From NCBI RefSeq assembly GCF_030506325.1, contig NZ_CP120683.1, positions 434,001 through 498,000 on the forward strand: DNA of 64,000 bases. Reading direction: 5' to 3'. Both the position numbers and the translations under genes were made by a program. Source of the DNA: Tunicatimonas pelagia. Lineage in GTDB: Bacteria > Bacteroidota > Bacteroidia > Cytophagales > Cyclobacteriaceae. Numbering within the stretch: the stretch's first letter is position 1; each line of letters starts with the position of its first letter. The notes below the pieces were generated by a model, which worked only from the letters and a program-made list of their open reading frames with translations, searched no databases and was not told the DNA's origin. Below, in pieces: positions 1-64,000 of the stretch.

Positions 1-228
1 GTGGTTATTATGATCTAAATTTATTACGGTATCGACTAAAATGTCCCCCGGATCCCCAATTCCTTTTGGGTCATATCCAAAAATCCTGACAGCAGATTTA
101 GGGTCTTGTTGAAAATCTTCGGGAAAAACTATATTTCCTTGAAAAGTAGTAAGGTTTTCATCGTCACTACAACTACCAATTATAATGAAAAATTTATATA
201 ATTTTATAAAAATCACGTTATACAACAT
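1..228 (-). CDS. N-terminal part of a small-headed lipoprotein, cut by the window edge
   Basis: An open minus-strand frame starts with ATG at 228 and runs 76 codons to the window edge without a stop. The first 20 residues are a short basic/hydrophobic signal ending in IIIGSC, a lipobox-like sequence with Cys20 as the probable lipidated residue. It is followed by SDDEN, an acidic patch typical of exported Bacteroidota lipoproteins. The visible mature part (about 56 residues) has no domain I recognise. The gene is AT-rich compared with its right-hand neighbours. Location in the cell envelope is inferred from the lipobox; function is unknown. Confidence 0.6.
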   Translation of the reverse strand, partial: MLYNVIFIKLYKFFIIIGSCSDDENLTTFQGNIVFPEDFQQDPKSAVRIFGYDPKGIGDPGDILVDTVINLDHNNH

Positions 229-643
229 TTTTATATTAATATATTGTTAATATACAAAATATTATATAATCATTTTTTACAATCAGTAGTATAAGTTGTT
301 AGCTTATCTAAGCTATCATTCATCACTACGTACTCAATGATACACTAGAGCAATATGAGAATTAATTGTATTAGAAGGTAAAATAGAAAAGCTGTAGCAC
401 GAGCTATCGGTTCTTCTTAGCAAAATACCATAAAGAGAGTGCTACCCTTATTTTGTATTAGAGAAGATAGAAACATAGCGATGCTATTTTAGGCTTTTTT
501 TATACTAAAAAATCGACAGTTGACAAAAAAGTTACATGAGATTAGGTTGAGAGGGCTCCGAATAAAGAAGGCTGATACCAGAACGAGTTATTTTTTCAAG
601 GTACCTGTACCATAAAACTCGACTGCTTACGCTGAGAAGCTTA
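229..643. other. AT-rich intergenic region, no gene seen
   Basis: There is no convincing coding frame in this 415-base gap. It is strongly AT-rich near the lipoprotein start. A perfect short palindrome lies at 300-315 (TAGCTTA-TC-TAAGCTA). The region must hold the promoter of the leftward lipoprotein gene, but I cannot point to a clear element. Confidence 0.5.
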
Positions 644-1558
644 TCAATCTGCTACCGTAAATTCTACATTCCCGATGGATACATCAATATCAAAGGAAAG
701 AATATTGGTGGCACCTTCTTGGTAGAACTGATTAACAAACGTGCCTTTCCTGATCTTTTTAAAAGAACTGGGCATGTCTATCCGACATAGAGGAGAATCA
801 CTCACACGAATAATAATAGGCGACTCAATTTCTGCGAAAGAAACAGCAAGTGACCCAGCCCCAATACTTGCTTTTACTTGGCTTTCCTCCGATAAATCAT
901 CCGAAAAATGCATCACTAATTTTCCGAAGCCTATATCGGCGATTACGTTGCGAGCCCGAGCCAGGTTTAGGTGATCTAGCTCAAGAGTGCCCAAGTCTAC
1001 GCTAGTGTAGAAAGTATCCATCACTACATCGTTGGGCTGATGGGCGGTGTAGCCAATCCGCAGCGAAGAACTTCCGGTGTTCACTTTTAGATTCTCTACA
1101 GCCAAGCCCGATAAATCTACCGTAGAACTTCCCATACCGTAGCGCAGTGATAAATCGTAGGGAGTTTTCTTATTCAAATAAATATACCAAGGGTGCTTTA
1201 GCTTTTCGCTTTCTTCGGAAAAGCTACCCAGCATCCGATCAGAAATGCTCGAACTTAAATCAGTTGGGGCACTATCCTTAAAATCCAGCGTAACATTTTG
1301 CGCTATACCGTCCGATATGCTGCTAGAAACCGGATGAAATTGAGATGATTGAGGATAACCGTAAACACTAACTACATTCGTATTGGAAGTGGCGTGAATG
1401 CGACAATCTACCGTAGTAGCATTTACTTCAAGCTTAACTTTATCTTTCTCACCTACCTGTGTTTGAGTAATATGATAGTGTTTCTTATCCTGCGCTCCGC
1501 TTTCGTCGGTGATTAGAACTGTGGCTACAAAAAATCCTAAAAAAGCATATAATCTCAT
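644..1558 (-). CDS. Secreted hypothetical protein with toast-rack-like beta repeats
   Basis: This encodes 304 residues. Residues 1-22 look like a signal peptide (hydrophobic FLGFFVATVLI, cleavage near SGAQ). The rest is Ser/Asp-rich with alternating hydrophobic residues. From about residue 140 there are successive beta-type stretches (VDLSGLAVENLKVNTGSSSL, then LGTLELDHLNL and IGFGKLVMHF) that resemble the right-handed beta fold of DUF4097/toast-rack adhesin-like proteins. That assignment is by pattern only. No catalytic motif is visible. It lies downstream of dnaJ on the same strand after a 203-base gap, so it may have its own promoter. A 7-bp hairpin abuts its start codon. It is probably periplasmic or surface-associated. 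Confidence 0.6.
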   Translation of the reverse strand: MRLYAFLGFFVATVLITDESGAQDKKHYHITQTQVGEKDKVKLEVNATTVDCRIHATSNTNVVSVYGYPQSSQFHPVSSSISDGIAQNVTLDFKDSAPTDLSSSISDRMLGSFSEESEKLKHPWYIYLNKKTPYDLSLRYGMGSSTVDLSGLAVENLKVNTGSSSLRIGYTAHQPNDVVMDTFYTSVDLGTLELDHLNLARARNVIADIGFGKLVMHFSDDLSEESQVKASIGAGSLAVSFAEIESPIIIRVSDSPLCRIDMPSSFKKIRKGTFVNQFYQEGATNILSFDIDVSIGNVEFTVAD

Positions 1559-1581
1559 GTTGACTTAGTACGGTAGTCAAC
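1559..1581 (-). promoter_or_regulatory. Hairpin directly upstream of the start codon
   Basis: GTTGACT and AGTCAAC form a 7-bp stem with a 9-base loop. The stem ends immediately before the ATG of the leftward secreted-protein gene, so it would cover the usual ribosome-contact region in the mRNA. A role in translation is inference; it could also be an operator. Confidence 0.35.
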
Positions 1582-1761
1582 TAAAAAAGTTATAAATGTC
1601 AAGCTATTTAGAAAGAAAATGATTAACGGATTGATGACTACGAGAAATTGGAAATTAGTCATTACTCATCAATCATTACTCCTCACACCAAGCTCCCAGT
1701 CTCACGCCAACTATTTATTAATCATTATTTCCAGCTCTATACTTTGGTTTCCGTTCTTCGT

Positions 1762-2913
1762 TTAAAAGAACTCCTTCATTCGCTCAAAGAAGCTTTTGTC
1801 GCCCTTACTTGGTTGCGGCTGAAAATTAGGTGAATCTCGTAAGCTCTCCAGTGTTTTTTTCTCGTCGGAAGAAAGCGTTTTGGGAGTCCATACATTCACA
1901 TGAATTAGCTGATCGCCCTTACCATAGCCATTAATATCTTGAATACCTTTTCCGCGAAGGCGAAGAATTTTACCACTCTGCGTACCAGGATCTATCTTGA
2001 TTTTGACCTTCCCATCAATGGTAGGCACCTCTACCGAAATACCCAAAGCAGCATCAATAAGGCTAATGTACAGGTCGTACACAATGTTGGTTCCATCACG
2101 CTTCAGCTCTTCGTCTTCTTTCTCTTCAATCACGATAAGCAAATCGCCCGGTACTCCACCTCGTTTAGGTACATTACCTTTACCCGACATAGAGAGCTGC
2201 ATCCCTTCTCCTACTCCTTCCGGAATTTTCACCGGAATCACTTCTTCCTCCAAAATACGCCCTTCCCCTTTGCAGGTACCACAACGCCGATCTATAATTT
2301 TTCCCTCACCGCCACAGTTACCGCAGGTATTGGTCGATACCATCTGCCCCAGCATCGTGTTTACAACTTTGCGGATCTGACCACTACCATTGCAGGTAGG
2401 GCAAGTTCGGAGAGCCGTACCATTTTCGGCTCCGTTACCCCCGCAGGTATTGCAGGTGATGTACCGCTTAACTTTTATTTTCTTTTCAACACCGTGGGCA
2501 ATTTCATCTAACGTGAGCTTTAGCTTGATACGGAGATTAGAACCCCGTCGCTGACGGGAACCGCCGCCCCCTCCTCCACCGAAAAAGCTCTCAAACGGGC
2601 TACCGCTTCCTCCGAAAATATCACCAAACTGAGAGAAAATGTCATCCATAGACATTCCACCTCCGCCACCAAAACCACCGGCTCCACCCCGCATTCCATC
2701 GTGGCCAAAGCGGTCGTAACGCTGACGCTTTTCAGCATCGCCTAACACTTCATAAGCCTCCGCTGCCTCTTTAAACTGGTCTTCCGCTTCAGGGTTGTCC
2801 GGATTTTTATCCGGATGAAACTTGATGGCGGTCTTTCGGTATGCTTTCTTGATTTCTTCGGGAGAGGCATCGCGCGATACCCCCAGAATTTCGTAGTAGT
2901 CTCTTTTTGCCAT
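1762..2913 (-). CDS. dnaJ: Chaperone protein DnaJ (Hsp40)
   Basis: DnaJ stimulates the DnaK ATPase and delivers unfolded substrates. The 383-residue product has the complete type I layout: J domain at 1-65 with the HPD motif at 33-35, a Gly/Phe-rich linker at about 75-120, then a zinc-binding domain with four CxxCxGxG repeats ([32 protein letters not shown]) and the C-terminal substrate-binding beta domains. I chose ATG 2913 ([10 protein letters not shown]) because the frame upstream only adds five residues overlapping the grpE stop. It follows grpE by 4 bases, so both are one operon under the promoter before grpE. dnaK is not in the window. Confidence 0.97.
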
Positions 2914-2917
2914 ATTA

Positions 2918-3490
2918 TTACGATCCAATCACAACCTTTGCGTAACGCAATACTTTCTCTCCAATAAAGTAACCGCTCTCAATAACGTCGACTACCTTTC
3001 CCTTTAATTCTTCACTGGGTGCCGGAGTTTGCACTACGGCTTCGTGGTACTCACTATCGAAATCGCTTCCTTGCGCTACCTCCATTCGGGTAAGGCCTTT
3101 TTGCTCCAATATTTTCACCATTTTCTGATGCACCAGCTGAATTCCCTCGTACATGGGTGCTACTGCTTCATTTTCTTTGAAAATATCAAGTGAACGCTCA
3201 AAATCATCAATCACCGGAATCAAAGCCGACATAATGTCCTCACTGGCAGTCTTAATTAACTCAAGTCGCTCTTTGGCCGTACGCCGACGGTAATTTTCAA
3301 ATTCGGCATAAAGGCGCAAATACTTATCTTTGGCTTCAGCCACGGCAATGTTGGGATCTTCTTCCTCAGTTGGCTTCTCCTCTTTTTCTTCTACCTCATC
3401 GAATGGGTTCTTAGAGCCTTCCATTTCGCCAGTTTCTTCTTCAGAAATATCGCGTTCTATTTCTTCGTTCGTAGTTTTATCGTCAGTCAT
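2918..3490 (-). CDS. grpE: Nucleotide exchange factor GrpE
   Basis: GrpE releases ADP from DnaK. The 190-residue product starts with an acidic, disordered tail (about 1-50, many Glu/Asp), followed by a long helix ([20 protein letters not shown]) used for dimerisation and a C-terminal beta domain ending in [12 protein letters not shown], the family's typical end. It is the first gene of the grpE-dnaJ operon. Its upstream region carries a TTGGCA/TTGTC element and an upstream inverted motif that may give heat-shock control. Confidence 0.96.
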
Positions 3491-3563
3491 GGTGTCTTGC
3501 AGATTTTTATTCTCTTTATCTACTATCGTTTAAAACTTTTGGTTCAAGAACACGGGGGGAAAC

Positions 3564-3605
3564 GACAACTTTTTTGCCAAGCTTCTTTTTATGACAGATT
3601 GGCAG
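3564..3605 (-). promoter_or_regulatory. Candidate promoter and upstream site of grpE-dnaJ
   Basis: Read on the minus strand, CTGCCAATCTGTCAT (3591-3605) precedes TTGGCA-N6-TTGTC (3564-3580), about 75 bases before the grpE start. TTGGCA with TTG at this spacing resembles a -24/-12 (sigma-54-type) promoter TGGCAC-N5-TTGC, with two deviations from consensus. The upstream box has TG-C/T-CA repeats that could bind a regulator. No usual TTG/TAnnTTTG pair is obvious. The type of sigma factor is inference. Confidence 0.4.
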
Positions 3606-3607
3606 CA

Positions 3608-4600
3608 TTAGGTATGTAATGTTCGCCAGATTACATCTTTCAATTCATCAATTTGGTAGCTCTGAGCCGAAGAAATAAATAAAAAAGAAATTGGAACATC
3701 TATCTCAGCTCGAATTGCCTCTTGAAGTTCCTCATCCAGCAGGTCAGCTTTAGAGATCGCTAACAAGCGTTTCTTATCCATCATTTCCGGATTGTACGTT
3801 TCCAACTCGTTTAGCAGTGTTCGGTATTCTTGGTTGATGTCGTCAGTGTCAGCCGGAATAACGAACAGCAGGATAGAATTCCGCTCAATATGGCGAAGAA
3901 AGCGGGTTCCCAGCCCCTTGCCTTCGGCAGCTCCTTCAATAATTCCCGGAATATCAGCTACCACAAAAGATTGAAAATCGCGGTACTCCACTACGCCCAG
4001 GTTAGGCGTAAGCGTAGTGAATGGATAGTCAGCAATTTCGGGTTTGGCTGCTGAAACTACCGATAGCAAAGTAGATTTACCCGCATTCGGAAAGCCGATT
4101 AATCCTACATCAGCCAGTACTTTTAGTTCTAATATAAACCATGCCTCCCGTTCAGGTTCACCGGGCTGAGCGTAACGGGGAGATTGGTTGGTGGAGGATT
4201 TGAAATGGTCGTTGCCCAAACCGCCTCGTCCCCCTTCCAGGATAATTACTTCCTGCCCATCTTCCGTAATTTCCGCTACTTTTTCTTCCGTCTCTTCCAG
4301 TCGGGCGATGGTACCAAGCGGCACCTCTAATACTATGTCTTCCCCTTGCGCCCCACTCTTCCGCGAGGGGCCACCTCCTTCACCGTTTTTAGCCATTACG
4401 TGCTTACGGTACTTTAGGTGTAGCAATGTCCAGAGTTGAGCATTGCCTCGCAAGATGATATGACCACCCCGACCACCATCTCCGCCATCGGGACCACCTT
4501 TCGGCACAAACTTCTCCCGCCGAAAGTGAGCTGAACCTGCTCCTCCCCGCCCCGAGCGGGCATGAAATTTTACGTAATCAATAAAGTTAGGCGAGGACAT
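3608..4600 (-). CDS. obgE: GTPase ObgE/CgtA, ribosome assembly
   Basis: Obg is an essential GTPase that joins late 50S assembly and stress signalling. The 330-residue product has the N-terminal glycine-rich Obg fold ([21 protein letters not shown], then repeated GGDGG/GGRGG turns, about 1-157) followed by the G domain: G1 [12 protein letters not shown]2 with TT in [12 protein letters not shown]3 [10 protein letters not shown]4 as SKAD. There is no C-terminal extension, so it is a short form. I chose ATG 4600 ([12 protein letters not shown]); an in-frame upstream ATG at 4642 lies inside the repeated hairpin leader and adds no conserved sequence. It follows pyk on the same strand. Confidence 0.95.
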
Positions 4601-4601
4601 A

Positions 4602-4687
4602 TGATTAGTGACTAATGATGTATGAATAATGATTAACGACAATTGGTAGTAAACTATTCATTCATCAGTCATTAATCATTATTCACT
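4602..4687 (-). repeat. Simple-word inverted repeat between pyk and obgE
   Basis: Two AT-rich arms (about 4602-4638 and 4652-4687) built of ATTAATGA/AATGATT words are imperfectly complementary and can form a stem of about 30 bp. Its outer edge (4669-4687) is the 19-base word AGTGAATAATGATTAATGA on the minus strand. The same word occurs exactly at 29642 and 32910, in leaders of permease genes. It overlaps the last bases of pyk and ends next to the obgE start. Confidence 0.6.
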
Positions 4688-6116
4688 ACTTTACTACTTG
4701 AATTCTCACCATGTTGGTGCGATCTTCCCAGTGCAGGGGCATACTAGCGGTGCTAATGTAGGTATCATTATGATGCAGCAACCCTTTAGCCCGCAGTATC
4801 TTTTCCAGATCATCGAAAGTTTCGTCGGTAGAGCGGGTGCCATCGTAATAGAAGCCCCGTAGCCCCCAGTAGAGATTAATAATATTGAGCAACCGACGGT
4901 TAGAAGTAAAAATGAAGATATTGGCCTTTGGTCGGTGCCCCGAAATTCTGAACCCAGTGTAGCCAGATTTAGTCATTCCGATGATGGCATTGGCATTCAC
5001 TTCTTTACTCAGGCGACAAGCCGTACGCACTAAGTTATCATTATTAAAGGTAGGCGAATCAGCTGGGATATGTGATAGCTTGTCATACACATCGTCTTGT
5101 TTTTCTACGGCTAAAATAGTCCGCACCATACTCTTCACCGTTTGTATCGGGTACTTCCCGGAAGCTGTTTCGGCCGAGAGCATAATGGCATCGGCGCCGT
5201 CTAATACGGCATTCGCCACATCGTTGGTTTCGGCTCGCGTAGGTCGCGGATTTTCAATCATGCTCTCCATCATTTGGGTAGCAATAATTACTGGCTTAGA
5301 AGCCGCGTTGCACTTTTCTACCATCATCTTTTGCGCCATAGGCACATCTTCCATCGCAATTTCCACTCCTAGGTCGCCCCGGGCAACCATCAGCCCATCG
5401 GTAGCACTAATAATTTCGTCGATATTGCGTAATGCCTCCGGCTTTTCAATTTTGGCAATCACCTTTGGCTCCTTTCCCTTTTCTGCAATGATGTCCTTCA
5501 AATCGTAGATATCACTGGCATAACGGACAAATGAAAGCGCAATCCAATCAACATCATGTTCTAATCCGAAGAGCAGGTCTTTTTTGTCTTTCTCGGTGAG
5601 TGAGGGTGCCGAAATTTTAGTATCCGGCAGGTTCATACCCTTGCGCGATTTTAAGGCACCGCCGTAAATTACTGTTGCCTTTACCTCATCGCCTGATGAT
5701 TCAGTTACCCGTAGTTCAATTTTGCCATCATCAACCAGTATGGTATCACCAATTTCTACATCAGTAGACAGGGAAGTATACGTAGTGCTTACCTTCTGAG
5801 CGGTGCCTAACATCTCTTTGCAGGTAATGGTTAGGGTTTGACCGGGGGTAATCTCTACCTCGCCGTTTTCCACTTCACCAATCCGAATTTTAGGCCCCTG
5901 CAAATCCTGAAGAATGCACACGTTCGTCCCCAATTCTTCATTTACTTCCCGGATGTACTTTATTACTTGTTGGTGCCCAGTGTGGTTTCCGTGGGAAAAA
6001 TTGAGCCGAAAAACCCCTACTCCCGCCTTAACCAGTTCAATAAGCATTTCCTTATTATTGGTTGCTGGGCCAATGGTAGCCACAATTTTAGTTTTGTTAG
6101 AAGGTAAATGATCCAT
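4686..6116 (-). CDS. pyk: Pyruvate kinase
   Basis: Converts phosphoenolpyruvate and ADP to pyruvate and ATP, the last step of glycolysis. The 476 residues match a full-length bacterial enzyme. TKIVATIGPAT is at the start, FRLNFSHG follows, and the active-site stretch IAKIEKPEALRN (Lys/Glu for the metal and phosphoenolpyruvate) precedes the signature MVARGDLGVE. KPVIIATQMMESM and RAETNDVANAVLDGADAIML are also present. The C-terminal allosteric domain is complete. It is 1 base downstream of the IPExxxVDY-type gene and probably cotranscribed with it. Confidence 0.96.
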   Translation of the reverse strand: MDHLPSNKTKIVATIGPATNNKEMLIELVKAGVGVFRLNFSHGNHTGHQQVIKYIREVNEELGTNVCILQDLQGPKIRIGEVENGEVEITPGQTLTITCKEMLGTAQKVSTTYTSLSTDVEIGDTILVDDGKIELRVTESSGDEVKATVIYGGALKSRKGMNLPDTKISAPSLTEKDKKDLLFGLEHDVDWIALSFVRYASDIYDLKDIIAEKGKEPKVIAKIEKPEALRNIDEIISATDGLMVARGDLGVEIAMEDVPMAQKMMVEKCNAASKPVIIATQMMESMIENPRPTRAETNDVANAVLDGADAIMLSAETASGKYPIQTVKSMVRTILAVEKQDDVYDKLSHIPADSPTFNNDNLVRTACRLSKEVNANAIIGMTKSGYTGFRISGHRPKANIFIFTSNRRLLNIINLYWGLRGFYYDGTRSTDETFDDLEKILRAKGLLHHNDTYISTASMPLHWEDRTNMVRIQVVK

Positions 6117-6117
6117 A

Positions 6118-6540
6118 CTAAAACAATAGGTTATCTTTATTTGGGAGTAAATCTACCGAAATTTGTGAAAAGCCCTTGATATCGGGGGTTATTTTCAGGT
6201 TCTGATGGAGCTGACGTAAGGATATATGGTTGCCCGGATCATCAAGTCGGAGCAAAAAATTCCACTGTGCCAGCTCCGGTAGCAGCAACGCAATTTCCTG
6301 GTTCTCTGTAAAGGCTTCGTTTCTCAATAAACGCCAGGTTTGCGTACCTCGCTGGTAACAAAAGTGCGAAAATGAAGCTACTGAGTCAATGGTGACATTC
6401 AGCGTAATATCAGGCACTTTTATAAAATGGCAGTAGCAACTTTGGTTCAATGCCCAGGCCAACTTATACTCTTTGGAGCTAGAACTGAGACCGAACAAAA
6501 TAAAGTCGTACTGAAAGTCGGTATCTAACTGCGTATACAC
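6118..6540 (-). CDS. IPExxxVDY-family protein
   Basis: 140 residues of a Bacteroidota-specific family of unknown function. I recognise it from the N-terminal pattern YDFILFGLSSSSKEYKLAWALN, the C-terminal pattern ISVDLLPNKDNLLF, and the synteny with pyk and acpP-fabF-rnc, which is common in the phylum. There is no signal peptide or membrane segment, so it is probably cytosolic. It starts 148 bases from acpP, which reads the other way, and is tightly coupled to pyk. No motif suggests an enzymatic activity. Confidence 0.7.
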   Translation of the reverse strand: MYTQLDTDFQYDFILFGLSSSSKEYKLAWALNQSCYCHFIKVPDITLNVTIDSVASFSHFCYQRGTQTWRLLRNEAFTENQEIALLLPELAQWNFLLRLDDPGNHISLRQLHQNLKITPDIKGFSQISVDLLPNKDNLLF

Positions 6541-6631
6541 AAATAAAATTTAGGCTCAGTTAGTTGCGAAACTAGGGCTAAATTTTTCAAGTTTGCACTT
6601 AGGCACCAAAAAAAGATTGAAAAACTTTCGT

Positions 6632-6662
6632 TTGACATTATTACATTAAATCTCTTTCTTTG
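6632..6662 (+). promoter_or_regulatory. Candidate promoter of acpP-fabF-rnc-nadE
   Basis: TTG at 6632-6634 and TTTCTTTG at 6655-6662 are separated by 20 bases, close to the Bacteroidota -33 TTG / -7 TAnnTTTG consensus (one base of the TA is not matched). The start codon of acpP follows 27 bases later. Confidence 0.4.
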
Positions 6663-6688
6663 CGCCGTTAACTATAAATGCAACCAAT

Positions 6689-6925
6689 ATGTCTGAAATT
6701 GCACAGAAAGTAAAAGGAATCATCATCGACAAGCTAGGAGTGGAAGAATCTGAGGTTACTCCCGATGCTAGCTTTACCAATGATCTAGGTGCTGATTCTT
6801 TAGATACTGTAGAGCTTATTATGGAATTCGAGAAGGAGTTTAATATTTCTATTCCTGACGACCAAGCCGAAAACATTGCCACAGTAGGGCAAGCTATCTC
6901 TTACTTGGAAGAGAACGTAAACTAG
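6689..6925 (+). CDS. acpP: Acyl carrier protein
   Basis: Carries growing acyl chains during type II fatty acid synthesis. The 78-residue acidic protein has the full four-helix ACP pattern and the phosphopantetheine attachment motif [10 protein letters not shown] with Ser37. It is 21 bases before fabF, the usual order. The same pool of ACP may also feed lipid A and lipoate synthesis. Confidence 0.97.
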
Positions 6926-6946
6926 TAGATCACTTTTCCCTTTTGT

Positions 6947-8200
6947 ATGAAGTCTCGGAGAGTTGTTGTAACGGGATTGGGGGCACTTACTCCCATTGGT
7001 AATTCAGTAGCCGACTATTGGCAAGGATTATCGCAGGGAGTAAGTGGTTCAGCCAATATCACGCATTTTGATACTGAGAAGTTCAAAACCAAGTTCGCCT
7101 GTGAGCTGAAAAATTTTAACCCTAACGATCATTTCGACCGCAAGGAAGCTCGAAAGCTGGATCCTTGCGCTCAGTACGCAATAGTTGCTGCCGATGAGGC
7201 AGTAGCCGATGCTGGCTTGGTTCAGAGTGCGGTTGACCCTGATCGGGTTGGCGTTATTTGGGGGTCGGGCATTGGTGGCCTTATTACGTTTCAGCAGGAG
7301 GTGATGCAGTTTGCCCAGGGCGACGGCACCCCTCGCTTCAATCCGTTCTTCATCCCCAAAATGATTATAGATATTACCCCCGGGCATATCTCAATCAAAT
7401 ACGGGTTTCGAGGGCCAAATTTCGCTACCGTTTCCGCGTGTGCTTCGGCTACGCACGCTCTAATTGATGCTTACACCTACATTAAGCTAGGTAAGGCCGA
7501 TGCTATCGTCTCGGGTGGTTCGGAAGCCGCCGTTTGCGAAGCGGGCGTAGGAGGTTTTGGGGCTATGAAAGCACTATCAGAACGCAATGACTCTCCAGAA
7601 ACTGCTTCGCGTCCGTTTGATAAAGATCGGGAAGGGTTTGTGCTGGGCGAGGGTGCCGGAGCATTAGTTTTAGAAGAGTTAGAACACGCTCAAGCTCGAG
7701 GAGCCAAGATTTACGCTGAGATCTTAGGTAACGGCATGACCGCCGATGCTCACCACATTACCGCTCCTCACCCCGAAGGAGTAGGAGTAAAAAAAGTGAT
7801 GCAAAACGCATTGGAGGATGCCGGAGTTTCTCCCGAAACGGTAGACTACATCAACGTACACGGAACTTCCACCCCGTTAGGCGACATCAGCGAAGTAAAT
7901 GCCATCATTGATGTGTTCGGCGATCATGCTTTTGATCTTAACATTAGCTCCACCAAGTCTATGACCGGTCATCTACTCGGCGCAGCCGGAGGCATTGAAG
8001 CTATTGCTTGCATTATGGCTATTAACCATAACTTGATTCCGCCTACCATCAATCATTTTACTGATGACGAGCAGATTAACGACCGCTTGAATCTGACGTT
8101 CAATCAAGCCCAGGAGCGAGAAGTAGTTACGGCCATCAGCAATACTTTCGGGTTCGGAGGGCACAATACATCGATGATCTTTCGCAAATTTGAGAAATAG
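6947..8200 (+). CDS. fabF: 3-oxoacyl-ACP synthase II (FabF/KAS II)
   Basis: Condenses malonyl-ACP with acyl-ACP in fatty acid elongation. The 417-residue thiolase-fold protein shows the KAS active-site triad: Cys165 in TVSACASATHAL, a His in NVHGTSTPLGD and a His in STKSMTGHLLGAAGG, plus the C-terminal NTFGFGGHN. Length and motifs are as expected. It lies between acpP and rnc; its stop at 8198-8200 is 2 bases from the GTG start of rnc. Confidence 0.97.
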   Translation: MKSRRVVVTGLGALTPIGNSVADYWQGLSQGVSGSANITHFDTEKFKTKFACELKNFNPNDHFDRKEARKLDPCAQYAIVAADEAVADAGLVQSAVDPDRVGVIWGSGIGGLITFQQEVMQFAQGDGTPRFNPFFIPKMIIDITPGHISIKYGFRGPNFATVSACASATHALIDAYTYIKLGKADAIVSGGSEAAVCEAGVGGFGAMKALSERNDSPETASRPFDKDREGFVLGEGAGALVLEELEHAQARGAKIYAEILGNGMTADAHHITAPHPEGVGVKKVMQNALEDAGVSPETVDYINVHGTSTPLGDISEVNAIIDVFGDHAFDLNISSTKSMTGHLLGAAGGIEAIACIMAINHNLIPPTINHFTDDEQINDRLNLTFNQAQEREVVTAISNTFGFGGHNTSMIFRKFEK

Positions 8201-8202
8201 AC

Positions 8203-8997
8203 GTGGCGGGTTCCTTCGTAGGTCGTCTGATTTCTCTAACCCGTACGTTGCTGCTTGCTATTCCCCCGGTAGCAGCCCTGGCAATTCCTGATGATAAAGA
8301 ACGAAAAATTTCGCGATGTGTCTACCAAATGGTGGGGCGACCTCCTGCCAACCTGGGCTTATACCAACTGGCCTTTAAACACGTATCGGTAGCTAAGCGC
8401 AATCGTTACGGATTAAAAGAATCTAACGAACGTTTGGAGTACTTAGGCGATGCGGTGCTCTCGACAGTAGTGGCTGAATATCTCTTCAAAAAATTCCCCT
8501 TCCGGGATGAAGGCTTCTTAACCGAAATCCGAGCACGTATTGTGAACCGCGAATCGCTCAATGGCGTGGCGCGTAAAATTGGAGTAGATCAACTGGTAGA
8601 GTACGACAGTTCGCACCGGGGTGGCCATCGGGCCCACAAGTCTATCAACGGAAATACACTGGAAGCCTTAGTTGGAGCGGTATACCTAGATCATGGATTT
8701 GCTTTTTGCCGAAGGTTTGTTCTGAACCGAATTCTAATTCCCCACTTCGATCTTTCTACGATTGTTAACAACAATACGAACTTCAAAAGCATGATTATTG
8801 AATGGGCACAGAAGCATAATCATCAGGTTCGTTTTGAGATTGTAGATACCCGAGGCACCAGCCACCAGCGCGAGTTTATCGCGCAATTGTTCCTTGATGA
8901 AAAACCTATCTGCCAGGGAAGTGGTTATAGTAAAAAGAAAGCCGAACAGCGCGCTTCTGAAAAAGCCATTCAGGAACTAGAGCCTGAATTTGAGTAG
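8203..8997 (+). CDS. rnc: Ribonuclease III
   Basis: Cuts double-stranded RNA in rRNA and mRNA processing. The 264-residue product has the RNase III signature NERLEYLGDAVL with catalytic acidic residues, the second acidic site in TLEALVGAVYLDHG, and a C-terminal double-stranded-RNA-binding domain (about 190-262, with GSGYSKKKAEQRASEKAI). The GTG at 8203, 2 bases after fabF, is the chosen start; no ATG precedes the conserved domain. The hydrophobic N-terminal 25 residues are unusual for the family and might be partly untranslated if a later start is used. It sits in the acpP-fabF operon. Confidence 0.93.
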   Translation: MAGSFVGRLISLTRTLLLAIPPVAALAIPDDKERKISRCVYQMVGRPPANLGLYQLAFKHVSVAKRNRYGLKESNERLEYLGDAVLSTVVAEYLFKKFPFRDEGFLTEIRARIVNRESLNGVARKIGVDQLVEYDSSHRGGHRAHKSINGNTLEALVGAVYLDHGFAFCRRFVLNRILIPHFDLSTIVNNNTNFKSMIIEWAQKHNHQVRFEIVDTRGTSHQREFIAQLFLDEKPICQGSGYSKKKAEQRASEKAIQELEPEFE

Positions 8998-9028
8998 CAA
9001 AAGTAACGTTTATTTTATCCCTGCGCCT

Positions 9029-10900
9029 ATGAAGCTCACCGTAGCCGGAGCTGCCCTCAATCAAACTCCCATCGACTGGGAAGGGAACGTATCGCGTATC
9101 CTGGAAGCTATTGAAATAGCCCGAGAGCAGCAGGTTGATATTCTGTGCTTACCCGAACTTTGTGTTACCGGATACGGCTGTGAAGATCTTTTTCTAAGTG
9201 ATTGGGTCTACGAAAAAGCATTGAGGATTTTACCCCGCATCGTATCGGCTTGCCAAAATATTACGGTAGCCGTCAGTCTGCCCATTCTTTACCGCGGAAA
9301 ACGCTACGATACCGCTTGCTTAATTCACGATCAAACGATTTTAGGCTTTACCGTCAAGCAGTTTTTAGCCAACGATGGCGTACACTACGAACCTCGGTGG
9401 TTTACTCCTTGGCCTGCTTATCAGCAAGAGCAAATTGAAATTAACGGACAACTATATGATTTTGGTGATGTAACCTACGATGTGCTTGGCATCCGGATTG
9501 CATTTGAAATTTGCGAAGATGCTTGGCGCGAAAACCTTCGTCCGGGCTGGATTCACCGAACCCGTAACGTTGACCTTATTCTCAACCCCAGCGCCAGCCA
9601 CTTTGCGTTTGGTAAAACGCGGCTTCGGGAGCGCTTGGTCATTGGCGGTTCCGAAGACTTCAACTGTACTTATCTGTTTGTTAACCTCTTGGGTAATGAG
9701 GCCGGACGAATGGTGTACGACGGCGAAATTCTGATCGCCCAGCAGGGTAAGTTACTCAAAAAAAATAATCGCTTATCATTTCAGGATATTAATTTGGTTT
9801 GTTGCAAAATAAATTTTGCGAATAAGTCTAAGTCCGAAATGGCAGCGGTTACCGACGAGTACGATAAAGAAATTGAATTTACCAAAGCCGAAAGCCTAGC
9901 TCTATTCGATTATCTTCGAAAAAGCCGTTCTCGAGGGTTCGTGCTTTCGCTAAGTGGAGGAGCCGATTCGTCTAGCTGTGCGGTACTGGTCTCGGAAATG
10001 GTTCGGCGCGGAGTGCGGGAGCTAGGCTTAGCCAGCTTTCTGAATAAGTTAGGCATGGCCTCTACCCTACCGGAATTGGAGGCGTTGGACGCACAACAAG
10101 CTCTGCGCCAACTGACTAGGAAGTTACTCACCACGGCCTACCAAGGCACGGTTAACTCTTCTGAGAATACTTTGAAGGCGGCTCAAATCTTAGCTGATTC
10201 CGTGGGGGCAACGTTTCATGAGTGGAAGATTGATGATGAAGTAGGGGGCTATACCCAAAAAATTGAGGAAGCTCTACGCCGGGAGCTTACCTGGGAGCAG
10301 GATGATATTGCATTGCAGAATGTACAAGCTCGAGCCCGCAACCCCGCCATTTGGATGTTAGCGAATATTCATAACGCGCTGTTGCTCACCACCTCTAACC
10401 GTAGCGAGGGCGACGTGGGCTACACCACGATGGACGGCGATACCAGCGGTAGCATTGCTCCCATTGCTGGAGTAGACAAACACTTTCTTATTCAATGGCT
10501 AAAGTGGGCTGAAGAACATTTAGATTATCCGGGACTACATCCAGTGAACCGCTTAAATCCTACCGCTGAACTCCGTCCGTTAGAACAGTCTCAAACCGAC
10601 GAATCTGATCTGATGCCCTACGCTATTCTGGTAGAAATTGAACGCTTGGCAATCCGCGATCGCCACGGTCCCTTAGCAGTTTATCAGATTATGCAAGAGG
10701 AAGGAATTGTAGAAGACCAACTGCTGAAGGCTTACATCACAAAGTTTTTTCAGTTATGGTCGCGCAACCAGTGGAAACGAGAGCGGATTGCTCCTTCTTT
10801 TCATATGGATGATTTCAATGTTGATCCCCGCTCGTGGTGCCGCTTCCCTATTTTATCAGGTGGTTTTCAGGAGGAACTGGCTGAGTTGAAGAACCTTTAG
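9029..10900 (+). CDS. nadE: Glutamine-dependent NAD+ synthetase
   Basis: Makes NAD+ from nicotinate adenine dinucleotide, ATP and glutamine. The 623-residue product is the two-domain form. The N-terminal nitrilase-like glutaminase carries Glu43 (LPELCVTG), Lys110 (VKQFLAND) and Cys162 (EICEDAW). The C-terminal synthetase has the PP-loop SGGADS at 309-314 and the conserved TTSNRSEGDVGYTTMDGD. I chose ATG 9029 (MKLTVAGAAL); the longer TTG frame at 8990 overlaps rnc and adds nothing conserved. It is the last gene of the acpP-fabF-rnc group and converges on the XRE gene 26 bases away. Confidence 0.95.
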   Translation: MKLTVAGAALNQTPIDWEGNVSRILEAIEIAREQQVDILCLPELCVTGYGCEDLFLSDWVYEKALRILPRIVSACQNITVAVSLPILYRGKRYDTACLIHDQTILGFTVKQFLANDGVHYEPRWFTPWPAYQQEQIEINGQLYDFGDVTYDVLGIRIAFEICEDAWRENLRPGWIHRTRNVDLILNPSASHFAFGKTRLRERLVIGGSEDFNCTYLFVNLLGNEAGRMVYDGEILIAQQGKLLKKNNRLSFQDINLVCCKINFANKSKSEMAAVTDEYDKEIEFTKAESLALFDYLRKSRSRGFVLSLSGGADSSSCAVLVSEMVRRGVRELGLASFLNKLGMASTLPELEALDAQQALRQLTRKLLTTAYQGTVNSSENTLKAAQILADSVGATFHEWKIDDEVGGYTQKIEEALRRELTWEQDDIALQNVQARARNPAIWMLANIHNALLLTTSNRSEGDVGYTTMDGDTSGSIAPIAGVDKHFLIQWLKWAEEHLDYPGLHPVNRLNPTAELRPLEQSQTDESDLMPYAILVEIERLAIRDRHGPLAVYQIMQEEGIVEDQLLKAYITKFFQLWSRNQWKRERIAPSFHMDDFNVDPRSWCRFPILSGGFQEELAELKNL

Positions 10901-10926
10901 TTTAATTATGTTCAACCACTTAATCC

Positions 10927-11133
10927 TTACTCCTTTTTGTACTCCAAAATATCTCCGGGTTGGCAATCCAGGGCATCACAAATCGCATCTAAAGTGGAAA
11001 ACCTCACTGCTTTGGCTTTGCCTGTTTTCAGAATTGACAAGTTAGCTTCGGTGATACCAAGTTTTTCCGCTAAGTCTTTAGAGCGTATCTTCCGCTGAGC
11101 CATCACCACGTCAAGATTTACGATAATGGGCAT
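10927..11133 (-). CDS. Small XRE/Cro-family helix-turn-helix regulator
   Basis: 68 residues that are almost only a helix-turn-helix domain: IRSKDLAEKLGITEANLSIL is the HTH core, followed by STLDAICDALDCQPGDILEY, the usual C-terminal helix of the YozG-like group. ATG 11133 is taken as start; GTG 11136 would add one residue. It follows the DUF2975 gene with 3 bases between stop and start, a common pair in Bacteroidota and Firmicutes. It probably binds the twin palindromes upstream of the DUF2975 gene and represses its own operon. Confidence 0.9.
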   Translation of the reverse strand: MPIIVNLDVVMAQRKIRSKDLAEKLGITEANLSILKTGKAKAVRFSTLDAICDALDCQPGDILEYKKE

Positions 11134-11136
11134 CAC

Positions 11137-11814
11137 TCAAACAGTTAAATCTTGCTCTTCTTGAATTTTTATTCCTTGCTCCAAGATTTTACCAATCGTT
11201 AAAAGAAGAACGCCAGGTACAAACCACGGAGAAAAATCAAAAGAAATACCTTCCACTATCATACTTAAGAAATCCGTTGAATTATCTTTTAGTATCATAC
11301 CCGAAAATTCGAAATTAGCGATGAACCATCGTTTTTGTAGATAAGAACTGAGGTTAGCAATAAGAGGTACTAAGAAAAATAGTGTTGACAAGATATAAAT
11401 CCGCCAAACATTGATCCGTACAAATGGAGTACCTGACTCTACGGTCTTAATCATTCTTTTAAGCTGTTCCAGCCCAAGAATTGCTAGAAATACTGGTAAA
11501 ATAGCTAAATAAATGATATTAACCCCAAACATTGGAACCTCCATTTCTAAAAGAATTTCAGTTTCACTAATCAGAATTTCAGGCGAGACTGTTGGGTCTT
11601 TCTTGAAAACTATTGAAACCGATTCTGATCCGTTTATAATTTTTTGGTCTTCCGGTAGGAAAGAAATACCGGAATATCTCAGCTTAGTAGAGACCGGACC
11701 ATTATCTTCCATCTGATATATTGAAATAACGAGTGCTATAGGTATAACTATAAATAATAGCTGAAACAATACTAAAACCCATTTCCAAGCGGTTAAGAGC
11801 GGTATCTTTCTCAT
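11137..11814 (-). CDS. DUF2975-type membrane protein
   Basis: 225 residues with four probable transmembrane segments: near the N-terminus (WVLVLFQLLFIVIPIALVIS), in the middle (IIYLAILPVFLAILGL), then IYILSTLFFLVPLIANL and WFVPGVLLLTIGKIL. Topology and pairing with a tiny XRE regulator fit the DUF2975 family, whose function is unknown; some pairs are thought to sense membrane or peptide signals. I chose ATG 11814 (MRKIPLLTAW) because the upstream frame runs through the operator repeats. It forms an operon with the XRE gene. Confidence 0.8.
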   Translation of the reverse strand: MRKIPLLTAWKWVLVLFQLLFIVIPIALVISIYQMEDNGPVSTKLRYSGISFLPEDQKIINGSESVSIVFKKDPTVSPEILISETEILLEMEVPMFGVNIIYLAILPVFLAILGLEQLKRMIKTVESGTPFVRINVWRIYILSTLFFLVPLIANLSSYLQKRWFIANFEFSGMILKDNSTDFLSMIVEGISFDFSPWFVPGVLLLTIGKILEQGIKIQEEQDLTV

Positions 11815-11830
11815 CGTTTTTTGATTATTA

Positions 11831-11884
11831 ATTATTGATAAACAATAATAATAAATTATTCTCAAATTATTGATAAACAATAAT
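11831..11884 (-). promoter_or_regulatory. Two identical operator-like palindromes before the DUF2975-XRE operon
   Basis: The 19-base sequence ATTATTGATAAACAATAAT occurs twice exactly, at 11831-11849 and 11866-11884, 35 bases apart start to start. Each copy has 7-bp arms (ATTATTG / CAATAAT) around 5 bases. They lie just upstream of the start codon at 11814. The most likely reader is the XRE protein of this operon. Confidence 0.65.
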
Positions 11885-12005
11885 TTTTTTTAGGACATTA
11901 AACTAGCACTTCGCTCCTACAAAAGAACATTCTTCTTCGCGACCGAAAGCTTCACTTTTGCTAGTGCAAAGGTTACATCTGTAGCATACCCTAAAAGTAA
12001 TTATA

Positions 12006-12040
12006 CTACAATTAGGAAATTATTCTACATAATACTACAT
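12006..12040 (+). promoter_or_regulatory. CTACAT repeats upstream of padR
   Basis: CTACA occurs at 12006-12010, and CTACAT at 12025-12030 and 12035-12040, the last two exactly 10 bases apart; another TACAT is at 11974-11978. PadR proteins often bind ATGTA/TACAT-type sites, so these are candidate operators of the padR-permease operon. There is no full dyad, so this is weak. Confidence 0.3.
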
Positions 12041-12103
12041 TTAAGAATTAATTGTTGCAAGTGCGTTAATTATCTTGGTTACCACCCCTAACTAGTCACA
12101 TCC

Positions 12104-12445
12104 ATGAAGAAATTTCAGCTCGGTGAATTTGAAGAAATTGTCATGCTCACCGTAGGTGTGCTACACGGAGACGCTTACGGGGTTTCTATCAAAAAAGAAA
12201 TTGAAGAGCGGTTAGATCGCTCGGTCAGTGTTGGTGCTTTACAATCCGCTCTAAAGCGACTGGAAGACAAAGGCTACTTACGCTCGTATTCGGGAGAAGC
12301 TACCCAAGAGCGGGCAGGAAGGCCCAAGCGGTACTTCGAGATTACCGCCTACGGCAAGCAAGCCCTGGAGTACGTAAGAAGCACCCGCAATGCGCTGTGG
12401 GATGCTATTCCCAAGGTAGCCCTGGATGTGAAATATCTACGTTAA
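12104..12445 (+). CDS. PadR-family transcriptional regulator
   Basis: 113 residues with the winged-helix PadR fold: FEEIVMLTVGVLHGDAYGVS at the start, then SVSVGALQSALKRLEDKGYL (recognition helix) and the wing RAGRPKRYFEITAYG. The short length without an extended C-terminal dimerisation domain places it in the small PadR subgroup. It starts the operon and is 6 bases before the first prefix-domain permease. This arrangement matches the ADOP (acidobacterial duplicated orphan permease) systems, where a PadR gene leads orphan FtsX permeases. It probably represses the operon; the inducer is unknown. Confidence 0.93.
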   Translation: MKKFQLGEFEEIVMLTVGVLHGDAYGVSIKKEIEERLDRSVSVGALQSALKRLEDKGYLRSYSGEATQERAGRPKRYFEITAYGKQALEYVRSTRNALWDAIPKVALDVKYLR

Positions 12446-12451
12446 ACCGGT

Positions 12452-15073
12452 ATGCGCCCCACCCCACCCAAATTTCTTCTCCGCTTCTTCCGCTGGTTTT
12501 GCCACCCGGATTTACACAAGTATATCGAAGGCGACCTGCTGGAGCTGTACGAAGAACGGGTGAAGACATCAGGAAGACGAAAAGCCAATATCAAGTTTGC
12601 CTTGGATGTCTTGTTGCTTTTCCGGCTCAGTATTATCCGACCGTTTACACAACATCAATCTATAATTCATACGGCTATGCTTAAAAGCTATTTTACCATT
12701 GCCTTTCGTAACCTAGCGAAAAGAAAATTTTACGCGGGTATCAACATTCTAGGATTATCTATCGGGCTTACCTCCTGCCTACTGATCGTCCTATACATTC
12801 ACCACGAGCTGAGCTACGATACTATGCATACCAAGGCCGACCGAATTTACCGGGTCGGATTGAAAAGTTTAGAAGCAGGAGATATAGTTACTACTGCCCC
12901 GTTAGCATTTACCGCGGTAGAGGAGTTACCAGAAGTAGAAAGTGCCACTCATATCTGTCATTTTCTCAGTACCCAGACGATCCGCTATGATGAAATCACC
13001 ATTGTTGAGGAGAAGATTTACTTTGCTGATTCTACCTTTTTTGATGTCTTTAGTTTTAAACTTCTAGCAGGCGACCCCACCACCGCCCTGACTGAACCTA
13101 ATACCTTGGTTATTACCGAAGAGATGGCTCATAAATACTTTGAAGACGAGCCCGCTCTAGGTAATATCTTACTCGTAGGTGACGGAAAGATACCACATAA
13201 GGTAACTGGGGTGGTAGAAAACCTCCCTTCAAACGTGCACTTCCACTTCAATATGCTACGACCGATGGCTTCGCTAGCATTAAGCCGAGTTGATGATTGG
13301 TTCAGCAATAGCTTTGTTACCTATCTTTTGTTGCACGAAGGTGCTCCTCCCGAATCAATAGAAGCTAAGTTTCCGGGACTAGTGAAAAAATACGTAGGGC
13401 CGGCATTAGAGCGATACTTGGGAGTTTCTTTAGAAACATTTGCTGAACAACAGGGTATTCAGTATGGCTACTTTCTACAACCACTGTTGGACATTCATCT
13501 ACACTCTAATCTGAGGCAAGAGTTAGAACCCAACGGCGATATTACCTACGTATATATTTTCGGTGCTATCGCCTTTTTCATTATTCTGCTGGCCTGCATC
13601 AACTTTATGAACCTAGCTACCGCCCGTGCGGCTAATCGGGCGAAGGAAGTAGGAGTACGCAAAACACTGGGATCATTACGCTCCAGTTTGGTGGGACAAT
13701 TTATGACCGAATCGGTCGTATTGAGCCTAATAGCTACTAGCTTAGCTGTAGTGGCTACTAATCTATTACTTCCTTCTTTTGGCAATATTGCTGGTAGAGA
13801 AATATCATCTGCTCTTTTCACCCAACCCTGGTTCCTACTTAGCTTACTAGGATTGATGCTAGTCGTAGGAATGCTGGCGGGCAGTTACCCCGCATTTTAT
13901 CTCTCATCTTTCCGTCCGGTAGAAGTGCTCAAGGGAAAGCTGAAAGCCGGTGCACGAAGTAGTGGAATTCGGAATACGCTGGTGGTGTTTCAGTTCTTTG
14001 TTTCCATTACACTGATTATCTGTACATTACTAGTATATCGGCAATTGGAATACGCTCAAGCAAAAAACTTAGGGCTTACTAAAGAGAACGTACTGATCGT
14101 GTATGGAGCGCAACGTCTGACCGGTAACCAGCAAGCAGCTTTCAGACTAGCTTTATTAGATAAATCGCAAATAGTGAATGCCAGTGTTTCTAACAGAATT
14201 CCACCGGGCACAATTAGTACAACGATTTTCAGAAAAGCTACTACCGAAGAAGATGCTATCTTGCGTATATATGAGGTTGACTATGACTATCTACCTACGA
14301 TGCAAATTGAACTGCTGGAAGGCAGAAATTTCTCCCAAGACTTCTCCACTGATACCACAGCTATTCTGCTTAATGAAGCCGCCGCCAAGTCATTTGGCTC
14401 GAAGAATCTATTGAATGAAGAAGTGGTGCATACCGGTTCGGGTAGAACTTATCGAGTAATCGGAATAGTTAAGGACTTTAACTTCGAGAGCTTACGAAAT
14501 GAAATACAGCCTTTGGCTTTAACCCTCACTACCCGAGGTTCTTATCTTTCGGCCCGAATTAGCGGTAAAGATGTATCAGCCACGGTGGAACAAATAGAAA
14601 GCCTGTGGGAACAGTATGCTCCGGATCAACCCTTTCAGTACGCTTTTCTGGACGATAACTACGACGCTTTGTTCCGAGCCGAGCAGCGATTGGGCAAAGT
14701 GTTTTCTATTTTCACCGGACTGGCTATCGCCGTGGCTTGTCTGGGACTGCTCGGGTTGGCTACGTTTATGGCTGAGCAGCGCACTAAAGAGGTTGGTATC
14801 CGCAAAGTGATGGGTGCTTCAGAAAGTCATCTTATCCTGCTACTATCGAAAGATTTTACCAAACTGGTCGTAATTGCCTTCGGCATTGCCACTCCCGTCG
14901 CGTATCTCATCGTGCAAAAGTGGTTAGAAGGATTCGCGTATCACACCGACATTGCCCCCTTGATTTTCGTACTATCCGGAACCGGCGCTTTACTCATTGC
15001 CTGGCTTACTGTGAGTTGGCAATCGGTCAAAGCCGCCCTCGCCAACCCCGTAGACTCCCTCAGAAATGAATAA
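12452..15073 (+). CDS. FtsX/MacB-type permease with N-terminal prefix domain, copy 1
   Basis: 873 residues. Residues 1-65 form a cytosolic prefix domain (FLLRFFRWFCHPDLHKYIEG, then DLLELYEER, GRRKANIKFALDVLLLFR) found in all four permeases of this operon. An internal Met76 (MLKSYFTIAFRNL) matches the start of ordinary permeases. Then come TM1 (about 97-116), a MacB-type periplasmic core, an FtsX domain with ANRAKEVGVRKTLGS, a central TM, a second periplasmic core and a second FtsX domain (EVGIRKVMGAS). It probably works with an ATPase encoded elsewhere to move substrates or apply force across the envelope. It ends NPVDSLRNE. The last 8 bases overlap the next gene. Confidence 0.9.
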   Translation: MRPTPPKFLLRFFRWFCHPDLHKYIEGDLLELYEERVKTSGRRKANIKFALDVLLLFRLSIIRPFTQHQSIIHTAMLKSYFTIAFRNLAKRKFYAGINILGLSIGLTSCLLIVLYIHHELSYDTMHTKADRIYRVGLKSLEAGDIVTTAPLAFTAVEELPEVESATHICHFLSTQTIRYDEITIVEEKIYFADSTFFDVFSFKLLAGDPTTALTEPNTLVITEEMAHKYFEDEPALGNILLVGDGKIPHKVTGVVENLPSNVHFHFNMLRPMASLALSRVDDWFSNSFVTYLLLHEGAPPESIEAKFPGLVKKYVGPALERYLGVSLETFAEQQGIQYGYFLQPLLDIHLHSNLRQELEPNGDITYVYIFGAIAFFIILLACINFMNLATARAANRAKEVGVRKTLGSLRSSLVGQFMTESVVLSLIATSLAVVATNLLLPSFGNIAGREISSALFTQPWFLLSLLGLMLVVGMLAGSYPAFYLSSFRPVEVLKGKLKAGARSSGIRNTLVVFQFFVSITLIICTLLVYRQLEYAQAKNLGLTKENVLIVYGAQRLTGNQQAAFRLALLDKSQIVNASVSNRIPPGTISTTIFRKATTEEDAILRIYEVDYDYLPTMQIELLEGRNFSQDFSTDTTAILLNEAAAKSFGSKNLLNEEVVHTGSGRTYRVIGIVKDFNFESLRNEIQPLALTLTTRGSYLSARISGKDVSATVEQIESLWEQYAPDQPFQYAFLDDNYDALFRAEQRLGKVFSIFTGLAIAVACLGLLGLATFMAEQRTKEVGIRKVMGASESHLILLLSKDFTKLVVIAFGIATPVAYLIVQKWLEGFAYHTDIAPLIFVLSGTGALLIAWLTVSWQSVKAALANPVDSLRNE

Positions 15074-17738
15074 TAAGCCTTCGCCACCAAAACTACTCCT
15101 TCGTTTCTTTCGCTGGTTCTGCCACCCAGAGTTGCATAGATTTATTGAGGGGGATCTGCTAGAGCTGTACGAAGAGCGGATGGAAGCATCAGGAAGACGA
15201 AAAGCGAATATCCAGTTTGCTCTGGATGTATTGCTGCTTTTTAGGCCAGGAATTATCCGACCAGTACAACAACCTTACCTCTTAAATTATACCGCTATGT
15301 TTAAAAGCTATTTCAAAATTAGTTGGCGAAATATGCTTGCTCACAAACTATACTCAGCTATCAAGACCGGAGGACTAGCCATCGGCATTGCTGCATGTTT
15401 GTTAATCACTTTATTCATCAAGAATGAGCTTAGCTACGACATGCATTATCCCGATAGTGATCGCATCTACCGAGTACTATTCGAGTACAGCTATCACGGA
15501 GAGCATGGTTTCGGGGTAGCTACCCAAGCCCCTTTAGCAGCAAAGTTAACCAGTGACTTCCCCGAAGTAGAAATAGCCGGACGGCTCAACCCCTACTCTT
15601 TCATGGGGGCGGGGGGTAAGGAAGTTCGCTTCGAGAACCAGCAGAGTAGTCGGTATGAAGAGCATACAGCCTATGCTGATCCAGAGTTATTAAAAGTACT
15701 TCAACCTGTGATGGTGGAGGGCAACCTTCATCGCGCACTTTCCAAGCCTGCTACCGTAGTGATTACAAAGAGTAAAGCTAATCTCTATTTTCCGGGAGAA
15801 AGTGCCTTGGGGAAAGTACTCATTTTCAACGAAGACAACAAACATCCTTACACGATAGACGGGGTCATAGAGGACTTTCCTGAGAACAGTCACCTGAATT
15901 TTGACTTTTTACTAACGCTGAGCGAACAGGAATTTTGGAAAGAAGAGCAACAGTCTTGGCTCAACACCAACTATTTTACCTATGTAAAGATAGCTCCCGG
16001 AACGAATGTAGTTCAACTCGAATCTAAGCTAGCTACCATCCTGCTAGATTATTGCACTCCCGCAATTTCAGCAGTTCTGGAGATAGAACCGGAGTCTATC
16101 CAAGAAAACTTTAAATTTCACCTTCAACCAATCCGAGACGTTCATCTCAATTCTACGCATACCGATGATATGCTAGCTAGCGGAGACATCAAGCTGGTAT
16201 GGTTATTTGGAGCTATTGCTTTCTTCATTCTGTCTCTGGCGAGCATTAACTTTATTAATTTATCCACCGCTAAATCTGCAAACCGAGCGAAGGAAGTAGG
16301 CTTGAGAAAAACGCTGGGTTCACTTCGTAGTAACTTAGTTCAACAGTTCTTGGCCGAATCAGTTCTCTTTAGCATGATTGGGTTCCTGGTAGGCGTACTA
16401 CTAGCTTGGCTACTCCTACCCTACTTTAATTCGCTAGCAGCGAAGTCGCTCATTTTTCCCTGGAAGCAGATATGGTTTGTTCCGAGCATATTTTTGGTTG
16501 CGTTGCTCTTAGGAGTGTCTTCGGGACTCTATCCGGCTTTTTATCTATCTGCTTTCAAACCAGCTAAAATACTAAAGGGCAGTATGCGACAAGGCAGTGG
16601 AAATGCTAAGCTGAGAAATGGCTTGGTAGTATTTCAGTTCGGCATCACCATCGTACTACTAATCGGCACCTTAGTGGTAAACCAACAAATGAATTTCATT
16701 CTCAATGCCAGTATTGGGTTTGAGAAAGATCAAGTTATCCTGTTGCAAGGGGTTCAAACATTGGGCAACAAAGTAGCAACGCTAAAGACTGAACTACTAA
16801 AGCTTCCGGATATAGAGCGAGTATCGGTGAGCGATTACCTCCCAATTACCGGCCCGGAAGTAAAACGAAATGGGACAAGCTTTTGGAAAGAAGGACAAAA
16901 AGGAGAAATCCAAGCGATGGGGCAATTATGGCAGGTAGACGAAGATTACGTGGGAGCGATGGGGATGAACATTTTGAAGGGTAAGGACTTCTCTCGAAAT
17001 AAAGGTTTTAATCGGGAAAAAGCAATCATCAATGAAACACTCGCTCAAAAGTTAGGATTGGATAATCCAATCGGCCAACTGATTGAGAAGAACGGCGGAG
17101 ACGGGGGCAACAAAGTTGAAATAATTGGAGTAGTAGAAGATTTTAATTTTCAATCTTTTAAGGAAAATATTGGTGGGTTATGTCTGATAATTGGAAATAG
17201 CCCATCGATAGCTTCACTAAAAGTACGCACTGGAAATGTGTCTCACCTGCTTCCGGCTATCGAAGAAATCTGGAATCAGTTGTCTCCCACCCAACCTATT
17301 CGGTATGATTTTCTCGATGAGCGGTTTGCGGTGATGTATGGCAATATCCAACAAATGGAGCGGGTGTTTTTTACTTTTGCTCTCTTAGCCGTCATAGTCG
17401 CCTGTTCGGGTTTATTTGCTCTGGCTGCATTTATGGCCGAGCAGCGTAGCAAAGAGATGAGTATTCGTAAAGTGCTAGGAGCCTCAGTTAGTAGTATTTA
17501 CTTCTCATTGACATGGGGCTTCCTGAAGCTAGTGCTTTTTGCTCTAATAATCGCATTCCCCATCGCCTGGTATATAATGCAACAGTGGCTAACTGACTTT
17601 GCCTATCGGATTGAGTTGGCTTGGTGGTTTTTTGGTGCAGCCGCTTTCGCGGTCATTGGAATAACACTATTAACGATCAGCTCACAAGCTCTGAAGTTAT
17701 CCTTTGCCAACCCTGTAGACTCCCTCAGAAATGAATAG
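15066..17738 (+). CDS. FtsX/MacB-type permease with N-terminal prefix domain, copy 2
   Basis: 890 residues with the same layout as copy 1: prefix domain 1-66 (FRWFCHPELHRFIEGDLLEL), internal Met78 (MFKSYFKISWRNM), TM1, periplasmic core, FtsX1 (ANRAKEVGLRKTLGS), second core and FtsX2 (EMSIRKVLGAS), ending NPVDSLRNE. In the prefix, HPELHR is shared with copy 4, while copies 1 and 3 have HPDLHK. The start overlaps copy 1 by 8 bases and its own end overlaps copy 3 by 8 bases, so translation is probably coupled. The bodies of the copies have diverged far more than the prefixes. Substrate unknown. Confidence 0.9.
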   Translation: MNNKPSPPKLLLRFFRWFCHPELHRFIEGDLLELYEERMEASGRRKANIQFALDVLLLFRPGIIRPVQQPYLLNYTAMFKSYFKISWRNMLAHKLYSAIKTGGLAIGIAACLLITLFIKNELSYDMHYPDSDRIYRVLFEYSYHGEHGFGVATQAPLAAKLTSDFPEVEIAGRLNPYSFMGAGGKEVRFENQQSSRYEEHTAYADPELLKVLQPVMVEGNLHRALSKPATVVITKSKANLYFPGESALGKVLIFNEDNKHPYTIDGVIEDFPENSHLNFDFLLTLSEQEFWKEEQQSWLNTNYFTYVKIAPGTNVVQLESKLATILLDYCTPAISAVLEIEPESIQENFKFHLQPIRDVHLNSTHTDDMLASGDIKLVWLFGAIAFFILSLASINFINLSTAKSANRAKEVGLRKTLGSLRSNLVQQFLAESVLFSMIGFLVGVLLAWLLLPYFNSLAAKSLIFPWKQIWFVPSIFLVALLLGVSSGLYPAFYLSAFKPAKILKGSMRQGSGNAKLRNGLVVFQFGITIVLLIGTLVVNQQMNFILNASIGFEKDQVILLQGVQTLGNKVATLKTELLKLPDIERVSVSDYLPITGPEVKRNGTSFWKEGQKGEIQAMGQLWQVDEDYVGAMGMNILKGKDFSRNKGFNREKAIINETLAQKLGLDNPIGQLIEKNGGDGGNKVEIIGVVEDFNFQSFKENIGGLCLIIGNSPSIASLKVRTGNVSHLLPAIEEIWNQLSPTQPIRYDFLDERFAVMYGNIQQMERVFFTFALLAVIVACSGLFALAAFMAEQRSKEMSIRKVLGASVSSIYFSLTWGFLKLVLFALIIAFPIAWYIMQQWLTDFAYRIELAWWFFGAAAFAVIGITLLTISSQALKLSFANPVDSLRNE

Positions 17739-20328
17739 CAACCCTTCACCACCGAAACTACTCCTTCGTTTCTTCCGCTGGTTCTGCCACCCGGATTTAC
17801 ATAAGTATATCGAAGGCGATCTGCTGGAGCTATACAAAGAGTGGGTGAAGGAAAAAGGGAGACGGACTGCTAATATCAAGTTCGCTTGGGACGTACTGCT
17901 GCTCTTCCGACCAGGAATTATTAAACCACTAAAAAGAGATCAACCCTTGAATCATACGGCTATGTTACAACACAACTTACTACTTACTTTCCGCAACTTC
18001 CGTCGCTACAAAAGCACCTTTTTTATTAATCTAATTGGTCTGTCTTCCGGTTTGGCTTGTGCTCTGCTCATTTTCTTATGGGTGCAGGACGAACTAAACG
18101 TAGATAAGTTTCATGCCAAAGACGATCGACTCTATCAGGTAATGGAGAAGCAGCGCGGCGATGAAGGTATTTACACTTCCTTTCAAACTAGAGGGCCGGT
18201 AGCTGATTTGTTGCGGGAGGAAATGCCTCAGATAGAATATGTGGCCGCCGTCGGTCCCGTTTCCTGGGCTGATCATGGCCGTCTCGCGCTTTCTGTAGGT
18301 GAGAAAGCCGTACTAGCAGCGGGACAGTATGTTGGTAAAGATTACTTCAATATCTTTTCTTATGAACTGCTTATCGGCAGTAAAGATCAGGTGCTGGCTG
18401 ACAAAAATTCTATTGTGCTTTCCGAAGAGCTAGCTACCCGGCTCTTTGATTCGGCTCAGGAGGCGGTTGGCAAGTCGGTAGAATTTCAGCAGGAACGAGA
18501 ATTTATTGTTTCGGGTATTTTCAAAGGAACCCCCGCCCGTTCTTCCGTACAATTTGACTTCGCGCTGTCTTTTGAAGCCCTGAAAGATGAAAAACCCTGG
18601 GTAGATGAGTGGGGAAGCAGTGGCCCGTTAGTTTTTGCTATTCTGAGAGAGGGAGCCGATGTTGAACAATTTAACAACGAACTGGAATCTCTGCTGAAAG
18701 AAAAGTTTGGCCACGATATCAATCGTACGATACTGCTCCAGCGCTATTCGGATAACTACCTGTACGGTTCGTATGAAAATGGCGTACGAGTTGGGGGTCG
18801 GATAGAGTACGTTAGATTATTCTCAGTCGTGGCGATCATCATTCTGCTTATTGCCAGTATCAACTTTGTAAATTTAGCTACCGCCCGGGCATCGAGAAGG
18901 CTAAAAGAAATTGGTATAAAAAAGGTAGTCGGTTCCGGACGAAAGAACCTGATTTTTCAGTACATCGGTGAATCCGTTCTAATCAGTTTCTTTTCACTGG
19001 CGGTTGCTATCTTGTTAGTAGCTCTTGCCTTACCGGCGTTCAACGAAATTACCGGAAAGCAATTTACGCTAGGTTTTGATGGCCCCCTTATTTTATCCGC
19101 CCTTATCATCACGTTCGCTACGGGCGTAGTAGCGGGTCTTTATCCGGCACTGTACCTTTCGGGCTTCAAACCAATTACCATACTGAAGGGGAAGCTAACT
19201 CCGTCTTCCGAAGGGGCTTGGGCGCGGAAGGGATTGGTCATATTTCAGTTTACCCTTTCTATTATTCTGATGGTCAGCGTCTGGGTAGTAAACCGGCAAA
19301 TTGCTTTTGTTCAAAATCAGCACTTGGGTTACGATAAAGATAATGTAGTCTACTTTCCAATTACCGGAAGACTAAAAGGGAACGAAGAAACTTTTCTAAC
19401 AGAAATGAAGAAAATACCCGGTGTTCTTAACGCATCTAGTACCGGACACCGCATTGTGGGGCACAACTGGTCGGTTGGAAGCATCAGTTGGGCGGGGAAA
19501 AGTCAGGATGACGAGACGCAATTTCAGGTGGTAACCGCTAACTATAACTTGCTAGAAACATTAGGCATAGAAGTAAAACAGGGGCGTTCTTTCTCTCAGA
19601 CTTTCGGGGCCGAAACCACGAAAATCATATTTAACGAAACCGCTATTGAAGCGATGGGGCTTTCGTCCCCAATCGGTAGTACGGTAGAATTTTTCGGCGA
19701 AAAGGAAATTATTGGGGTAGTCAACGACTTTCACTTCGAGTCTTTACACGAAGAAATAAAGCCGCTATGTTTTGTCATACAGCCTAATTCTGAAAACAGG
19801 ATCATGGCTAAACTACAGTCAGGAAGGGAAAAAGAAACACTAGCCGAACTTCAAAACCTTTACAGTAGCTACAATCCGGGGTTCGTGTTGGATTATCGCT
19901 TCCTGAATGACAACTATCAGGCGTTATACGAAGCTGAGCAACGAGTCTCAACCTTATCCGAATATTTTGCCGGTATCGCCATCCTCATTTCTTGTCTGGG
20001 ATTATTTGGATTAGCCACGTTTACCGCTGAGCGGCGAGTAAAAGAAATCGGTATCCGCAAGGTGTTAGGGTCTAGCGACTTCGGCATTGTTCGTTTACTA
20101 TCCGGCGATTTTACTAAGATGGTGCTAGTAGCCATTGTTATTGCGTTACCCATCAGCTACGTTATTGCCCGGCAGTGGCTGCAAGATTTTGCCTTCAGCA
20201 TTGAGCTGGAATGGTGGTACTTCGCCGGAGCTGGACTGGTAGCCTTACTCATCGCCTGGTTAAGTGTAGGCTTCCAAACAATCAAAGCCGCCCAGATGAA
20301 CCCCGTAGATTCCCTCAGAAATGAATAA
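17731..20328 (+). CDS. FtsX/MacB-type permease with N-terminal prefix domain, copy 3
   Basis: 865 residues. The prefix domain (1-66, HPDLHKYIEGD) carries changes at YKEWVKEKGRRTAN, so it is the most diverged prefix. Internal Met78 (MLQHNLLLTFRNFRRYKSTF) starts the permease body. FtsX1 contains ASRRLKEIGIKKVVGSG, FtsX2 RRVKEIGIRKVLGSS. The end is NPVDSLRNE and overlaps copy 4 by 8 bases. The body differs clearly from copies 1 and 2 (for example WVQDELNVDKFHAKDDRLYQ) and resembles the free-standing minus-strand permease (WVQDETSYDSFHPKADRLYQ), so the copies may not all derive from one local duplication. Confidence 0.9.
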   Translation: MNSNPSPPKLLLRFFRWFCHPDLHKYIEGDLLELYKEWVKEKGRRTANIKFAWDVLLLFRPGIIKPLKRDQPLNHTAMLQHNLLLTFRNFRRYKSTFFINLIGLSSGLACALLIFLWVQDELNVDKFHAKDDRLYQVMEKQRGDEGIYTSFQTRGPVADLLREEMPQIEYVAAVGPVSWADHGRLALSVGEKAVLAAGQYVGKDYFNIFSYELLIGSKDQVLADKNSIVLSEELATRLFDSAQEAVGKSVEFQQEREFIVSGIFKGTPARSSVQFDFALSFEALKDEKPWVDEWGSSGPLVFAILREGADVEQFNNELESLLKEKFGHDINRTILLQRYSDNYLYGSYENGVRVGGRIEYVRLFSVVAIIILLIASINFVNLATARASRRLKEIGIKKVVGSGRKNLIFQYIGESVLISFFSLAVAILLVALALPAFNEITGKQFTLGFDGPLILSALIITFATGVVAGLYPALYLSGFKPITILKGKLTPSSEGAWARKGLVIFQFTLSIILMVSVWVVNRQIAFVQNQHLGYDKDNVVYFPITGRLKGNEETFLTEMKKIPGVLNASSTGHRIVGHNWSVGSISWAGKSQDDETQFQVVTANYNLLETLGIEVKQGRSFSQTFGAETTKIIFNETAIEAMGLSSPIGSTVEFFGEKEIIGVVNDFHFESLHEEIKPLCFVIQPNSENRIMAKLQSGREKETLAELQNLYSSYNPGFVLDYRFLNDNYQALYEAEQRVSTLSEYFAGIAILISCLGLFGLATFTAERRVKEIGIRKVLGSSDFGIVRLLSGDFTKMVLVAIVIALPISYVIARQWLQDFAFSIELEWWYFAGAGLVALLIAWLSVGFQTIKAAQMNPVDSLRNE

Positions 20329-22930
20329 ACAACCTTCACCACCCAAATATATACTTCGTTTTTTCCGCTGGTTCTGTCACCCAGAGTTGCATAGATATAT
20401 TGAAGGGGATCTGCTGGAACTGTACGAAGAGCGGATAAAAGCATCAGGAAGACGAAAAGCCAACATCAAGTTTGCCCTAGATGTTTTGCTGCTATTTCGT
20501 CCCAGTATCATAAAATCAGTGAGTGCCTCTTACCAACCTAATCACTACAGTATGTTTAAGAATTATTTTAAAACTTCCTACCGCAATATGGTGCGGAGCA
20601 AGCTATTCACGACCATCAATGTGGTGGGGCTGGCCGTTAGCATGTCGGTCGGCTTATTGATGGTTGCCTTCATTTCCGACTTACTATCCTATGATAATTT
20701 TCATAAGAAAAAAGACCGAATCTACCGGGTGATTACCACGAACCAACCGGATAACGGACCCGCTATGAACCTGGCATCTACCTCAATAAAGGCCGGATAT
20801 CAAATACGGGAAACCATATCAAACGTGGACACATTGACAATACTCCGCCGGGGGTTTAGTGGTGATGCCGCGGTGGGCGATCATACAGTGCCCTTGCAGG
20901 CATTATGGGCCGATCATTCATTTTTCAACGTGTTCACCTATCCCCTACTACAGGGTGATCCCGCCACGGCACTAGCCGAACCTTATTCGTTAGTGTTGAC
21001 CGAGCCGGCGGCGGAAAAACTATTCGGAAGAACAGATGTGGTGGGGCAGTCGGTGACATTTGACACGGTTAACTATCTGGTTACGGGGGTGGTGCCCGCT
21101 ACGCCCAAACTCTCTCATCTTCAATTCGAGGCGTTAGTATCATTTGCTACCTTTGAGCTTCAAAATCAGCAGGCCGATGAGGATGCTACTGGGTGGGAAA
21201 ACATTTTCATGAATCATGTTTACCTCCTACTACCCCAAGGTCAGAGCCGTCAAGCTCTACAGGCCAGCCTGGATCAATTGAGTGACGCTGAAAATACCGC
21301 GATCCAAAACCGGAGGTTCATGCTCTCCCTACAACCATTAAGTAAAATTTCCATTGGGAGTACCTTAACGAATGAAATAGGCAAATCGGTGAATAATATC
21401 GCCTTGTGGGTACTGCTCGGGCTGACATTTGTCGTAATCCTCTCCGCTTGTTTCAACTACGCCAATCTCTCTATGGCCAGAGCTTTAAAGCGTTCTCGGG
21501 AGGTAGGTATCCGAAAAGTAGTGGGGGCTAGAAAAAGCCAGGTAATTAGTCAGTTTCTCACTGAGGCAGTCATGGTTTCAGTATTGGCACTGGTTGGCTC
21601 TTTTGGATTGTTCTTGCTGTTAAAACAACAGTTTACTGCTTTACACTCCTATATCGACAAACATGTAGTCCTTGACCTCTCCCCTACCTTACTATTGTCG
21701 TTTGGCCTGTTAGCAGTAGTTATCGGTATGATGGCCGGGGTGTTACCCGCTGTATTTTTTTCTCAAATAAAAGTACTACACGTGCTGAAGGGGCTTCCGG
21801 CATTTCGGGCGTTCCGACGGGTTACAATGCGTAAATCGCTGATCGTCACGCAGTATACTTTTTCACTTATGTTTATTACTGCTACCATAATCGGCTATCA
21901 TCAATACCAAAATTTTTTGGCTTTTGACCTGGGCTTCAACACTGAAAACGTGTTGAACATTGATTTGCAGGGCAACCAGGCGGAACTTCTTACGCAAAAG
22001 CTTGCCGCACTACCAGCCGTAAGCGAAATTTCACAATCCGCCCTGGTGAGCAGTCTGGGCAGTGCGTGGAGTACCCATTTAAAATATCAAGATCCCAACG
22101 ACTCTACGAGTGTGTGGCAAAACTTTGTGGATGAGCATTATTTACCGCTTCATGCCTATTCTATGGTAGCAGGCAAAAATTTCACATCTAATCAACAGAG
22201 CCAAGCTATCGTCAATGAGAAGTTGCTGCAACGCTTTGGAATTGGGGAAAATGATCCTTCTCAGGCATTGGGCGAAGTGATAACCTTGGATGGTGAAGAG
22301 ACAGAAATTGTAGGGGTCGTAAAAGACTTTCATTACGAAACGTTGGAAGATGCGATAAAGCCCGTGGTTTTTCGTTACTCTTCCGATCCTGGCCGATACC
22401 TTAACGTAAAAATTTCAGCTACCAACTGGCCGGAAACGTTAGAAAACATTGAACGAGCCTGGAAGGAGCTAGATCCGGTTCATCCGTTAAACGCAAAGTT
22501 GTATGATGACCAACTAGCACACAGCTATAGTCCCTACGTAATGATGGTAAAGGTGATTGGCTTTCTGGCGTTCTTAGCCGTACTCATTTCTTCCATAGGA
22601 TTGTTCGGAATGGTAGTGTTTACTACCGAGACTAAACGTAAGGAAATCAGCATCCGTAAAGTGTTGGGTGCTGGTGAGGGCAGTTTAATGTATTTATTAA
22701 GCAAAAGCTTTTTCAACTTACTAATCATTTCGGCTCTTATTGCCCTACCTATCACCTACCTGTTTTTCGATCAAGTAGTGCTCTCTAATGTAGCTTACCA
22801 TTCGCCGATTGGGTTAAAGGAGCTATTGACTGGTCTGGTGGGAGTATTGACAATAGCACTGTTAATGATTGGCTCCCAAACAATAAGAGCAGTTCGGGTA
22901 AACCCTGCTAAAACCCTGAGTGAGGAATAG
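20321..22930 (+). CDS. FtsX/MacB-type permease with N-terminal prefix domain, copy 4
   Basis: 869 residues and last in the operon. Prefix domain 1-66 (HPELHRYIEGDLLELYEER), internal Met78 (MFKNYFKTSYRNM), TM1, core, FtsX1 (KRSREVGIRKVVGAR), second core and FtsX2 (TKRKEISIRKVLGAG). Unlike the others it ends NPAKTLSEE followed by TAG, so it lacks the codons that create the 8-base overlap, and no further gene is coupled to it. The body is the most divergent of the four. It overlaps copy 3 by 8 bases at its start. Confidence 0.9.
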   Translation: MNKQPSPPKYILRFFRWFCHPELHRYIEGDLLELYEERIKASGRRKANIKFALDVLLLFRPSIIKSVSASYQPNHYSMFKNYFKTSYRNMVRSKLFTTINVVGLAVSMSVGLLMVAFISDLLSYDNFHKKKDRIYRVITTNQPDNGPAMNLASTSIKAGYQIRETISNVDTLTILRRGFSGDAAVGDHTVPLQALWADHSFFNVFTYPLLQGDPATALAEPYSLVLTEPAAEKLFGRTDVVGQSVTFDTVNYLVTGVVPATPKLSHLQFEALVSFATFELQNQQADEDATGWENIFMNHVYLLLPQGQSRQALQASLDQLSDAENTAIQNRRFMLSLQPLSKISIGSTLTNEIGKSVNNIALWVLLGLTFVVILSACFNYANLSMARALKRSREVGIRKVVGARKSQVISQFLTEAVMVSVLALVGSFGLFLLLKQQFTALHSYIDKHVVLDLSPTLLLSFGLLAVVIGMMAGVLPAVFFSQIKVLHVLKGLPAFRAFRRVTMRKSLIVTQYTFSLMFITATIIGYHQYQNFLAFDLGFNTENVLNIDLQGNQAELLTQKLAALPAVSEISQSALVSSLGSAWSTHLKYQDPNDSTSVWQNFVDEHYLPLHAYSMVAGKNFTSNQQSQAIVNEKLLQRFGIGENDPSQALGEVITLDGEETEIVGVVKDFHYETLEDAIKPVVFRYSSDPGRYLNVKISATNWPETLENIERAWKELDPVHPLNAKLYDDQLAHSYSPYVMMVKVIGFLAFLAVLISSIGLFGMVVFTTETKRKEISIRKVLGAGEGSLMYLLSKSFFNLLIISALIALPITYLFFDQVVLSNVAYHSPIGLKELLTGLVGVLTIALLMIGSQTIRAVRVNPAKTLSEE

Positions 22931-23105
22931 CAGGAGATGATAAGTTTGTGAGTATTAATTCTGGCTAAAGGGCATTCTTTGGAGTGGTATTACTATGAAT
23001 GAAAGACAAAGGTGGGCTTACAGGATAGACCACGCAACGCCAGTAAAACAATCAAATTAGTTAAGGCTCAGGTATCTACTGCTCACTTCTCTAAGAAATT
23101 TACGT

Positions 23106-23597
23106 ATGCGGTTGATCCTCATCATTATCAGCTTTCTATTAAGTACCAATACGGCCGTTTATGCTCAAGATAGGTACGAATACATTGACATTCATACTAT
23201 GCGCGATCAACCAATTGTGAAAGGTACCATCAACGGCAAGGAAGCTTTCTTTTTGCTAGATACTGGAGCGGATGTAAGCCTGATTCACATTAATGACGCT
23301 AAACGTTACGGTTTTTCCTACCATACCCGACACTCCAGGCAAGGGTTTCGTGTCACCGGATTGGGAGCAAGTGTCAAGGGGTTAGTAGGAGTGTACGGTA
23401 TGAATTTAGAGATAGGTTCCCAGAAAATTATTGACGATTATATTGCGGTAGACTTATCCAATATCATCCGTACTTTGCATACCGGCTCAACCGTGAGAAT
23501 TAGCGGTATCATTGGCTGCAAAGCACTCCGACTGCATGGTTTCGTAATTGACTATCACCATAAGAAGGTCAAAATGAAGTTACCCTCCTCCAAATAA
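23106..23597 (+). CDS. Exported retropepsin-like aspartyl protease
   Basis: 163 residues with a clear signal peptide (1-20, ending VYA). The mature part has the retroviral-type aspartyl protease core: FFLLDTGADVSLIH with Asp52-Thr53-Gly54, the flap region around VTGLG, and the hydrophobic SGIIGCKALRLHGFVIDY near the C-terminus. Single-domain members of this family act as dimers. It would be periplasmic or secreted. It stands alone 175 bases after the permease operon. Substrate unknown. Confidence 0.8.
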   Translation: MRLILIIISFLLSTNTAVYAQDRYEYIDIHTMRDQPIVKGTINGKEAFFLLDTGADVSLIHINDAKRYGFSYHTRHSRQGFRVTGLGASVKGLVGVYGMNLEIGSQKIIDDYIAVDLSNIIRTLHTGSTVRISGIIGCKALRLHGFVIDYHHKKVKMKLPSSK

Positions 23598-23629
23598 TTA
23601 GGCTGGAATAGCGAAAGACGTAGTATTAA

Positions 23630-23800
23630 CTACTCACTTCGCAGTGCCTTGGCTGGATTCGCTCGAGCCGCTTGAAGTACTTGAGTAACTACGAATGCTA
23701 GTGCGAAGATCAGAGCAGCTAAGCTAGTAAGCGGAAATATCCACCAGTGAATGTCAGTACGAACGGTGTACCATTCTGGATACTAATTTATGATCCACCG
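23630..23800 (-). pseudogene. Remnant: C-terminal end of an FtsX permease
   Basis: The minus-strand frame ending with TAG at 23632-23630 reads EWYTVRTD, then HWWIFPLTSLAALIFALAFV, ending in LRSE. This is almost identical to the end of the permease at 24566-26932. Bases 23630-23772 match that gene's 3' end closely; upstream the match weakens and an in-frame TAG replaces a Gln codon of the intact gene. So this is a duplicated and decayed 3' fragment. It sits about 0.9 kb from its source, with the toxin-antitoxin pair between the two copies. Confidence 0.85.
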
Positions 23801-23858
23801 AGCAAAAGATAGTAAAATGGCGTTGTATTTGATGTAGTTTTGGTGTAATATTGAAACT

Positions 23859-24110
23859 ATGTCACGATTAAGTATATCTTTTACAAAACCCAATGACGAC
23901 TGGCTGAACGCGCAAGTAGATAGCCAAGAGTATAAATCTAAAAGCGATGTGGTGAATGACCTCATTCGCCAAGCTCGCCGCGAACAGGAACAAATTGAAA
24001 TTATTCGCTCCAAGTTAATCAGAGCCGAGCAGCGCGGTTTCACTGATCAAACGCCTGAGCAAATCCGAGAAGAAGTTCGAAAAGAACTGCGGATCGATGG
24101 CATCTTATAA
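23859..24110 (+). CDS. ParD-type antitoxin (ribbon-helix-helix)
   Basis: 83 residues. The N-terminal part (LSISFTKPNDDWLNAQVDS, then YKSKSDVVNDLIRQARREQE) matches the ParD/CopG ribbon-helix-helix DNA-binding domain; the C-terminal helices would wrap the toxin. It precedes the toxin gene and overlaps it by 14 bases, the usual order. It most likely represses its own promoter: TTG (23823) and TAATATTG (23846-23853) with 20 bases between them are a possible promoter that would leave almost no leader. Confidence 0.85.
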   Translation: MSRLSISFTKPNDDWLNAQVDSQEYKSKSDVVNDLIRQARREQEQIEIIRSKLIRAEQRGFTDQTPEQIREEVRKELRIDGIL

Positions 24111-24387
24111 GCTAACTGAAGAAGCAAGAGACGATCTTCGGGATATTTATCGCTATGGTGTCACCCAGCATGGGCAAACCCAAGCCGATGAATATTATGA
24201 TGGTCTGATGGACAAATTCCAATATATCGCCGAAAATCCTAATTTCTATCAGGCGGTTGATTATATTCGTAAAACCTACCGCCGTTGTGTTTACGGTGAG
24301 CACAGTATTTTTTATCGTATAATAGGTAACGATGTTGAAATTATGACGATCATTCGTGCTCAAAACTTACCAGATAAGCTCCAGTAG
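24097..24387 (+). CDS. ParE/RelE-superfamily toxin
   Basis: 96 residues of the ParE/RelE fold: YKLTEEARDDLRDIYRYGV at the start, YYDGLMDKFQYIAENP, YRRCVYGEHSIFYRI and the C-terminal IMTIIRAQNLP. With a ParD-like partner the ParE subgroup (gyrase inhibitor) is more likely than a ribosome-dependent RNase, but this is inference. The pair lies between two copies of a permease 3' end and may have arrived or been fixed by the same rearrangement. Confidence 0.88.
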   Translation: MASYKLTEEARDDLRDIYRYGVTQHGQTQADEYYDGLMDKFQYIAENPNFYQAVDYIRKTYRRCVYGEHSIFYRIIGNDVEIMTIIRAQNLPDKLQ

Positions 24388-24565
24388 AGTAAGGGGCTTT
24401 GCCTATCGCAGGCTTCACCGTCTTAGATGTAATGACTTACGGTTTCTTCGGCGCACAGGCATCGAGATTGAAGAAACAGAGCTACTTTTCTTACAGCATT
24501 TTGTTCTTCCTGAAATGCAGATCGCTTAAAAGAAACTGAAACTATACTAGCTACAGCAACTCAAG

Positions 24566-26932
24566 CTATTCACTTCGCAATGCTTTAGCGGGATTAGTAC
24601 GAGCGGCCCGAAGTGCTTGAGTAACTACGAATGCTAGTGCGAAGATCAGAGCAGCTAAGCCAGTAAGCGGAAATATCCACCAGTGGATGTCAGTACGAAC
24701 GGTGTACCGCTCAAGATATTGGCTTAAGGCCCACCAAGCTATTGGGGCGGAGATCACGAAGGCGATAATCACTAGGCGAGAGAAGTCTCTCGACATCAGT
24801 GATATAATGCTAGTCACCGAAGCCCCCAGCACCTTCCGGATTCCGATTTCCTTCGTGCGCTGCTCGGCAGTATACGAGGCTAGTCCGAATAAGCCTAAAC
24901 CGGTAATAACTAATGCCAATACCGTAAATAAATTGGCTAAACTTTTCGTCAGATTGATGATAGTGTACTTCTTCTGGAATTCTACGTCGGCAAATTCGTA
25001 CTTAAACGGATACGCAGGGTTGTGCTTGTTAAAAATATCTTCAACCTGGGTCAGGGCTCCGGGAAGATTATTCGTTTTATCAAGCCGTAGGGAGTAGCCC
25101 CCACCCCAGTCACCCATAAGTATCATCATGGGTTCTATTGGCTGATGGGGAGATCCCATTAGTACATCATCTACAATACCGATGAGTGTTCTCTTCTCTC
25201 CGCCAAATTCAAGCTGGGTTCCGATAGGGTCATCGAGTTGCATAATATCCGCCCCGGCTTTATTCACCAGAATAGCGGCAGTATCACTAGCGAAGTCTTC
25301 CGAAAAATCCCGGCCTTCCAGCACATCAATGCCCATTGTTTTGGTATAGTCGTAGCCCGCTACAATAGTGGAGAAAATTACCCGTTGTTCTTCGGGTTTT
25401 CCGGGCCAACCCAGAAAGTTGTTAGAGTACACATCGGTAATTGGACTGTTAGAGCGGGTCATACTAGTGACTAACCCCGACTGTAATAATTCGTTTTTCA
25501 GCACTTCGTAGTTCTTTTTCAGATCATCGGTTCCCTCTACAAAAATGAGGTTCTCCTGGCTGTACCCAAGTTCACGGTTTTGCACCAGACGTATTTGCTG
25601 GTAAATGACCACGGCTCCGATAATTAGTAAAATTGAGAAACCAAACTGAAGAGTTACTAGCACTTTGCGTGGAGTACTGGCTCCTTTTCCGGCCTTTATC
25701 GTGCCTTTTAGCACCCGAGCCGGTTGAAACGATGACAAATATAACGCTGGGTAGCTACCGGCAATAAGCCCGGTGAACAACACTACTACTAAACTCGCTA
25801 TCCAAAATTGCCAAGTAGAAAAATTGATAAAAAGCTCTTTATCCACTAGATTATTGTAAAATGGCAAAGCCAGTTCCGTAAAAAGTATCGCAATCAGAAA
25901 CGCTAATAATGAGATGAAGATTGCTTCACCCATAAACTGTAGAATCAACTCCCGCCGATGCGAACCCACACTTTTACGGATGCCCACCTCCCGAGCGCGT
26001 CCTTCTGAGCGGGCGGTAGCCAGATTCATAAAATTGATGCAGGCAATCACCAAGATAAAAATAGCAATTGCGGTGAATAGCTGCACATATTCTATCATTC
26101 CCCCTTCTTCTTTGCCATCCTCGAAGTTAGAATGAAGTCGCCAGCGAGCCAGTGGATATAAAAACAGCTCCCGCTTAAAGTCCATATTACCATTTTCGTG
26201 TACAATATCGCGGATACTATTCTCTACCTCAGCCTGATGAGTAGGATCGGTTAGCTCGGCGTATACTTGCCAAGAGTGGTTGTCCCAGTTTTCCTCATGA
26301 TAGCGTTTAACATAATCGAAAGTAGCGTTTAGTTTCCAGGGCAATAAGAAGTCAAATTCAAAAGAGGAGTTACTAGGAATGTCCTCTAATACTCCCATTA
26401 CCTGCAACTCGTGTTTATCATCTACCCGCACCACTTTTCCTATTGGATCCTCTTTATCAAATAATGCCTTAGCAGCGGACTCAGTAATGACAATAGACGA
26501 AGGATCATCAAGCAGTGTACCGCGTTCGCCACCCTGCACCAACGGAAATTCAAACATCTCTAAAAATTCTTCGCTAACAAAGAAGCCTTCTTTAACTATG
26601 GCATCTTCACCAACCGCAAGTAAGTGGTTACCACCCCAATTCGAGACAGCCACTCGCTCAATGTGGCTATTGGCACTTTTAAGGGCTTCGTAGGTAGGTA
26701 ACGGGAGTGCTACTTGGGAGCCAATATCCTCATCCCACTGGGCTTGTAACCAAACCTGGTACAGGCGGTCAGCTTTTGGATGAAAAGAGTCGTACGATGT
26801 TTCGTCTTGCACCCACAGCAAAATCAGAATGCTACAGGTAAGCCCAATAGCCAGACCAAAAATGTTGATGAACGAATAAACCTTGTTCTTAAACAGGTTA
26901 CGGATGGCAATTCGGAGGTAGTTCTTGAACAT
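24566..26932 (-). CDS. Free-standing FtsX/MacB-type permease
   Basis: 788 residues from ATG 26932 (MFKNYLRIAIRNLFKNKVYSF). It has TM1 (FGLAIGLTCSILILLWV), a MacB-type core, FtsX1 (EGRAREVGIRKSVGS), a central TM, a second core and FtsX2 (RTKEIGIRKVLGAS), ending NPAKALRSE. It has no prefix domain and no PadR. The longer frame to 26971 reads into the hairpin leader. Upstream lie the TTGGCAC element and two TGTTC-N6-GAACA-like palindromes, shared with two other permease loci. No ATPase gene is nearby. Confidence 0.92.
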   Translation of the reverse strand: MFKNYLRIAIRNLFKNKVYSFINIFGLAIGLTCSILILLWVQDETSYDSFHPKADRLYQVWLQAQWDEDIGSQVALPLPTYEALKSANSHIERVAVSNWGGNHLLAVGEDAIVKEGFFVSEEFLEMFEFPLVQGGERGTLLDDPSSIVITESAAKALFDKEDPIGKVVRVDDKHELQVMGVLEDIPSNSSFEFDFLLPWKLNATFDYVKRYHEENWDNHSWQVYAELTDPTHQAEVENSIRDIVHENGNMDFKRELFLYPLARWRLHSNFEDGKEEGGMIEYVQLFTAIAIFILVIACINFMNLATARSEGRAREVGIRKSVGSHRRELILQFMGEAIFISLLAFLIAILFTELALPFYNNLVDKELFINFSTWQFWIASLVVVLFTGLIAGSYPALYLSSFQPARVLKGTIKAGKGASTPRKVLVTLQFGFSILLIIGAVVIYQQIRLVQNRELGYSQENLIFVEGTDDLKKNYEVLKNELLQSGLVTSMTRSNSPITDVYSNNFLGWPGKPEEQRVIFSTIVAGYDYTKTMGIDVLEGRDFSEDFASDTAAILVNKAGADIMQLDDPIGTQLEFGGEKRTLIGIVDDVLMGSPHQPIEPMMILMGDWGGGYSLRLDKTNNLPGALTQVEDIFNKHNPAYPFKYEFADVEFQKKYTIINLTKSLANLFTVLALVITGLGLFGLASYTAEQRTKEIGIRKVLGASVTSIISLMSRDFSRLVIIAFVISAPIAWWALSQYLERYTVRTDIHWWIFPLTGLAALIFALAFVVTQALRAARTNPAKALRSE

Positions 26933-26940
26933 AGCTAGTT

Positions 26941-27034
26941 CAGTTAGCAGTTTGCAATGAACAATGAGCAATCAAACTGAAAGAGTTGAAGAGTGTCTTT
27001 CCTTTTCTAATTGCTCACTGCTAACTGTTCATTG
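26941..27034 (-). repeat. Inverted-repeat leader of the minus-strand permease
   Basis: Left arm CAGTTAGCAGT plus GAGCAAT (26941-26972) is complementary to the right arm ATTGCTCACTGCTAACTG near 27010-27027. The leader mRNA can therefore fold into a long hairpin ending about 9 bases before the start codon. The word content differs from the ATTAATGA leaders but the design is the same. Confidence 0.6.
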
Positions 27035-27049
27035 ATAATAGTGTGCCAA
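27033..27049 (-). promoter_or_regulatory. TTGGCAC promoter-like element, permease locus 1
   Basis: Minus-strand TTGGCACACTATTATCA. It shares TTGGCACA-N-TATT-N-TCA with 29614-29630 and 32886-32902. TGGCAC is a perfect -24 half of a sigma-54 promoter; the -12 half (TATC for TTGC) is poor. Confidence 0.45.
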
Positions 27050-27100
27050 AGCTAAAATCGGCGATTATGGTTGGTAAACACGGTTTATGGGTAAGATGAC

Positions 27101-27136
27101 TGTTCACTAACGAACAATATTGCTCAGAAGTGAACA
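27101..27136 (-). promoter_or_regulatory. Two tandem upstream palindromes, permease locus 1
   Basis: TGTTC-N6-GAACA at 27101-27116 and TGCTC-N6-GAACA at 27121-27136 are exactly 20 bases apart, on one face of the helix. Their centres are about 62 and 82 bases upstream of the GG of the TTGGCAC element. Spacing and position fit an enhancer-binding activator. Confidence 0.5.
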
Positions 27137-27218
27137 ATTTGAATTTTAATAAAATCCGCATTACGTAGGGTGAGAAAAAAGTACAGAAGAATATGACTCT
27201 ACAATCTGATTCACATTA

Positions 27219-28127
27219 TTACAGTACGGTTGCCTCAAGCAAGAGCGGAATGCTAAGCATCGCTAATAGCGTCTGAATAGTGATGATAGCCGCAATTAAG
27301 GTTTTGTCTCCGCCTAATTCGGCAGCTAAGGTGTACGATGATACTGAGCAGGGTAAGCAAGTGTACAGCACTGCTACGGATAAGGCTAACCTATCAACCG
27401 AGAAGAAAGTACCCAATCCGAAAGCCAGTAACGGCAGTACCACCAGTTTTAGCAGACTGCTCACGGTCAATAATTGCCAGTGCTGCCCCAATGTTCGTAC
27501 TTGTAGCCCAGCTCCCACGGATAATAAGCCCATTGGTAAGGCTGCCTGCCCCATAATGGTGGTGATTGACGATAACCCCAACGGAAGACCAATACCACTA
27601 AAGTTAAGTAACAACCCTACAACACAGGCTACGATGAGTGGGTTCGTCAGAATACTACGCACCACCCGAGCAATATTGGGTGAATTGCGAGGTACCCAGC
27701 GGGCAAAGCCTAGTACGCTAATTACATTCACCAGTGGTATTACAATCGCCAAAGCTACTGCCAACAGGGCTAGACCATCGGTCCCCAGAAGCGTTGAAGC
27801 ACCCGCCAAGCCAATGTAGGTATTCGGGCGAATACTGCCCTGTAGCACCGAGGTATAACTCGCATTACTTCCTGGCATAAGCGGCCTTACCAGCCAGACC
27901 ACTACCGAAATTACAACGATAGACAAGCATAACACTCCCAGCATCGGAAGTAATTCGGGACGGTTGAGATTAGCAGTAGCCAGCTTGTTAATGAGCAAGG
28001 CCGGAAATAGCACGAAGTAGGTCAAACGGTCGGAATACGGCCAGAACGCATCACCCGGAAATTTTATTCGCCGTAGCCCCAAGCCAATCACTACCACACC
28101 AAAAACCGGAAGTAAAGCGATGCTCAT
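27219..28127 (-). CDS. AEC-family (auxin efflux carrier-like) transporter
   Basis: 302 residues, nearly all membrane: about ten hydrophobic segments, in two halves of five, as in the AEC/bile-acid-sodium symporter fold. Family traits include VLFPALLINKLA near residue 40, PNTYIGLAGASTLLG near 100, and the C-terminal AELGGDKTLIAAIITIQTLL. Members export small organic acids or similar compounds; the substrate here cannot be told. The start codon is abutted by GTGTTA-word repeats, and a MITE-like element is inserted further upstream. Confidence 0.88.
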   Translation of the reverse strand: MSIALLPVFGVVVIGLGLRRIKFPGDAFWPYSDRLTYFVLFPALLINKLATANLNRPELLPMLGVLCLSIVVISVVVWLVRPLMPGSNASYTSVLQGSIRPNTYIGLAGASTLLGTDGLALLAVALAIVIPLVNVISVLGFARWVPRNSPNIARVVRSILTNPLIVACVVGLLLNFSGIGLPLGLSSITTIMGQAALPMGLLSVGAGLQVRTLGQHWQLLTVSSLLKLVVLPLLAFGLGTFFSVDRLALSVAVLYTCLPCSVSSYTLAAELGGDKTLIAAIITIQTLLAMLSIPLLLEATVL

Positions 28128-28247
28128 GTGTTAAAGTGTTAGCGTGTTGTGGTGTTATAGTGCTAGGGTGTTAAAGTACTGAGTGTTATAGTGTTTGTAT
28201 AATGCTAAGCAACTAGTTCCTATAACACCCCTTTACTACGAACTATA
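28128..28247. repeat. GTGTTAAAGT/GTGTTATAGT word repeats
   Basis: Degenerate tandem words GTGTTAAAGT, GTGTTATAGT and GTGCTAGG fill 28130-28195. Complementary words (CCTATAACACCCC, and after the MITE TAACACTTTCGCACCATAGC) lie to the right. The original structure was probably a hairpin later split by the MITE-like element. No gene is seen in 28128-28436. Confidence 0.5.
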
Positions 28248-28410
28248 AGAGCGTGTTTGAACTTTATCCTTTAGTTTTCTGATGGCTGTTTTCCGCCCAT
28301 ACTTCGCCTTTTTTTCGGACGATAGCTTAGGCTATCCTCCTCAAAAAGAGTCTCGTCTGTCCGAAAAACACCTCATAATAAATTCTAAAAATAAAATCCA
28401 AACACGCTCT
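28248..28410. mobile_element. MITE-like palindromic element, copy 1
   Basis: 163 bases bounded by a perfect 12-bp terminal inverted repeat AGAGCGTGTTTG / CAAACACGCTCT that continues imperfectly. An inner inverted pair TTTTTCGGAC / GTCCGAAAAA and the palindrome GATAGC-TTAG-GCTATC lie inside. There is no coding capacity. It shares end motif (GAGCGTGTTT versus GAGCATGTTT), length, TTTATCCTTT and a central GATAGC/CATAGC palindrome with the element at 54380-54537. Confidence 0.7.
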
Positions 28411-28436
28411 AACACTTTCGCACCATAGCACTATCT

Positions 28437-29411
28437 CTACTCACAATAATTAAACTTAGGATAGTCAGGACAATCATCGCCTGCGGAAGCATGAATGGTG
28501 TGTAACTGTCGCTTTTGCTGATGCAATACATCATGATAAAGAAAGTCGGTAATTTCGGCCACATTATTAGCTAGCGGTCGCCCAGCCCACTCGTGCCGAC
28601 CGCGACAAACTGTATACAGATAATATGGTTTACCTAGTTCTCGTAGTTTACCCGCAATAGCTTCCGCTCCGTAAAGCGGCATATAACCCGGTTCGCCTAC
28701 TGAGCAGTAATGGTGTGGTGCTTCTCCGTAGGGCACCAGATTATCGCAAGTGCCGTGAAAAAACTGAGTAGGAACAGCCGATTCGGCCGTCACCCAGTCT
28801 AGCGATACCAGAGCACCCGCCATGCTAATGACTCCGGCATAGCGAAAATTTTCGGAAAGTAGCGCCCCCTCTTCCACTATGTGAGTTTCTGGCCAATAAG
28901 CTGCGTGCAATACGGCTTCGGCTCCAGCACTGCTTCCGGCTAGTACAATTTGGGTAGTGTCAATGCCCAGTTTAGCCGATTGGCTATTTAGAAATTGAGT
29001 AGCCCGAGCAATGTCGTTTCCTGCCACCCGAAATGTATTGATTTTATTAGGGGTAGGCTGATCGCAACTGAAAGACTGTCCCTTCATGGTGAGGGTGTAA
29101 CTGATGGTAGCCACCACGTAGCCTTTCTGAGCTAACTGACGAAAAAAACGATCCGCCCGCTCCCCATTGCGCTGCCCACCGGAGAAGCCACCACCGTGAA
29201 CATACAGTAGCAAAGGCCGTTGAGTTTCTGAGTCGTTTTGGGGAGTGTAAATATCTAAATCCAGTGGCTCATTGGGCTGTTGGACGTAGGTAAAGGTTTC
29301 CATCTGAACGGAAAACAGGCTATCAAGGTAGCGTTCCTGGGCAAAACTTACTCCACCCATTATTAAGCTAACGAATAGTGACAGAAAGGTTGCGATTATA
29401 GATTGGTGCAT
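28437..29411 (-). CDS. Secreted alpha/beta-hydrolase (esterase, BD-FAE/HSL-like)
   Basis: 324 residues with a signal peptide (about 1-24, ending SFA). The oxyanion motif HGGG is at 72-75 and the nucleophile elbow GSSAG at 159-163 (Ser161). An Asp and a His are expected near the C-terminus; RGRHEW probably gives the His. The sequence resembles the carboxylesterase/BD-FAE group that removes acyl groups from small esters or plant-derived sugars. The start diverges from the permease at 29718; the 306-base gap holds that gene's control sites. Substrate unknown. Confidence 0.85.
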   Translation of the reverse strand: MHQSIIATFLSLFVSLIMGGVSFAQERYLDSLFSVQMETFTYVQQPNEPLDLDIYTPQNDSETQRPLLLYVHGGGFSGGQRNGERADRFFRQLAQKGYVVATISYTLTMKGQSFSCDQPTPNKINTFRVAGNDIARATQFLNSQSAKLGIDTTQIVLAGSSAGAEAVLHAAYWPETHIVEEGALLSENFRYAGVISMAGALVSLDWVTAESAVPTQFFHGTCDNLVPYGEAPHHYCSVGEPGYMPLYGAEAIAGKLRELGKPYYLYTVCRGRHEWAGRPLANNVAEITDFLYHDVLHQQKRQLHTIHASAGDDCPDYPKFNYCE

Positions 29412-29535
29412 GGTGTTTAGTTTATTCGGTTTCTAAGATAGGATATTATCCAGAACCTGTCGTCGCACCTTCTTAACTCATGCCTTTCGTATTTCATCTT
29501 ACCTTTCGGTAATAATAGTTTTCAGATTATTCATT

Positions 29536-29572
29536 TGTCCGATGTCGAACAGGGACTGTGCCAGAATGAAAC
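29536..29572 (+). promoter_or_regulatory. Upstream palindrome, permease locus 2
   Basis: TGTCC-N6-GAACA at 29536-29551, followed 21 bases on by TGTGC-CAGAAT-GAAAC at 29557-29572. The second half-conserved site has the same CAGAATGAAA as at permease locus 3. The first centre is about 73 bases upstream of the GG in the TTGGCAC element. Confidence 0.5.
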
Positions 29573-29613
29573 AGGTAACTAGTTCAAAGTTCCCTCAGGG
29601 CCGTTGAGACCGC

Positions 29614-29630
29614 TTGGCACACTATTCTCA
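29614..29630 (+). promoter_or_regulatory. TTGGCAC promoter-like element, permease locus 2
   Basis: TTGGCACACTATTCTCA, nearly identical to the elements at 27033-27049 and 32886-32902. About 90 bases lie between it and the start codon, filled by the hairpin leader. Confidence 0.45.
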
Positions 29631-29641
29631 ATGTAATGAAT

Positions 29642-29717
29642 AGTGAATAATGATTAATGAAGCTCATTCCTCCATTCTATAGTGGCATTATTCATTATTT
29701 ATCAATCATCAAACATT
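29642..29717 (+). repeat. Hairpin leader abutting permease start
   Basis: AGTGAATAATGATTAATGA (29642-29660) and a roughly complementary arm GCATTATTCATTATTTATCA near 29685-29704 can pair; the right arm runs up to the ATG at 29718. The same 19-base word is at 4669 (minus) and 32910. Confidence 0.6.
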
Positions 29718-32240
29718 ATGTTCAAAAGCTATCTAAAAATCGCCTACCGCAACTTATTGAAGAATAAGATTTTTAGCCTAATTAATATCCTGGGACTAGC
29801 CATTGGCATGGCGGCTTGCCTGCTTATTCTACAATACGTTAGCTTCGAGTTGAGCTATGATAAGTTCCACGCAAAGAGCGACCGGATTTATCGGGCGGTC
29901 CGATATCAGTACAAAGAAGGCACGCTGGATGTTAAATCAGCCCGAACGTTTCCCACCATTGGCCGAGAACTTCGGGAGAACTTTCCGGAAATGGTAGAAT
30001 CTTTCGTTAGAATACACCACCAACCCGGTGTTTTCGCCAAGGTTGATACCGAGCAACCCGAATATTTCGATGAAGAACGGGTGTACTACGCAGATGCTTC
30101 TTTCTTTGATGTATTTTCTTTCCCGTTATTGGTGGGAAATGTTACCCAAACGTTAGCCAATCCCAATACGGTAGTTATTACTCGTTCAGTAGCCAAGAAG
30201 TACTTTGGAGAAGACTGGCAGGAAGTAAACCCAATTGGTAAAACCCTACAATCCCGAACCTATTTTGGTGAAGCCGAACTATTGATTATCGGAGTAGTCG
30301 CTGACCCGCCCAGTAACGCTCATTTTACTTTTGACTTTTTGGTATCTTACCCTACAATGCATTCTTGGCGAGATGGTGATGCTGATTATTACTACGAAGC
30401 GGAAGAGAGTTGGTATTGGAGTGAGGTTTACACTTATTTGGTGCTAAACCCGGGGAAAGATCCGCAGCAATTGGAAGAAGCGTTTGCCCCTATCGTTAGC
30501 CAGCGTACTCCCAGCCGAAGCGAACAAGGATTTACTTTCCGTACTGCCTTACAACCCCTTGAGGAAATTCATTTACGCTCTGCGCTAATGAATGAACTGG
30601 AAGCCGGAGGAAATATCCGCACCGTCTACGTACTGTTGATCGTCGCCCTTTGCATTTTAATTATTGCTTGGGTGAATTTCGTTAACCTTTCGGTGGTAAA
30701 AGCAATTGAACGGAGCAAGGAAGTAGGGCTACGGAAGGTGCTGGGAGCGAAAAGGAAACAATTGATTAAGCAGTATTTGCTAGAGTCAGCACTGCTAAAT
30801 GGAGTAGGAATATTAGTGGCGTTCACCCTGTTTCAACTGAGTCTGCCTTACTTTGAACAGTTTGCCGGAGTTACGATAGATCGTACGCTACTTACGCAAG
30901 GGATAGGTATCGTAGCAATGGGAGGACTATTTATAGTCGGTACTGTACTCAGTGGTTTGTACCCGGCCGCGGTGCTTTCGGCCTACCATCCCGCCAAGGT
31001 ACTCCGAGGCAAGCTTACTCAGAACAGGAAAAGCGGACGATTAAGAAAGGGACTGGTGGTCTTTCAGTTCGCTACCGCTTCGGTGTTCATTATCATTGTC
31101 TTTGTGGTGAGTCAACAGCTATCGTTTATGCGAGATTATGAGTTAGGAGTCAATATTAAGCAAAAACTGGTGATTGAAGGGCCTCACTCGGTAGATAATG
31201 TAGAAGAGTTTAGAGCTAATTCAATTGCCTACAAAACAGCGTTGAAAAGGCATAGCTTAGTCAAACACGCTACTTTTTCTCGTAACGTACCCGCTACTGA
31301 GATCAGGGGTAATAACTACGTTCGGCAACGTGGCAAGCCTGAAGAGGCTAAGTTTTACCACGTGATGGGAGTAGACTACGATTACATGGCTACGTTTGAC
31401 TTGCAGTTGGTTACCGGAAGGTACTTTGACGAAGACCAACCCGTGAGCAATGCGGAGATTATTCAAAATAACGAGAATGCTCCGGACTTTGGTACCAATG
31501 ATCATTCGGTGATGGTAAACGAAACAGCAGTGAAAAAATTAGGCTTTCCGTCGGCAGAAGAAGCGATTGATCAACAAATATTCGTATTTGGCGGAGTGAA
31601 ACAGATTGTGGGAGTAGTAAAAGACTATCACCATAAATCGCTAAAGAGTAGCTTTGAACCCATTATTTTCTACCTCCAGCCCACCGGTTGGGAATACGTT
31701 ACGTTGGATATACAAGCCTCTGATAATTCTGTGGTACGTATTGATGAAATCATTGCTTACGCTGAACAGCAGTGGAAAGTATTTTATCCCGATGAACCCT
31801 TTCAGTACTTCTTTTTGGATGATCGGTTCAATCAGCAATACCAAGCCGACCAGCAATTTCATCTATTGTTCAACTTGTTCTCTGGGCTAGTCATCTTTAT
31901 TGCTTGTATGGGGCTGTTTGGATTGTCTTCGTACGCCGCTGTGCAAAAGACCAAGGAGATAGGAGTGCGTAAGGTACTGGGGGCTTCGGTACAAAGTGTT
32001 GTTGCTCTGCTTTCTCGAGACTTCATAAGGCTCGTACTGATCTCCAGCGTTTTGGCGTTACCCCTCGCCTACTGGGCCACCCGACAGTGGCTAGAGAATT
32101 ACGCCTTTCGGGTAGACATTCACTGGTGGATGTTTTTGCTACCGTTATTAGCTGTTTTAGTTATTGCGCTACTCACCGTCAGCGTTCAAACCATCCGAGC
32201 AGCTTTGGCCAACCCAGCAGACTCGTTGCGAAATGAGTAG
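29718..32240 (+). CDS. Free-standing FtsX/MacB-type permease
   Basis: 840 residues from ATG 29718 (MFKSYLKIAYRNLLKNKIFSL). TM1 (LGLAIGMAACLLILQYV), first core, FtsX1 (ERSKEVGLRKVLGAK), second core and FtsX2 (KTKEIGVRKVLGAS), ending NPADSLRNE. It has no prefix domain. The longer frame from 29682 reads FIIYQSSNI inside the hairpin leader. Its stop is directly followed, without a gap, by the stop of the convergent Uma2 gene. Its upstream control elements match those of the remnant at 32993, so the two loci are duplicates. Confidence 0.92.
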   Translation: MFKSYLKIAYRNLLKNKIFSLINILGLAIGMAACLLILQYVSFELSYDKFHAKSDRIYRAVRYQYKEGTLDVKSARTFPTIGRELRENFPEMVESFVRIHHQPGVFAKVDTEQPEYFDEERVYYADASFFDVFSFPLLVGNVTQTLANPNTVVITRSVAKKYFGEDWQEVNPIGKTLQSRTYFGEAELLIIGVVADPPSNAHFTFDFLVSYPTMHSWRDGDADYYYEAEESWYWSEVYTYLVLNPGKDPQQLEEAFAPIVSQRTPSRSEQGFTFRTALQPLEEIHLRSALMNELEAGGNIRTVYVLLIVALCILIIAWVNFVNLSVVKAIERSKEVGLRKVLGAKRKQLIKQYLLESALLNGVGILVAFTLFQLSLPYFEQFAGVTIDRTLLTQGIGIVAMGGLFIVGTVLSGLYPAAVLSAYHPAKVLRGKLTQNRKSGRLRKGLVVFQFATASVFIIIVFVVSQQLSFMRDYELGVNIKQKLVIEGPHSVDNVEEFRANSIAYKTALKRHSLVKHATFSRNVPATEIRGNNYVRQRGKPEEAKFYHVMGVDYDYMATFDLQLVTGRYFDEDQPVSNAEIIQNNENAPDFGTNDHSVMVNETAVKKLGFPSAEEAIDQQIFVFGGVKQIVGVVKDYHHKSLKSSFEPIIFYLQPTGWEYVTLDIQASDNSVVRIDEIIAYAEQQWKVFYPDEPFQYFFLDDRFNQQYQADQQFHLLFNLFSGLVIFIACMGLFGLSSYAAVQKTKEIGVRKVLGASVQSVVALLSRDFIRLVLISSVLALPLAYWATRQWLENYAFRVDIHWWMFLLPLLAVLVIALLTVSVQTIRAALANPADSLRNE

Positions 32241-32717
32241 CTACTTGAAAACATCCGCTACGGCTAATTTTACACTAAGAGGACTATCCAGCAACGTATC
32301 GGTCTCATTAAAGAAGTTGTAAGTATCTGCCGAAGTGTATACGGCAATTGCCTTCATACTAGGCAACACAATCCAGCATGAAGAAACCCCAGACTGAAAG
32401 TAGCGGTGGGCTTTTTCCACTAACTCGTCTAGGCTTTGAGTGGGCGAAAGAATTTCAACGGTAGCTAGGGGCACATCGTTTCGCTTGATAGTATCGTTAC
32501 GCCAATCTATCTCGAACTTAGGGTAAATGGCTATATCGGGCACCGAGGGTTTTTCAGGCGTATCTAAGCTAAGTTCGGGTAGGATATGATAGGTTTTATT
32601 ATAATTAGCCTTTAAAAGATAAACCAGATTCCCTTGTACCAAAGAATGTATTGTGCTAGGCATTGGCTTACCCCGTTCAAGTTCGTATTCAGAAAGAGTC
32701 TCGGTAGAATTTGACAT
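32241..32717 (-). CDS. Uma2-family (DUF820) putative restriction-like endonuclease
   Basis: 158 residues from ATG 32717. The family belongs to the PD-(D/E)XK fold; here PSVPDIAIYP supplies the Asp and LATVEILSPTQS the Glu of the active site, with KAHRYFQSGVSSCWIVLP after it. The length is a little short of typical members (about 180-190). Members are multiplied in many free-living bacteria and their role is not known. It lies inside the permease duplication region and its stop abuts that of the permease. Confidence 0.85.
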   Translation of the reverse strand: MSNSTETLSEYELERGKPMPSTIHSLVQGNLVYLLKANYNKTYHILPELSLDTPEKPSVPDIAIYPKFEIDWRNDTIKRNDVPLATVEILSPTQSLDELVEKAHRYFQSGVSSCWIVLPSMKAIAVYTSADTYNFFNETDTLLDSPLSVKLAVADVFK

Positions 32718-32806
32718 ACCACTTAGCTTTAAGTAAAAATACAATCTATATAAATAGTAAAGAAGCAATAAGATATTTTATTGGGGAAAAGTTCACCCCA
32801 CTTTGC

Positions 32807-32844
32807 CGTTCGTTACCGAACAGTATACTGTATCAGAATGAAAT
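32807..32844 (+). promoter_or_regulatory. Upstream palindrome, permease locus 3 (remnant)
   Basis: CGTTC-N6-GAACA at 32807-32822 and TGTAT-CAGAAT-GAAAT at 32829-32844, in the same arrangement and distance (about 74 bases to the GG) as at locus 2. The sites have stayed although the gene they served is dead. Confidence 0.45.
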
Positions 32845-32885
32845 AGTCGAGCTAGTTAAAACACCTCTATAACTATCCAGACCAC

Positions 32886-32902
32886 TTGGCACAGTATTGT
32901 CA
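32886..32902 (+). promoter_or_regulatory. TTGGCAC promoter-like element, permease locus 3
   Basis: TTGGCACAGTATTGTCA, matching the elements at loci 1 and 2. About 90 bases upstream of the remnant's ATG. Confidence 0.4.
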
Positions 32903-32909
32903 AATGAAT

Positions 32910-32992
32910 AGTGAATAATGATTAATGAGTGATAAAACTTGTGTCTTCACTCTGTAGTGACATTATTCATTCATCACCAATCATCCGTCATT
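32910..32992 (+). repeat. Hairpin leader of the permease remnant
   Basis: Exact word AGTGAATAATGATTAATGA at 32910-32928 and a right arm ATTATTCATTCATCACCAAT running up to the ATG at 32993. In frame with the downstream codons it reads FIHHQSSVI, like the linker of the fused permeases. Confidence 0.55.
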
Positions 32993-33308
32993 ATGTTCAA
33001 GAACTATCTTACCATTACCTACCGGAAACTGATTCGCAAAGGTGAAGATAACCGCAATCTTGAACCACTAGCTCTTACGTGGAAAATGGTAATGCTTGCA
33101 ATGCTGTTTGCCATTCCGCTCACCTGGATTTGATACAAAACAGCTAGAGGATTTTGAGTGCCACATTCAGTTTAGCTGGTCGGTATTGGCCCTAGCGAGG
33201 AGGCAGCATACTACTGATTGCTTTACTATAACAATCAGCGTTCAAACCATCTGAGCGACTTTGGCTAACCCAGCGGATGCTTTACGAAATGAACAGAGCT
33301 TACAATAG
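32993..33308 (+). pseudogene. Remnant: internally deleted FtsX permease
   Basis: Begins MFKNYLTITYRKLIRKGED, a normal permease N-terminus, then jumps to the last part of the protein (KMVMLAMLFAIPLTWI) and hits a stop. In another frame come QLEDFECHIQFSWSV and then TISVQTI, a TGA, ATLANPADALRNE and a TAG at 33306-33308. About 730 codons are missing and there is at least one frameshift. The promoter-like region is intact and matches locus 2. Confidence 0.85.
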
Positions 33309-33400
33309 GTGAGATTGAAAACAAGTAGGGTATCGTCAGATGGAAAGCAACTAGAGCAGAATTTGCTCGTTATTGTTAACAAACCACATAGTTCCCAAAA

Positions 33401-33769
33401 ATGCGCTATCTACTATTTCTTCCTACTCTTGCCCTACTCAGTGCTTGCCACTCCTTCGATTCTTCCGAAATTATTAGCCCTACTGATTACCAAATTCAGT
33501 CGGTCAGCTTTAATTTGTCGAAAGATGTAATACCCACAAATATGGTCGCCCAGAAGGTGAAAAACCACCAGGAATTTACCTTAGTTGGAGCTCGCCTTCA
33601 GCAGGGCAATGAAAACTTTGTAGCTCTCTGGCTGTTCAATGCTCAAGACTCAGCCGATATTCGCAGTATCAACCAAAGCGCCGAAGCGTTTTCCAGCTTC
33701 CCTCACCTTACGGCTATTTCCGCCCCGGATGAAGCTAACAACTTAATTGCTTTTCTGCGAAGAGACTAA
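33401..33769 (+). CDS. Small lipoprotein of unknown function
   Basis: 122 residues with a lipoprotein signal: hydrophobic LLFLPTLALLSAC, lipobox LSAC with Cys at residue 16. The mature 106 residues hold two beta-rich stretches (IQSVSFNLS; FTLVGARLQQGNENFVALWL). No domain recognised. It lies between a dead permease and the BlaI/M56 pair and has its own direction-matched start. Confidence 0.65.
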   Translation: MRYLLFLPTLALLSACHSFDSSEIISPTDYQIQSVSFNLSKDVIPTNMVAQKVKNHQEFTLVGARLQQGNENFVALWLFNAQDSADIRSINQSAEAFSSFPHLTAISAPDEANNLIAFLRRD

Positions 33770-33861
33770 AAACGGAGCGCGGAAACTGGAATCCAGATTT
33801 GGTAACCGAGCCAATAAAATCTAGCCTACCTTCTTGCTACCTTATTCGTATCTTGAAAGAT

Positions 33862-33935
33862 CTACGAAAAAAATCGTAGGCAAATTTGGATGTACGATTT
33901 CTTTCGTATATACTTGGAGTACGATAAATTTCGTA
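33862..33935 (+). promoter_or_regulatory. Three BlaI-type operators interleaved with a promoter
   Basis: The dyad TACGA-N6-TCGTA occurs three times: 33863-33878, 33893-33908 and 33920-33935, spaced 30 and 27 bases. A Bacteroidota promoter fits between them: TTTG at 33885-33888 and TATACTTG at 33909-33916, 20 bases apart. Operator 2 fills the space between -33 and -7, and operator 3 covers the probable start site. This predicts tight autorepression of the blaI-M56 operon. Confidence 0.8.
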
Positions 33936-33939
33936 GATT

Positions 33940-34323
33940 ATGAAAATCCCTCCTAAACCTACTGAGGCTGAACTGGAAATTCTTCAGATAGTGTATCAGC
34001 TTGGACCTACTACCGTTCGCTTGGTTCACGATGAGCTGGCTCAGCAGCGAGACATCGGTTACACGACTACGCTAAAAAACATGCAAAATATGGTTCAAAA
34101 GGGCTTATTAGTTCGCGATGAGTCGGCTAAGAGCCATATTTATGCGGCCAACGTGCCCCAAGAAAAAACCCAAAAGCTACTCCTAGACCGTCTGCTGGAA
34201 ACGGCCTTTGGTGGCTCTGCCGGGCGGATGGTACTGCAAGCACTAGGTCATCGTAAAACATCGAAGGAAGAGTTAGATCAAATTAAAGAACTTATTAAAA
34301 AACTGGAAGGAGGAAAATCATGA
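33940..34323 (+). CDS. BlaI/MecI/CopY-family repressor
   Basis: 127 residues: the winged-helix domain (PTEAELEILQIVYQLGPTTV, then TTLKNMQNMVQKGLLVRDE) and a C-terminal dimerisation helix (EELDQIKELIKKLEGG). Such repressors are cut by the M56 sensor protease encoded next to them. It overlaps the M56 gene by 4 bases (ATGA). The three TACGA-N6-TCGTA sites just upstream are its likely targets. No beta-lactamase gene is adjacent, so what else it controls is open. Confidence 0.93.
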   Translation: MKIPPKPTEAELEILQIVYQLGPTTVRLVHDELAQQRDIGYTTTLKNMQNMVQKGLLVRDESAKSHIYAANVPQEKTQKLLLDRLLETAFGGSAGRMVLQALGHRKTSKEELDQIKELIKKLEGGKS

Positions 34324-36446
34324 GTTGGCTACCCGACACCTGGATACAAACCCTAGGCTGGACATTAGTGCATAGCCTCTGGATTATCACCCTAATCGCT
34401 CTGGGTCTACGATTGCTGCTAGCGATCATTCCAAACAGAAGAGCAAAAGCCCGCTATCTTCTATCAGTAGCTACACTTCTCGCAACGATAGTCGCTCTGG
34501 GAGTTACCGGGTTTTACGTACACGAGCCAACTGAAAAAGGTGATTATACTGCTCTGATTGAAAATTTGGTTGAGCCTTCGGCCTTCAACGATGAGCTAGC
34601 AGTTTCTGACTCTACGCCATCCTTCATTCTACAGTTGAGCGATCAGCTCCGGCAATGGCTTACCCCTCATTTCTCGGGTATTCTCGTGATTTGGTTCAGC
34701 GGAGTGCTATTTTTCCTAGTGCGAGGCACCGGACGAATGATTTACCTCCATCGCCTCACTCATCGTAATACGCAGCCACTTAGTGCTCAGTGGCAAAATA
34801 CTGTAACCCGGCTAACCCAGACTTTAGGCATTCGCCGAAAACTGGTAGTCCGGGTTTCACCCTACGTTCGTAGTCCGTTTGTTGCTGGTCTGCTGAAGCC
34901 AGTTATTTTGCTACCAGTTAGCGCGTTCTCTCAGCTAAGCCCGGAGCAGCTCGAAGCTATTTTGGCGCATGAATTGGCTCATATCCGTCGTTGGGATGAT
35001 ACCGTAAACTGGCTGCAAACGGTGGTAGAAATTATTCTATTTTATCATCCGGCTTTGTGGTGGATTTCGCAGGTAATGCGTGATGAGCGGGAAAAATGCT
35101 GCGACGATTTGGCCGTAGCCACCTGTGGCAGTGCGCTGGTGTACACTAAAGCACTCGCCCAATTAGAAAGTCTGCCCAATAATACCTCAGCTTTTGCTTT
35201 GGCATTATCGCGTTCTGGCAGCGGATTATTGGCCCGTATTGAACGGTTGATCCAGCCGAATGCTTCCTCTACCAAACCTTCGGTAGTTCCGATTATGGTA
35301 ACTGCGGCGTTGGCTGCTGTCTTGGTTATGAGCTATCAATTTAATCCGCCTACTACCAACTCCTCAGCCGGTAGCTCGCCTATCTACTCCGGATTGATTC
35401 CCGGATTACCATCACCCTCCACTGAACCAACCCAGCCACAGCTCGATTCGCCTTGGCAGCCCGCTTTGCCCGACTGGCTGAAAGAGGAAAATAGCGTACT
35501 AGATACCATTCCTGCCGAGCAGGATACAATAGTTGCTAGCAACAAGGAAAATACTAAGCGTAATGCCTACCGCTTTTATTTTGTGCCCGACACAGATAGG
35601 TTTGAAGTAGACTCACTAACCCAAATTTTTAAGGTTGACTCATTGTCATCAACTTACGCTTTTTCATCACCAGGAATGCACATACTATCGCTGGACTCTC
35701 TACCCAAAACAATCATTTTACCACCGAACGCTATTCTACCGCCAAACATCGATCTTGATATTGATGAGAATATTGATTTGGATTTAGATGTGCTAAAAGA
35801 TATTGAGGTGGTTATTGATTCAGTGCTAAGTGAAAATCATAAATTCAACTTTCATTTCTACGATACCACACCAGAGCCTGATAATTTTCCGCACATGGAG
35901 CAATTAAAGCAATTGTTGAGCGATTCTACAGGGAATGGCACTTTTCTAAATGCTCCCAAACCACCTCATGCCCTGCTGTACAATTCTGCCCCACATCGTT
36001 TTCGTACTATAGAAAGAACTCTTGATAGAACCCTCGCCCAGCTCGATTCTTTAGGTACCCAAGGGGGATGGTTCAGCGACTCTGCCCGAATGGATAATCT
36101 CCGAGCCGCCCAAGAAGCACTAGCTAACTTGCAGCCTTCCGATACATGGCACGAAAAAGTGCTAGAAGCTCAACGACGCTCATTAGAAGCACAGCAGCAA
36201 CGCCACGAGATGCAGCTACAGTTACGGGATAAGCAACACGAAGAGCGGTTAGCCGCCTGGCAGAAAAGAATGGAAGCCTGGGAAGCTCGGCAGCAAGAAA
36301 TCCAGCAACGCTTTGAAGAACGTCAACAAGAAATGCAAAAACGTTATGAAGAGCGCGTACGCACCCTGGAACGTCAGGAAGAACAGCTACGCCAGCAACA
36401 AGAAAAATTGCAAGAAGAGATTAGGCAGAAATCTAATCTAAATTAG
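34320..36446 (+). CDS. M56-family (BlaR1/MecR1-like) membrane metalloprotease
   Basis: 708 residues. The N-terminal half has several TM segments (about 18-38, 47-65, 120-135, and about 325-340) and the zinc site HELAH at 217-221 in AILAHELAHIRRWDD, the BlaR1 protease core. After the last TM the extracytoplasmic part has no penicillin-binding domain. It holds Asp-rich stretches (IDLDIDENIDLDLDVL) and ends in a long Gln/Glu/Arg coiled coil (about 590-706). This form is common in Bacteroidota; the signal sensed is unknown. It would cut the BlaI-like repressor encoded just before it. Confidence 0.9.
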   Translation: MSWLPDTWIQTLGWTLVHSLWIITLIALGLRLLLAIIPNRRAKARYLLSVATLLATIVALGVTGFYVHEPTEKGDYTALIENLVEPSAFNDELAVSDSTPSFILQLSDQLRQWLTPHFSGILVIWFSGVLFFLVRGTGRMIYLHRLTHRNTQPLSAQWQNTVTRLTQTLGIRRKLVVRVSPYVRSPFVAGLLKPVILLPVSAFSQLSPEQLEAILAHELAHIRRWDDTVNWLQTVVEIILFYHPALWWISQVMRDEREKCCDDLAVATCGSALVYTKALAQLESLPNNTSAFALALSRSGSGLLARIERLIQPNASSTKPSVVPIMVTAALAAVLVMSYQFNPPTTNSSAGSSPIYSGLIPGLPSPSTEPTQPQLDSPWQPALPDWLKEENSVLDTIPAEQDTIVASNKENTKRNAYRFYFVPDTDRFEVDSLTQIFKVDSLSSTYAFSSPGMHILSLDSLPKTIILPPNAILPPNIDLDIDENIDLDLDVLKDIEVVIDSVLSENHKFNFHFYDTTPEPDNFPHMEQLKQLLSDSTGNGTFLNAPKPPHALLYNSAPHRFRTIERTLDRTLAQLDSLGTQGGWFSDSARMDNLRAAQEALANLQPSDTWHEKVLEAQRRSLEAQQQRHEMQLQLRDKQHEERLAAWQKRMEAWEARQQEIQQRFEERQQEMQKRYEERVRTLERQEEQLRQQQEKLQEEIRQKSNLN

Positions 36447-37214
36447 CTAGTGCTCTGCCACGTTTGGAATTGAGGCGACTGCCACGCGGATAACACTGCT
36501 TGCGTTTGGTGCGGGTATTCTGCCTGGGTACCAAAAATGTCACCGCAATCATTCCATGACGGCACACCACAACTAATTCTCCCCCACCGTCATCGCGATT
36601 ATTCTATGACGGGAATACAAAGCGATCTCACGCCCCAGCAGACGGACACTAGACTAGGCGGAGGTAACACTACGGGCGTATACGGCACGAGAGGAACCGA
36701 TGACTTTACAAAAGACTTCAACAATAAGAAGTCGGATTACTGATACATTTAAAATCAAACTTGATAAAACACCAAGCTTAATTTCAGTTTGATCTGAAAA
36801 ACGCTAACTAGCTAGTCTGTAGTTTGCCCTATCCGGCAGATCTAGCTATTTGAATACGAGCAGATTTTTTCAGGTTAGGAACGGTGAAACACTCGCACAA
36901 CGAACCGTAGTCTATCATTTCCATCTTCCTATTTTTCAGCAATTCTGCCTTAAAAATAGTTTCGCAGCCCAACTATCCTCCTATGTTTTGCGTTGATTCA
37001 CAAAAAGTAGCTTGGCAAAATTTAGCACTTATCGATTTATCGTCCCTTAGAAAAGAGACACTCTGAATCTTCCAGATTTTTCCTGCTTCAGTTTTTCATT
37101 TTTGCCAAATTTCTACTAATTTTTGAATTATGTACGTTACATCTACTAAGAGCTACCTATAATCTTTTACCTTTAGATGGAGAGGTTCTCAGGAATAGGA
37201 AATTGAAGTAAACT
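36447..37214. other. Long intergenic region, no convincing gene
   Basis: 768 bases. The open frame at 36537-36743 lies on palindromic repeat sequence and is not supported. The rest is AT-rich in its right half. A promoter for the small gene at 37215 is expected but no clear TTG/TAnnTTTG pair is seen. Confidence 0.5.
36543..36629. repeat. Degenerate REP-like repeat
   Basis: Two related 20-base units (36543-36562 and 36593-36612) end in ATTC-C/T-ATGACGG, spaced 50 bases. CCGTCAT at 36587-36593 pairs with the second ATGACGG to form a hairpin, and AGCGATCTC follows. The words GTCAT-CGCGA and AGCGATCTC resemble REP-type repeats common in many bacteria. Confidence 0.4.
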
Positions 37215-37484
37215 ATGAAGCATCAGGACCGAAGATTTGAACAATTATCGCTCGAGAGGAAATGTCGCTACATTCTTAACCGTTGTACCTTCATTGCGAC
37301 CCGCTTTGTGAAACAGGGCAAGCAGGCATTTCGCATTAATTTATACCATCGGGGCGACTTCTACTACGAGATTTGGTACAACAGCGAGTATCACTACATT
37401 GGTGAGGTTCGCATTACGCAAGACCGGTCAATTATTGACGCTTACGCGTCGGCAGTGCAACTCCACTCCCTCGACTGCGAGTAA
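37215..37484 (+). CDS. Small hypothetical protein
   Basis: 89 residues, basic, rich in Tyr and aromatic residues (YHRGDFYYEIWYNSEYHYIG). No signal peptide or TM. The alternating pattern of its middle part suggests a small beta sheet between helices. No family recognised. It reads toward the NudL gene and ends 16 bases before that gene's stop. Confidence 0.55.
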   Translation: MKHQDRRFEQLSLERKCRYILNRCTFIATRFVKQGKQAFRINLYHRGDFYYEIWYNSEYHYIGEVRITQDRSIIDAYASAVQLHSLDCE

Positions 37485-37500
37485 GTATAGCCTCCAGAAG

Positions 37501-38139
37501 CTATTGATTATCAATTTGCTGAAGCACAGCAAAAAACTCGGCCAGTATCATGGCAGTAGCTCCCCAAATAATTTGTTTCTGAACTAAATACGCTGGTGCT
37601 TGTAGTGTTGTGCCGCGTACTTGAATCTCTTTAACCGTTCTATTCTCTGGCTGCAAGAAGGATTGAGCCAAAACATCCAAGGTAGCCGCTACTTCAACCG
37701 GGTCGGCCTGATAGGTCGGGGGTTCGCGCACAAAAGCTACCACAGGGCTTACTATAAACTTACTTACCGGAATATACAGATCAGACAACTGCCCAAGCAC
37801 TTGGTCAGGGAGCACCTCTACTCCGATCTCTTCCCGCGTTTCTCGCAATGCAGTATCTACCATTGACGCATCCTCCGGCTCTACCTTCCCTCCCGGAAAA
37901 GCAATTTGCCCACTGTGCGCTCCGTCGTAGTGGGGTCGTTGGATTAACGGGAAGTACAATCTTTGCTCCGAGCCGGGATAAAGAAGAATCAGCACTCCCG
38001 CTCGCTTAGCATTTGGCAGAGGAAGTAGCCGGGCAGTACGGTGATGTTCGGTAGCCATACGCTGCTGTGCTTGCCAACCGGGCAAAGGCTGCCGCAATCG
38101 CTCCCTCAGCGAAGAAATTAACTCATCAGAAAAATCCAC
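37501..38139 (-). CDS. NudL-type CoA pyrophosphatase (Nudix hydrolase)
   Basis: 212 residues. It has the family's own motif AHSGQIAFPGGK (about 74-85) followed by the Nudix box with ALRETREEIG (97-106), whose metal-binding Glu residues are present. In this subgroup (UPF0035/NudL) the first acidic residue is Asp (Asp90) with one extra base of spacing, as seen here. It likely hydrolyses CoA or its derivatives to phosphopantetheine and 3',5'-ADP. It is 23 bases downstream of hslV on the same strand. Confidence 0.9.
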   Translation of the reverse strand: MDFSDELISSLRERLRQPLPGWQAQQRMATEHHRTARLLPLPNAKRAGVLILLYPGSEQRLYFPLIQRPHYDGAHSGQIAFPGGKVEPEDASMVDTALRETREEIGVEVLPDQVLGQLSDLYIPVSKFIVSPVVAFVREPPTYQADPVEVAATLDVLAQSFLQPENRTVKEIQVRGTTLQAPAYLVQKQIIWGATAMILAEFFAVLQQIDNQ

Positions 38140-38162
38140 CCCTATCTGTTTTCGCGAAACGC

Positions 38163-38711
38163 CTAGTTAGCCGCCTCTAAGGTTTCTACAATAATGTTGT
38201 GGTTGGTGTAGATGCAAATATCCGCCGCAATGCCCAGGCTTTCCTTCACCATTTCTTCGGCAGACAGGTTGCTAGAGTGCTTCTTTAGGGCTAGTGCCGC
38301 TGCTTGGGCGTACATACTGCCCGAGCCAATGGTAGCAATATCATGATCGGGTTCCAATACATCGCCGGTTCCTGATAGAATTAGTAGCTCCGAAGCATCA
38401 GCCACAATCATCATGGCCTCTAGCTTGCGAAGGTAACGGTCGGTGCGCCAGTCTTTAGCTAGCTCAATGGCCGCTCGCTTTATATTACCCCCGTAAGAAT
38501 TGAGCTTTTCATCAAAACGCTCAATCAAGGTGAAGGCATCGGCGGTTGATCCGGCAAACCCGGTTACAATTTTACCATTTTGCAGCTTACGGATTTTACG
38601 GACATTACTTTTAGCTACGGTATTTCCCATCGTGGCTTGCCCATCGGCTCCAATCGCTATCTGATTTCCGTGCTTAATGGCAACGACGGTAGTAGATTTT
38701 ATTTTTTGCAT
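38163..38711 (-). CDS. hslV: ATP-dependent protease subunit HslV (ClpQ)
   Basis: Proteasome-like peptidase that works with the HslU ATPase in cytosolic protein turnover. The 182-residue product has the N-terminal active Thr after a short propeptide (KSTTVVAIKHG, Thr7), the conserved GADGQATMGNT, VTGFAGSTADAFTL, and IGSGSMYAQAAALAL near the C-terminus. hslU is not next to it in this window, which is less usual. Confidence 0.95.
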   Translation of the reverse strand: MQKIKSTTVVAIKHGNQIAIGADGQATMGNTVAKSNVRKIRKLQNGKIVTGFAGSTADAFTLIERFDEKLNSYGGNIKRAAIELAKDWRTDRYLRKLEAMMIVADASELLILSGTGDVLEPDHDIATIGSGSMYAQAAALALKKHSSNLSAEEMVKESLGIAADICIYTNHNIIVETLEAAN

Positions 38712-38885
38712 GATTTCTAAAATTGCAAATTACAAGTTGAAGATTGGCTGGGCTGCTGTAGAAACTACGCTTTTACATTAGCCATTACACCTAACCCTTA
38801 AGAAAAGGCTTGTGCAATGCAACCTAGCCTTGTTGACGAATAAAGGCAGGAAATGTTTTGAGCAGTCAGGCGATTTTTTTAGTCG

Positions 38886-41800
38886 CTATGGTGTAATCAC
38901 TTCCTCTTTTCCGTCAAAGTACGTTACTCGCACTTCCGTTTCCTGTCCGCTAAGTGGCAGCTTCCGACTGGATTGCGATAGGTAGGAACTACCGTAGTAA
39001 AACTCCTGAACCCATTGAGAACTATCGGCAAAAGTTACGGTAGCTTTCAGCGCATTCAGCGGGATCGTCACGAAGTTTTTCGGGCTGGATGCGTGAGCGG
39101 TTGAATACACTTGCAGCGAATCTGAATTCTTCGCAAAGAGGTACGCCCATTGATTGCCCAATTGTAAGGTAGCTACTCCTCTAGCGTTTCCTGGTACGAC
39201 AAGTCCGCTGGTGGTAGGAGCAACTGCGGTGAAGTTTCCGGTTCCGTCCCCCGGTAGCAACGTTCCTACGGAGGCATCGTAGCGTCCGGTAATGGTTTCC
39301 GGGCTAAAATCGTTTCCAGTAAGTACAACATCCAGAAAGCCGTCCGCCGTAAAATCCTGCACCAAAATTCCGTACACTGGCGACCATTGCGCCATAAGCG
39401 GTAACTCCGTAAGTTTGAACCGACCATTTCCTGTATTCTCTAGGTAGCTAGAAGCAAACTGAAAAGCTTTGGCCGTGTAAGCTCGACTTTTATCCGCTGG
39501 GGTCAACACATCGGCAATGGTCGCCTCCGCGTAGTTAGCGTAACTGGTAAACTTCTTTTTAAGAGCGGGTACTTGCCGAATCAGATCATCCCGGGTGGGT
39601 ATCGGAGATTCTTGGTGATTGATGTACGCCGTGATAATCGGATCAACGAACCCATTCTGATCCAGATCGGCAGCGTAAATAGTCATAGGCTCATCCGGCG
39701 AAACTTTGTAAGCGGTGTTTAGACCAATATTACCCAGTATATAGTCCGTATCACCATCCTGATCAAAATCACCGCCATTAATGCTATTCCACCAGCCCGA
39801 AGTGTACTTCAGCCCGGTTTGAGAGGACACGTTTTCTAGCTTACCCTGATTGTTTCGGAAAAACTGAATCGGCATAAACTCACCGACGATGATTAAATCA
39901 GCGTCAGCATCATTATCAAAATCCGTCCAGAGGGCATCTTTTACCATGCCTAGTCGGCGTAAATCTGGGGCTTGTTCTAATGTTTTATCGGTAAAGACCC
40001 CACCCTCATTTATCAGCAGATAGCTATCCGGGGGCAACGGATACTTGAGTGGAATGCTGCCTCCACCCACGAACAAATCTAGATCACCGTCGGCATCAAT
40101 ATCGGTAGCGCGTACGCAGGTAGCACTAGACCGAAGCAGGGGCAGCATATCTTTTGTAAGCGTAAAATTTCCTCGGCCATCGTTGCGGTAGAGACGATCT
40201 TGGTAGTATTCGGAGTTTTCGTAATGCTCGTTACTGCCACTGGCAATGTACAAGTCAAGATCGCTATCACCATCGTAGTCAAACAATAGCACCCCTAAAT
40301 CTTCTTCGTACTTTTCTTCGCTGCTTAGTTTTTTTTCTTGGAAAGTGCCATCGGGCTGCTGAAGAAAAAATGATCCAGCGTGGGAGTATGCCCCACCCAT
40401 AAAGAAATCCTCTCGTTCATCACCGTTCACATCGCCTACCGCAATACCCGGTCCCTGTTCCGATAGTTTGTGGGGCAGTAAATACTGACGGCTAAAATCA
40501 TCGTATTCCGGATCTTTGTGCTGATAGTTTATATTGAGTGATTTGGTTACTTCGGAAAACCAACTGTTTGAGATGGGTAAATTATTCTTTTTCGCGAATT
40601 CTGCATCCTGATAATCAATTGTAATTTCCTGATTGACGTTTACAGATTCTTGTCTGGCTATTTTTCCATCCGGCCACTGTACTACTATACTATCTACCTT
40701 ATTTTGCTTGCCCAAACCAGCATGTAGCAAATAATCCATCGAGGACTGGTACCCCCGACTTACCGACTGCTCAATAAATTGCTGTTTATCAGAAGTGTAA
40801 ATTGATACTTTCGCTCCAATGCCGTTCGGGTTCAAGCTGTCGCCTACCAGCCAAATTCGAAGGAAATTATTCTCACTGAACTTGTTGGTATGATTAAGGT
40901 AGATGAAAGCGGCTTCGTTAATATTATTTACTACCAAATCCAGATCGCCATCCCGGTCTAAATCACCGTAAGCAGCACCATTGGATAACGAAGGCTGGTC
41001 AATTCCCCACTGGCGGGAGACATCCTCAAACCGGAGTGCACCTTTGTTTTGAAACACAAAATTAGCCAGTTTGATAGACGGCATCTGCCGGGCTTTCTGC
41101 TTGAGAATGGTATCTAGGCTGTCGGGGGAAACTGAGTTTCCAATCCCGGCGGTATAATTGATAAAATCCAAATCGGTGATGTCGCGCAGGTAGCCGTTGG
41201 TAATGAACATATCTTTCCAGCCATCGTTATCGAAATCAGCTATCAAAGGAGACCAGCTCCAGTCGGTAGCGTGCATATTCAGTAGCTGACCAACTTCGGC
41301 AAATTTGGGCTGTTGGTGGACGATATTTCCCAAATTAACCTGCACGGTATTTCGCATATACTGCGGCATATAACCCTGCTGGAGAGTGTACTCGAAAAGA
41401 TTATAGTTCATTGGTCCCGACATCTTTTTTCGGTGCTCATTATCCCGGGGTAGCATATCTACGGTAATAAGATCAGGGAGGCCATCGTTGGTAAAGTCGG
41501 CCACATCGTGCCCCATGCTAAAGTGGCTCACGTGACCTAAGTAATTTTCGGTTTGCTGACTAAATGCAGGGTGCCGCCCAGTACCATCTTGATTATTGAT
41601 GTACAGATAATCACTGGCGACAAAATCGTTGGTAACAAAAATATCCGGCCAGCCATCATTATTGACATCGCTAACACTCACGCCTAACCCCAAACCATCG
41701 TAGAGAATTCCCGCTTCAACCGTTACGTCCGTAAACGTAGTGTTTTGACTAGGATCGGCACCGTTATTCCGGTACAATCGATCATTCGCCAAACCCGTTC

Positions 41801-42500
41801 CATCGCTTACCAAGGGGCGCACCTGATTAGGATTGCGAATAGCATTGGTGTGGTTGAGTAAGTACATGTCCAAATCACCGTCGCGGTCGTAGTCAAAAAA
41901 GACCGACTGAGTAGAATAGCTAGTGTCGGCCAGCCCGTAATCTTCGGCAGCTTCGGTAAAGGTCGGCTGCCCCGTTTCAGGATTTATCCCGTTGTTGATT
42001 AGCAGCTTATTTTTTCGCTGTTCAGCCGGATAATTTCCTGAACGGCACACGTATATATCCAGCAGCCCATCCGTATTAATATCTACCATCGTTACTCCGG
42101 TAGACCATCCGGACGATTGGATATTAGCTCCTTGGCTGATGTCAGTAAATTGAAGTTCTTCAGTATTTCCACTATTTATATACAGTCGATCATTAACCAT
42201 ATTTCCGGTGAAGAACAAATCGGGCAGTGAGTCGTTATTAACATCGCCGATGGCTACCCCGCCGCCGTTGTAAACGTAAAAAAAGTCGACCATATTGAAG
42301 GTCTCATTCTCTTCTACGGTGTTAGTAAAATCTACTCTGGTTTGCTCGGGTAGTAACAGTTCAAATACCGATTGCTCTTCCTGATTTTCAGAAGCCTCTT
42401 TCGGTTCACAGCTCACCATTATTCCACCTACCAGCAGTGTAGATAGAAAAAGAAGACGCGAGAGGAATAAAGTGGGTAAAAATGCAGTGTTGGGTAGCAT
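38886..42500 (-). CDS. FG-GAP/VCBS-repeat lipoprotein with ASPIC/UnbV domain
   Basis: 1204 residues. Signal with lipobox (IMVSC; Cys at about 31). The protein is built of many FG-GAP repeats with calcium-binding DxDxDG cores (DYDRDGDLD, DFDNDGWKD, DLDRDGDLD, DVNGDEREDF), likely two beta propellers. Between them, near residues 545-635, is the ASPIC/UnbV domain (IGAKVSIYTSDKQQF, SIVVQWPDGK). Proteins of this type are commonly surface lipoproteins encoded with SusCD pairs, probably binding glycans or calcium-dependent partners. It follows susD by 81 bases that contain a hairpin with a U tract. Confidence 0.9.
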   Translation of the reverse strand: MLPNTAFLPTLFLSRLLFLSTLLVGGIMVSCEPKEASENQEEQSVFELLLPEQTRVDFTNTVEENETFNMVDFFYVYNGGGVAIGDVNNDSLPDLFFTGNMVNDRLYINSGNTEELQFTDISQGANIQSSGWSTGVTMVDINTDGLLDIYVCRSGNYPAEQRKNKLLINNGINPETGQPTFTEAAEDYGLADTSYSTQSVFFDYDRDGDLDMYLLNHTNAIRNPNQVRPLVSDGTGLANDRLYRNNGADPSQNTTFTDVTVEAGILYDGLGLGVSVSDVNNDGWPDIFVTNDFVASDYLYINNQDGTGRHPAFSQQTENYLGHVSHFSMGHDVADFTNDGLPDLITVDMLPRDNEHRKKMSGPMNYNLFEYTLQQGYMPQYMRNTVQVNLGNIVHQQPKFAEVGQLLNMHATDWSWSPLIADFDNDGWKDMFITNGYLRDITDLDFINYTAGIGNSVSPDSLDTILKQKARQMPSIKLANFVFQNKGALRFEDVSRQWGIDQPSLSNGAAYGDLDRDGDLDLVVNNINEAAFIYLNHTNKFSENNFLRIWLVGDSLNPNGIGAKVSIYTSDKQQFIEQSVSRGYQSSMDYLLHAGLGKQNKVDSIVVQWPDGKIARQESVNVNQEITIDYQDAEFAKKNNLPISNSWFSEVTKSLNINYQHKDPEYDDFSRQYLLPHKLSEQGPGIAVGDVNGDEREDFFMGGAYSHAGSFFLQQPDGTFQEKKLSSEEKYEEDLGVLLFDYDGDSDLDLYIASGSNEHYENSEYYQDRLYRNDGRGNFTLTKDMLPLLRSSATCVRATDIDADGDLDLFVGGGSIPLKYPLPPDSYLLINEGGVFTDKTLEQAPDLRRLGMVKDALWTDFDNDADADLIIVGEFMPIQFFRNNQGKLENVSSQTGLKYTSGWWNSINGGDFDQDGDTDYILGNIGLNTAYKVSPDEPMTIYAADLDQNGFVDPIITAYINHQESPIPTRDDLIRQVPALKKKFTSYANYAEATIADVLTPADKSRAYTAKAFQFASSYLENTGNGRFKLTELPLMAQWSPVYGILVQDFTADGFLDVVLTGNDFSPETITGRYDASVGTLLPGDGTGNFTAVAPTTSGLVVPGNARGVATLQLGNQWAYLFAKNSDSLQVYSTAHASSPKNFVTIPLNALKATVTFADSSQWVQEFYYGSSYLSQSSRKLPLSGQETEVRVTYFDGKEEVITP

Positions 42501-42520
42501 TGTTAAGTTTCACCTAAAAA

Positions 42521-42548
42521 GTAAAACCCGCTTAAAAGCAGGTTTTAC
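42521..42548 (-). terminator. Hairpin with T tract between susD and the VCBS gene
   Basis: The outer arms GTAAAACC/GGTTTTAC pair perfectly and GCTT/AAGC pair inside; on the minus strand TTTTTAGG follows at once. It lies just downstream of susD and may terminate part of the transcripts, giving less VCBS lipoprotein than SusCD. Confidence 0.65.
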
Positions 42549-42581
42549 CAATAGAATATGGTTCGTTGTTTTTACTGAAAT

Positions 42582-44162
42582 TTAGTAAGCTGAACTCTGG
42601 GTTACGTTCGGGTTGCCCAGCGTTTCGTTGAGCGGAATGGGTAGTACGTAATCCTGCGGGGAAAGCACCCGATCTACGTCGTAGGTATCAATGAACTCTT
42701 GAATATAGTCGCCTAAGTAGTCTTGCTCTCCGCCGAAGGTGCTTTTGCGCTTGAGTTCAGGGTAGGTTTCTTGCTCAAAGGCAAACTCCAGCACCCGCTC
42801 ATTCACAATGGCATCCCGTAGATCAGACTGGCTCAAGCCCGATAGTGGCTCTAGACCAGCTCGCTGTCGTACCGCATTAATTCCAAAATAGGCATCGCCT
42901 GTACCGCTTTCGTTAGCCGCTTCGGAATGACCGAGCAGCACGTCGGCGTAGCGCAGATACACGATGTTTCTTTCGGTAAACTCAAAGGCAGTGATTCCTA
43001 CTTCTACCCACTTAGCCACCCAGCCACTAGAATACACTAATTCGTCCGGGTTATTAGGGTCAGCATCCGCCGAAACCATGCCTCCGAAGCGGCTTAGATT
43101 GTAAGATGCATCGGCACTCCACCGCACTACCGGATGATCACCCGCACTATTGAGCGGAGGCCGTGTGCTTGGATAGCTTTCCAGAAAGGTACCGGGAATT
43201 CGTTTATCATTGTCATCATACTTCATGCGGAAGGCTTGGGTACCATTAAGCCAGTGCCAACCCACTCCACCAATCTCGTTGGGCATATCGCCCGGTACAA
43301 AGTGAGCATGGTGATTATTGTTTTCTTCAGCGTTCGCTTCCGCCGAAACCTGGGCTTCAAAAATCCGCTCACCGGAGTTCTCGTGTTCTACGGCAAAATT
43401 ATGGGCAAAGTCTTCAAACAGATCAAAGCTTCCGCTGCTTACGATAGCCTCCGCCGTGGTGCGGGCTTCGTTCCACTTTTCGTCGAGCAGATACACTTTC
43501 ATTAGCAACGCTTGCGCGGCCCAAGTAGTAGCTCGACCCAGATCATCTCCGGTATAAGCTTCAGGTAATATGCTAGCTACCGCCGCTAAATCGCCTTGCA
43601 TAAGATCAAGCGCAAGCCGTTTTCCGTTTTCATTAGAAGGGAAGTCTTGGTCACTTATGGTCTGCTGGGTAGTGACCGGAACATCATCAAAGTAACGAAC
43701 CAAGTTATAGTAGTAGAATGCCCGCAAGAACATGGCCTCAGCCTTTACCCGGTCAATTAATTGCGTGTTAGGCGCACCTTCTTCCTTTAGCTCATCGGCT
43801 CGTTCAATCACGGCATTCGCCCGGTTAATGTTCTCGTAGGAGATTCGCCAGTAGGTAGCAATATATTCGTCACCTGGATCTACGTTTCCGTTTTGAAAAT
43901 CCAGTGGCCCCTTCTCCCAGCCTACTTGGTAACCGACCCGGCACTCAAATACGTAACGGTTGTAGAAGTGGTTAAACCAATCTTGCCCGGCACCTATTCC
44001 GTCATACACCGCGTTTACCCCTAATTCTAACTGCTCAGCGGTAGTGAAGAAGCTATCTTGGGTGATAAAGTCTGGACTTTCTTCTAAATCTTCGCAAGCC
44101 AACGGAAACAGCATAGCGACCATCAGCCCTAATCTTGCAAGTTTTGCTATTATAATTTTCAT
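42582..44162 (-). CDS. SusD/RagB-family nutrient-binding lipoprotein
   Basis: 526 residues, typical for the family. Lipobox FPLAC near residue 23 (Cys). N-terminal TPR-rich SusD region (LELGVNAVYDGIG; RVKAEAMFLRAFYYYNLVRYFDDVP, with the family's RA-YY-L pattern) and the C-terminal RagB/SusD part with YLRYADVLLGHSEAAN and NAVRQRAGL. It forms the lid on the SusC barrel at the cell surface and binds the substrate. It is 15 bases after susC. The substrate is unknown. Confidence 0.95.
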   Translation of the reverse strand: MKIIIAKLARLGLMVAMLFPLACEDLEESPDFITQDSFFTTAEQLELGVNAVYDGIGAGQDWFNHFYNRYVFECRVGYQVGWEKGPLDFQNGNVDPGDEYIATYWRISYENINRANAVIERADELKEEGAPNTQLIDRVKAEAMFLRAFYYYNLVRYFDDVPVTTQQTISDQDFPSNENGKRLALDLMQGDLAAVASILPEAYTGDDLGRATTWAAQALLMKVYLLDEKWNEARTTAEAIVSSGSFDLFEDFAHNFAVEHENSGERIFEAQVSAEANAEENNNHHAHFVPGDMPNEIGGVGWHWLNGTQAFRMKYDDNDKRIPGTFLESYPSTRPPLNSAGDHPVVRWSADASYNLSRFGGMVSADADPNNPDELVYSSGWVAKWVEVGITAFEFTERNIVYLRYADVLLGHSEAANESGTGDAYFGINAVRQRAGLEPLSGLSQSDLRDAIVNERVLEFAFEQETYPELKRKSTFGGEQDYLGDYIQEFIDTYDVDRVLSPQDYVLPIPLNETLGNPNVTQSSAY

Positions 44163-44177
44163 ATCTGATTGTGTTGG

Positions 44178-47100
44178 TTAAATTCCTAAGTTTATTCCGA
44201 CAGTGAAGGTGCGCGCCCGAGGATACGCATCATAATCATCGCCCCGGTTCAAGTTATTTTGCCCTTGGTTGTTCACTTCAGGATCAAACCCACTGTAGTT
44301 AGTAAAAAGCAGTGGGTTTTGCGCGCTCACGTACACCCGGGCTTTGCTAATAAATTTAGAAACCGGAAAGGTGTATCCAAGAGCCACATTCTGTATCCGG
44401 ATAAAGCTACCGTCCTCGATAAAGTAATCTGAATCCCGGAAGGAGTTAGCAAAGTCGCGGTTGGCGTCGATAACCGGACGAGGTGCATTTGGGTTCTCAG
44501 GAGTCCACGAATCAGTTAAAATGTTAGCAATTTGGTTGATTTTCTGCACCCCATCGCCAATTTCTGACTGCTGGAGATTTCTTATATCCACTCCCTGCAC
44601 CCCGCGTAGGAATAAGCTAAAGTCAAAGTTCTTGAAGTTGAGGCTAGTATTAAGTCCCCAGGTGAAGTCGGGGTTGGGATCGCCAATGATAACAAAATCG
44701 TCGGGGGTGATTTCACCATCTTCGTTTACGTCTCGGTACTGAGGATAACCAGGTTTATCGCCGGAGCGAGAAGGACTGTTGTCAATTTCTTCCTGGCTTT
44801 GGAAGATACCAATGTAATCGTATCCTCGCCATGCGCCAATCGGGTTACCAGCTTCCACCCAGCTTCCTTCCACCCCTAAGTGGCCACTGGTTGAGTTAGC
44901 GAAGAACGGCGTACTGGTACCCAAGTCGGTAATCTCGTTGCGGAGGAAAGAAATGTTACCGGAAATATTCCATCGCAAGTCCTGACGGTCAATGGCGATG
45001 TAGTTCAGGCCTAGTTCAAACCCTCGGTTTTGCAGTGAGCCAGAATTTTTCAGTACTGATTCAAACCCTAGGCTGGCCGGTATTGATACAAATAGTAGCA
45101 AATCTTCGGTACTATTCGCAAAATAGTCGGCGGTTACATTCAATCGATTTTCTAAGAATGAAACGTCCATACCTACGTTAAACATTTGGGTAGATTCCCA
45201 CCGCAGAGCGGAGTTTCCCAGCCGTTCGTCGGCCAGTCCTAATATCAGATTACCACCAAACACGTAGTTGTATTCCGTGAGGTTAGCCTGAGAGTTGTAC
45301 ACCGGTATTTCGGAGTTACCGGTAATTCCCCAACTGGTTCGCACTTTCATATCGCTGACCGTATTGGCTAAGAAGGAATTCTTGAAGAAATCCTCCTCAA
45401 CCACTCGCCAGCCCAAAGCTACCGAAGGGAAATTGGCCCAGCGGTTGTTCGCTCCAAAGCGGGAAGAGCCATCACGACGCATGGAAACCGTTAGCAGGTA
45501 GCGCTCCATAAAATTATAGTTGATACGACCTAGCATTGACTTAAGTAACCACTCCCGTCGCTCCGACACCGGAATCTGAATATCAGTTCCTCCGCTCAGC
45601 GTAGCCTGCTCTACTGTAGCAGCGGACAACCCTCGGTTGGTAGCACTGGTAAACTCGTTTACTTCCTTTTGAAAGGTGTACCCGGCCACTACATCTATGC
45701 TGTGCCTATCGTTAAACCGTTTGTTATACGAGAGAATGTTCTCGTTCAAGATATTGATAGAGTTTCGACCGGCTCTGGTTAGCTCACCCGAGCGGTCGCG
45801 CCCAAGGCGGGTGTTATCTACCGGAAAGAAGGTAGTCCGGCTACCGTTAAGAATATCGGCTCCGATACTGGTTCTAAAGTTAAGTCCTTCGGCGATGTTA
45901 AAAGTAAGTGCCGTATTCCCTAAGATACGATTGTAGATATCACTATCCGAGACAAACTCCAGTTCTTGCAGCGGGTTGGTAAAAAACCGTCCGTCGTAAG
46001 AGGCCAATGCAAAAGTACCATCATTATTTCTCACCGGAATGGTAGGATCAAGTCCTAGTGCGGTGATTAGTAACCCTCCGGGGCCACCCCGGTCGGTGGG
46101 AGCGTTATTGGAGGTGGTGCGGTTGTACGACCAGCTCGAGCTCATCGTCAAACGATCATTGATTAAGTTATTGTCAACATTAAGCCGGAGGCCATAGCGG
46201 GTAAAATCAGTATTCTTAATGATCCCTTCGTTGTTAAAGTAGCTTCCGATAATCGCGTAACGAGCATTCTCGCTACCTCCCGAAAAGCTTAGCTGATGGT
46301 TGTCAATACGTCCGTTGCGGGTAACTTCATCAAACCAGTTGGTTCCAGCCCCAATCGCCTCAATTTCGGCGGGAGAATAAATGGGAGCTCCACCCTGACT
46401 GGTTTCTAAAGCATTGAGATACGTAGCAAAACCTCTTCCATCCAGCACGTCAACCTCGTTAGCAATCGTCTGAACTGACACTGATCCATCGTACTCAATT
46501 TTATTTTCACCTGCTTTACCCCGTTTGGTAGTAATTAGCACCACGCCATTCGCTCCGCGAGAACCGTAGATAGAAGTAGCGGAGGCATCCTTCAATATTT
46601 CAATGGATTCAATAGCGTTGGGGTTAATGGTAGACATCACGTTAGATGGTTGTCGGTCGCCACCCAATCCATAGGCACTATTATCAGGGTAGATCGGAAA
46701 CCCATCTACTACATACAGTGGTTCACTACCACTATTGATGGAGTTGGCACCCCGCACTCGAACCGATACTCCGCCACCGGGTGCTGCAGATGCTTGTGTA
46801 ACTTGCACCCCCGGTGCCCGGGCCTGAATGGCTTGATCTACCGAAGCCACTGGAAACTCTTTGATAGATTCCCCTTCAATAGAAGCCACTGATCCGGTCA
46901 GGTCGCTTTTCTTCACTGTTCCGTAGCCAACGACAACCACCTCCGACAGCGATTGCAGATCAGGGGTTAAATTGAGGTCAACTGTACTTCTACCGTTGAT
47001 TTCAATTTCAGTAGTTTGGTAACCCACCGAAGAAAACACCAGCGTGGTAGCATTACCGGGCACGTTTAGGCTGTACTTTCCTTCAATATCAGTGACAGTA

Positions 47101-47285
47101 CCAATGGTAGTACCTTTCGCCAGCACGTTTACTCCGGGTAATCCAGAATTGCTTTCTTCGTCAAGGACAGTACCCGTTACGGTATTTTGAGCGTGAGCGA
47201 AAGGAAGTATCCCCCCCATTAATAATAGCCATAGTACGACAGTCAGCTTGCCTAACCAGACTCTTTGCAGTAACAATTGTTTCAT
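44178..47285 (-). CDS. SusC/RagA-family TonB-dependent outer-membrane transporter
   Basis: 1035 residues. Signal peptide 1-32 (ending AHA), carboxypeptidase-like regulatory domain (VTGTVLDEESNSGLPGVNV, about 34-110), a TonB box-like SEVVVVGYGTVKK, plug domain with SASIYGSRGANGVVLITTKRG, then a 22-strand barrel ending in the terminal aromatic-rich pattern RTFTVGINLGI. It imports a glycan, peptide or other large nutrient together with the SusD partner. First gene of susC-susD-VCBS. Its upstream leader holds a palindrome. Confidence 0.96.
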   Translation of the reverse strand: MKQLLLQRVWLGKLTVVLWLLLMGGILPFAHAQNTVTGTVLDEESNSGLPGVNVLAKGTTIGTVTDIEGKYSLNVPGNATTLVFSSVGYQTTEIEINGRSTVDLNLTPDLQSLSEVVVVGYGTVKKSDLTGSVASIEGESIKEFPVASVDQAIQARAPGVQVTQASAAPGGGVSVRVRGANSINSGSEPLYVVDGFPIYPDNSAYGLGGDRQPSNVMSTINPNAIESIEILKDASATSIYGSRGANGVVLITTKRGKAGENKIEYDGSVSVQTIANEVDVLDGRGFATYLNALETSQGGAPIYSPAEIEAIGAGTNWFDEVTRNGRIDNHQLSFSGGSENARYAIIGSYFNNEGIIKNTDFTRYGLRLNVDNNLINDRLTMSSSWSYNRTTSNNAPTDRGGPGGLLITALGLDPTIPVRNNDGTFALASYDGRFFTNPLQELEFVSDSDIYNRILGNTALTFNIAEGLNFRTSIGADILNGSRTTFFPVDNTRLGRDRSGELTRAGRNSINILNENILSYNKRFNDRHSIDVVAGYTFQKEVNEFTSATNRGLSAATVEQATLSGGTDIQIPVSERREWLLKSMLGRINYNFMERYLLTVSMRRDGSSRFGANNRWANFPSVALGWRVVEEDFFKNSFLANTVSDMKVRTSWGITGNSEIPVYNSQANLTEYNYVFGGNLILGLADERLGNSALRWESTQMFNVGMDVSFLENRLNVTADYFANSTEDLLLFVSIPASLGFESVLKNSGSLQNRGFELGLNYIAIDRQDLRWNISGNISFLRNEITDLGTSTPFFANSTSGHLGVEGSWVEAGNPIGAWRGYDYIGIFQSQEEIDNSPSRSGDKPGYPQYRDVNEDGEITPDDFVIIGDPNPDFTWGLNTSLNFKNFDFSLFLRGVQGVDIRNLQQSEIGDGVQKINQIANILTDSWTPENPNAPRPVIDANRDFANSFRDSDYFIEDGSFIRIQNVALGYTFPVSKFISKARVYVSAQNPLLFTNYSGFDPEVNNQGQNNLNRGDDYDAYPRARTFTVGINLGI

Positions 47286-47537
47286 TTTTGTAGGTTAAGG
47301 TTATAGATAAAAAATAATAGAAAGGTTTTCATAATGGTTTACATAGGCAAAAGTTTAGGTTGGTAAATGATGGATGTTCCGAGAAGCGTTGTTGATTCAT
47401 TTCGGAAGATAAACACATTCTTAAAAAATAAGAATTTTTCACAATGAACTGATTAATTACTTAGAATTTTACATTTTTTTCAATTTATACTAATCTTTCC
47501 ACACCTCATTTCAAGCTATTTTACGACCGATTTCTCA
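47286..47537. other. Leader/promoter region of susC, with palindrome
   Basis: AT-rich. The perfect dyad ATTCTTA-N5-TAAGAAT lies at 47417-47435, about 130 bases before the susC start, and could be an operator or hairpin. No clear promoter pair was found. No gene seen. Confidence 0.4.
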
Positions 47538-47573
47538 TAAAAAACAAAAAGCCCGACAAGAAACTTGCCGGGC
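47538..47573 (-). terminator. Rho-independent terminator of the E2 gene
   Basis: On the minus strand GCCCGGCAAG pairs with CTTGTCGGGC (47551-47573, loop of 3), followed by TTTTTGTTTTTT (to 47538). It lies 27 bases after the E2 stop codon. A textbook structure. Confidence 0.9.
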
Positions 47574-47600
47574 CTAGGTATGAATATTCTAGTTGCTCTT

Positions 47601-49271
47601 CTAGATCATAATCCGGATTGGATCTTCTAGTAGTGATTTTAGCGTCTTCAAGAATGCCGCTCCTACCGCGCCGTCTACCGCTCGGTGATCGCAGGACATC
47701 GTAACTTTCATCACATTACCTGGAACCAACTGACCATCTTTTACAACTGCGGTCTGTTTAATGCCGCCTACCGCCAGAATACAGGCATCGGGTGGATTCA
47801 CGATCGCCGTGAATTCTTCAATGCCAAACATGCCTAAGTTAGAAATGGTAAACGTACTTCCTTCCCAATCTTTGGGTTGCAGTTGCTTATTCTTGGCTCT
47901 TGCTGCCAAATCTTTTACCTCAGCCCCAATGTGGGATAGCGATTTATTGTCGGCAAAGCGTACTACAGGAACTAGTAAGCCCTCGTCTACGGCTACCGCT
48001 ATGCCTATATGGATATGCTGGTTCTTGCGGATAGTGTCGCCTTGCCAGGAGACGTTCACATCGGGGTGTTGTCGCAAACTAGCGGCTACGGCTTTTACTA
48101 CCAGATCGTTGAAAGAAATTTTTACCGGAGAGATTTCATTCATGCTCTTGCGAGCTTCTACCGCCTTATCCATATTGATCTCCATGGTCAGGTAGAAGTG
48201 CGGAGCGGTAAATTTACTTTCGGATAATCGCTTAGCAATAGTTTTACGCATTTGCGATACGCGAACTTCCTCGTAGCTCTCTTCACCTACCACTTTCGGT
48301 AGCTCAATAGTTGGCGCAGGCGCAGATGCCTCTCCCTTCTTTTGAGTCTGTTCGGTAGGCTGCGCTTGCGGTTCATACTGCTCAACATCCCGCTTTACAA
48401 TTCGTCCGTTTTCCCCACTGCCCGAGATTTGAGCAATATCGTAGCCCATCTCTTGTGCCATCTTTTTAGCGAGAGGAGAGGCTTTCACCCTTCCGTTGCT
48501 ACTGGCATTATTATCCTCTGATGACCGACTGGGTGTGTACGCTGGGGCATCTTTTTCTTCAGCGCCATTTTCGGAAGATTCGGGCGCAGATGCTTTTTTT
48601 TCATCCTTTTGCTCTGACTTTCCGTTACTACTCGACTTTTGGGCTTTTAATAATTTTTCGTAATCGGCACCTTCTTCGCCAATTACGGCAATTACCCCGT
48701 CAACTGGAACCGACCCACCGGCATCTACTCCTATGTATAAGAGAGTACCATCTTCGTAAGATTCTAGCTCCATAGTAGCCTTATCGGTTTCCACCTCGGC
48801 AATAATATCGCCAGATTCTACTGAGTCGCCCACCTTCTTTAGCCAATTGGCAATTACTCCCTCTTCCATCGTATCACTCATCTTAGGCATGGTAACTACC
48901 GTGGCGTTCACATCGGAAGCATCAACCTCTTGATCACCTTCATCTGCCGGAGCGGAAGCTTCTTTTTCCGAACCTTCGCTGTCGGAAGTGCCACCACTTT
49001 CAATTTCCTTTAGCAACCCATCAATATCTTCGCCCTCTTCGCCGATAATGGCAATGACCCCATCAACCGCCACTGCCTCATTTTCTTGAACGCCAATATG
49101 CAGGAGCGTACCATCTTCGTAAGATTCTAGCTCCATAGTAGCCTTATCGGTTTCCACCTCGGCAATAATATCGCCAGATTCTACTGAGTCGCCCACCTTC
49201 TTTAGCCAATTGGCAATCACGCCTTCTTCCATCGTGTCGCTCATCTTGGGCATTTTAATAACTTCGGCCAT
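47601..49271 (-). CDS. aceF: Pyruvate dehydrogenase complex, dihydrolipoamide acetyltransferase (E2)
   Basis: 556 residues. Two nearly identical lipoyl domains at 1-83 and 123-206, each with the lipoylated Lys in ETDKATMELE (Lys43 and Lys164). Charged Ala/Ser/Glu-rich linkers follow, then the E1/E3-binding domain at about 265-300 (KASPLAKKMAQEMGYDIAQI) and the catalytic domain with DHRAVDGAVG near the C-terminus. It transfers acetyl groups to CoA. The lipoyl repeats share 110 identical bases. Stands alone; E1 and E3 genes are not adjacent. A strong terminator follows. Specificity for pyruvate is inferred from its close likeness to PDH E2s. Confidence 0.93.
   Translation of the reverse strand: MAEVIKMPKMSDTMEEGVIANWLKKVGDSVESGDIIAEVETDKATMELESYEDGTLLHIGVQENEAVAVDGVIAIIGEEGEDIDGLLKEIESGGTSDSEGSEKEASAPADEGDQEVDASDVNATVVTMPKMSDTMEEGVIANWLKKVGDSVESGDIIAEVETDKATMELESYEDGTLLYIGVDAGGSVPVDGVIAVIGEEGADYEKLLKAQKSSSNGKSEQKDEKKASAPESSENGAEEKDAPAYTPSRSSEDNNASSNGRVKASPLAKKMAQEMGYDIAQISGSGENGRIVKRDVEQYEPQAQPTEQTQKKGEASAPAPTIELPKVVGEESYEEVRVSQMRKTIAKRLSESKFTAPHFYLTMEINMDKAVEARKSMNEISPVKISFNDLVVKAVAASLRQHPDVNVSWQGDTIRKNQHIHIGIAVAVDEGLLVPVVRFADNKSLSHIGAEVKDLAARAKNKQLQPKDWEGSTFTISNLGMFGIEEFTAIVNPPDACILAVGGIKQTAVVKDGQLVPGNVMKVTMSCDHRAVDGAVGAAFLKTLKSLLEDPIRIMI
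48745..49217 (-). repeat. Exact 110-base direct repeat encoding the lipoyl domains
   Basis: 48745-48854 and 49108-49217 are identical, base for base. They encode the core of lipoyl domains 2 and 1. Flanking codons differ by synonymous and other changes, so the identity is recent or maintained by gene conversion. Confidence 0.9.
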
Positions 49272-49637
49272 GAGTATCTTCTTGTATTATCGTTTATTTT
49301 GTTCTAAATCTTACTTGGACTGTAAGCGAGGCAAATTACTGATGAATCCAAATTATACCAATGCTGAACCTAAAAAATGTTGGATTACACCCGAGATTGG
49401 TATTTAGAGCTTACTATTTTGTGTAAAACCTGTCTTGCAACTGCATTCTAAACCTGAAACCTAGACTTCTGTTTCCGTTATATTTCTAAATCACAAAACA
49501 ATCACTCACTTATTTGATTTTCTTAAGAACAATTGTCTTTAACTATTGTATGAATATTCAGGTTATTAGCTGATTTTAATTATTTTTGCAGCGATTTTAA
49601 CCACGGTCATTTAAACTAACAGCGTTCTTATCTTCTA
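49272..49637. other. Divergent promoter region between E2 and nqrA
   Basis: 366 bases between two genes reading away from each other; both promoters must be here. TATTTTTG at 49581-49588 matches the Bacteroidota -7 consensus TAnnTTTG exactly and lies 50 bases before nqrA, but no good -33 TTG is at the right distance. No gene seen. Confidence 0.5.
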
Positions 49638-51005
49638 ATGCCACAGCATATCAAATTAAAACGCGGATTTACTATCAACTTGGCGGGAAAGCCTGAAAAA
49701 ACGGTGAGCGACGCCCCCCCTTCCGACACTTACGCTTTAAAACCTACCGACTTCTTGGGCATGATTCGCCCGAAGGTTTCGGTGAACGAAGGCGATATTG
49801 TAAAAGCAGGTGCTCCGGTCTTATTTGATCGGAAACTGGAAGCGGTGAAATACTGCGCTCCGGTTAGTGGAGAAGTGGTGGAAATAAAGCGCGGGGAAAA
49901 GCGCAAGCTGCTAGAAATTAAAATACTGGCAGATAAAGAAATAGTTTACGAGGAGTATAAACAGTACTCGATCTCTGATCTGATTGCCCTAGGTCGGGAA
50001 GAAGCTCAGGAGCAAATGTTACAAGGAGGAGTATGGCCCCAACTGATTCAGCGTCCCTACGGAATTGTGGCTAACCCCACTGATACTCCTAAAGACATTT
50101 TTATATCTACGTTTGATACGAGCCCGTTGGCTCCTAATTACGACATCTTACTCAAAGGGCAAGGAAACTTCTTTTCGGCCGGAGTAGAAGTGCTAAAAAA
50201 ATTTACTGAGGGTAAAATTCATATTGGTGTCGATGCCAAAGCTGAAGTATCGTCGGTATTCTCCGAGGCAAAGGGAGTGGTTACCACTAAATTTTCGGGC
50301 CCTCATCCGGCCGGAAACGTAGGCGTTCATATTCACCACGTTAGCCCTATTAGTAAGGGAGAGATTGTTTGGACGATTGACCCGTACGGCGTAGTACAGA
50401 TTGGCAAGCTATTTTTAAAAGGAGTGTACGACACTGCTAAAACCGTGTGCCTGGCTGGTTCTGAGGTGAGCAAACCGCAGTATTATCAGACACATAGCGG
50501 GGCTTGTATTGATAAGATTGTAGAAGGCAAAATTGAGCATCGCAATGTTCGCTACATTTCTGGGAATGTATTGACCGGAGAGAAAATTGAATCAACTGGT
50601 TACCTCGGTTTTTATAACCATTTAATATCGGTAATACCCGAAGGAGACGAATACGAATTCTTGGGGTGGATGAAACCAACTACCGATAAGCTAAGTTTTC
50701 ATAGAGCATTAGGGTTACTTTCTTTTCTGAATTCTTCGAAGAAAGAATATGTTCTTAATTCAAACATGAAGGGAGAAGAACGCGCCTTTGTGCAGACCGG
50801 AATTTATGAGAAAGTGCTACCGATGGATATTCTTCCCGAATATCTTTTAAAAGCCATTATGGCGGAGGACTACGATGAGATGGAGACATTAGGATTGTAC
50901 GAGGTGATTGAAGAAGACATGGCCTTATGCGAATTTATTGATGTTTCCAAACATGACATTCAAGGTATTATACGACAAGGAATTAATTTACTTCGAGAGA
51001 CATAG
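49638..51005 (+). CDS. nqrA: Na+-translocating NADH:quinone reductase subunit A
   Basis: 455 residues, the usual length. NqrA is the peripheral cytoplasmic subunit involved in quinone binding. It starts with the barrel-sandwich region (IKLKRGFTINLAGKP; GMIRPKVSVNEGDIVKAGAP) and holds VGVHIHHVSPISKGEIVW and the C-terminal DEMETLGLYEVIEEDMALCEF. First gene of nqrABCDE, 5 bases before nqrB. Confidence 0.95.
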   Translation: MPQHIKLKRGFTINLAGKPEKTVSDAPPSDTYALKPTDFLGMIRPKVSVNEGDIVKAGAPVLFDRKLEAVKYCAPVSGEVVEIKRGEKRKLLEIKILADKEIVYEEYKQYSISDLIALGREEAQEQMLQGGVWPQLIQRPYGIVANPTDTPKDIFISTFDTSPLAPNYDILLKGQGNFFSAGVEVLKKFTEGKIHIGVDAKAEVSSVFSEAKGVVTTKFSGPHPAGNVGVHIHHVSPISKGEIVWTIDPYGVVQIGKLFLKGVYDTAKTVCLAGSEVSKPQYYQTHSGACIDKIVEGKIEHRNVRYISGNVLTGEKIESTGYLGFYNHLISVIPEGDEYEFLGWMKPTTDKLSFHRALGLLSFLNSSKKEYVLNSNMKGEERAFVQTGIYEKVLPMDILPEYLLKAIMAEDYDEMETLGLYEVIEEDMALCEFIDVSKHDIQGIIRQGINLLRET

Positions 51006-51010
51006 TTACT

Positions 51011-52210
51011 ATGAATGCTTTACGCAAGTTGTTAGATCAGCAGAAGCCTCTTTTTGAGAAAGGGGGAAAGTTAGAAAAGTTTTATTACGCATTTGAAGCG
51101 GGCGAGACGTTCTTGTTTACCCCGAATTCTACCGGAGGCAAACACGGAACCCACATCCACGATGCCATCGATCTGAAGCGGATGATGATTACGGTGGTAA
51201 TTGCGATGGTTCCGGCTTTGCTATTTGGAATTTATAATGTGGGTCACACCCATTTTCTGGCGGTAGGTGAATTAGCCGAGGCTACCTTCTTGGATAAAAT
51301 CCTGATTGGGTCTATTGCAGTATTACCGATCGTTATCGTTTCATACACTGCCGGTGGATTGGTGGAAGTAGTGTTCTCCATTATTCGTCGCCACCCGATT
51401 AATGAGGGTTTTTTAGTATCAGGAATGCTAATCGCTATTGTGATGCCCCCTACTCTACCGCTGTGGCAAGTAGCCCTGGCCGCTATATTCGCGGTGGTTA
51501 TTGCCAAAGAGGTTTTTGGCGGAACGGGTATGAACGTACTCAACGTAGCCATGACTGCTCGTGCATTTCTGTATTTTGCCTACCCGGGTGATATGTCCGG
51601 CGACGTATGGTATTACCTGGGCGACAAGCAGTATGCCGACGGTTTTTCAGGAGCAACGCCACTGGGCTTGGCGGCAGAAGCTGTCGCGGTTGAAGGTAGT
51701 CAAAGCGTAGCTGCTACATTAGCTGGCTTTCAGGATGGTTTATTTACCTTCTGGAATATGACGGTGGGTCTTATCCCAGGGTCTATCGGGTCAACATCCT
51801 TTATTGCGGTGATGATCGGGGCTATTATCATTATCGCTACTGGTGTGGGTAGCTGGAAAATTATTTTGAGCGGATTCATCGGAGTATACGCCATGGGGCT
51901 GATTTTAAACTTAGCCGGAGCTAATGAATACATGAGTATGCCGCCTCACTACCATTTCGTAATGGGTGGCGTAGCCTTTGGTATCGTATTTATGGCAACA
52001 GATCCGGTTTCGGCCGCTCATACCGAAATGGGTAAATGGGTTTACGGTTTTCTGATCGGTGTTATCACCGTCATTATTCGGGTGTTGAATCCAGCCTACC
52101 CCGAAGGAATAATGCTAGCGGTGCTGTTTATGAACGTATTCGCTCCGCTAATTGATTTTTATGTAGTAGAAGCAAACAAGAAAAGGAGGTTACAACGTGC
52201 AACAGTCTAA
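51011..52210 (+). CDS. nqrB: Na+-translocating NADH:quinone reductase subunit B
   Basis: 399 residues with about nine to ten TM segments. The covalent FMN attachment motif is SGAT at 213-216 (Thr216) in DGFSGATPLGL. NEGFLVSGMLIAIVMPP and MATDPVSAAHT are strongly conserved in NqrB/RnfD. Its 3' end holds AAAAGGAGGT, an unusually strong Shine-Dalgarno for the GTG of nqrC, with which it overlaps by 14 bases. Confidence 0.96.
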   Translation: MNALRKLLDQQKPLFEKGGKLEKFYYAFEAGETFLFTPNSTGGKHGTHIHDAIDLKRMMITVVIAMVPALLFGIYNVGHTHFLAVGELAEATFLDKILIGSIAVLPIVIVSYTAGGLVEVVFSIIRRHPINEGFLVSGMLIAIVMPPTLPLWQVALAAIFAVVIAKEVFGGTGMNVLNVAMTARAFLYFAYPGDMSGDVWYYLGDKQYADGFSGATPLGLAAEAVAVEGSQSVAATLAGFQDGLFTFWNMTVGLIPGSIGSTSFIAVMIGAIIIIATGVGSWKIILSGFIGVYAMGLILNLAGANEYMSMPPHYHFVMGGVAFGIVFMATDPVSAAHTEMGKWVYGFLIGVITVIIRVLNPAYPEGIMLAVLFMNVFAPLIDFYVVEANKKRRLQRATV

Positions 52211-52970
52211 TGTTTATGTTATCATATTTTCCGCAGTATTAACGGTAATACTGGGCGGATTGCTCGCTTTTTCAGCGATTGGATTGAAGCCTATGCAGGA
52301 TATGCAAGTGGCTTTGGATACTCAAAAGAAAATTTTAGGAGCCGTAGTACAGCTAAACGAAGGCGACGATGTTCCCACTATTTACCAGGAGCGCATTGAA
52401 TCACTAGTGGTAAATGCTCAGGGGGAAGTGGTGAATGAAGTAGATGGTGCGCCAGTGGTAGCTGAAGATATTGAGGTCGGTAAGCAATTTAAGCTTCCCG
52501 TTGAAGAACGGCTATTTCCAGTTTTCAAGTACCATGCTGGTGAGAGCGATCAGGTAGATGCTTACATTCTTCCAGTTTACGGCAATGGTCTCTGGGATAA
52601 TATCTGGGGCTACGTAGCTTTAGAGAACGACCTGGAAACGGTAAAGGGTATTGTTTTTGACCACGCAGGAGAAACTCCCGGACTAGGAGCACGTATCACT
52701 AGTGTAGATGTTCAGGAACGATTCAAGGGTAAGAAAATCTACGATGATTTGGGCGAACTCGTAGCTATCCGGATGGTGAAAGGGGAAACTGGTGATCCTA
52801 GCATTTACGGTAATAACGAAGTGGACGGTTTATCGGGAGCTACCATCACTGCGGTTGGCGTGAATGACATGCTGTCGAACTATCTCAGCTATTACGAGCC
52901 TTATCTGGAAAAAGTATCGGATGAGAGCCTATCTAAACCAGGCTCAGAACGTCAATACACTGACGTTTAA
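52197..52970 (+). CDS. nqrC: Na+-translocating NADH:quinone reductase subunit C
   Basis: 257 residues from GTG 52197. One N-terminal TM (about 4-28), then a periplasmic FMN domain with GETPGLGARI and the covalent flavin site SGAT at 213-216 (Thr216) in DGLSGATITAVGV. The start is supported by GGAGGT 7 bases before it and the overlap with nqrB. Confidence 0.95.
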   Translation: MQQSNVYVIIFSAVLTVILGGLLAFSAIGLKPMQDMQVALDTQKKILGAVVQLNEGDDVPTIYQERIESLVVNAQGEVVNEVDGAPVVAEDIEVGKQFKLPVEERLFPVFKYHAGESDQVDAYILPVYGNGLWDNIWGYVALENDLETVKGIVFDHAGETPGLGARITSVDVQERFKGKKIYDDLGELVAIRMVKGETGDPSIYGNNEVDGLSGATITAVGVNDMLSNYLSYYEPYLEKVSDESLSKPGSERQYTDV

Positions 52971-53046
52971 CAATTAATATATTATTACTTGCATCTTTAA
53001 TAGCATTACCTTCGTAGCTATAAATAATATCAAATAATCTGTCTCT

Positions 53047-53724
53047 ATGAGTGCTGAAACCCAAGTATTAGATAAGCCCATTGAAAAAAGCGAGCCGTCG
53101 GAAGCACCGTTATCCAAACGACGGAAGAAGATCATTACTGATCCACTCAATGATGATAATCCTATTACCGTGCAGGTGTTGGGTATTTGTTCGGCATTGG
53201 CCGTTACAACCCAGTTGAGTCCCACGCTAATCATGGCAATCTCAGTAGTGTTTGTAATTGTGTTTGCTAACCTAATTATATCACTACTCAGGAACTTGAT
53301 TCCTAACAGGGTACGGATTATTGTGCAACTGGCTGTTATTGCTACACTGGTTACTTTAGTAGACCAGGTGCTGAAAGCTTATTTCTTCGATGCCTGGAAG
53401 GAGCTTACGGTATTTATCGGACTGATTATCACCAACTGCATAGTAATGGGGCGTTTAGAAGCTTTTGCTTTGGCTAACAAACCGTACGATTCAATTCTGG
53501 ATGGTCTGGGAAGTGGTTTAGGCTACGCCTGGATTATTTTGGCGATCGCTTTTTTCCGGGAATTATTTGGCTCAGCTTCAGTATTTGGCTTCAAAGTATT
53601 TGAAGCAGTGGGTATCGAGAATTTCCCCACCAACGGAATTATGGTAAGCCCGGTAGGTGCTTTCATTATACTGGGACTAATTATCTGGGTACAACGCACC
53701 AAGACAGGCTACGTAGAACGGTAA
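53047..53724 (+). CDS. nqrD: Na+-translocating NADH:quinone reductase subunit D
   Basis: 225 residues with six TM segments. Typical NqrD: NPITVQVLGICSALAVTTQL, GLIITNCIVMGRLEAFALAN (with the conserved Cys that helps bind the Fe-S centre between D and E), DGLGSGLGYAWIIL. There is an N-terminal extension of about 35 charged residues before the first helix. 76 bases after nqrC. Confidence 0.95.
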   Translation: MSAETQVLDKPIEKSEPSEAPLSKRRKKIITDPLNDDNPITVQVLGICSALAVTTQLSPTLIMAISVVFVIVFANLIISLLRNLIPNRVRIIVQLAVIATLVTLVDQVLKAYFFDAWKELTVFIGLIITNCIVMGRLEAFALANKPYDSILDGLGSGLGYAWIILAIAFFRELFGSASVFGFKVFEAVGIENFPTNGIMVSPVGAFIILGLIIWVQRTKTGYVER

Positions 53725-53749
53725 CTACTGATTACAACAAGAAATTACG

Positions 53750-54361
53750 ATGGATTTAATCAACATTGCGGTAAAAGCTATTTTTATTGAGAACATGGTA
53801 CTCGCCTACTTCCTGGGTATGTGTTCTTTTCTAGCGGTTTCCAAGAAAGTATCTACCGCCACCGGATTAGGGGCAGCGGTCATTTTTGTTCTTACTATTA
53901 CTGTGCCTATCAACTGGTTGCTTCAGGAGTACGTGCTAAAAGAAGGTGCTCTAACCTGGGCTGGGGCTCAATTTGCTTCAATAGATTTGAGCTTTTTGCG
54001 CTTTATCATGTTTATTGCGGTAATTGCAGCCATGGTACAACTAGTGGAGATGGTTATTGAGAAAGTTTCTCCCTCGCTGTACGGTACACTAGGAATTTTC
54101 TTGCCTCTGATTGCGGTAAACTGTGCTATCTTAGGTTCTTCTTTGTTTATGGTGCAGCGCGATCAAACCGTTGCTGAGGCAACAGTATTTGGATTTGGCT
54201 CAGGTACTGGCTTCTTCCTTGCTATTGTAGCGTTAGCCGCTATTCGGGAAAAAATGAAGTACTCTAATGTTCCTGACGGACTAAAGGGCTTAGGAATTGC
54301 CATGCTAATTACCGGACTGATGGGTATTGCCTTTCTATCCTTTGTCGGAATAGCGATATAA
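53750..54361 (+). CDS. nqrE: Na+-translocating NADH:quinone reductase subunit E
   Basis: 203 residues with six TM segments. Conserved [36 protein letters not shown] (Cys of the NqrD/E iron centre) and the C-terminal [20 protein letters not shown]. It is 25 bases after nqrD. In complete operons nqrF, the NADH-oxidising flavin/2Fe-2S subunit, follows; here a MITE-like element, a terminator and a DUF502 gene follow instead. Confidence 0.95.
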
Positions 54362-54379
54362 ACGATAAATCTTTATAGG

Positions 54380-54537
54380 AGCATGTTTAAGTTTTTATCC
54401 TTTGACCTGCGAATCCACCTTTAGTCCCTGCATCTCCTCAATTTTATCCGTCATAGCTAAGCTATGCCATCAAAATTTGAGTCATTCAGGAACTAAATCT
54501 TGAATTTTCGGTCTCAAAAACAAAACTTAAACATGCT
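54380..54537. mobile_element. MITE-like palindromic element, copy 2
   Basis: 158 bases bounded by a perfect 16-bp inverted repeat AGCATGTTTAAGTTTT, with the central palindrome CATAGCTAAGCTATG at 54452-54466. No coding capacity. It matches the element at 28248-28410 in end motif, TTTTATCCTTT next to the left end, length and central palindrome. It starts 18 bases after the nqrE stop. Confidence 0.75.
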
Positions 54538-54544
54538 TTAACTT

Positions 54545-54581
54545 AAGGTTTTGTCAGTAGTGGCAAAACCTTTTTTATTTT
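54545..54581 (+). terminator. Rho-independent terminator after nqrE
   Basis: AAGGTTTTG (54545-54553) pairs with CAAAACCTT (54564-54572) and a run of T follows to 54581. It ends 10 bases before the DUF502 start codon, so that gene needs a promoter overlapping the hairpin or read-through. Confidence 0.85.
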
Positions 54582-54590
54582 AGGGAAAGT

Positions 54591-55175
54591 ATGAAAAACC
54601 GAAGTTTACCCACGTATTTTTTCAGAGGTTTGCTCTTCGCCGTTCCGGTAGCTCTCACCATTTATATTTTGGTAGTTTGTATCCGATGGCTAGACAGTCT
54701 CATTGATATATCCATTCCTGGTTTGGGGTTACTCACTATTCTTGCTTCAGTCACGCTTATTGGCTATTTGGCCTCCACCCTATTAGCCGCTCCCCTATTC
54801 CGCTTGCTAGAGGAATTACTAACTCGCTTGCCTTTAGTCAATATCATTTATTCTTCGTTAAAAGACTTGATATCTGCTTTCGTAGGCGACAAGAAGAAAT
54901 TTGACCGTCCGGTGCTAGTAGCACTAAGCGATGACCTCACCATTCGCAAGCCGGGCTTTATCACGCAAGATAATTTGGCAAAGCTTGGTTTAGTGGATCA
55001 AGTAGCCGTTTACCTTCCCCATTCTTATAACTTTTCTGGCAATTTATTTATCGTCCCTAGCCAGTACGTTACTCCAATTGAAGCCTCCAGTACGGAGATC
55101 ATGAAATTTATTGTTTCTGGTGGTGTTTCCGGCTTAGAAGAACACTTAGGTGGTATGCCTCATGAAAAAGTATGA
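54591..55175 (+). CDS. DUF502-family membrane protein
   Basis: 194 residues. Two TM segments (about 10-30, FRGLLFAVPVALTIYILVV; 44-66), then a soluble domain with LPLVNIIYSSLKDLISAF and VAVYLPHSYNFSGNLFIVPS, both typical of DUF502. Plant and bacterial homologues (LCV-like) are poorly understood. It overlaps the following FAD oxidoreductase by 14 bases. It starts 10 bases after the nqr terminator. Confidence 0.9.
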   Translation: MKNRSLPTYFFRGLLFAVPVALTIYILVVCIRWLDSLIDISIPGLGLLTILASVTLIGYLASTLLAAPLFRLLEELLTRLPLVNIIYSSLKDLISAFVGDKKKFDRPVLVALSDDLTIRKPGFITQDNLAKLGLVDQVAVYLPHSYNFSGNLFIVPSQYVTPIEASSTEIMKFIVSGGVSGLEEHLGGMPHEKV

Positions 55176-56610
55176 TTGCGTAGTTATTGGCTCCGGGCCT
55201 AATGGCTTAGCTGCGGCCATTGAACTGCAACGGTCGGGCTTATCAGTGCTGGTGTTGGAGGCGAAAGATACAATTGGTGGCGGTGTCCGCTCCGAAGAAC
55301 TTACCCTGCCGGGATTTATTCACGATGTTGGGTCAGCAATTCATCCACTGGGAGTAGCCTCGCCTTTTTTGAGTCAACTTCCTCTGGCCGATCACGGATT
55401 GGAATGGGTATATCCCCCAGATGCGGTAGCACACCCAATGGATAACGGAGTAACGGTAACACTAAACCGTTCAGTAGAAATTACCGCTGATTCGCTAGGA
55501 GTTGATGCTGAAGCTTACCGAAGTTTAATGAAGCCTATTGTAAACAATTGGAACCAGATTGCACCAGATTTTCTAGGGCCGCTTCGCATTCCTAAGCATC
55601 CGCTAAAGCTGGCGGGTTTTGGTCTGAAAGCGTTACGCTCTACCACCTCACTAGCAAACTCGCTCTTTAAAACCCCCGAGGCAAAAGGCTTTTTCGCAGG
55701 CTTGGCTGCTCATTCAACATTACCACTCGAGAAAACAGCTACATCAGCAATTGGCTTGGTTTTAGGGGCACTAGGTCATGTAGTTGGCTGGCCATTTCCT
55801 AAAGGAGGGGCCAAAGCGATTACCGACGCATTAGTATCTTACTTACAATCATTGGGCGGAGAAATAGAAGCTGGGCGAGAAGTACGGGCGATTACCGATA
55901 TTCCACCTTGCCGAGCTACTGTATGGGATGTTACCCCTTGGCAATTATTAGAGATTAAGGGATTAGCTCTTCCGACCAACTATCGTAAGCAATTACAGTA
56001 CTTCCAGTATGGGCCTGGCATCTTTAAAATCGATTGGGCTTTAAGCGATCCTATCCCGTTTAAGAACCCAAAAGCAAACCAAGCAGCGACCATCCACTTA
56101 GGAGGAACTTTGGAAGAAATAGCTTTATCAGAGCGCGATGCTTGGCATAAAAAGCACACTTCTCACCCCTACGTGCTACTGGTGCACCAAAGCCCGTTTG
56201 ACTCCACTCGAGCTCCTGTAGGAAAGCACACTGCCTGGGCTTACTGTCACGTACCCCGCTATTCGCTTCAGGATATGACTGAGGCCATTGAAGCGCAAGT
56301 AAAGCGATTTGCCCCAGATTTCCGAGATACTATTCTGGGTAAGCATACGATGCATACCCGGCAGGTAAATCAGTACAATCCCAATTATATTGGGGGAGAT
56401 ATCAACGGAGGAGCTCAAACCATCAATCAGATATTTACCCGACCTACCTTCAGCCTCACCCCCTACCGAACTGCAAAAAAAGGAGTGTATCTCTGTTCAT
56501 CTTCTACCCCACCCGGCGGTGGTGTTCATGGCATGTGTGGTTACCACGCCGCCCAAACGGTGCTAGGCGATTTATTTCCTGATGCACAAAAAAAAGCATC
56601 ACCTCAATGA
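55162..56610 (+). CDS. Phytoene-desaturase-like FAD/NAD(P)-dependent oxidoreductase
   Basis: 482 residues from ATG 55162 (MKKYDCVVIGSGPNGLAAAI). The N-terminal Rossmann dinucleotide site is GSGPNGLAAAIELQ with the acidic Glu at the end of beta 2 (LVLEAKD); the C-terminal GGVHGMCGYHAAQTVL binds the flavin ribityl region. It resembles CrtI-type desaturases and all-trans-retinol saturases, but no carotenoid genes are nearby, so the substrate is open. It overlaps the DUF502 gene by 14 bases. Its last codons contain the terminator hairpin of the convergent SnoaL-like gene. Confidence 0.87.
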   Translation: MKKYDCVVIGSGPNGLAAAIELQRSGLSVLVLEAKDTIGGGVRSEELTLPGFIHDVGSAIHPLGVASPFLSQLPLADHGLEWVYPPDAVAHPMDNGVTVTLNRSVEITADSLGVDAEAYRSLMKPIVNNWNQIAPDFLGPLRIPKHPLKLAGFGLKALRSTTSLANSLFKTPEAKGFFAGLAAHSTLPLEKTATSAIGLVLGALGHVVGWPFPKGGAKAITDALVSYLQSLGGEIEAGREVRAITDIPPCRATVWDVTPWQLLEIKGLALPTNYRKQLQYFQYGPGIFKIDWALSDPIPFKNPKANQAATIHLGGTLEEIALSERDAWHKKHTSHPYVLLVHQSPFDSTRAPVGKHTAWAYCHVPRYSLQDMTEAIEAQVKRFAPDFRDTILGKHTMHTRQVNQYNPNYIGGDINGGAQTINQIFTRPTFSLTPYRTAKKGVYLCSSSTPPGGGVHGMCGYHAAQTVLGDLFPDAQKKASPQ

Positions 56611-56613
56611 TGC
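56588..56613 (-). terminator. Minus-strand terminator inside the end of the convergent oxidoreductase gene
   Basis: On the minus strand GCATCA (56613-56608) pairs with TGATGC (56601-56596), followed by eight T (56595-56588). It terminates the SnoaL-like gene. The same bases encode the last residues of the oxidoreductase (Lys-Lys-Ala-Ser-Pro-Gln). Confidence 0.75.
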
Positions 56614-56643
56614 CTTCAAGGTTTTAATTATTAGTATTTACGA

Positions 56644-57006
56644 TTAGCTCCCAGCATTGTAGTAGAATCGCTCATTGACGATATGATCGCCATCCCACTT
56701 CTGTACGGCTACCTGCTCCAATTTCACCCGGTTATCATCCTGAAAGGTAACATCCATCCAGGACTCTACCGTGGTTACCTTATTTTCTTCATTAGAGGCA
56801 ATTGATCCTACTCCCGCTCCATGAAACTCCTTGATGCTGGATAAAAACTTTTCCTCGTACTGACGATTAACATCTTTGCCCTCTCTTCGGTCACCCGTAG
56901 CCTCTACCATTACACAGTTTTGGTGGTAGTATTTATCAAATGCGTCTAATAGCTGACCAGAATTTATCATGTTGTACAGGTCTTGAGCTTTTTCTTGATA
57001 AGTCAT
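56644..57006 (-). CDS. SnoaL-like/NTF2-fold protein
   Basis: 120 residues: helices MTYQEKAQDLYNMINSGQLL and FDKYYHQNCVMVEATGD at the start, then RREGKDVNRQYEEKFLSSI and four beta strands ending in HIVNERFYYNAG. This matches the NTF2/SnoaL fold, often a small enzyme or binding protein. No signal peptide. It stands alone, convergent to the FAD oxidoreductase. Function unknown. Confidence 0.8.
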   Translation of the reverse strand: MTYQEKAQDLYNMINSGQLLDAFDKYYHQNCVMVEATGDRREGKDVNRQYEEKFLSSIKEFHGAGVGSIASNEENKVTTVESWMDVTFQDDNRVKLEQVAVQKWDGDHIVNERFYYNAGS

Positions 57007-57145
57007 AATAATTTTTATTAAGTTATAACAAATGTTGTATATACAATATACGAACGATAGATCATAAAGTTTAGGTCAATAGGAATTATTTATCAGATAT
57101 TATATTGAGTAGAAGAGCAATACACAGAAAATGAATCGCTTATTT

Positions 57146-58741
57146 TCAATTAAATGTGTAACGGAAACCTAACCTCAAACCAAACGATTGAGGTTGACTA
57201 CTAAACGTAGCTTGATCATTAGCCAAATTGCTCAGTGCAAACTGGTAAGAAGGAGTAAGTGATAATGAATAGTTTTGTACCAATTGATAGAACACCCCGC
57301 CCGAAATCATTCCACTGAAGTACTGATTATTAAATGGGCTATTACCATCGCGACTGATGGTGGAGGAAGCATACTGGTCGGAAGAAATCCGATTACCTAA
57401 GAACAAGTTAGCAGCTATTCCTGGGCTTACCTGCAGGGTCACCTTCGAGAAGCGAACATTATACCCAATAAGCAAAGGAACCGATATAAACTGAAACTGA
57501 TTAGCTACTTCGCTAGGATTACCAGTAGAATTAGTATTATAATAATTAGCGGCATTCACTTCGGCATTGGTGGCTACCAATGGGTAACGCTCCCCTGACT
57601 GCAAATTAACTACGGTGTAGCGGGTTTCAGTAGTTGTCTGAAAGTTTTGAAAATCTAAACCAGATTCAATGCTCCAACGCTCCCCCAGTTCTAACCCAAA
57701 ATTGAATCCGTAGCTAAACGAAAGCGATGAATTATTTTCTAAGCCCTCTTCTATTTCTACTACTGGGGATGAACCTAAATTACTGTTGCTAAACCGGGAT
57801 ATAATCAAATTATCCGCTTGAATATCAAAGCCAGGAGGACTAAATGACTCCCCGTTTGGCACAAAGTCAGAAGAAGGCCCGCCCGAGGATTGAGATTGGA
57901 AGTTTGGATCAAAAAAGCTCGGTGCCATAGCTAAGCCAGCAAAAAATTGGACACCTTGCTTCTCTGATTCGCGAGGGAATTCTTCTCGGTACTGGGGTAC
58001 TAAATATAGCTGGTCTACATTATCTACCCAAGTAGGAGCGTGTAGAGCTAAACCACCGAGCGGTAGGGCAGATAACCGCCCTACCTGATGGTTAGAGAGA
58101 AGTACCTCTTCTTCCGAGCTTACTTCTTCATTAGGGAAAATAAGCGTCTTGGCGGTAGTTAGCTCAGCAATTGTGCTGTTTGCCGATACCGCTTCATTTT
58201 CTTCATTGGTTATCACTACGTCATTACTAGCAATTGCCCCTTGTTCCGTTTCCGATGGTATGTTACCATCTGACCTGAGCGGAGCACTAGAAGACTGATT
58301 ACTATTAGTTGCGGTGTTGCCAGCAATTGATGCTTGGTTTGGTAAATTAGCTTTTTGGGTTTGGGCGTCCCCATCAGCAATAGTAACTTCGGACTGCTCT
58401 CCGGTAGCATCACCTTTATCTGGTACTCGGGCAATCTGAGAATTACGACGATCTACCATTGGTTGGTTTGGTTGCTCAATGGTTGCCTCGGGTTGTTCAG
58501 CTATGGTACTAGAAGTATCGAAACGGGTAAGAGTATACCAACTTAACCCAGCAATACAAAGTAGCAGTATTGCTGCTGCCGCTCGGTAAAAGAAAAAGCC
58601 GCGTTTATATTTACCACCTTCTTGAGCCGCTAATTGTTGATCAATATTCTTCCAGACATTGGGCGAAGGGGGCATCTCTGCCGACTCAAAAGCCTTCTGC
58701 CACTGCTCCTCGTACGATTGATTTTCGGATGAATTAGCCAT
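57146..58741 (-). CDS. Membrane-anchored anti-sigma-like protein with outer-membrane beta-barrel end
   Basis: 531 residues. N-terminal cytosolic part with the anti-sigma-like WKNIDQQLAAQEG, one TM at about 51-68, a long low-complexity Ser/Gln/Glu/Asn region and a C-terminal half of beta strands ending in SFGLRLGFRYTFN, a terminal aromatic typical of outer-membrane barrels (PorT/OmpA-like). This form commonly follows ECF sigma genes in Bacteroidota. It overlaps the sigma gene by 8 bases. Probably the sigma factor's regulator and an envelope-spanning sensor; partner binding is inferred. Confidence 0.8.
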   Translation of the reverse strand: MANSSENQSYEEQWQKAFESAEMPPSPNVWKNIDQQLAAQEGGKYKRGFFFYRAAAAILLLCIAGLSWYTLTRFDTSSTIAEQPEATIEQPNQPMVDRRNSQIARVPDKGDATGEQSEVTIADGDAQTQKANLPNQASIAGNTATNSNQSSSAPLRSDGNIPSETEQGAIASNDVVITNEENEAVSANSTIAELTTAKTLIFPNEEVSSEEEVLLSNHQVGRLSALPLGGLALHAPTWVDNVDQLYLVPQYREEFPRESEKQGVQFFAGLAMAPSFFDPNFQSQSSGGPSSDFVPNGESFSPPGFDIQADNLIISRFSNSNLGSSPVVEIEEGLENNSSLSFSYGFNFGLELGERWSIESGLDFQNFQTTTETRYTVVNLQSGERYPLVATNAEVNAANYYNTNSTGNPSEVANQFQFISVPLLIGYNVRFSKVTLQVSPGIAANLFLGNRISSDQYASSTISRDGNSPFNNQYFSGMISGGVFYQLVQNYSLSLTPSYQFALSNLANDQATFSSQPQSFGLRLGFRYTFN

Positions 58742-59276
58742 GTTTCACCTCCCCAGTTTCAGTAATTAAATCTCTAATCAGCGAACGGGCCCGGGCGTAC
58801 TGAGATTTGGACGTTCCTTCGCTGATACTAAGCATATCGGCAATTTCTTTATGCTTGTACCCCTCAACAGCGTAGAGGTTAAAAATAACCTGGCAGCCCT
58901 GAGGTAACGATTGCAGAATTGCCAGCAAGTCACGGTAGTTATAGTTAGCAATTTCCGCATCTTCATCGCCAAGATGATGAACTTCTTCAATATCAAGATG
59001 CGGATATAAATAGACCTTCTTCCGATGGTGATTAAGGGCAGTGTTGATAACAATGCGCTTAATCCAGTATTTGATCGCTGATTCACCCCGAAATTTCTCC
59101 AGACTATTAAAAATTTTGACAAAAGCTTCTTGCAGTACATCCTCAGCATCTTCGCGGTTCTTACAATAGCGCATGCACACCACCATCATCTGACTGGCGT
59201 ACTGTTCGTACAACTCGTGTTGAGCCAGTCGCTCACCTTTAATACAGCGAGCAACTAGCGCTTGTTCATTCTGCAT
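58734..59276 (-). CDS. ECF RNA polymerase sigma factor (sigma-70 family)
   Basis: 180 residues. Sigma2 region with MMVVCMRYCKNREDAEDVLQ and EAFVKIFNSLEKFRGES, region 2.4 IKYWIKRIVINTALNHHRK, and sigma4 with LPQGCQVIFNLYAVEGYKHK and EIADMLSISEGTSKSQYARA. It is translationally coupled to its anti-sigma/barrel partner. A likely autoregulated promoter lies about 50 bases upstream. Confidence 0.95.
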   Translation of the reverse strand: MQNEQALVARCIKGERLAQHELYEQYASQMMVVCMRYCKNREDAEDVLQEAFVKIFNSLEKFRGESAIKYWIKRIVINTALNHHRKKVYLYPHLDIEEVHHLGDEDAEIANYNYRDLLAILQSLPQGCQVIFNLYAVEGYKHKEIADMLSISEGTSKSQYARARSLIRDLITETGEVKHG

Positions 59277-59591
59277 GTAACTTGCTGAATAACCGCAATA
59301 GTTGGAATTAGGTCGTTTTCATTAGTGTAGACAACAACATTGAAAAAAACGTTGGAAAACAACTAAAAAAATTTTGGGAAACATGGAAGATAGACGCGAA
59401 AAAATGCAAAAGCACCGGTGAAGGACAAACGGTGAGAAGTAAAAGTAGCATCCACCTTCAGCCTCATGATATCTATCTTGTACCATTAAATAAGAAAGAC
59501 TTCAGCATAAGACAATGCGTGAAGCAATGTCCCTGCCGAAGCCTTAACTCAAACCACAAAGTAAAATCTAACCCGTATTTCTCTTTACTCG
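59277..59591. other. Upstream region of the ECF sigma gene
   Basis: 315 bases. Apart from the ECF-type promoter at 59327-59354 I see no gene or strong repeat. The right half is the 3' side of the YfiR-like gene and has no clear terminator. Confidence 0.4.
59327..59354 (-). promoter_or_regulatory. Candidate ECF-type autoregulated promoter
   Basis: On the minus strand CAACG and T-rich run, then GTCTAC at 59332-59327, with about 18 bases between AAC and GTC. The AAC/GTC pair and the T tract in the spacer fit ECF-dependent promoters. About 50 bases upstream of the sigma start. Confidence 0.5.
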
Positions 59592-60101
59592 CTAGTACGT
59601 TTTTGCGGCTAAGCCTGCCAAAGCACCGGCTACTTTAAATCCAGAGTTAGTGGCAGCTTTCTGATTTAGTTCAAATCCTAATTTTGATTCTTTAGTAGCT
59701 ATAAAGTTGATATGCGAACCTTTTGACTGAATATTTTCGAGTTCAGTAATCACTAGAGCACCACTAGCTTGTAATGCTTGAATATCCTCTGGTTTTACCC
59801 GAACCCCCTTGGTAATAAAAACTATTTGACTATTCTTAGCTTCACCAGCGTTTTTACACTTACGTACCACAAAGTTTTGCCCCTTAATCGTCTTCTTCTT
59901 CGTTGAGATATCAACCATCTCACGGTACGCTTCGCCTTCACCTAACACACTGACCGTAAAGTTCTCACCTGCCTTATCAGCGGGCCATTCAATATATCGG
60001 CTAAAATTATATATCAATATAGTATGATATTTATATTGCTGTGCCTGTGCAAATCCTGACATGAACAGGATCAAACAAAGCGTTCCTACAATTGCTTTCA
60101 T
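59592..60101 (-). CDS. YfiR-family (DUF4154) periplasmic protein
   Basis: 169 residues with a signal peptide (1-20, ending AQA). After it YKYHTILIYNFSRYIEWPAD and FTVSVLGEGEAYREM, then NSQIVFITKGVRVKPEDIQA, and GSHINFIATKESKLGFELNQ near the end are the usual landmarks of YfiR. In Pseudomonas, YfiR represses a diguanylate cyclase in the periplasm; here no partner is nearby, so the role is unknown. Leader is very AT-rich. Confidence 0.88.
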   Translation of the reverse strand: MKAIVGTLCLILFMSGFAQAQQYKYHTILIYNFSRYIEWPADKAGENFTVSVLGEGEAYREMVDISTKKKTIKGQNFVVRKCKNAGEAKNSQIVFITKGVRVKPEDIQALQASGALVITELENIQSKGSHINFIATKESKLGFELNQKAATNSGFKVAGALAGLAAKTY

Positions 60102-60460
60102 AATATGTGTTGTTGTTTATCTGCAATATTTACTTCCGCACATTACAAATATCATATATAAATTAGAAAAATTATATATTATATTAGAAATTTTATTACT
60201 TGTGTATTCTGTACTATAGTTGGGTGAAAATTTGGGATAGTCAGTAATAAATGGATAATAGATGTTTGCTGTGGCTACTAAGCTGTATTATAGTCCGTTT
60301 ACTCAGACCAGTACAGTTTATGTAGGATTACTATCGTTTACAGTAGTACTTTCGTAATTTGGTATTTATTCCCAAAATGAGAATTTGCTGAGTTTATTCT
60401 TAAACAGAATTATCTATAATACTTCGTTGTTAAATCAATATATGATGAATATCTAGGTCT
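60102..60460. other. AT-rich divergent intergenic region
   Basis: 359 bases, strongly AT-rich at 60160-60220. No coding frame, repeat or clear promoter pair recognised. Confidence 0.4.
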
Positions 60461-60748
60461 ATGTTACTTGACATTGCGCTGTTTGGACTAGCTTTTCTTC
60501 TGGCAATCCCGGCTATTACCGGCTATTTTGCCTACAGCCACGGTCGTTCATTCTGGCTATGGTTTACTCTGGGTTGTTTTTTTCCGTTCATTGCTAATAT
60601 TATTCTAGCTATACTGTGCTGGAAAGTGGCTCGCAAAGAAGAGCGGCGACGGGTAGGAACACTAACTCGGTACGAGGATGGTTACATGGGAGTGGAAATT
60701 ACAAAAGTGGTGAAAGCTCACCCCCGCCATCAAGATAACCCATCGTAA
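60461..60748 (+). CDS. Small membrane protein, hypothetical
   Basis: 95 residues. Two TM segments (about 2-26, LLDIALFGLAFLLAIPAITGY; 32-54, FWLWFTLGCFFPFIANIILA), then a basic cytosolic tail (KEERRRVGTLTRYEDGY). It has no domain I recognise. It is 56 bases before the DUF1080 gene and may share transcription with it. Confidence 0.65.
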   Translation: MLLDIALFGLAFLLAIPAITGYFAYSHGRSFWLWFTLGCFFPFIANIILAILCWKVARKEERRRVGTLTRYEDGYMGVEITKVVKAHPRHQDNPS

Positions 60749-60804
60749 TTTTGACTTATCTCAGAAAATCATAATTTCATGGATTCAAATCTATCCACTA
60801 ATCC

Positions 60805-62679
60805 ATGAAATACGCATCACCTAGTCTACTACTCTCTTCTTTCTTTATCCTCATCTCTTGTACTACTTCCGATTACATCGAAAATACCACACTCACTTAT
60901 CTGCCTAGCCAAGCTATTTCATTAACGGAGTTATCTGCTTTTGAAGAATCATCGGCGAATTGGAGCTTAGCTGGTAGTGTATACGCTAATCGGAGTGAAA
61001 AGAGTGCCCTGGAAGTAGAACCAGGTACGGGTATACTAGCCAACCAGCCTCGGGAGGACGCTCAGGGCAATTTGTTCACCACTTTTGAACACGGCGATCT
61101 GGATTTAGAGCTAGAGTTCATGATGCCTAAGTCTTCTAATTCGGGAGTATATCTTCAGAGTAGGTACGAGGTACAATTACTAGATAGTTGGGGAAAAGAT
61201 AGCGTTAGTTTCGCTGATTGCGGAGGCATTTATCAGCGTTGGAACAATGACCAGGGCTACGACGGTAAAGCTCCTCACACGAATGCTTGCTACGCTCCGG
61301 GGCTGTGGCAGCACTTATCTATAAAATTTGAAGCACCTCGGTTCGATTCTTCAGGAAAGAAAATACGGGATGCGATGTTCCGGGAAGTTAAACTGAATGG
61401 AGTACTGGTTCATGAAAATGTAGCCATAAGCGGCCCAACCCGAGCCGCAGCTTTTAATGACGAACAAGCTATAGCACCCTTAATGCTTCAGGGCGACCAC
61501 GGCCCAGTGGCTTTTCGTAACATTCGCTACAAACGCTACGGATCAGAAAAGATCAAGCTGAGCAACATTTCGTACGAATACCACGAAGGAAAATTTTTAA
61601 CTCCCGATACGCTGGCTACTCTGGAACCAAAAGATAGTGGTGCTACTGATTCAATTAGCTACCAGCTATCGCCTCAGCCTCAGGAGTATGCTTTGGTTTT
61701 TTCCGGTACCCTTAACACTCCCACCCGTGGCGACTATTTGATGACACTAAAGACAGCCGGAGCGAGCTGGCTCTGGATCGACGATAAACTAGTGGTAGAT
61801 CACTTACAAGGGCAAGACCTTAAAACGCCAGGTTACGGACAGATTCAGTTAGAAAGTGGCGAGCACTCCTTCAAATTAGTTTTTAGTAAACTCGGACGTG
61901 GCTGGCGACAAGGTTTGGCCTGGGAATACGAAGGGCCGGAGATTCCGGTAACGGCACTACAGGCTCCTGGCTCAGTTCCGAAGCAGCAACCTCCGCCCCC
62001 ACACGTAGTTGAAACAGTATCCGAACCGGTTCTTCAGCGAGGTTTCTGGTGGGTTGATGAAGAGACTAAAAAAACGCATACCTTAGCAATAGGATTACCC
62101 TCTCAAGTAAATTACGTGTACGACTTACGTAGTGGGGCACTGCTGGCCGGTTGGGGTGGCGATTTTGTGGATGCTACCCAAATGTGGCACAGCCGAGGAG
62201 AAGATCAGTCGTTAACCGCACTGGGTGGAGTTATTCCGTTTCAGGTACATCCCCCGTTCGCTCAACTTGCTTCTACCCAAGCCAGTTGGCCCGACTCAGT
62301 TGATTTAGAGTCCAAGAACTTTCGCTACCAGGGGTACCAATTGAACGCCGAACGTATTCCGGTATTTGAGTACAAATTAGGCGAGGGTACTTTGTACGAT
62401 GAGATTGAGCAGCGTAAAGGGGAACGTAGTTTAACCCGAAACATTACAATTAACCAAAACCAAATAGCTTCTTCCTGGTACTGTTTGGTGGCCGAAGGCA
62501 GCTCAGTAGAGAAACTACCGGATGGAAGCTACAGCGTAGACGATCATCGGTACTACGTAACCATTGATAAGGCTGCTAGTGCGCCTATTGAGCGAAACCG
62601 AAATGGTAAAACTCAACTACTGCTACCACTTATCGCCCGAAATGGTGAAACCAAGGCATCTTATACCATCATCTGGTAA
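60805..62679 (+). CDS. Lipoprotein with DUF1080 (3-keto-disaccharide hydrolase-like) and PA14-like domains
   Basis: 624 residues. Lipobox ILISC (Cys at about 19). The N-terminal DUF1080 domain (about 40-245) has the landmarks FEHGDLDLELEFMMPKSSNS, GVYLQSRYEVQLLDSW, IYQRWNND and GDHGPVAFRNIRYKRY. From about 285 to 390 a PA14-like carbohydrate-binding region follows (YALVFSGTLNTPTRGDYLMT, WLWIDDKLVVDH). The last 220 residues have no firm assignment. DUF1080 domains bind or hydrolyse glycans and 3-keto sugars. It is 11 bases before a sorbosone-dehydrogenase-like gene. Confidence 0.85.
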   Translation: MKYASPSLLLSSFFILISCTTSDYIENTTLTYLPSQAISLTELSAFEESSANWSLAGSVYANRSEKSALEVEPGTGILANQPREDAQGNLFTTFEHGDLDLELEFMMPKSSNSGVYLQSRYEVQLLDSWGKDSVSFADCGGIYQRWNNDQGYDGKAPHTNACYAPGLWQHLSIKFEAPRFDSSGKKIRDAMFREVKLNGVLVHENVAISGPTRAAAFNDEQAIAPLMLQGDHGPVAFRNIRYKRYGSEKIKLSNISYEYHEGKFLTPDTLATLEPKDSGATDSISYQLSPQPQEYALVFSGTLNTPTRGDYLMTLKTAGASWLWIDDKLVVDHLQGQDLKTPGYGQIQLESGEHSFKLVFSKLGRGWRQGLAWEYEGPEIPVTALQAPGSVPKQQPPPPHVVETVSEPVLQRGFWWVDEETKKTHTLAIGLPSQVNYVYDLRSGALLAGWGGDFVDATQMWHSRGEDQSLTALGGVIPFQVHPPFAQLASTQASWPDSVDLESKNFRYQGYQLNAERIPVFEYKLGEGTLYDEIEQRKGERSLTRNITINQNQIASSWYCLVAEGSSVEKLPDGSYSVDDHRYYVTIDKAASAPIERNRNGKTQLLLPLIARNGETKASYTIIW

Positions 62680-62690
62680 CAAAAACTATT

Positions 62691-64000
62691 ATGAAAAATT
62701 TTATTCTTTTACTTCTTATCGTAATTCCCAGTTGGCTATTCGCCCAAGCAGAAGATGATTATTACCGAATTGAAACCATTCCTATTCCCGATAGCATTTT
62801 GCTGGAGGTAGGTGGATTGGCCTTTACTGATGATGGAAAATTAGGAGTCTCTACCCGGCGGGGTGAGGTTTGGTTGCTGGATCGGCCTACTTCGGCGCGC
62901 CCAACTTTTACCCGCTTTGCCCACGGACTACACGAGCCACTAGGGCTGGCGTATCGCAATGGTTCGTTTTACACTACCCAGCGGGCTGAAGTTACCAAAC
63001 TTACTGATAATGACAGTGACGGCGTAGCTGATCGCTACCAATCAATTTACTCCTGGCCGCTTTCGGGCAATTACCACGAATATTCTTACGGCCCACTGTT
63101 TTTACCCAATGGCGATATGCTCGTCACGCTAAACTTGGCTTGGATTGGCTACGGCGAAAGCCCGGTAAAGTGGCGCGGCTGGCTACTGAAAATTACCGAA
63201 GACGGTAATATGACTCCCATCGCTACCGGATTGCGGTCACCCGCTGGATTTGGCTTTGATATTAATGGAGAAATATTTTACGGAGAAAACCAGGGCGACT
63301 GGATTGGCTCAGGTCGGATTACGCACTTAGAAAAAGGTGATTTTGCCGGAAATCCGGCCGGATTGAATTGGAGTCAGGAACCCAATTCACCGTTGCGGCT
63401 TAAGCGAAGCAACATTCCTGATTCGGTAGGGCTGATGCACGAATTTGCGAAGAATATTTCCAGTATGAAGCCCCCGACCGTTTGGTTTCCCCACACGATC
63501 ATGGGAATTTCTACCTCTGACATTATGACGGATACCACCCAGGGTGGATTTGGGCCGTTTGCCGGACAAATGTTTGTGGGCGATCAGGGGCACAGTAAAG
63601 TGATGCGGGTGTTTCTGGAAAAAATCAATGGCGAATATCAGGGAGCCTGCTTTCCGTTTCGGGAAGGTTTCTCGTCCGGTATTCTGCGAATGCGCTGGGG
63701 ACCGGATGATAATATGTACGTGGGCATGACCAGCCGGGGTTGGGCTTCTACCGGCAAAGAACCCTACGGCTTACAACGGTTGGTATGGACGGGAAAAACT
63801 CCGTTCGAGATAAAAGCCATTCGGGCGGTAGCCAACGGCTTTGAATTAGAATTTACCCAACCTGTTGATGAGTCGGTGGCTTCCCAAGCCTCGATCTACC
63901 CGATCACTAATTTCATCTACAGCTATCACCGAAGTTACGGTAGTCCGATTATTAATCAGCAGGCATGTCAGGTGCATAGTGCTGAGGTTTCAGCCGATCG
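62691..64000 (+). CDS. Sorbosone/PQQ-dehydrogenase-like beta-propeller protein, 3' end outside the window
   Basis: Open for 436 codons from ATG 62691 to the window end. Signal peptide 1-20 (MKNFILLLLIVIPSWLFAQ). The rest has propeller-type landmarks of the L-sorbosone dehydrogenase/membrane-bound dehydrogenase group: GLAYRNGSFYTTQRAEVTKL, DNDSDGVADRY, GLRSPAGFGFDINGEIFYGE, FVGDQGHSKVMRVF, GMTSRGWASTGKEPYGLQRL. It probably oxidises sugars or polyols or binds a glycan in the periplasm. The start is 11 bases after the DUF1080 gene, so they are one operon and likely one pathway. Confidence 0.85.
   Translation, partial: MKNFILLLLIVIPSWLFAQAEDDYYRIETIPIPDSILLEVGGLAFTDDGKLGVSTRRGEVWLLDRPTSARPTFTRFAHGLHEPLGLAYRNGSFYTTQRAEVTKLTDNDSDGVADRYQSIYSWPLSGNYHEYSYGPLFLPNGDMLVTLNLAWIGYGESPVKWRGWLLKITEDGNMTPIATGLRSPAGFGFDINGEIFYGENQGDWIGSGRITHLEKGDFAGNPAGLNWSQEPNSPLRLKRSNIPDSVGLMHEFAKNISSMKPPTVWFPHTIMGISTSDIMTDTTQGGFGPFAGQMFVGDQGHSKVMRVFLEKINGEYQGACFPFREGFSSGILRMRWGPDDNMYVGMTSRGWASTGKEPYGLQRLVWTGKTPFEIKAIRAVANGFELEFTQPVDESVASQASIYPITNFIYSYHRSYGSPIINQQACQVHSAEVSAD

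Follow-up and report, generated by a model that had tools for sequence, protein, structure and literature searches.

A padR-led array of four prefixed orphan double permeases in Tunicatimonas pelagia and a candidate portable PadR-coupling tag

The operon described here lies in a stretch of 64,000 nucleotides of the Tunicatimonas pelagia genome (the window), and all its features are on the forward strand. It starts with padR (12104..12445, 113 aa), the product of which matches PF03551 with 47.1 bits (cut-off 27), followed by four permease genes identified from open reading frames as well as Pfam and NCBIfam matches, namely permease 1 (12452..15073, 873 aa), permease 2 (15066..17738, 890 aa), permease 3 (17731..20328, 865 aa), and permease 4 (20321..22930, 869 aa). 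Each successive pair of permease genes overlaps by 8 nt, which is why the four genes are putatively cotranscribed. All four proteins are matched by MacB_PCD and FtsX in two stretches, each thus being a complete MacB/DarB-like double permease with a duplicated MacB_PCD-FtsX unit. N-terminally, ahead of the first transmembrane segment, each has a prefix domain of about 60 residues (approximately residues 5-65) that is matched by perm_prefix_2 (NF038404) with 53.2-60.5 bits (cut-off 35), at positions 12464..12640, 15084..15260, 17749..17925, and 20339..20515, respectively. The pairwise identity among the four permeases is 27-38% for the bodies and 78-86% for the prefixes. No ABC ATPase was found inside the operon in a search at E ≤ 1e-10. 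Hence, the preliminary description of a PadR-led operon of four orphan double permeases with a common prefix and no ATPase agrees with the reading frames and domains at this locus. Its comparison with the acidobacterial ADOP holds in part: as in these systems, a duplicated MacB_PCD-FtsX permease without ATPase has a PadR from a related subfamily close by, but the scores stay far under both cut-offs, with 261.2-298.2 bits of the bodies against TIGR03434 (ADOP, cut-off 622.3) and 38.1 bits of the PadR against TIGR03433 (padR_acidobact, cut-off 101.8). The best equivalog-type match of the bodies is the darobactin exporter permease DarB (NF038008) with 103.9-147.8 bits, below the cut-off of 700. 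DarB, which according to the model names works with the separate ATPase DarD and the adaptor DarC, has no prefix, whereas the bodies described here carry one and have no ATPase beside their genes.

Upstream of padR there are two copies of a candidate PadR operator, to which binding of PadR is predicted. Copy 1 (TACTACAATTAGGAA, 12004..12018) is an exact match of TACTACAWTTARGAA, and copy 2 (TACTACATTTAAGAA, 12033..12047) has the same motif, for which 0.02 matches with at most one mismatch are expected in the 64-kb window. The genome contains four exact sites, three of which are located ahead of PadR operons; the fourth is intragenic and regarded as a chance match. The core of the motif is present in 39 of the 87 PadR upstream regions, and thus not in all of them. 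An operator pattern of PadR proteins is ATGT-N8-ACAT; it was rejected here, as it occurred in none of 86 PadR upstream regions, and the repeated motif above was found instead.

The genome of T. pelagia has 29 prefix domains above the cut-off, and since all 29 sit in PadR-led clusters, the pairing of PadR and prefix is not due to chance. In a set of nine genomes, a PadR gene heads every one of the 64 prefix clusters that could be tested, and a prefixed permease is located downstream of 75 of the 76 testable PadR relatives; 12 PadR matches below the cut-off were left out of the cluster count, and for PadRs outside prefix clusters the downstream genes were inspected in 23 of 24 cases. The link between padR and prefix assumed in the preliminary description is therefore supported, as in these genomes the prefix does not occur mostly without padR. 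None of the 52 untagged double permeases of the same genome, i.e., those without prefix, lies directly behind a PadR gene, the nearest being 12.4 kb away. One untagged permease does, however, follow the other genes at the end of a PadR operon. In one cluster of this genome a second PadR, which was missed by the Pfam search, is encoded between two permeases (2966497-2966808); in a count of 62 PadR-led clusters this one figured as two permeases with a single PadR.

The bodies do not follow this pairing. A tree of the bodies was built from 79 complete double permeases in the regions retrieved, 27 of them tagged and 52 untagged, without two broken tagged genes. On this tree the prefix is distributed as if randomly: there are 22 changes between tagged and untagged, compared to a mean of 22.7 after shuffling the labels, and at least 10 of the 22 are forced by starred branches. 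Within this set, the body of permease 1 has 67% identity to an untagged permease of its own genome and that of permease 3 59% to an untagged permease. When tagged and untagged permeases were compared in pairs, the junction between prefix and body coincided with the untagged counterpart's start codon in four of five pairs; one pair, which had been set on the wrong Met of the untagged gene and showed no rise at that ATG, was not counted. This start codon is kept inside 113 of the 123 tagged genes. Within the operon the junction ATG, a candidate internal start, is codon 76 of permease 1 (12677..12679; MFE -3.7, synonymous z -0.07) and codon 78 of permease 2 (15297..15299; MFE -1.0, z 1.23), permease 3 (17962..17964; MFE -0.9, z 1.90), and permease 4 (20552..20554; MFE -3.8, z -0.33). 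The synonymous z is near zero at two of these four junctions, and for permease 1 alone the value of -0.07 gives no support for an internal start at the level of codons.

Over the tagged genes that keep this ATG, there appears to be selection against folding of the mRNA around the junction. The synonymous-fold tests comprised 102 of the 113 Met-bearing genes in some cases and up to 104 in others, as well as 9 of the 10 Met-less genes; those dropped from the set of 102 contained N letters, were short, or had fewer than three other Mets. As both the start codon is kept and the mRNA is unfolded, each gene may yield a tagged and an untagged permease, and for the use of the internal start at the junction ATG the chances appear to be balanced. 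The unfolded mRNA could also be a property of the linker, which might slow or speed elongation ahead of the first transmembrane segment, and no second protein would then be made. This is a serious possibility, though short of an even chance, for the linker residues are A-rich by codon, the position -3 of the junction ATG is G and not A in 80%, which counts against an internal start, and SD-like 5-mers precede the ATG in only 6 of 113 genes, although Bacteroidota are described as lacking SD sequences anyway in the available text of PMC6847099. What speaks against the linker is that the selection for open mRNA works through synonymous codons and is limited to the junction ATG, and that the nine scored Met-less junctions are more folded (MFE -8.66 vs -2.87, p 1e-4) and have a lower synonymous z (0.41 vs 1.16, p 0.013). 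Moreover, position -12 from the junction ATG is an A in 93% and position -13 in 63%, and A at these two positions raises initiation in F. johnsoniae according to the same source (PMC6847099).

Prefix and PadR vary together. The identity of prefixes is 0.77 within and 0.40 between operons (reached in 0 of 5000 permutations), whereas that of bodies is 0.34 and 0.32, respectively. In 89 operons PadR correlates with the prefix with a rho of 0.73 and with the body with 0.21, the partial correlations being 0.71 and 0.03; for the last non-first genes of 19 operons the values are 0.80 (Mantel, 0/2000) and -0.13. The identities and the correlations in 89 operons are based on 27 of the 29 prefixed genes of T. 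pelagia (without a 113-aa fragment and a gene read from a late start) and on 121 of 127 in total. Within T. pelagia taken by itself the PadR-prefix rho is only 0.33 for first and 0.53 for non-first genes, and the co-variation therefore includes shared ancestry. It could even be brought about by linkage and gene conversion alone, so that padR and prefixes are passed on jointly and recombination keeps the prefixes of an operon alike, while the prefix is inert towards PadR. Fourfold-degenerate sites indeed agree at 0.49 for prefixes within an operon, compared to 0.30 for bodies and 0.33 for prefixes between operons, and as this exceeds a background of approximately 0.3, local copying contributes to the likeness of prefixes. 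However, half of the silent sites have changed while 78% of the residues are kept, the prefixes of distant, non-first genes follow PadR as well (0.80), and the prefix is seen solely behind padR in the genomes examined, which makes copying and linkage a rather unlikely explanation on their own. Even less probable is a prefix that recruits a general partner, e.g., an insertion factor or the ATPase that the operon lacks, with padR linked for another reason: it would suit the lack of an own ATPase in any operon and the position of the prefix ahead of the first transmembrane segment, but the 52 untagged double permeases of the same family do without it in the same genome, and a general partner does not explain why the prefix sequence follows the PadR of the operon. 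The hetero-oligomeric membrane complex suggested in the preliminary description, for which the close packing of genes for four different bodies might speak, is very improbable, since every body is already duplicated, 40 of the 62 PadR-led clusters have a single prefixed permease (the others 2-6), bodies of one operon are no more alike than those of different operons, are intermixed with untagged ones on the tree, and change while the prefix stays.

The best explanation overall is that the prefix is probably a portable PadR-coupling tag, similar in its role to HAAS. Pairs of HAAS and PadR, also with HAAS as a fusion to an FtsX/MacB permease, are reported in the available text of PMC11237479, where HAAS-PadR dyads are proposed as an alternative to two-component systems, and the earlier statement that no function is known was thus too strong. 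The operon resembles these dyads in that a small N-terminal domain made of helices stands ahead of the membrane part and is coupled to a neighbouring stand-alone PadR, as for perm_prefix_2 in the 64/64 clusters and 75/76 PadR relatives given above. It differs from the dyads as set out there in that one PadR goes with up to six permeases and bodies are exchanged (PMC11237479). A read-through model of PadR and prefix reached a pLDDT of 90.6, with 93-96 in the prefix helices, but a pTM of only 0.58, and the contact between both in this model is only suggestive. Alone, the prefix is modelled less well (blocks at 64-77 pLDDT), though from another alignment than that of the read-through model. HAAS has three consecutive helices, the third of which is kinked (GxP); the two prefix models show three helices, and the prefix ends in a conserved RP (R 0.94, P 0.85) instead of GxP. 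In Foldseek searches the PadR-prefix model matched PadR-family structures, and the weak model of the prefix alone gave no match in the PDB at E ≤ 0.001. The prefix has no Pfam match, PF22564 has none in the genome at E ≤ 0.01, Pfam and PDB sequence searches gave no HAAS relative for the prefix or for 14 HAAS-like proteins picked by eye, and hhalign of the prefix against the latter (0.2%) gave no sequence relation. On the basis of these searches the prefix is not termed HAAS here.

A similar order of genes is known from Listeria, where the PadR proteins of LftRS and LltR auto-repress their operon and are followed in it by the gene of a DUF1048 or DUF1700 protein (PMC4517056, PMC6624303, available text); both families are placed in the HAAS superfamily (PMC11237479, likewise). 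The partner of PadR in LftRS and LltR is not a MacB-type permease, and the available text on these describes no exchanged permease array (PMC4517056, PMC6624303).

From these sequence data we suggest that PadR would act on the TACTACA-WTTARGAA repeats to repress the operon that encodes it. Since it is ahead of the first transmembrane segment, the tag should lie in the cytoplasm, where it likely couples to PadR. A tagged permease that has its ligand or is at work would then alter PadR activity via the tag, by release or membrane capture, the sign and direction of this signalling being about even. If this is true for any tagged permease, any of four substrates could induce the operon, and with the prefix as PadR-coupling tag the four permeases would be alternative inputs to one PadR and not one complex, so that the alternative subunits for one PadR signal, also considered in the preliminary description, fit the data. 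Permeases would come under PadR control by fusion to the tag of the operon in question, the joint being placed precisely where translation of the untagged gene begins. The start codon at this joint may still be in use and would then give a tagged form for sensing and an untagged one for transport. It is possible, rather than probable, that ATP is supplied in trans by a few DarD-like ATPases encoded elsewhere in the genome, such as those at 2.833-2.841 Mb. Taken in full, i.e., a plug-in feedback tag of some 75 residues which binds PadR, has a translation start of its own at its end, and fits before any MacB/DarB-like permease at the start codon, giving tagged reporters and untagged transporters in permease sets under one PadR with few shared ATPases, and with control gained or lost with the tag, this reading is tentative and stays somewhat short of an even chance.

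Orphan duplicated permeases are present in dozens of copies in this genome and have no known role. A swappable tag tied to PadR would give a concrete rule for about one third of the complete double permeases (27 of 79), would suggest that many orphan permeases draw their power from a few ATPases used in common, and would widen HAAS-PadR signalling by a domain missed by HAAS models. Should the internal start be in use, every tagged gene would encode both a sensor and a transporter, and transport would be coupled to its own expression in a way missed by annotation. The internal-start signal in tagged genes appears to be new here and was not found in the HAAS-PadR description as far as available (PMC11237479). 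The phrase “permease prefix domain” was not found in use in the literature searched. The prefix is already a named NCBIfam domain, and the models NF038404 and NF038403 only name the domains. The latter, perm_prefix_1, is found at the same place as perm_prefix_2 in a sister permease behind another type of PadR.

The operon in the window (G000:C1:434001-498000 of the 7.29 Mb T. pelagia genome) starts with padR (12104-12445, 113 aa), followed by four genes for permeases of 873, 890, 865, and 869 aa, with an 8-nt overlap at each successive pair. Each is a duplicated permease, as the Pfam domains MacB_PCD and FtsX occur in two stretches in all four, and all carry the NCBIfam domain perm_prefix_2 (NF038404; 53.2-60.5 bits, cut-off 35), here called the prefix, at about residues 5-65. 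The ADOP model TIGR03434 reaches 261-298 bits with the four permeases, which is under its cut-off of 622.3, and TIGR03433 reaches 38.1 bits with the operon's PadR (cut-off 101.8). The closest outside PadRs found, with 91-92% identity, belong to two Flammeovirgaceae MAGs and Catalimonadaceae bacterium JC749. An ORF for a 163-aa clan AA aspartyl protease (23106-23597, PF13650 above the Pfam cut-off) lies immediately 3′ of the operon, and two double permeases that are untagged, i.e., have no prefix, lie nearby (24566-26971 on the reverse and 29682-32237 on the forward strand), neither preceded by padR. The phrase "permease prefix domain" did not occur in the literature searched, which leaves out most subscription journals; "Duplicated orphan permease" is used there in one paper, for RAST-annotated copies counted in Dyadobacter.

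The preliminary description had placed the prefix behind padR, and this linkage was borne out, since every testable prefix cluster of nine genomes (64 of 64) is PadR-led. T. pelagia has 29 prefix domains above the cut-off and 16 PadR genes detected with Pfam; all 29 prefixes lie inside PadR-led clusters, 13 in number, or 14 after recognition of an extra PadR (2966497-2966808) that was overlooked by the Pfam search and splits one cluster in two. Together with the eight other genomes, 109 prefixes form 64 clusters, 62 of which are led by a same-strand PadR no more than 1.2 kb away; 40 of these 62 contain a single prefixed permease and the remainder two to six. Of the two residual clusters, one is preceded by an ORF that looks PadR-like by eye and was overlooked by the Pfam search (L170, 2065-2538), and the other starts too close to a contig end (131 nt) to belong to the testable set. 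With the split counted, there are 65 clusters, 64 of them testable. The nine genomes have 86 PadRs that pass the Pfam cut-off, 24 of which lead no prefix cluster. For the reverse direction, one scan of genome contigs gave 79 PadR relatives, a set biased to close kin because the query was the window operon's own PadR; three stretches (L116, L119, L123) end too early, and 75 of the 76 testable relatives are followed by a prefixed permease or the start of one, with gaps of at most 189 nt plus one of 1038 nt. In the sole exception, L055 (6001-6540), padR is located beside the apparent 3′ end of a permease gene, which by eye looks like a decayed operon with padR retained and the permease reduced to a 3′ remnant. 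No PadR-like ORF was found directly upstream of the untagged double permeases (0 of 52; T. pelagia genome, fetched stretches), the nearest same-strand ones in the fetched stretches being 12.4 and 17.2 kb off. The prefix is patchy: with T. pelagia counted in, 2 of 61 genomes sampled from the phylum and 13 of 59 sampled from the order have it, in up to 29 copies. In another PadR operon (L126, 12289-19046; G000:C1 about 393.8-400.5 kb), the gene of the fourth prefixed permease is interrupted by a 486-aa ORF on the opposite strand, transposase-like by eye; an untagged permease, the only one tailing a prefix operon, follows 114 nt past the 3′ part of the interrupted gene.

The prefix follows PadR, whereas the body, i.e., the rest of the permease, does not. 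In T. pelagia, mean identity is 0.77 for prefixes and 0.34 for bodies in 25 same-operon pairs vs. 0.40 and 0.32 in 326 different-operon pairs, and this difference was attained in 0 of 5000 permutations. Across 89 operons, the rho of PadR identity is 0.73 with prefix identity and 0.21 with body identity (partial correlations 0.71 and 0.03), to which shared ancestry contributes because the operons span many lineages. Such a correlation could also come from padR lying next to the first prefix. The comparison was therefore repeated on 19 multi-gene operons with the last non-first gene of each, which gave 0.80 for the prefix (0 of 2000 in a Mantel test) and -0.13 for the body. Within T. pelagia alone, PadR vs. 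prefix gave 0.33 for first and 0.53 for non-first genes (bodies 0.06 and 0.07). Agreement at fourfold-degenerate sites is 0.49 for within-operon prefixes, 0.30 for bodies, and 0.33 for between-operon prefixes, and judged from these sites the prefixes of one operon are younger relatives than their bodies. As half of the silent prefix sites are altered and 78% of the residues are kept, this points to selection on the prefix protein.

The prefix shares place, size, PadR neighbor, and three predicted helices with HAAS, which is defined by three helices, a GxP kink, and coupling to a neighboring PadR, has FtsX-MacB permeases among its fusion partners, and was proposed as an alternative to two-component signaling (PMC11237479). 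However, the prefix motif differs from GxP, no sequence relation between prefix and HAAS was found (hhalign 0.2%), and PF22564 had no match in T. pelagia. By eye, the gene downstream of 23 PadRs outside prefix clusters encodes a small HAAS-like membrane protein in 11 cases, a PspC-like protein in nine (three of which also match PF22564, one under the cut-off), a sister permease in one case from genome G087 of the comparison set, and something else in two. This sister permease has perm_prefix_1 and not perm_prefix_2 (40.5 bits, cut-off 30). Helical domains in this position next to PadR are thus a recurring theme. The G087 gene (L190, 387-2701) encodes an ADOP-like permease and lies directly 3′ of a PadR with 91.7 bits on Pfam. 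In T. pelagia, a PadR gene located roughly 4 kb away from prefix operon E (L039, 770-1761; G000:C1 about 2.657 Mb) precedes the gene of a membrane protein of 227 aa, which has a HAAS-like N-terminus and matches perm_prefix_1 weakly (22 bits). The prefix modeled alone was poor (pLDDT 65, pTM 0.43). In a model with the natural stop after PadR read through in the same frame, for which 13 such natural pairs exist among 105 rows, the prefix helices reach a pLDDT of 93-96 (overall 90.6). However, the pTM is 0.58, so that docking of the prefix on PadR is at most suggested by this model, which was built on a different alignment than that of the prefix alone.

A candidate operator, TACTACA-WTTARGAA, is present in two copies 5′ of padR (12004-12018 and 12033-12047), and 39 of 87 regions upstream of PadR genes contain its core ACTACA.TTA[AG]GA. 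The whole genome contains four exact sites, three before PadR operons and one intragenic, and eight more with one mismatch, of which two precede PadR operons. As a control, the reversed pattern matches seven times altogether. Operons with other PadR types seem, by eye, to have different motifs. By analogy to relatives, PadR would repress its own operon; in a Listeria lltR mutant, the own operon including a DUF1700 gene is up >100-fold (PMC6624303). No ABC ATPase lies inside the prefix operons among 52 genome matches at E ≤ 1e-10. DarD-like ATPases, i.e., similar to the ATPase of the darobactin exporter, number three in T. pelagia and three to five in six related genomes at E ≤ 1e-60, none of them above the model's cut-off. 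One is encoded with a DarC-like adaptor and no adjoining permease (2.833-2.836 Mb), a second at 2.84 Mb together with an outer-membrane efflux protein, and we infer that an ATPase may be shared among the orphan permeases. These two loci correspond to L217 4432-6875 and 11548-13597 (G000:C1 2.833-2.843 Mb), and the DarC/DarD-like pair adjoins a sigma-54 response regulator and a histidine kinase.

On a tree of the bodies of 79 complete T. pelagia double permeases (27 tagged with the prefix, 52 untagged), the label switches 22 times, about as often as in shuffles (22.7), and the starred branches require at least 10 switches; gain and loss of the prefix look alike on this tree because the method was quick, several branches are long, and the root is not fixed. 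Window bodies 1 and 3 each have an untagged counterpart, with 67 and 59% identity, respectively. Of five tagged genes compared with an untagged partner at the DNA level, four have 10-43% identity upstream of the partner's start codon and 57-80% from this codon on, the fifth pair having been aligned on a wrong Met of the untagged gene; therefore, the fusion point is the start codon of the untagged gene. There is good but indirect evidence that a second, untagged product could arise from the ATG at this junction. The junction Met is present in 113 of 123 tagged genes, preceded by variable linker residues. The 60-nt windows at the junction ATG have a mean folding energy of -2.92 kcal/mol, compared with -5.08 for the starts of 47 untagged permeases, -7.84 for the annotated starts, and -10.69 for other internal Mets, relative to which the junction is less folded in 101 of 102 genes. 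Compared with shuffles of fixed amino acids and codon usage, junction codons are less folded (z = +1.12, 93 of 102 positive; random internal Mets, z -0.15, 51 of 102), as they are compared with equal-G+C windows of the same gene (83 of 87). This synonymous-fold excess is positive in 35 of 36 genes after thinning to <60% prefix identity, in 23 of 25 of T. pelagia, and in 75 of 81 with one gene per operon, and is limited to the junction itself, with 96 of 104 positive at offset 0 vs. 64 and 56 of 104 at 15 codons before and after it. Where the junction lacks Met, folding is stronger (nine scored junctions, -8.66 vs. -2.87, p 1e-4). In the window's four genes, z is >1 in two and near zero in two, and absolute folding is weak in all. 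Upstream of the junction ATG, third positions have an A/T surplus (+0.20 at codons -12 to -7), with A at -12 in 93% and at -13 in 63%, but G at -3 in 80%. A study on Flavobacterium johnsoniae describes no SD sequences, less pairing of nucleotides near starts, and adenines at -3, -6, -12, and -13 that raise initiation (PMC6847099). A literature search, not covering most subscription journals, gave nothing relevant on internal initiation with MacB/FtsX permeases. The 21 nt before the 47 untagged permease starts of T. pelagia have an uneven, roughly three-base A/T pattern, with T at -1 in 72%, T at -2 in 60%, and A at -7 in 62%.
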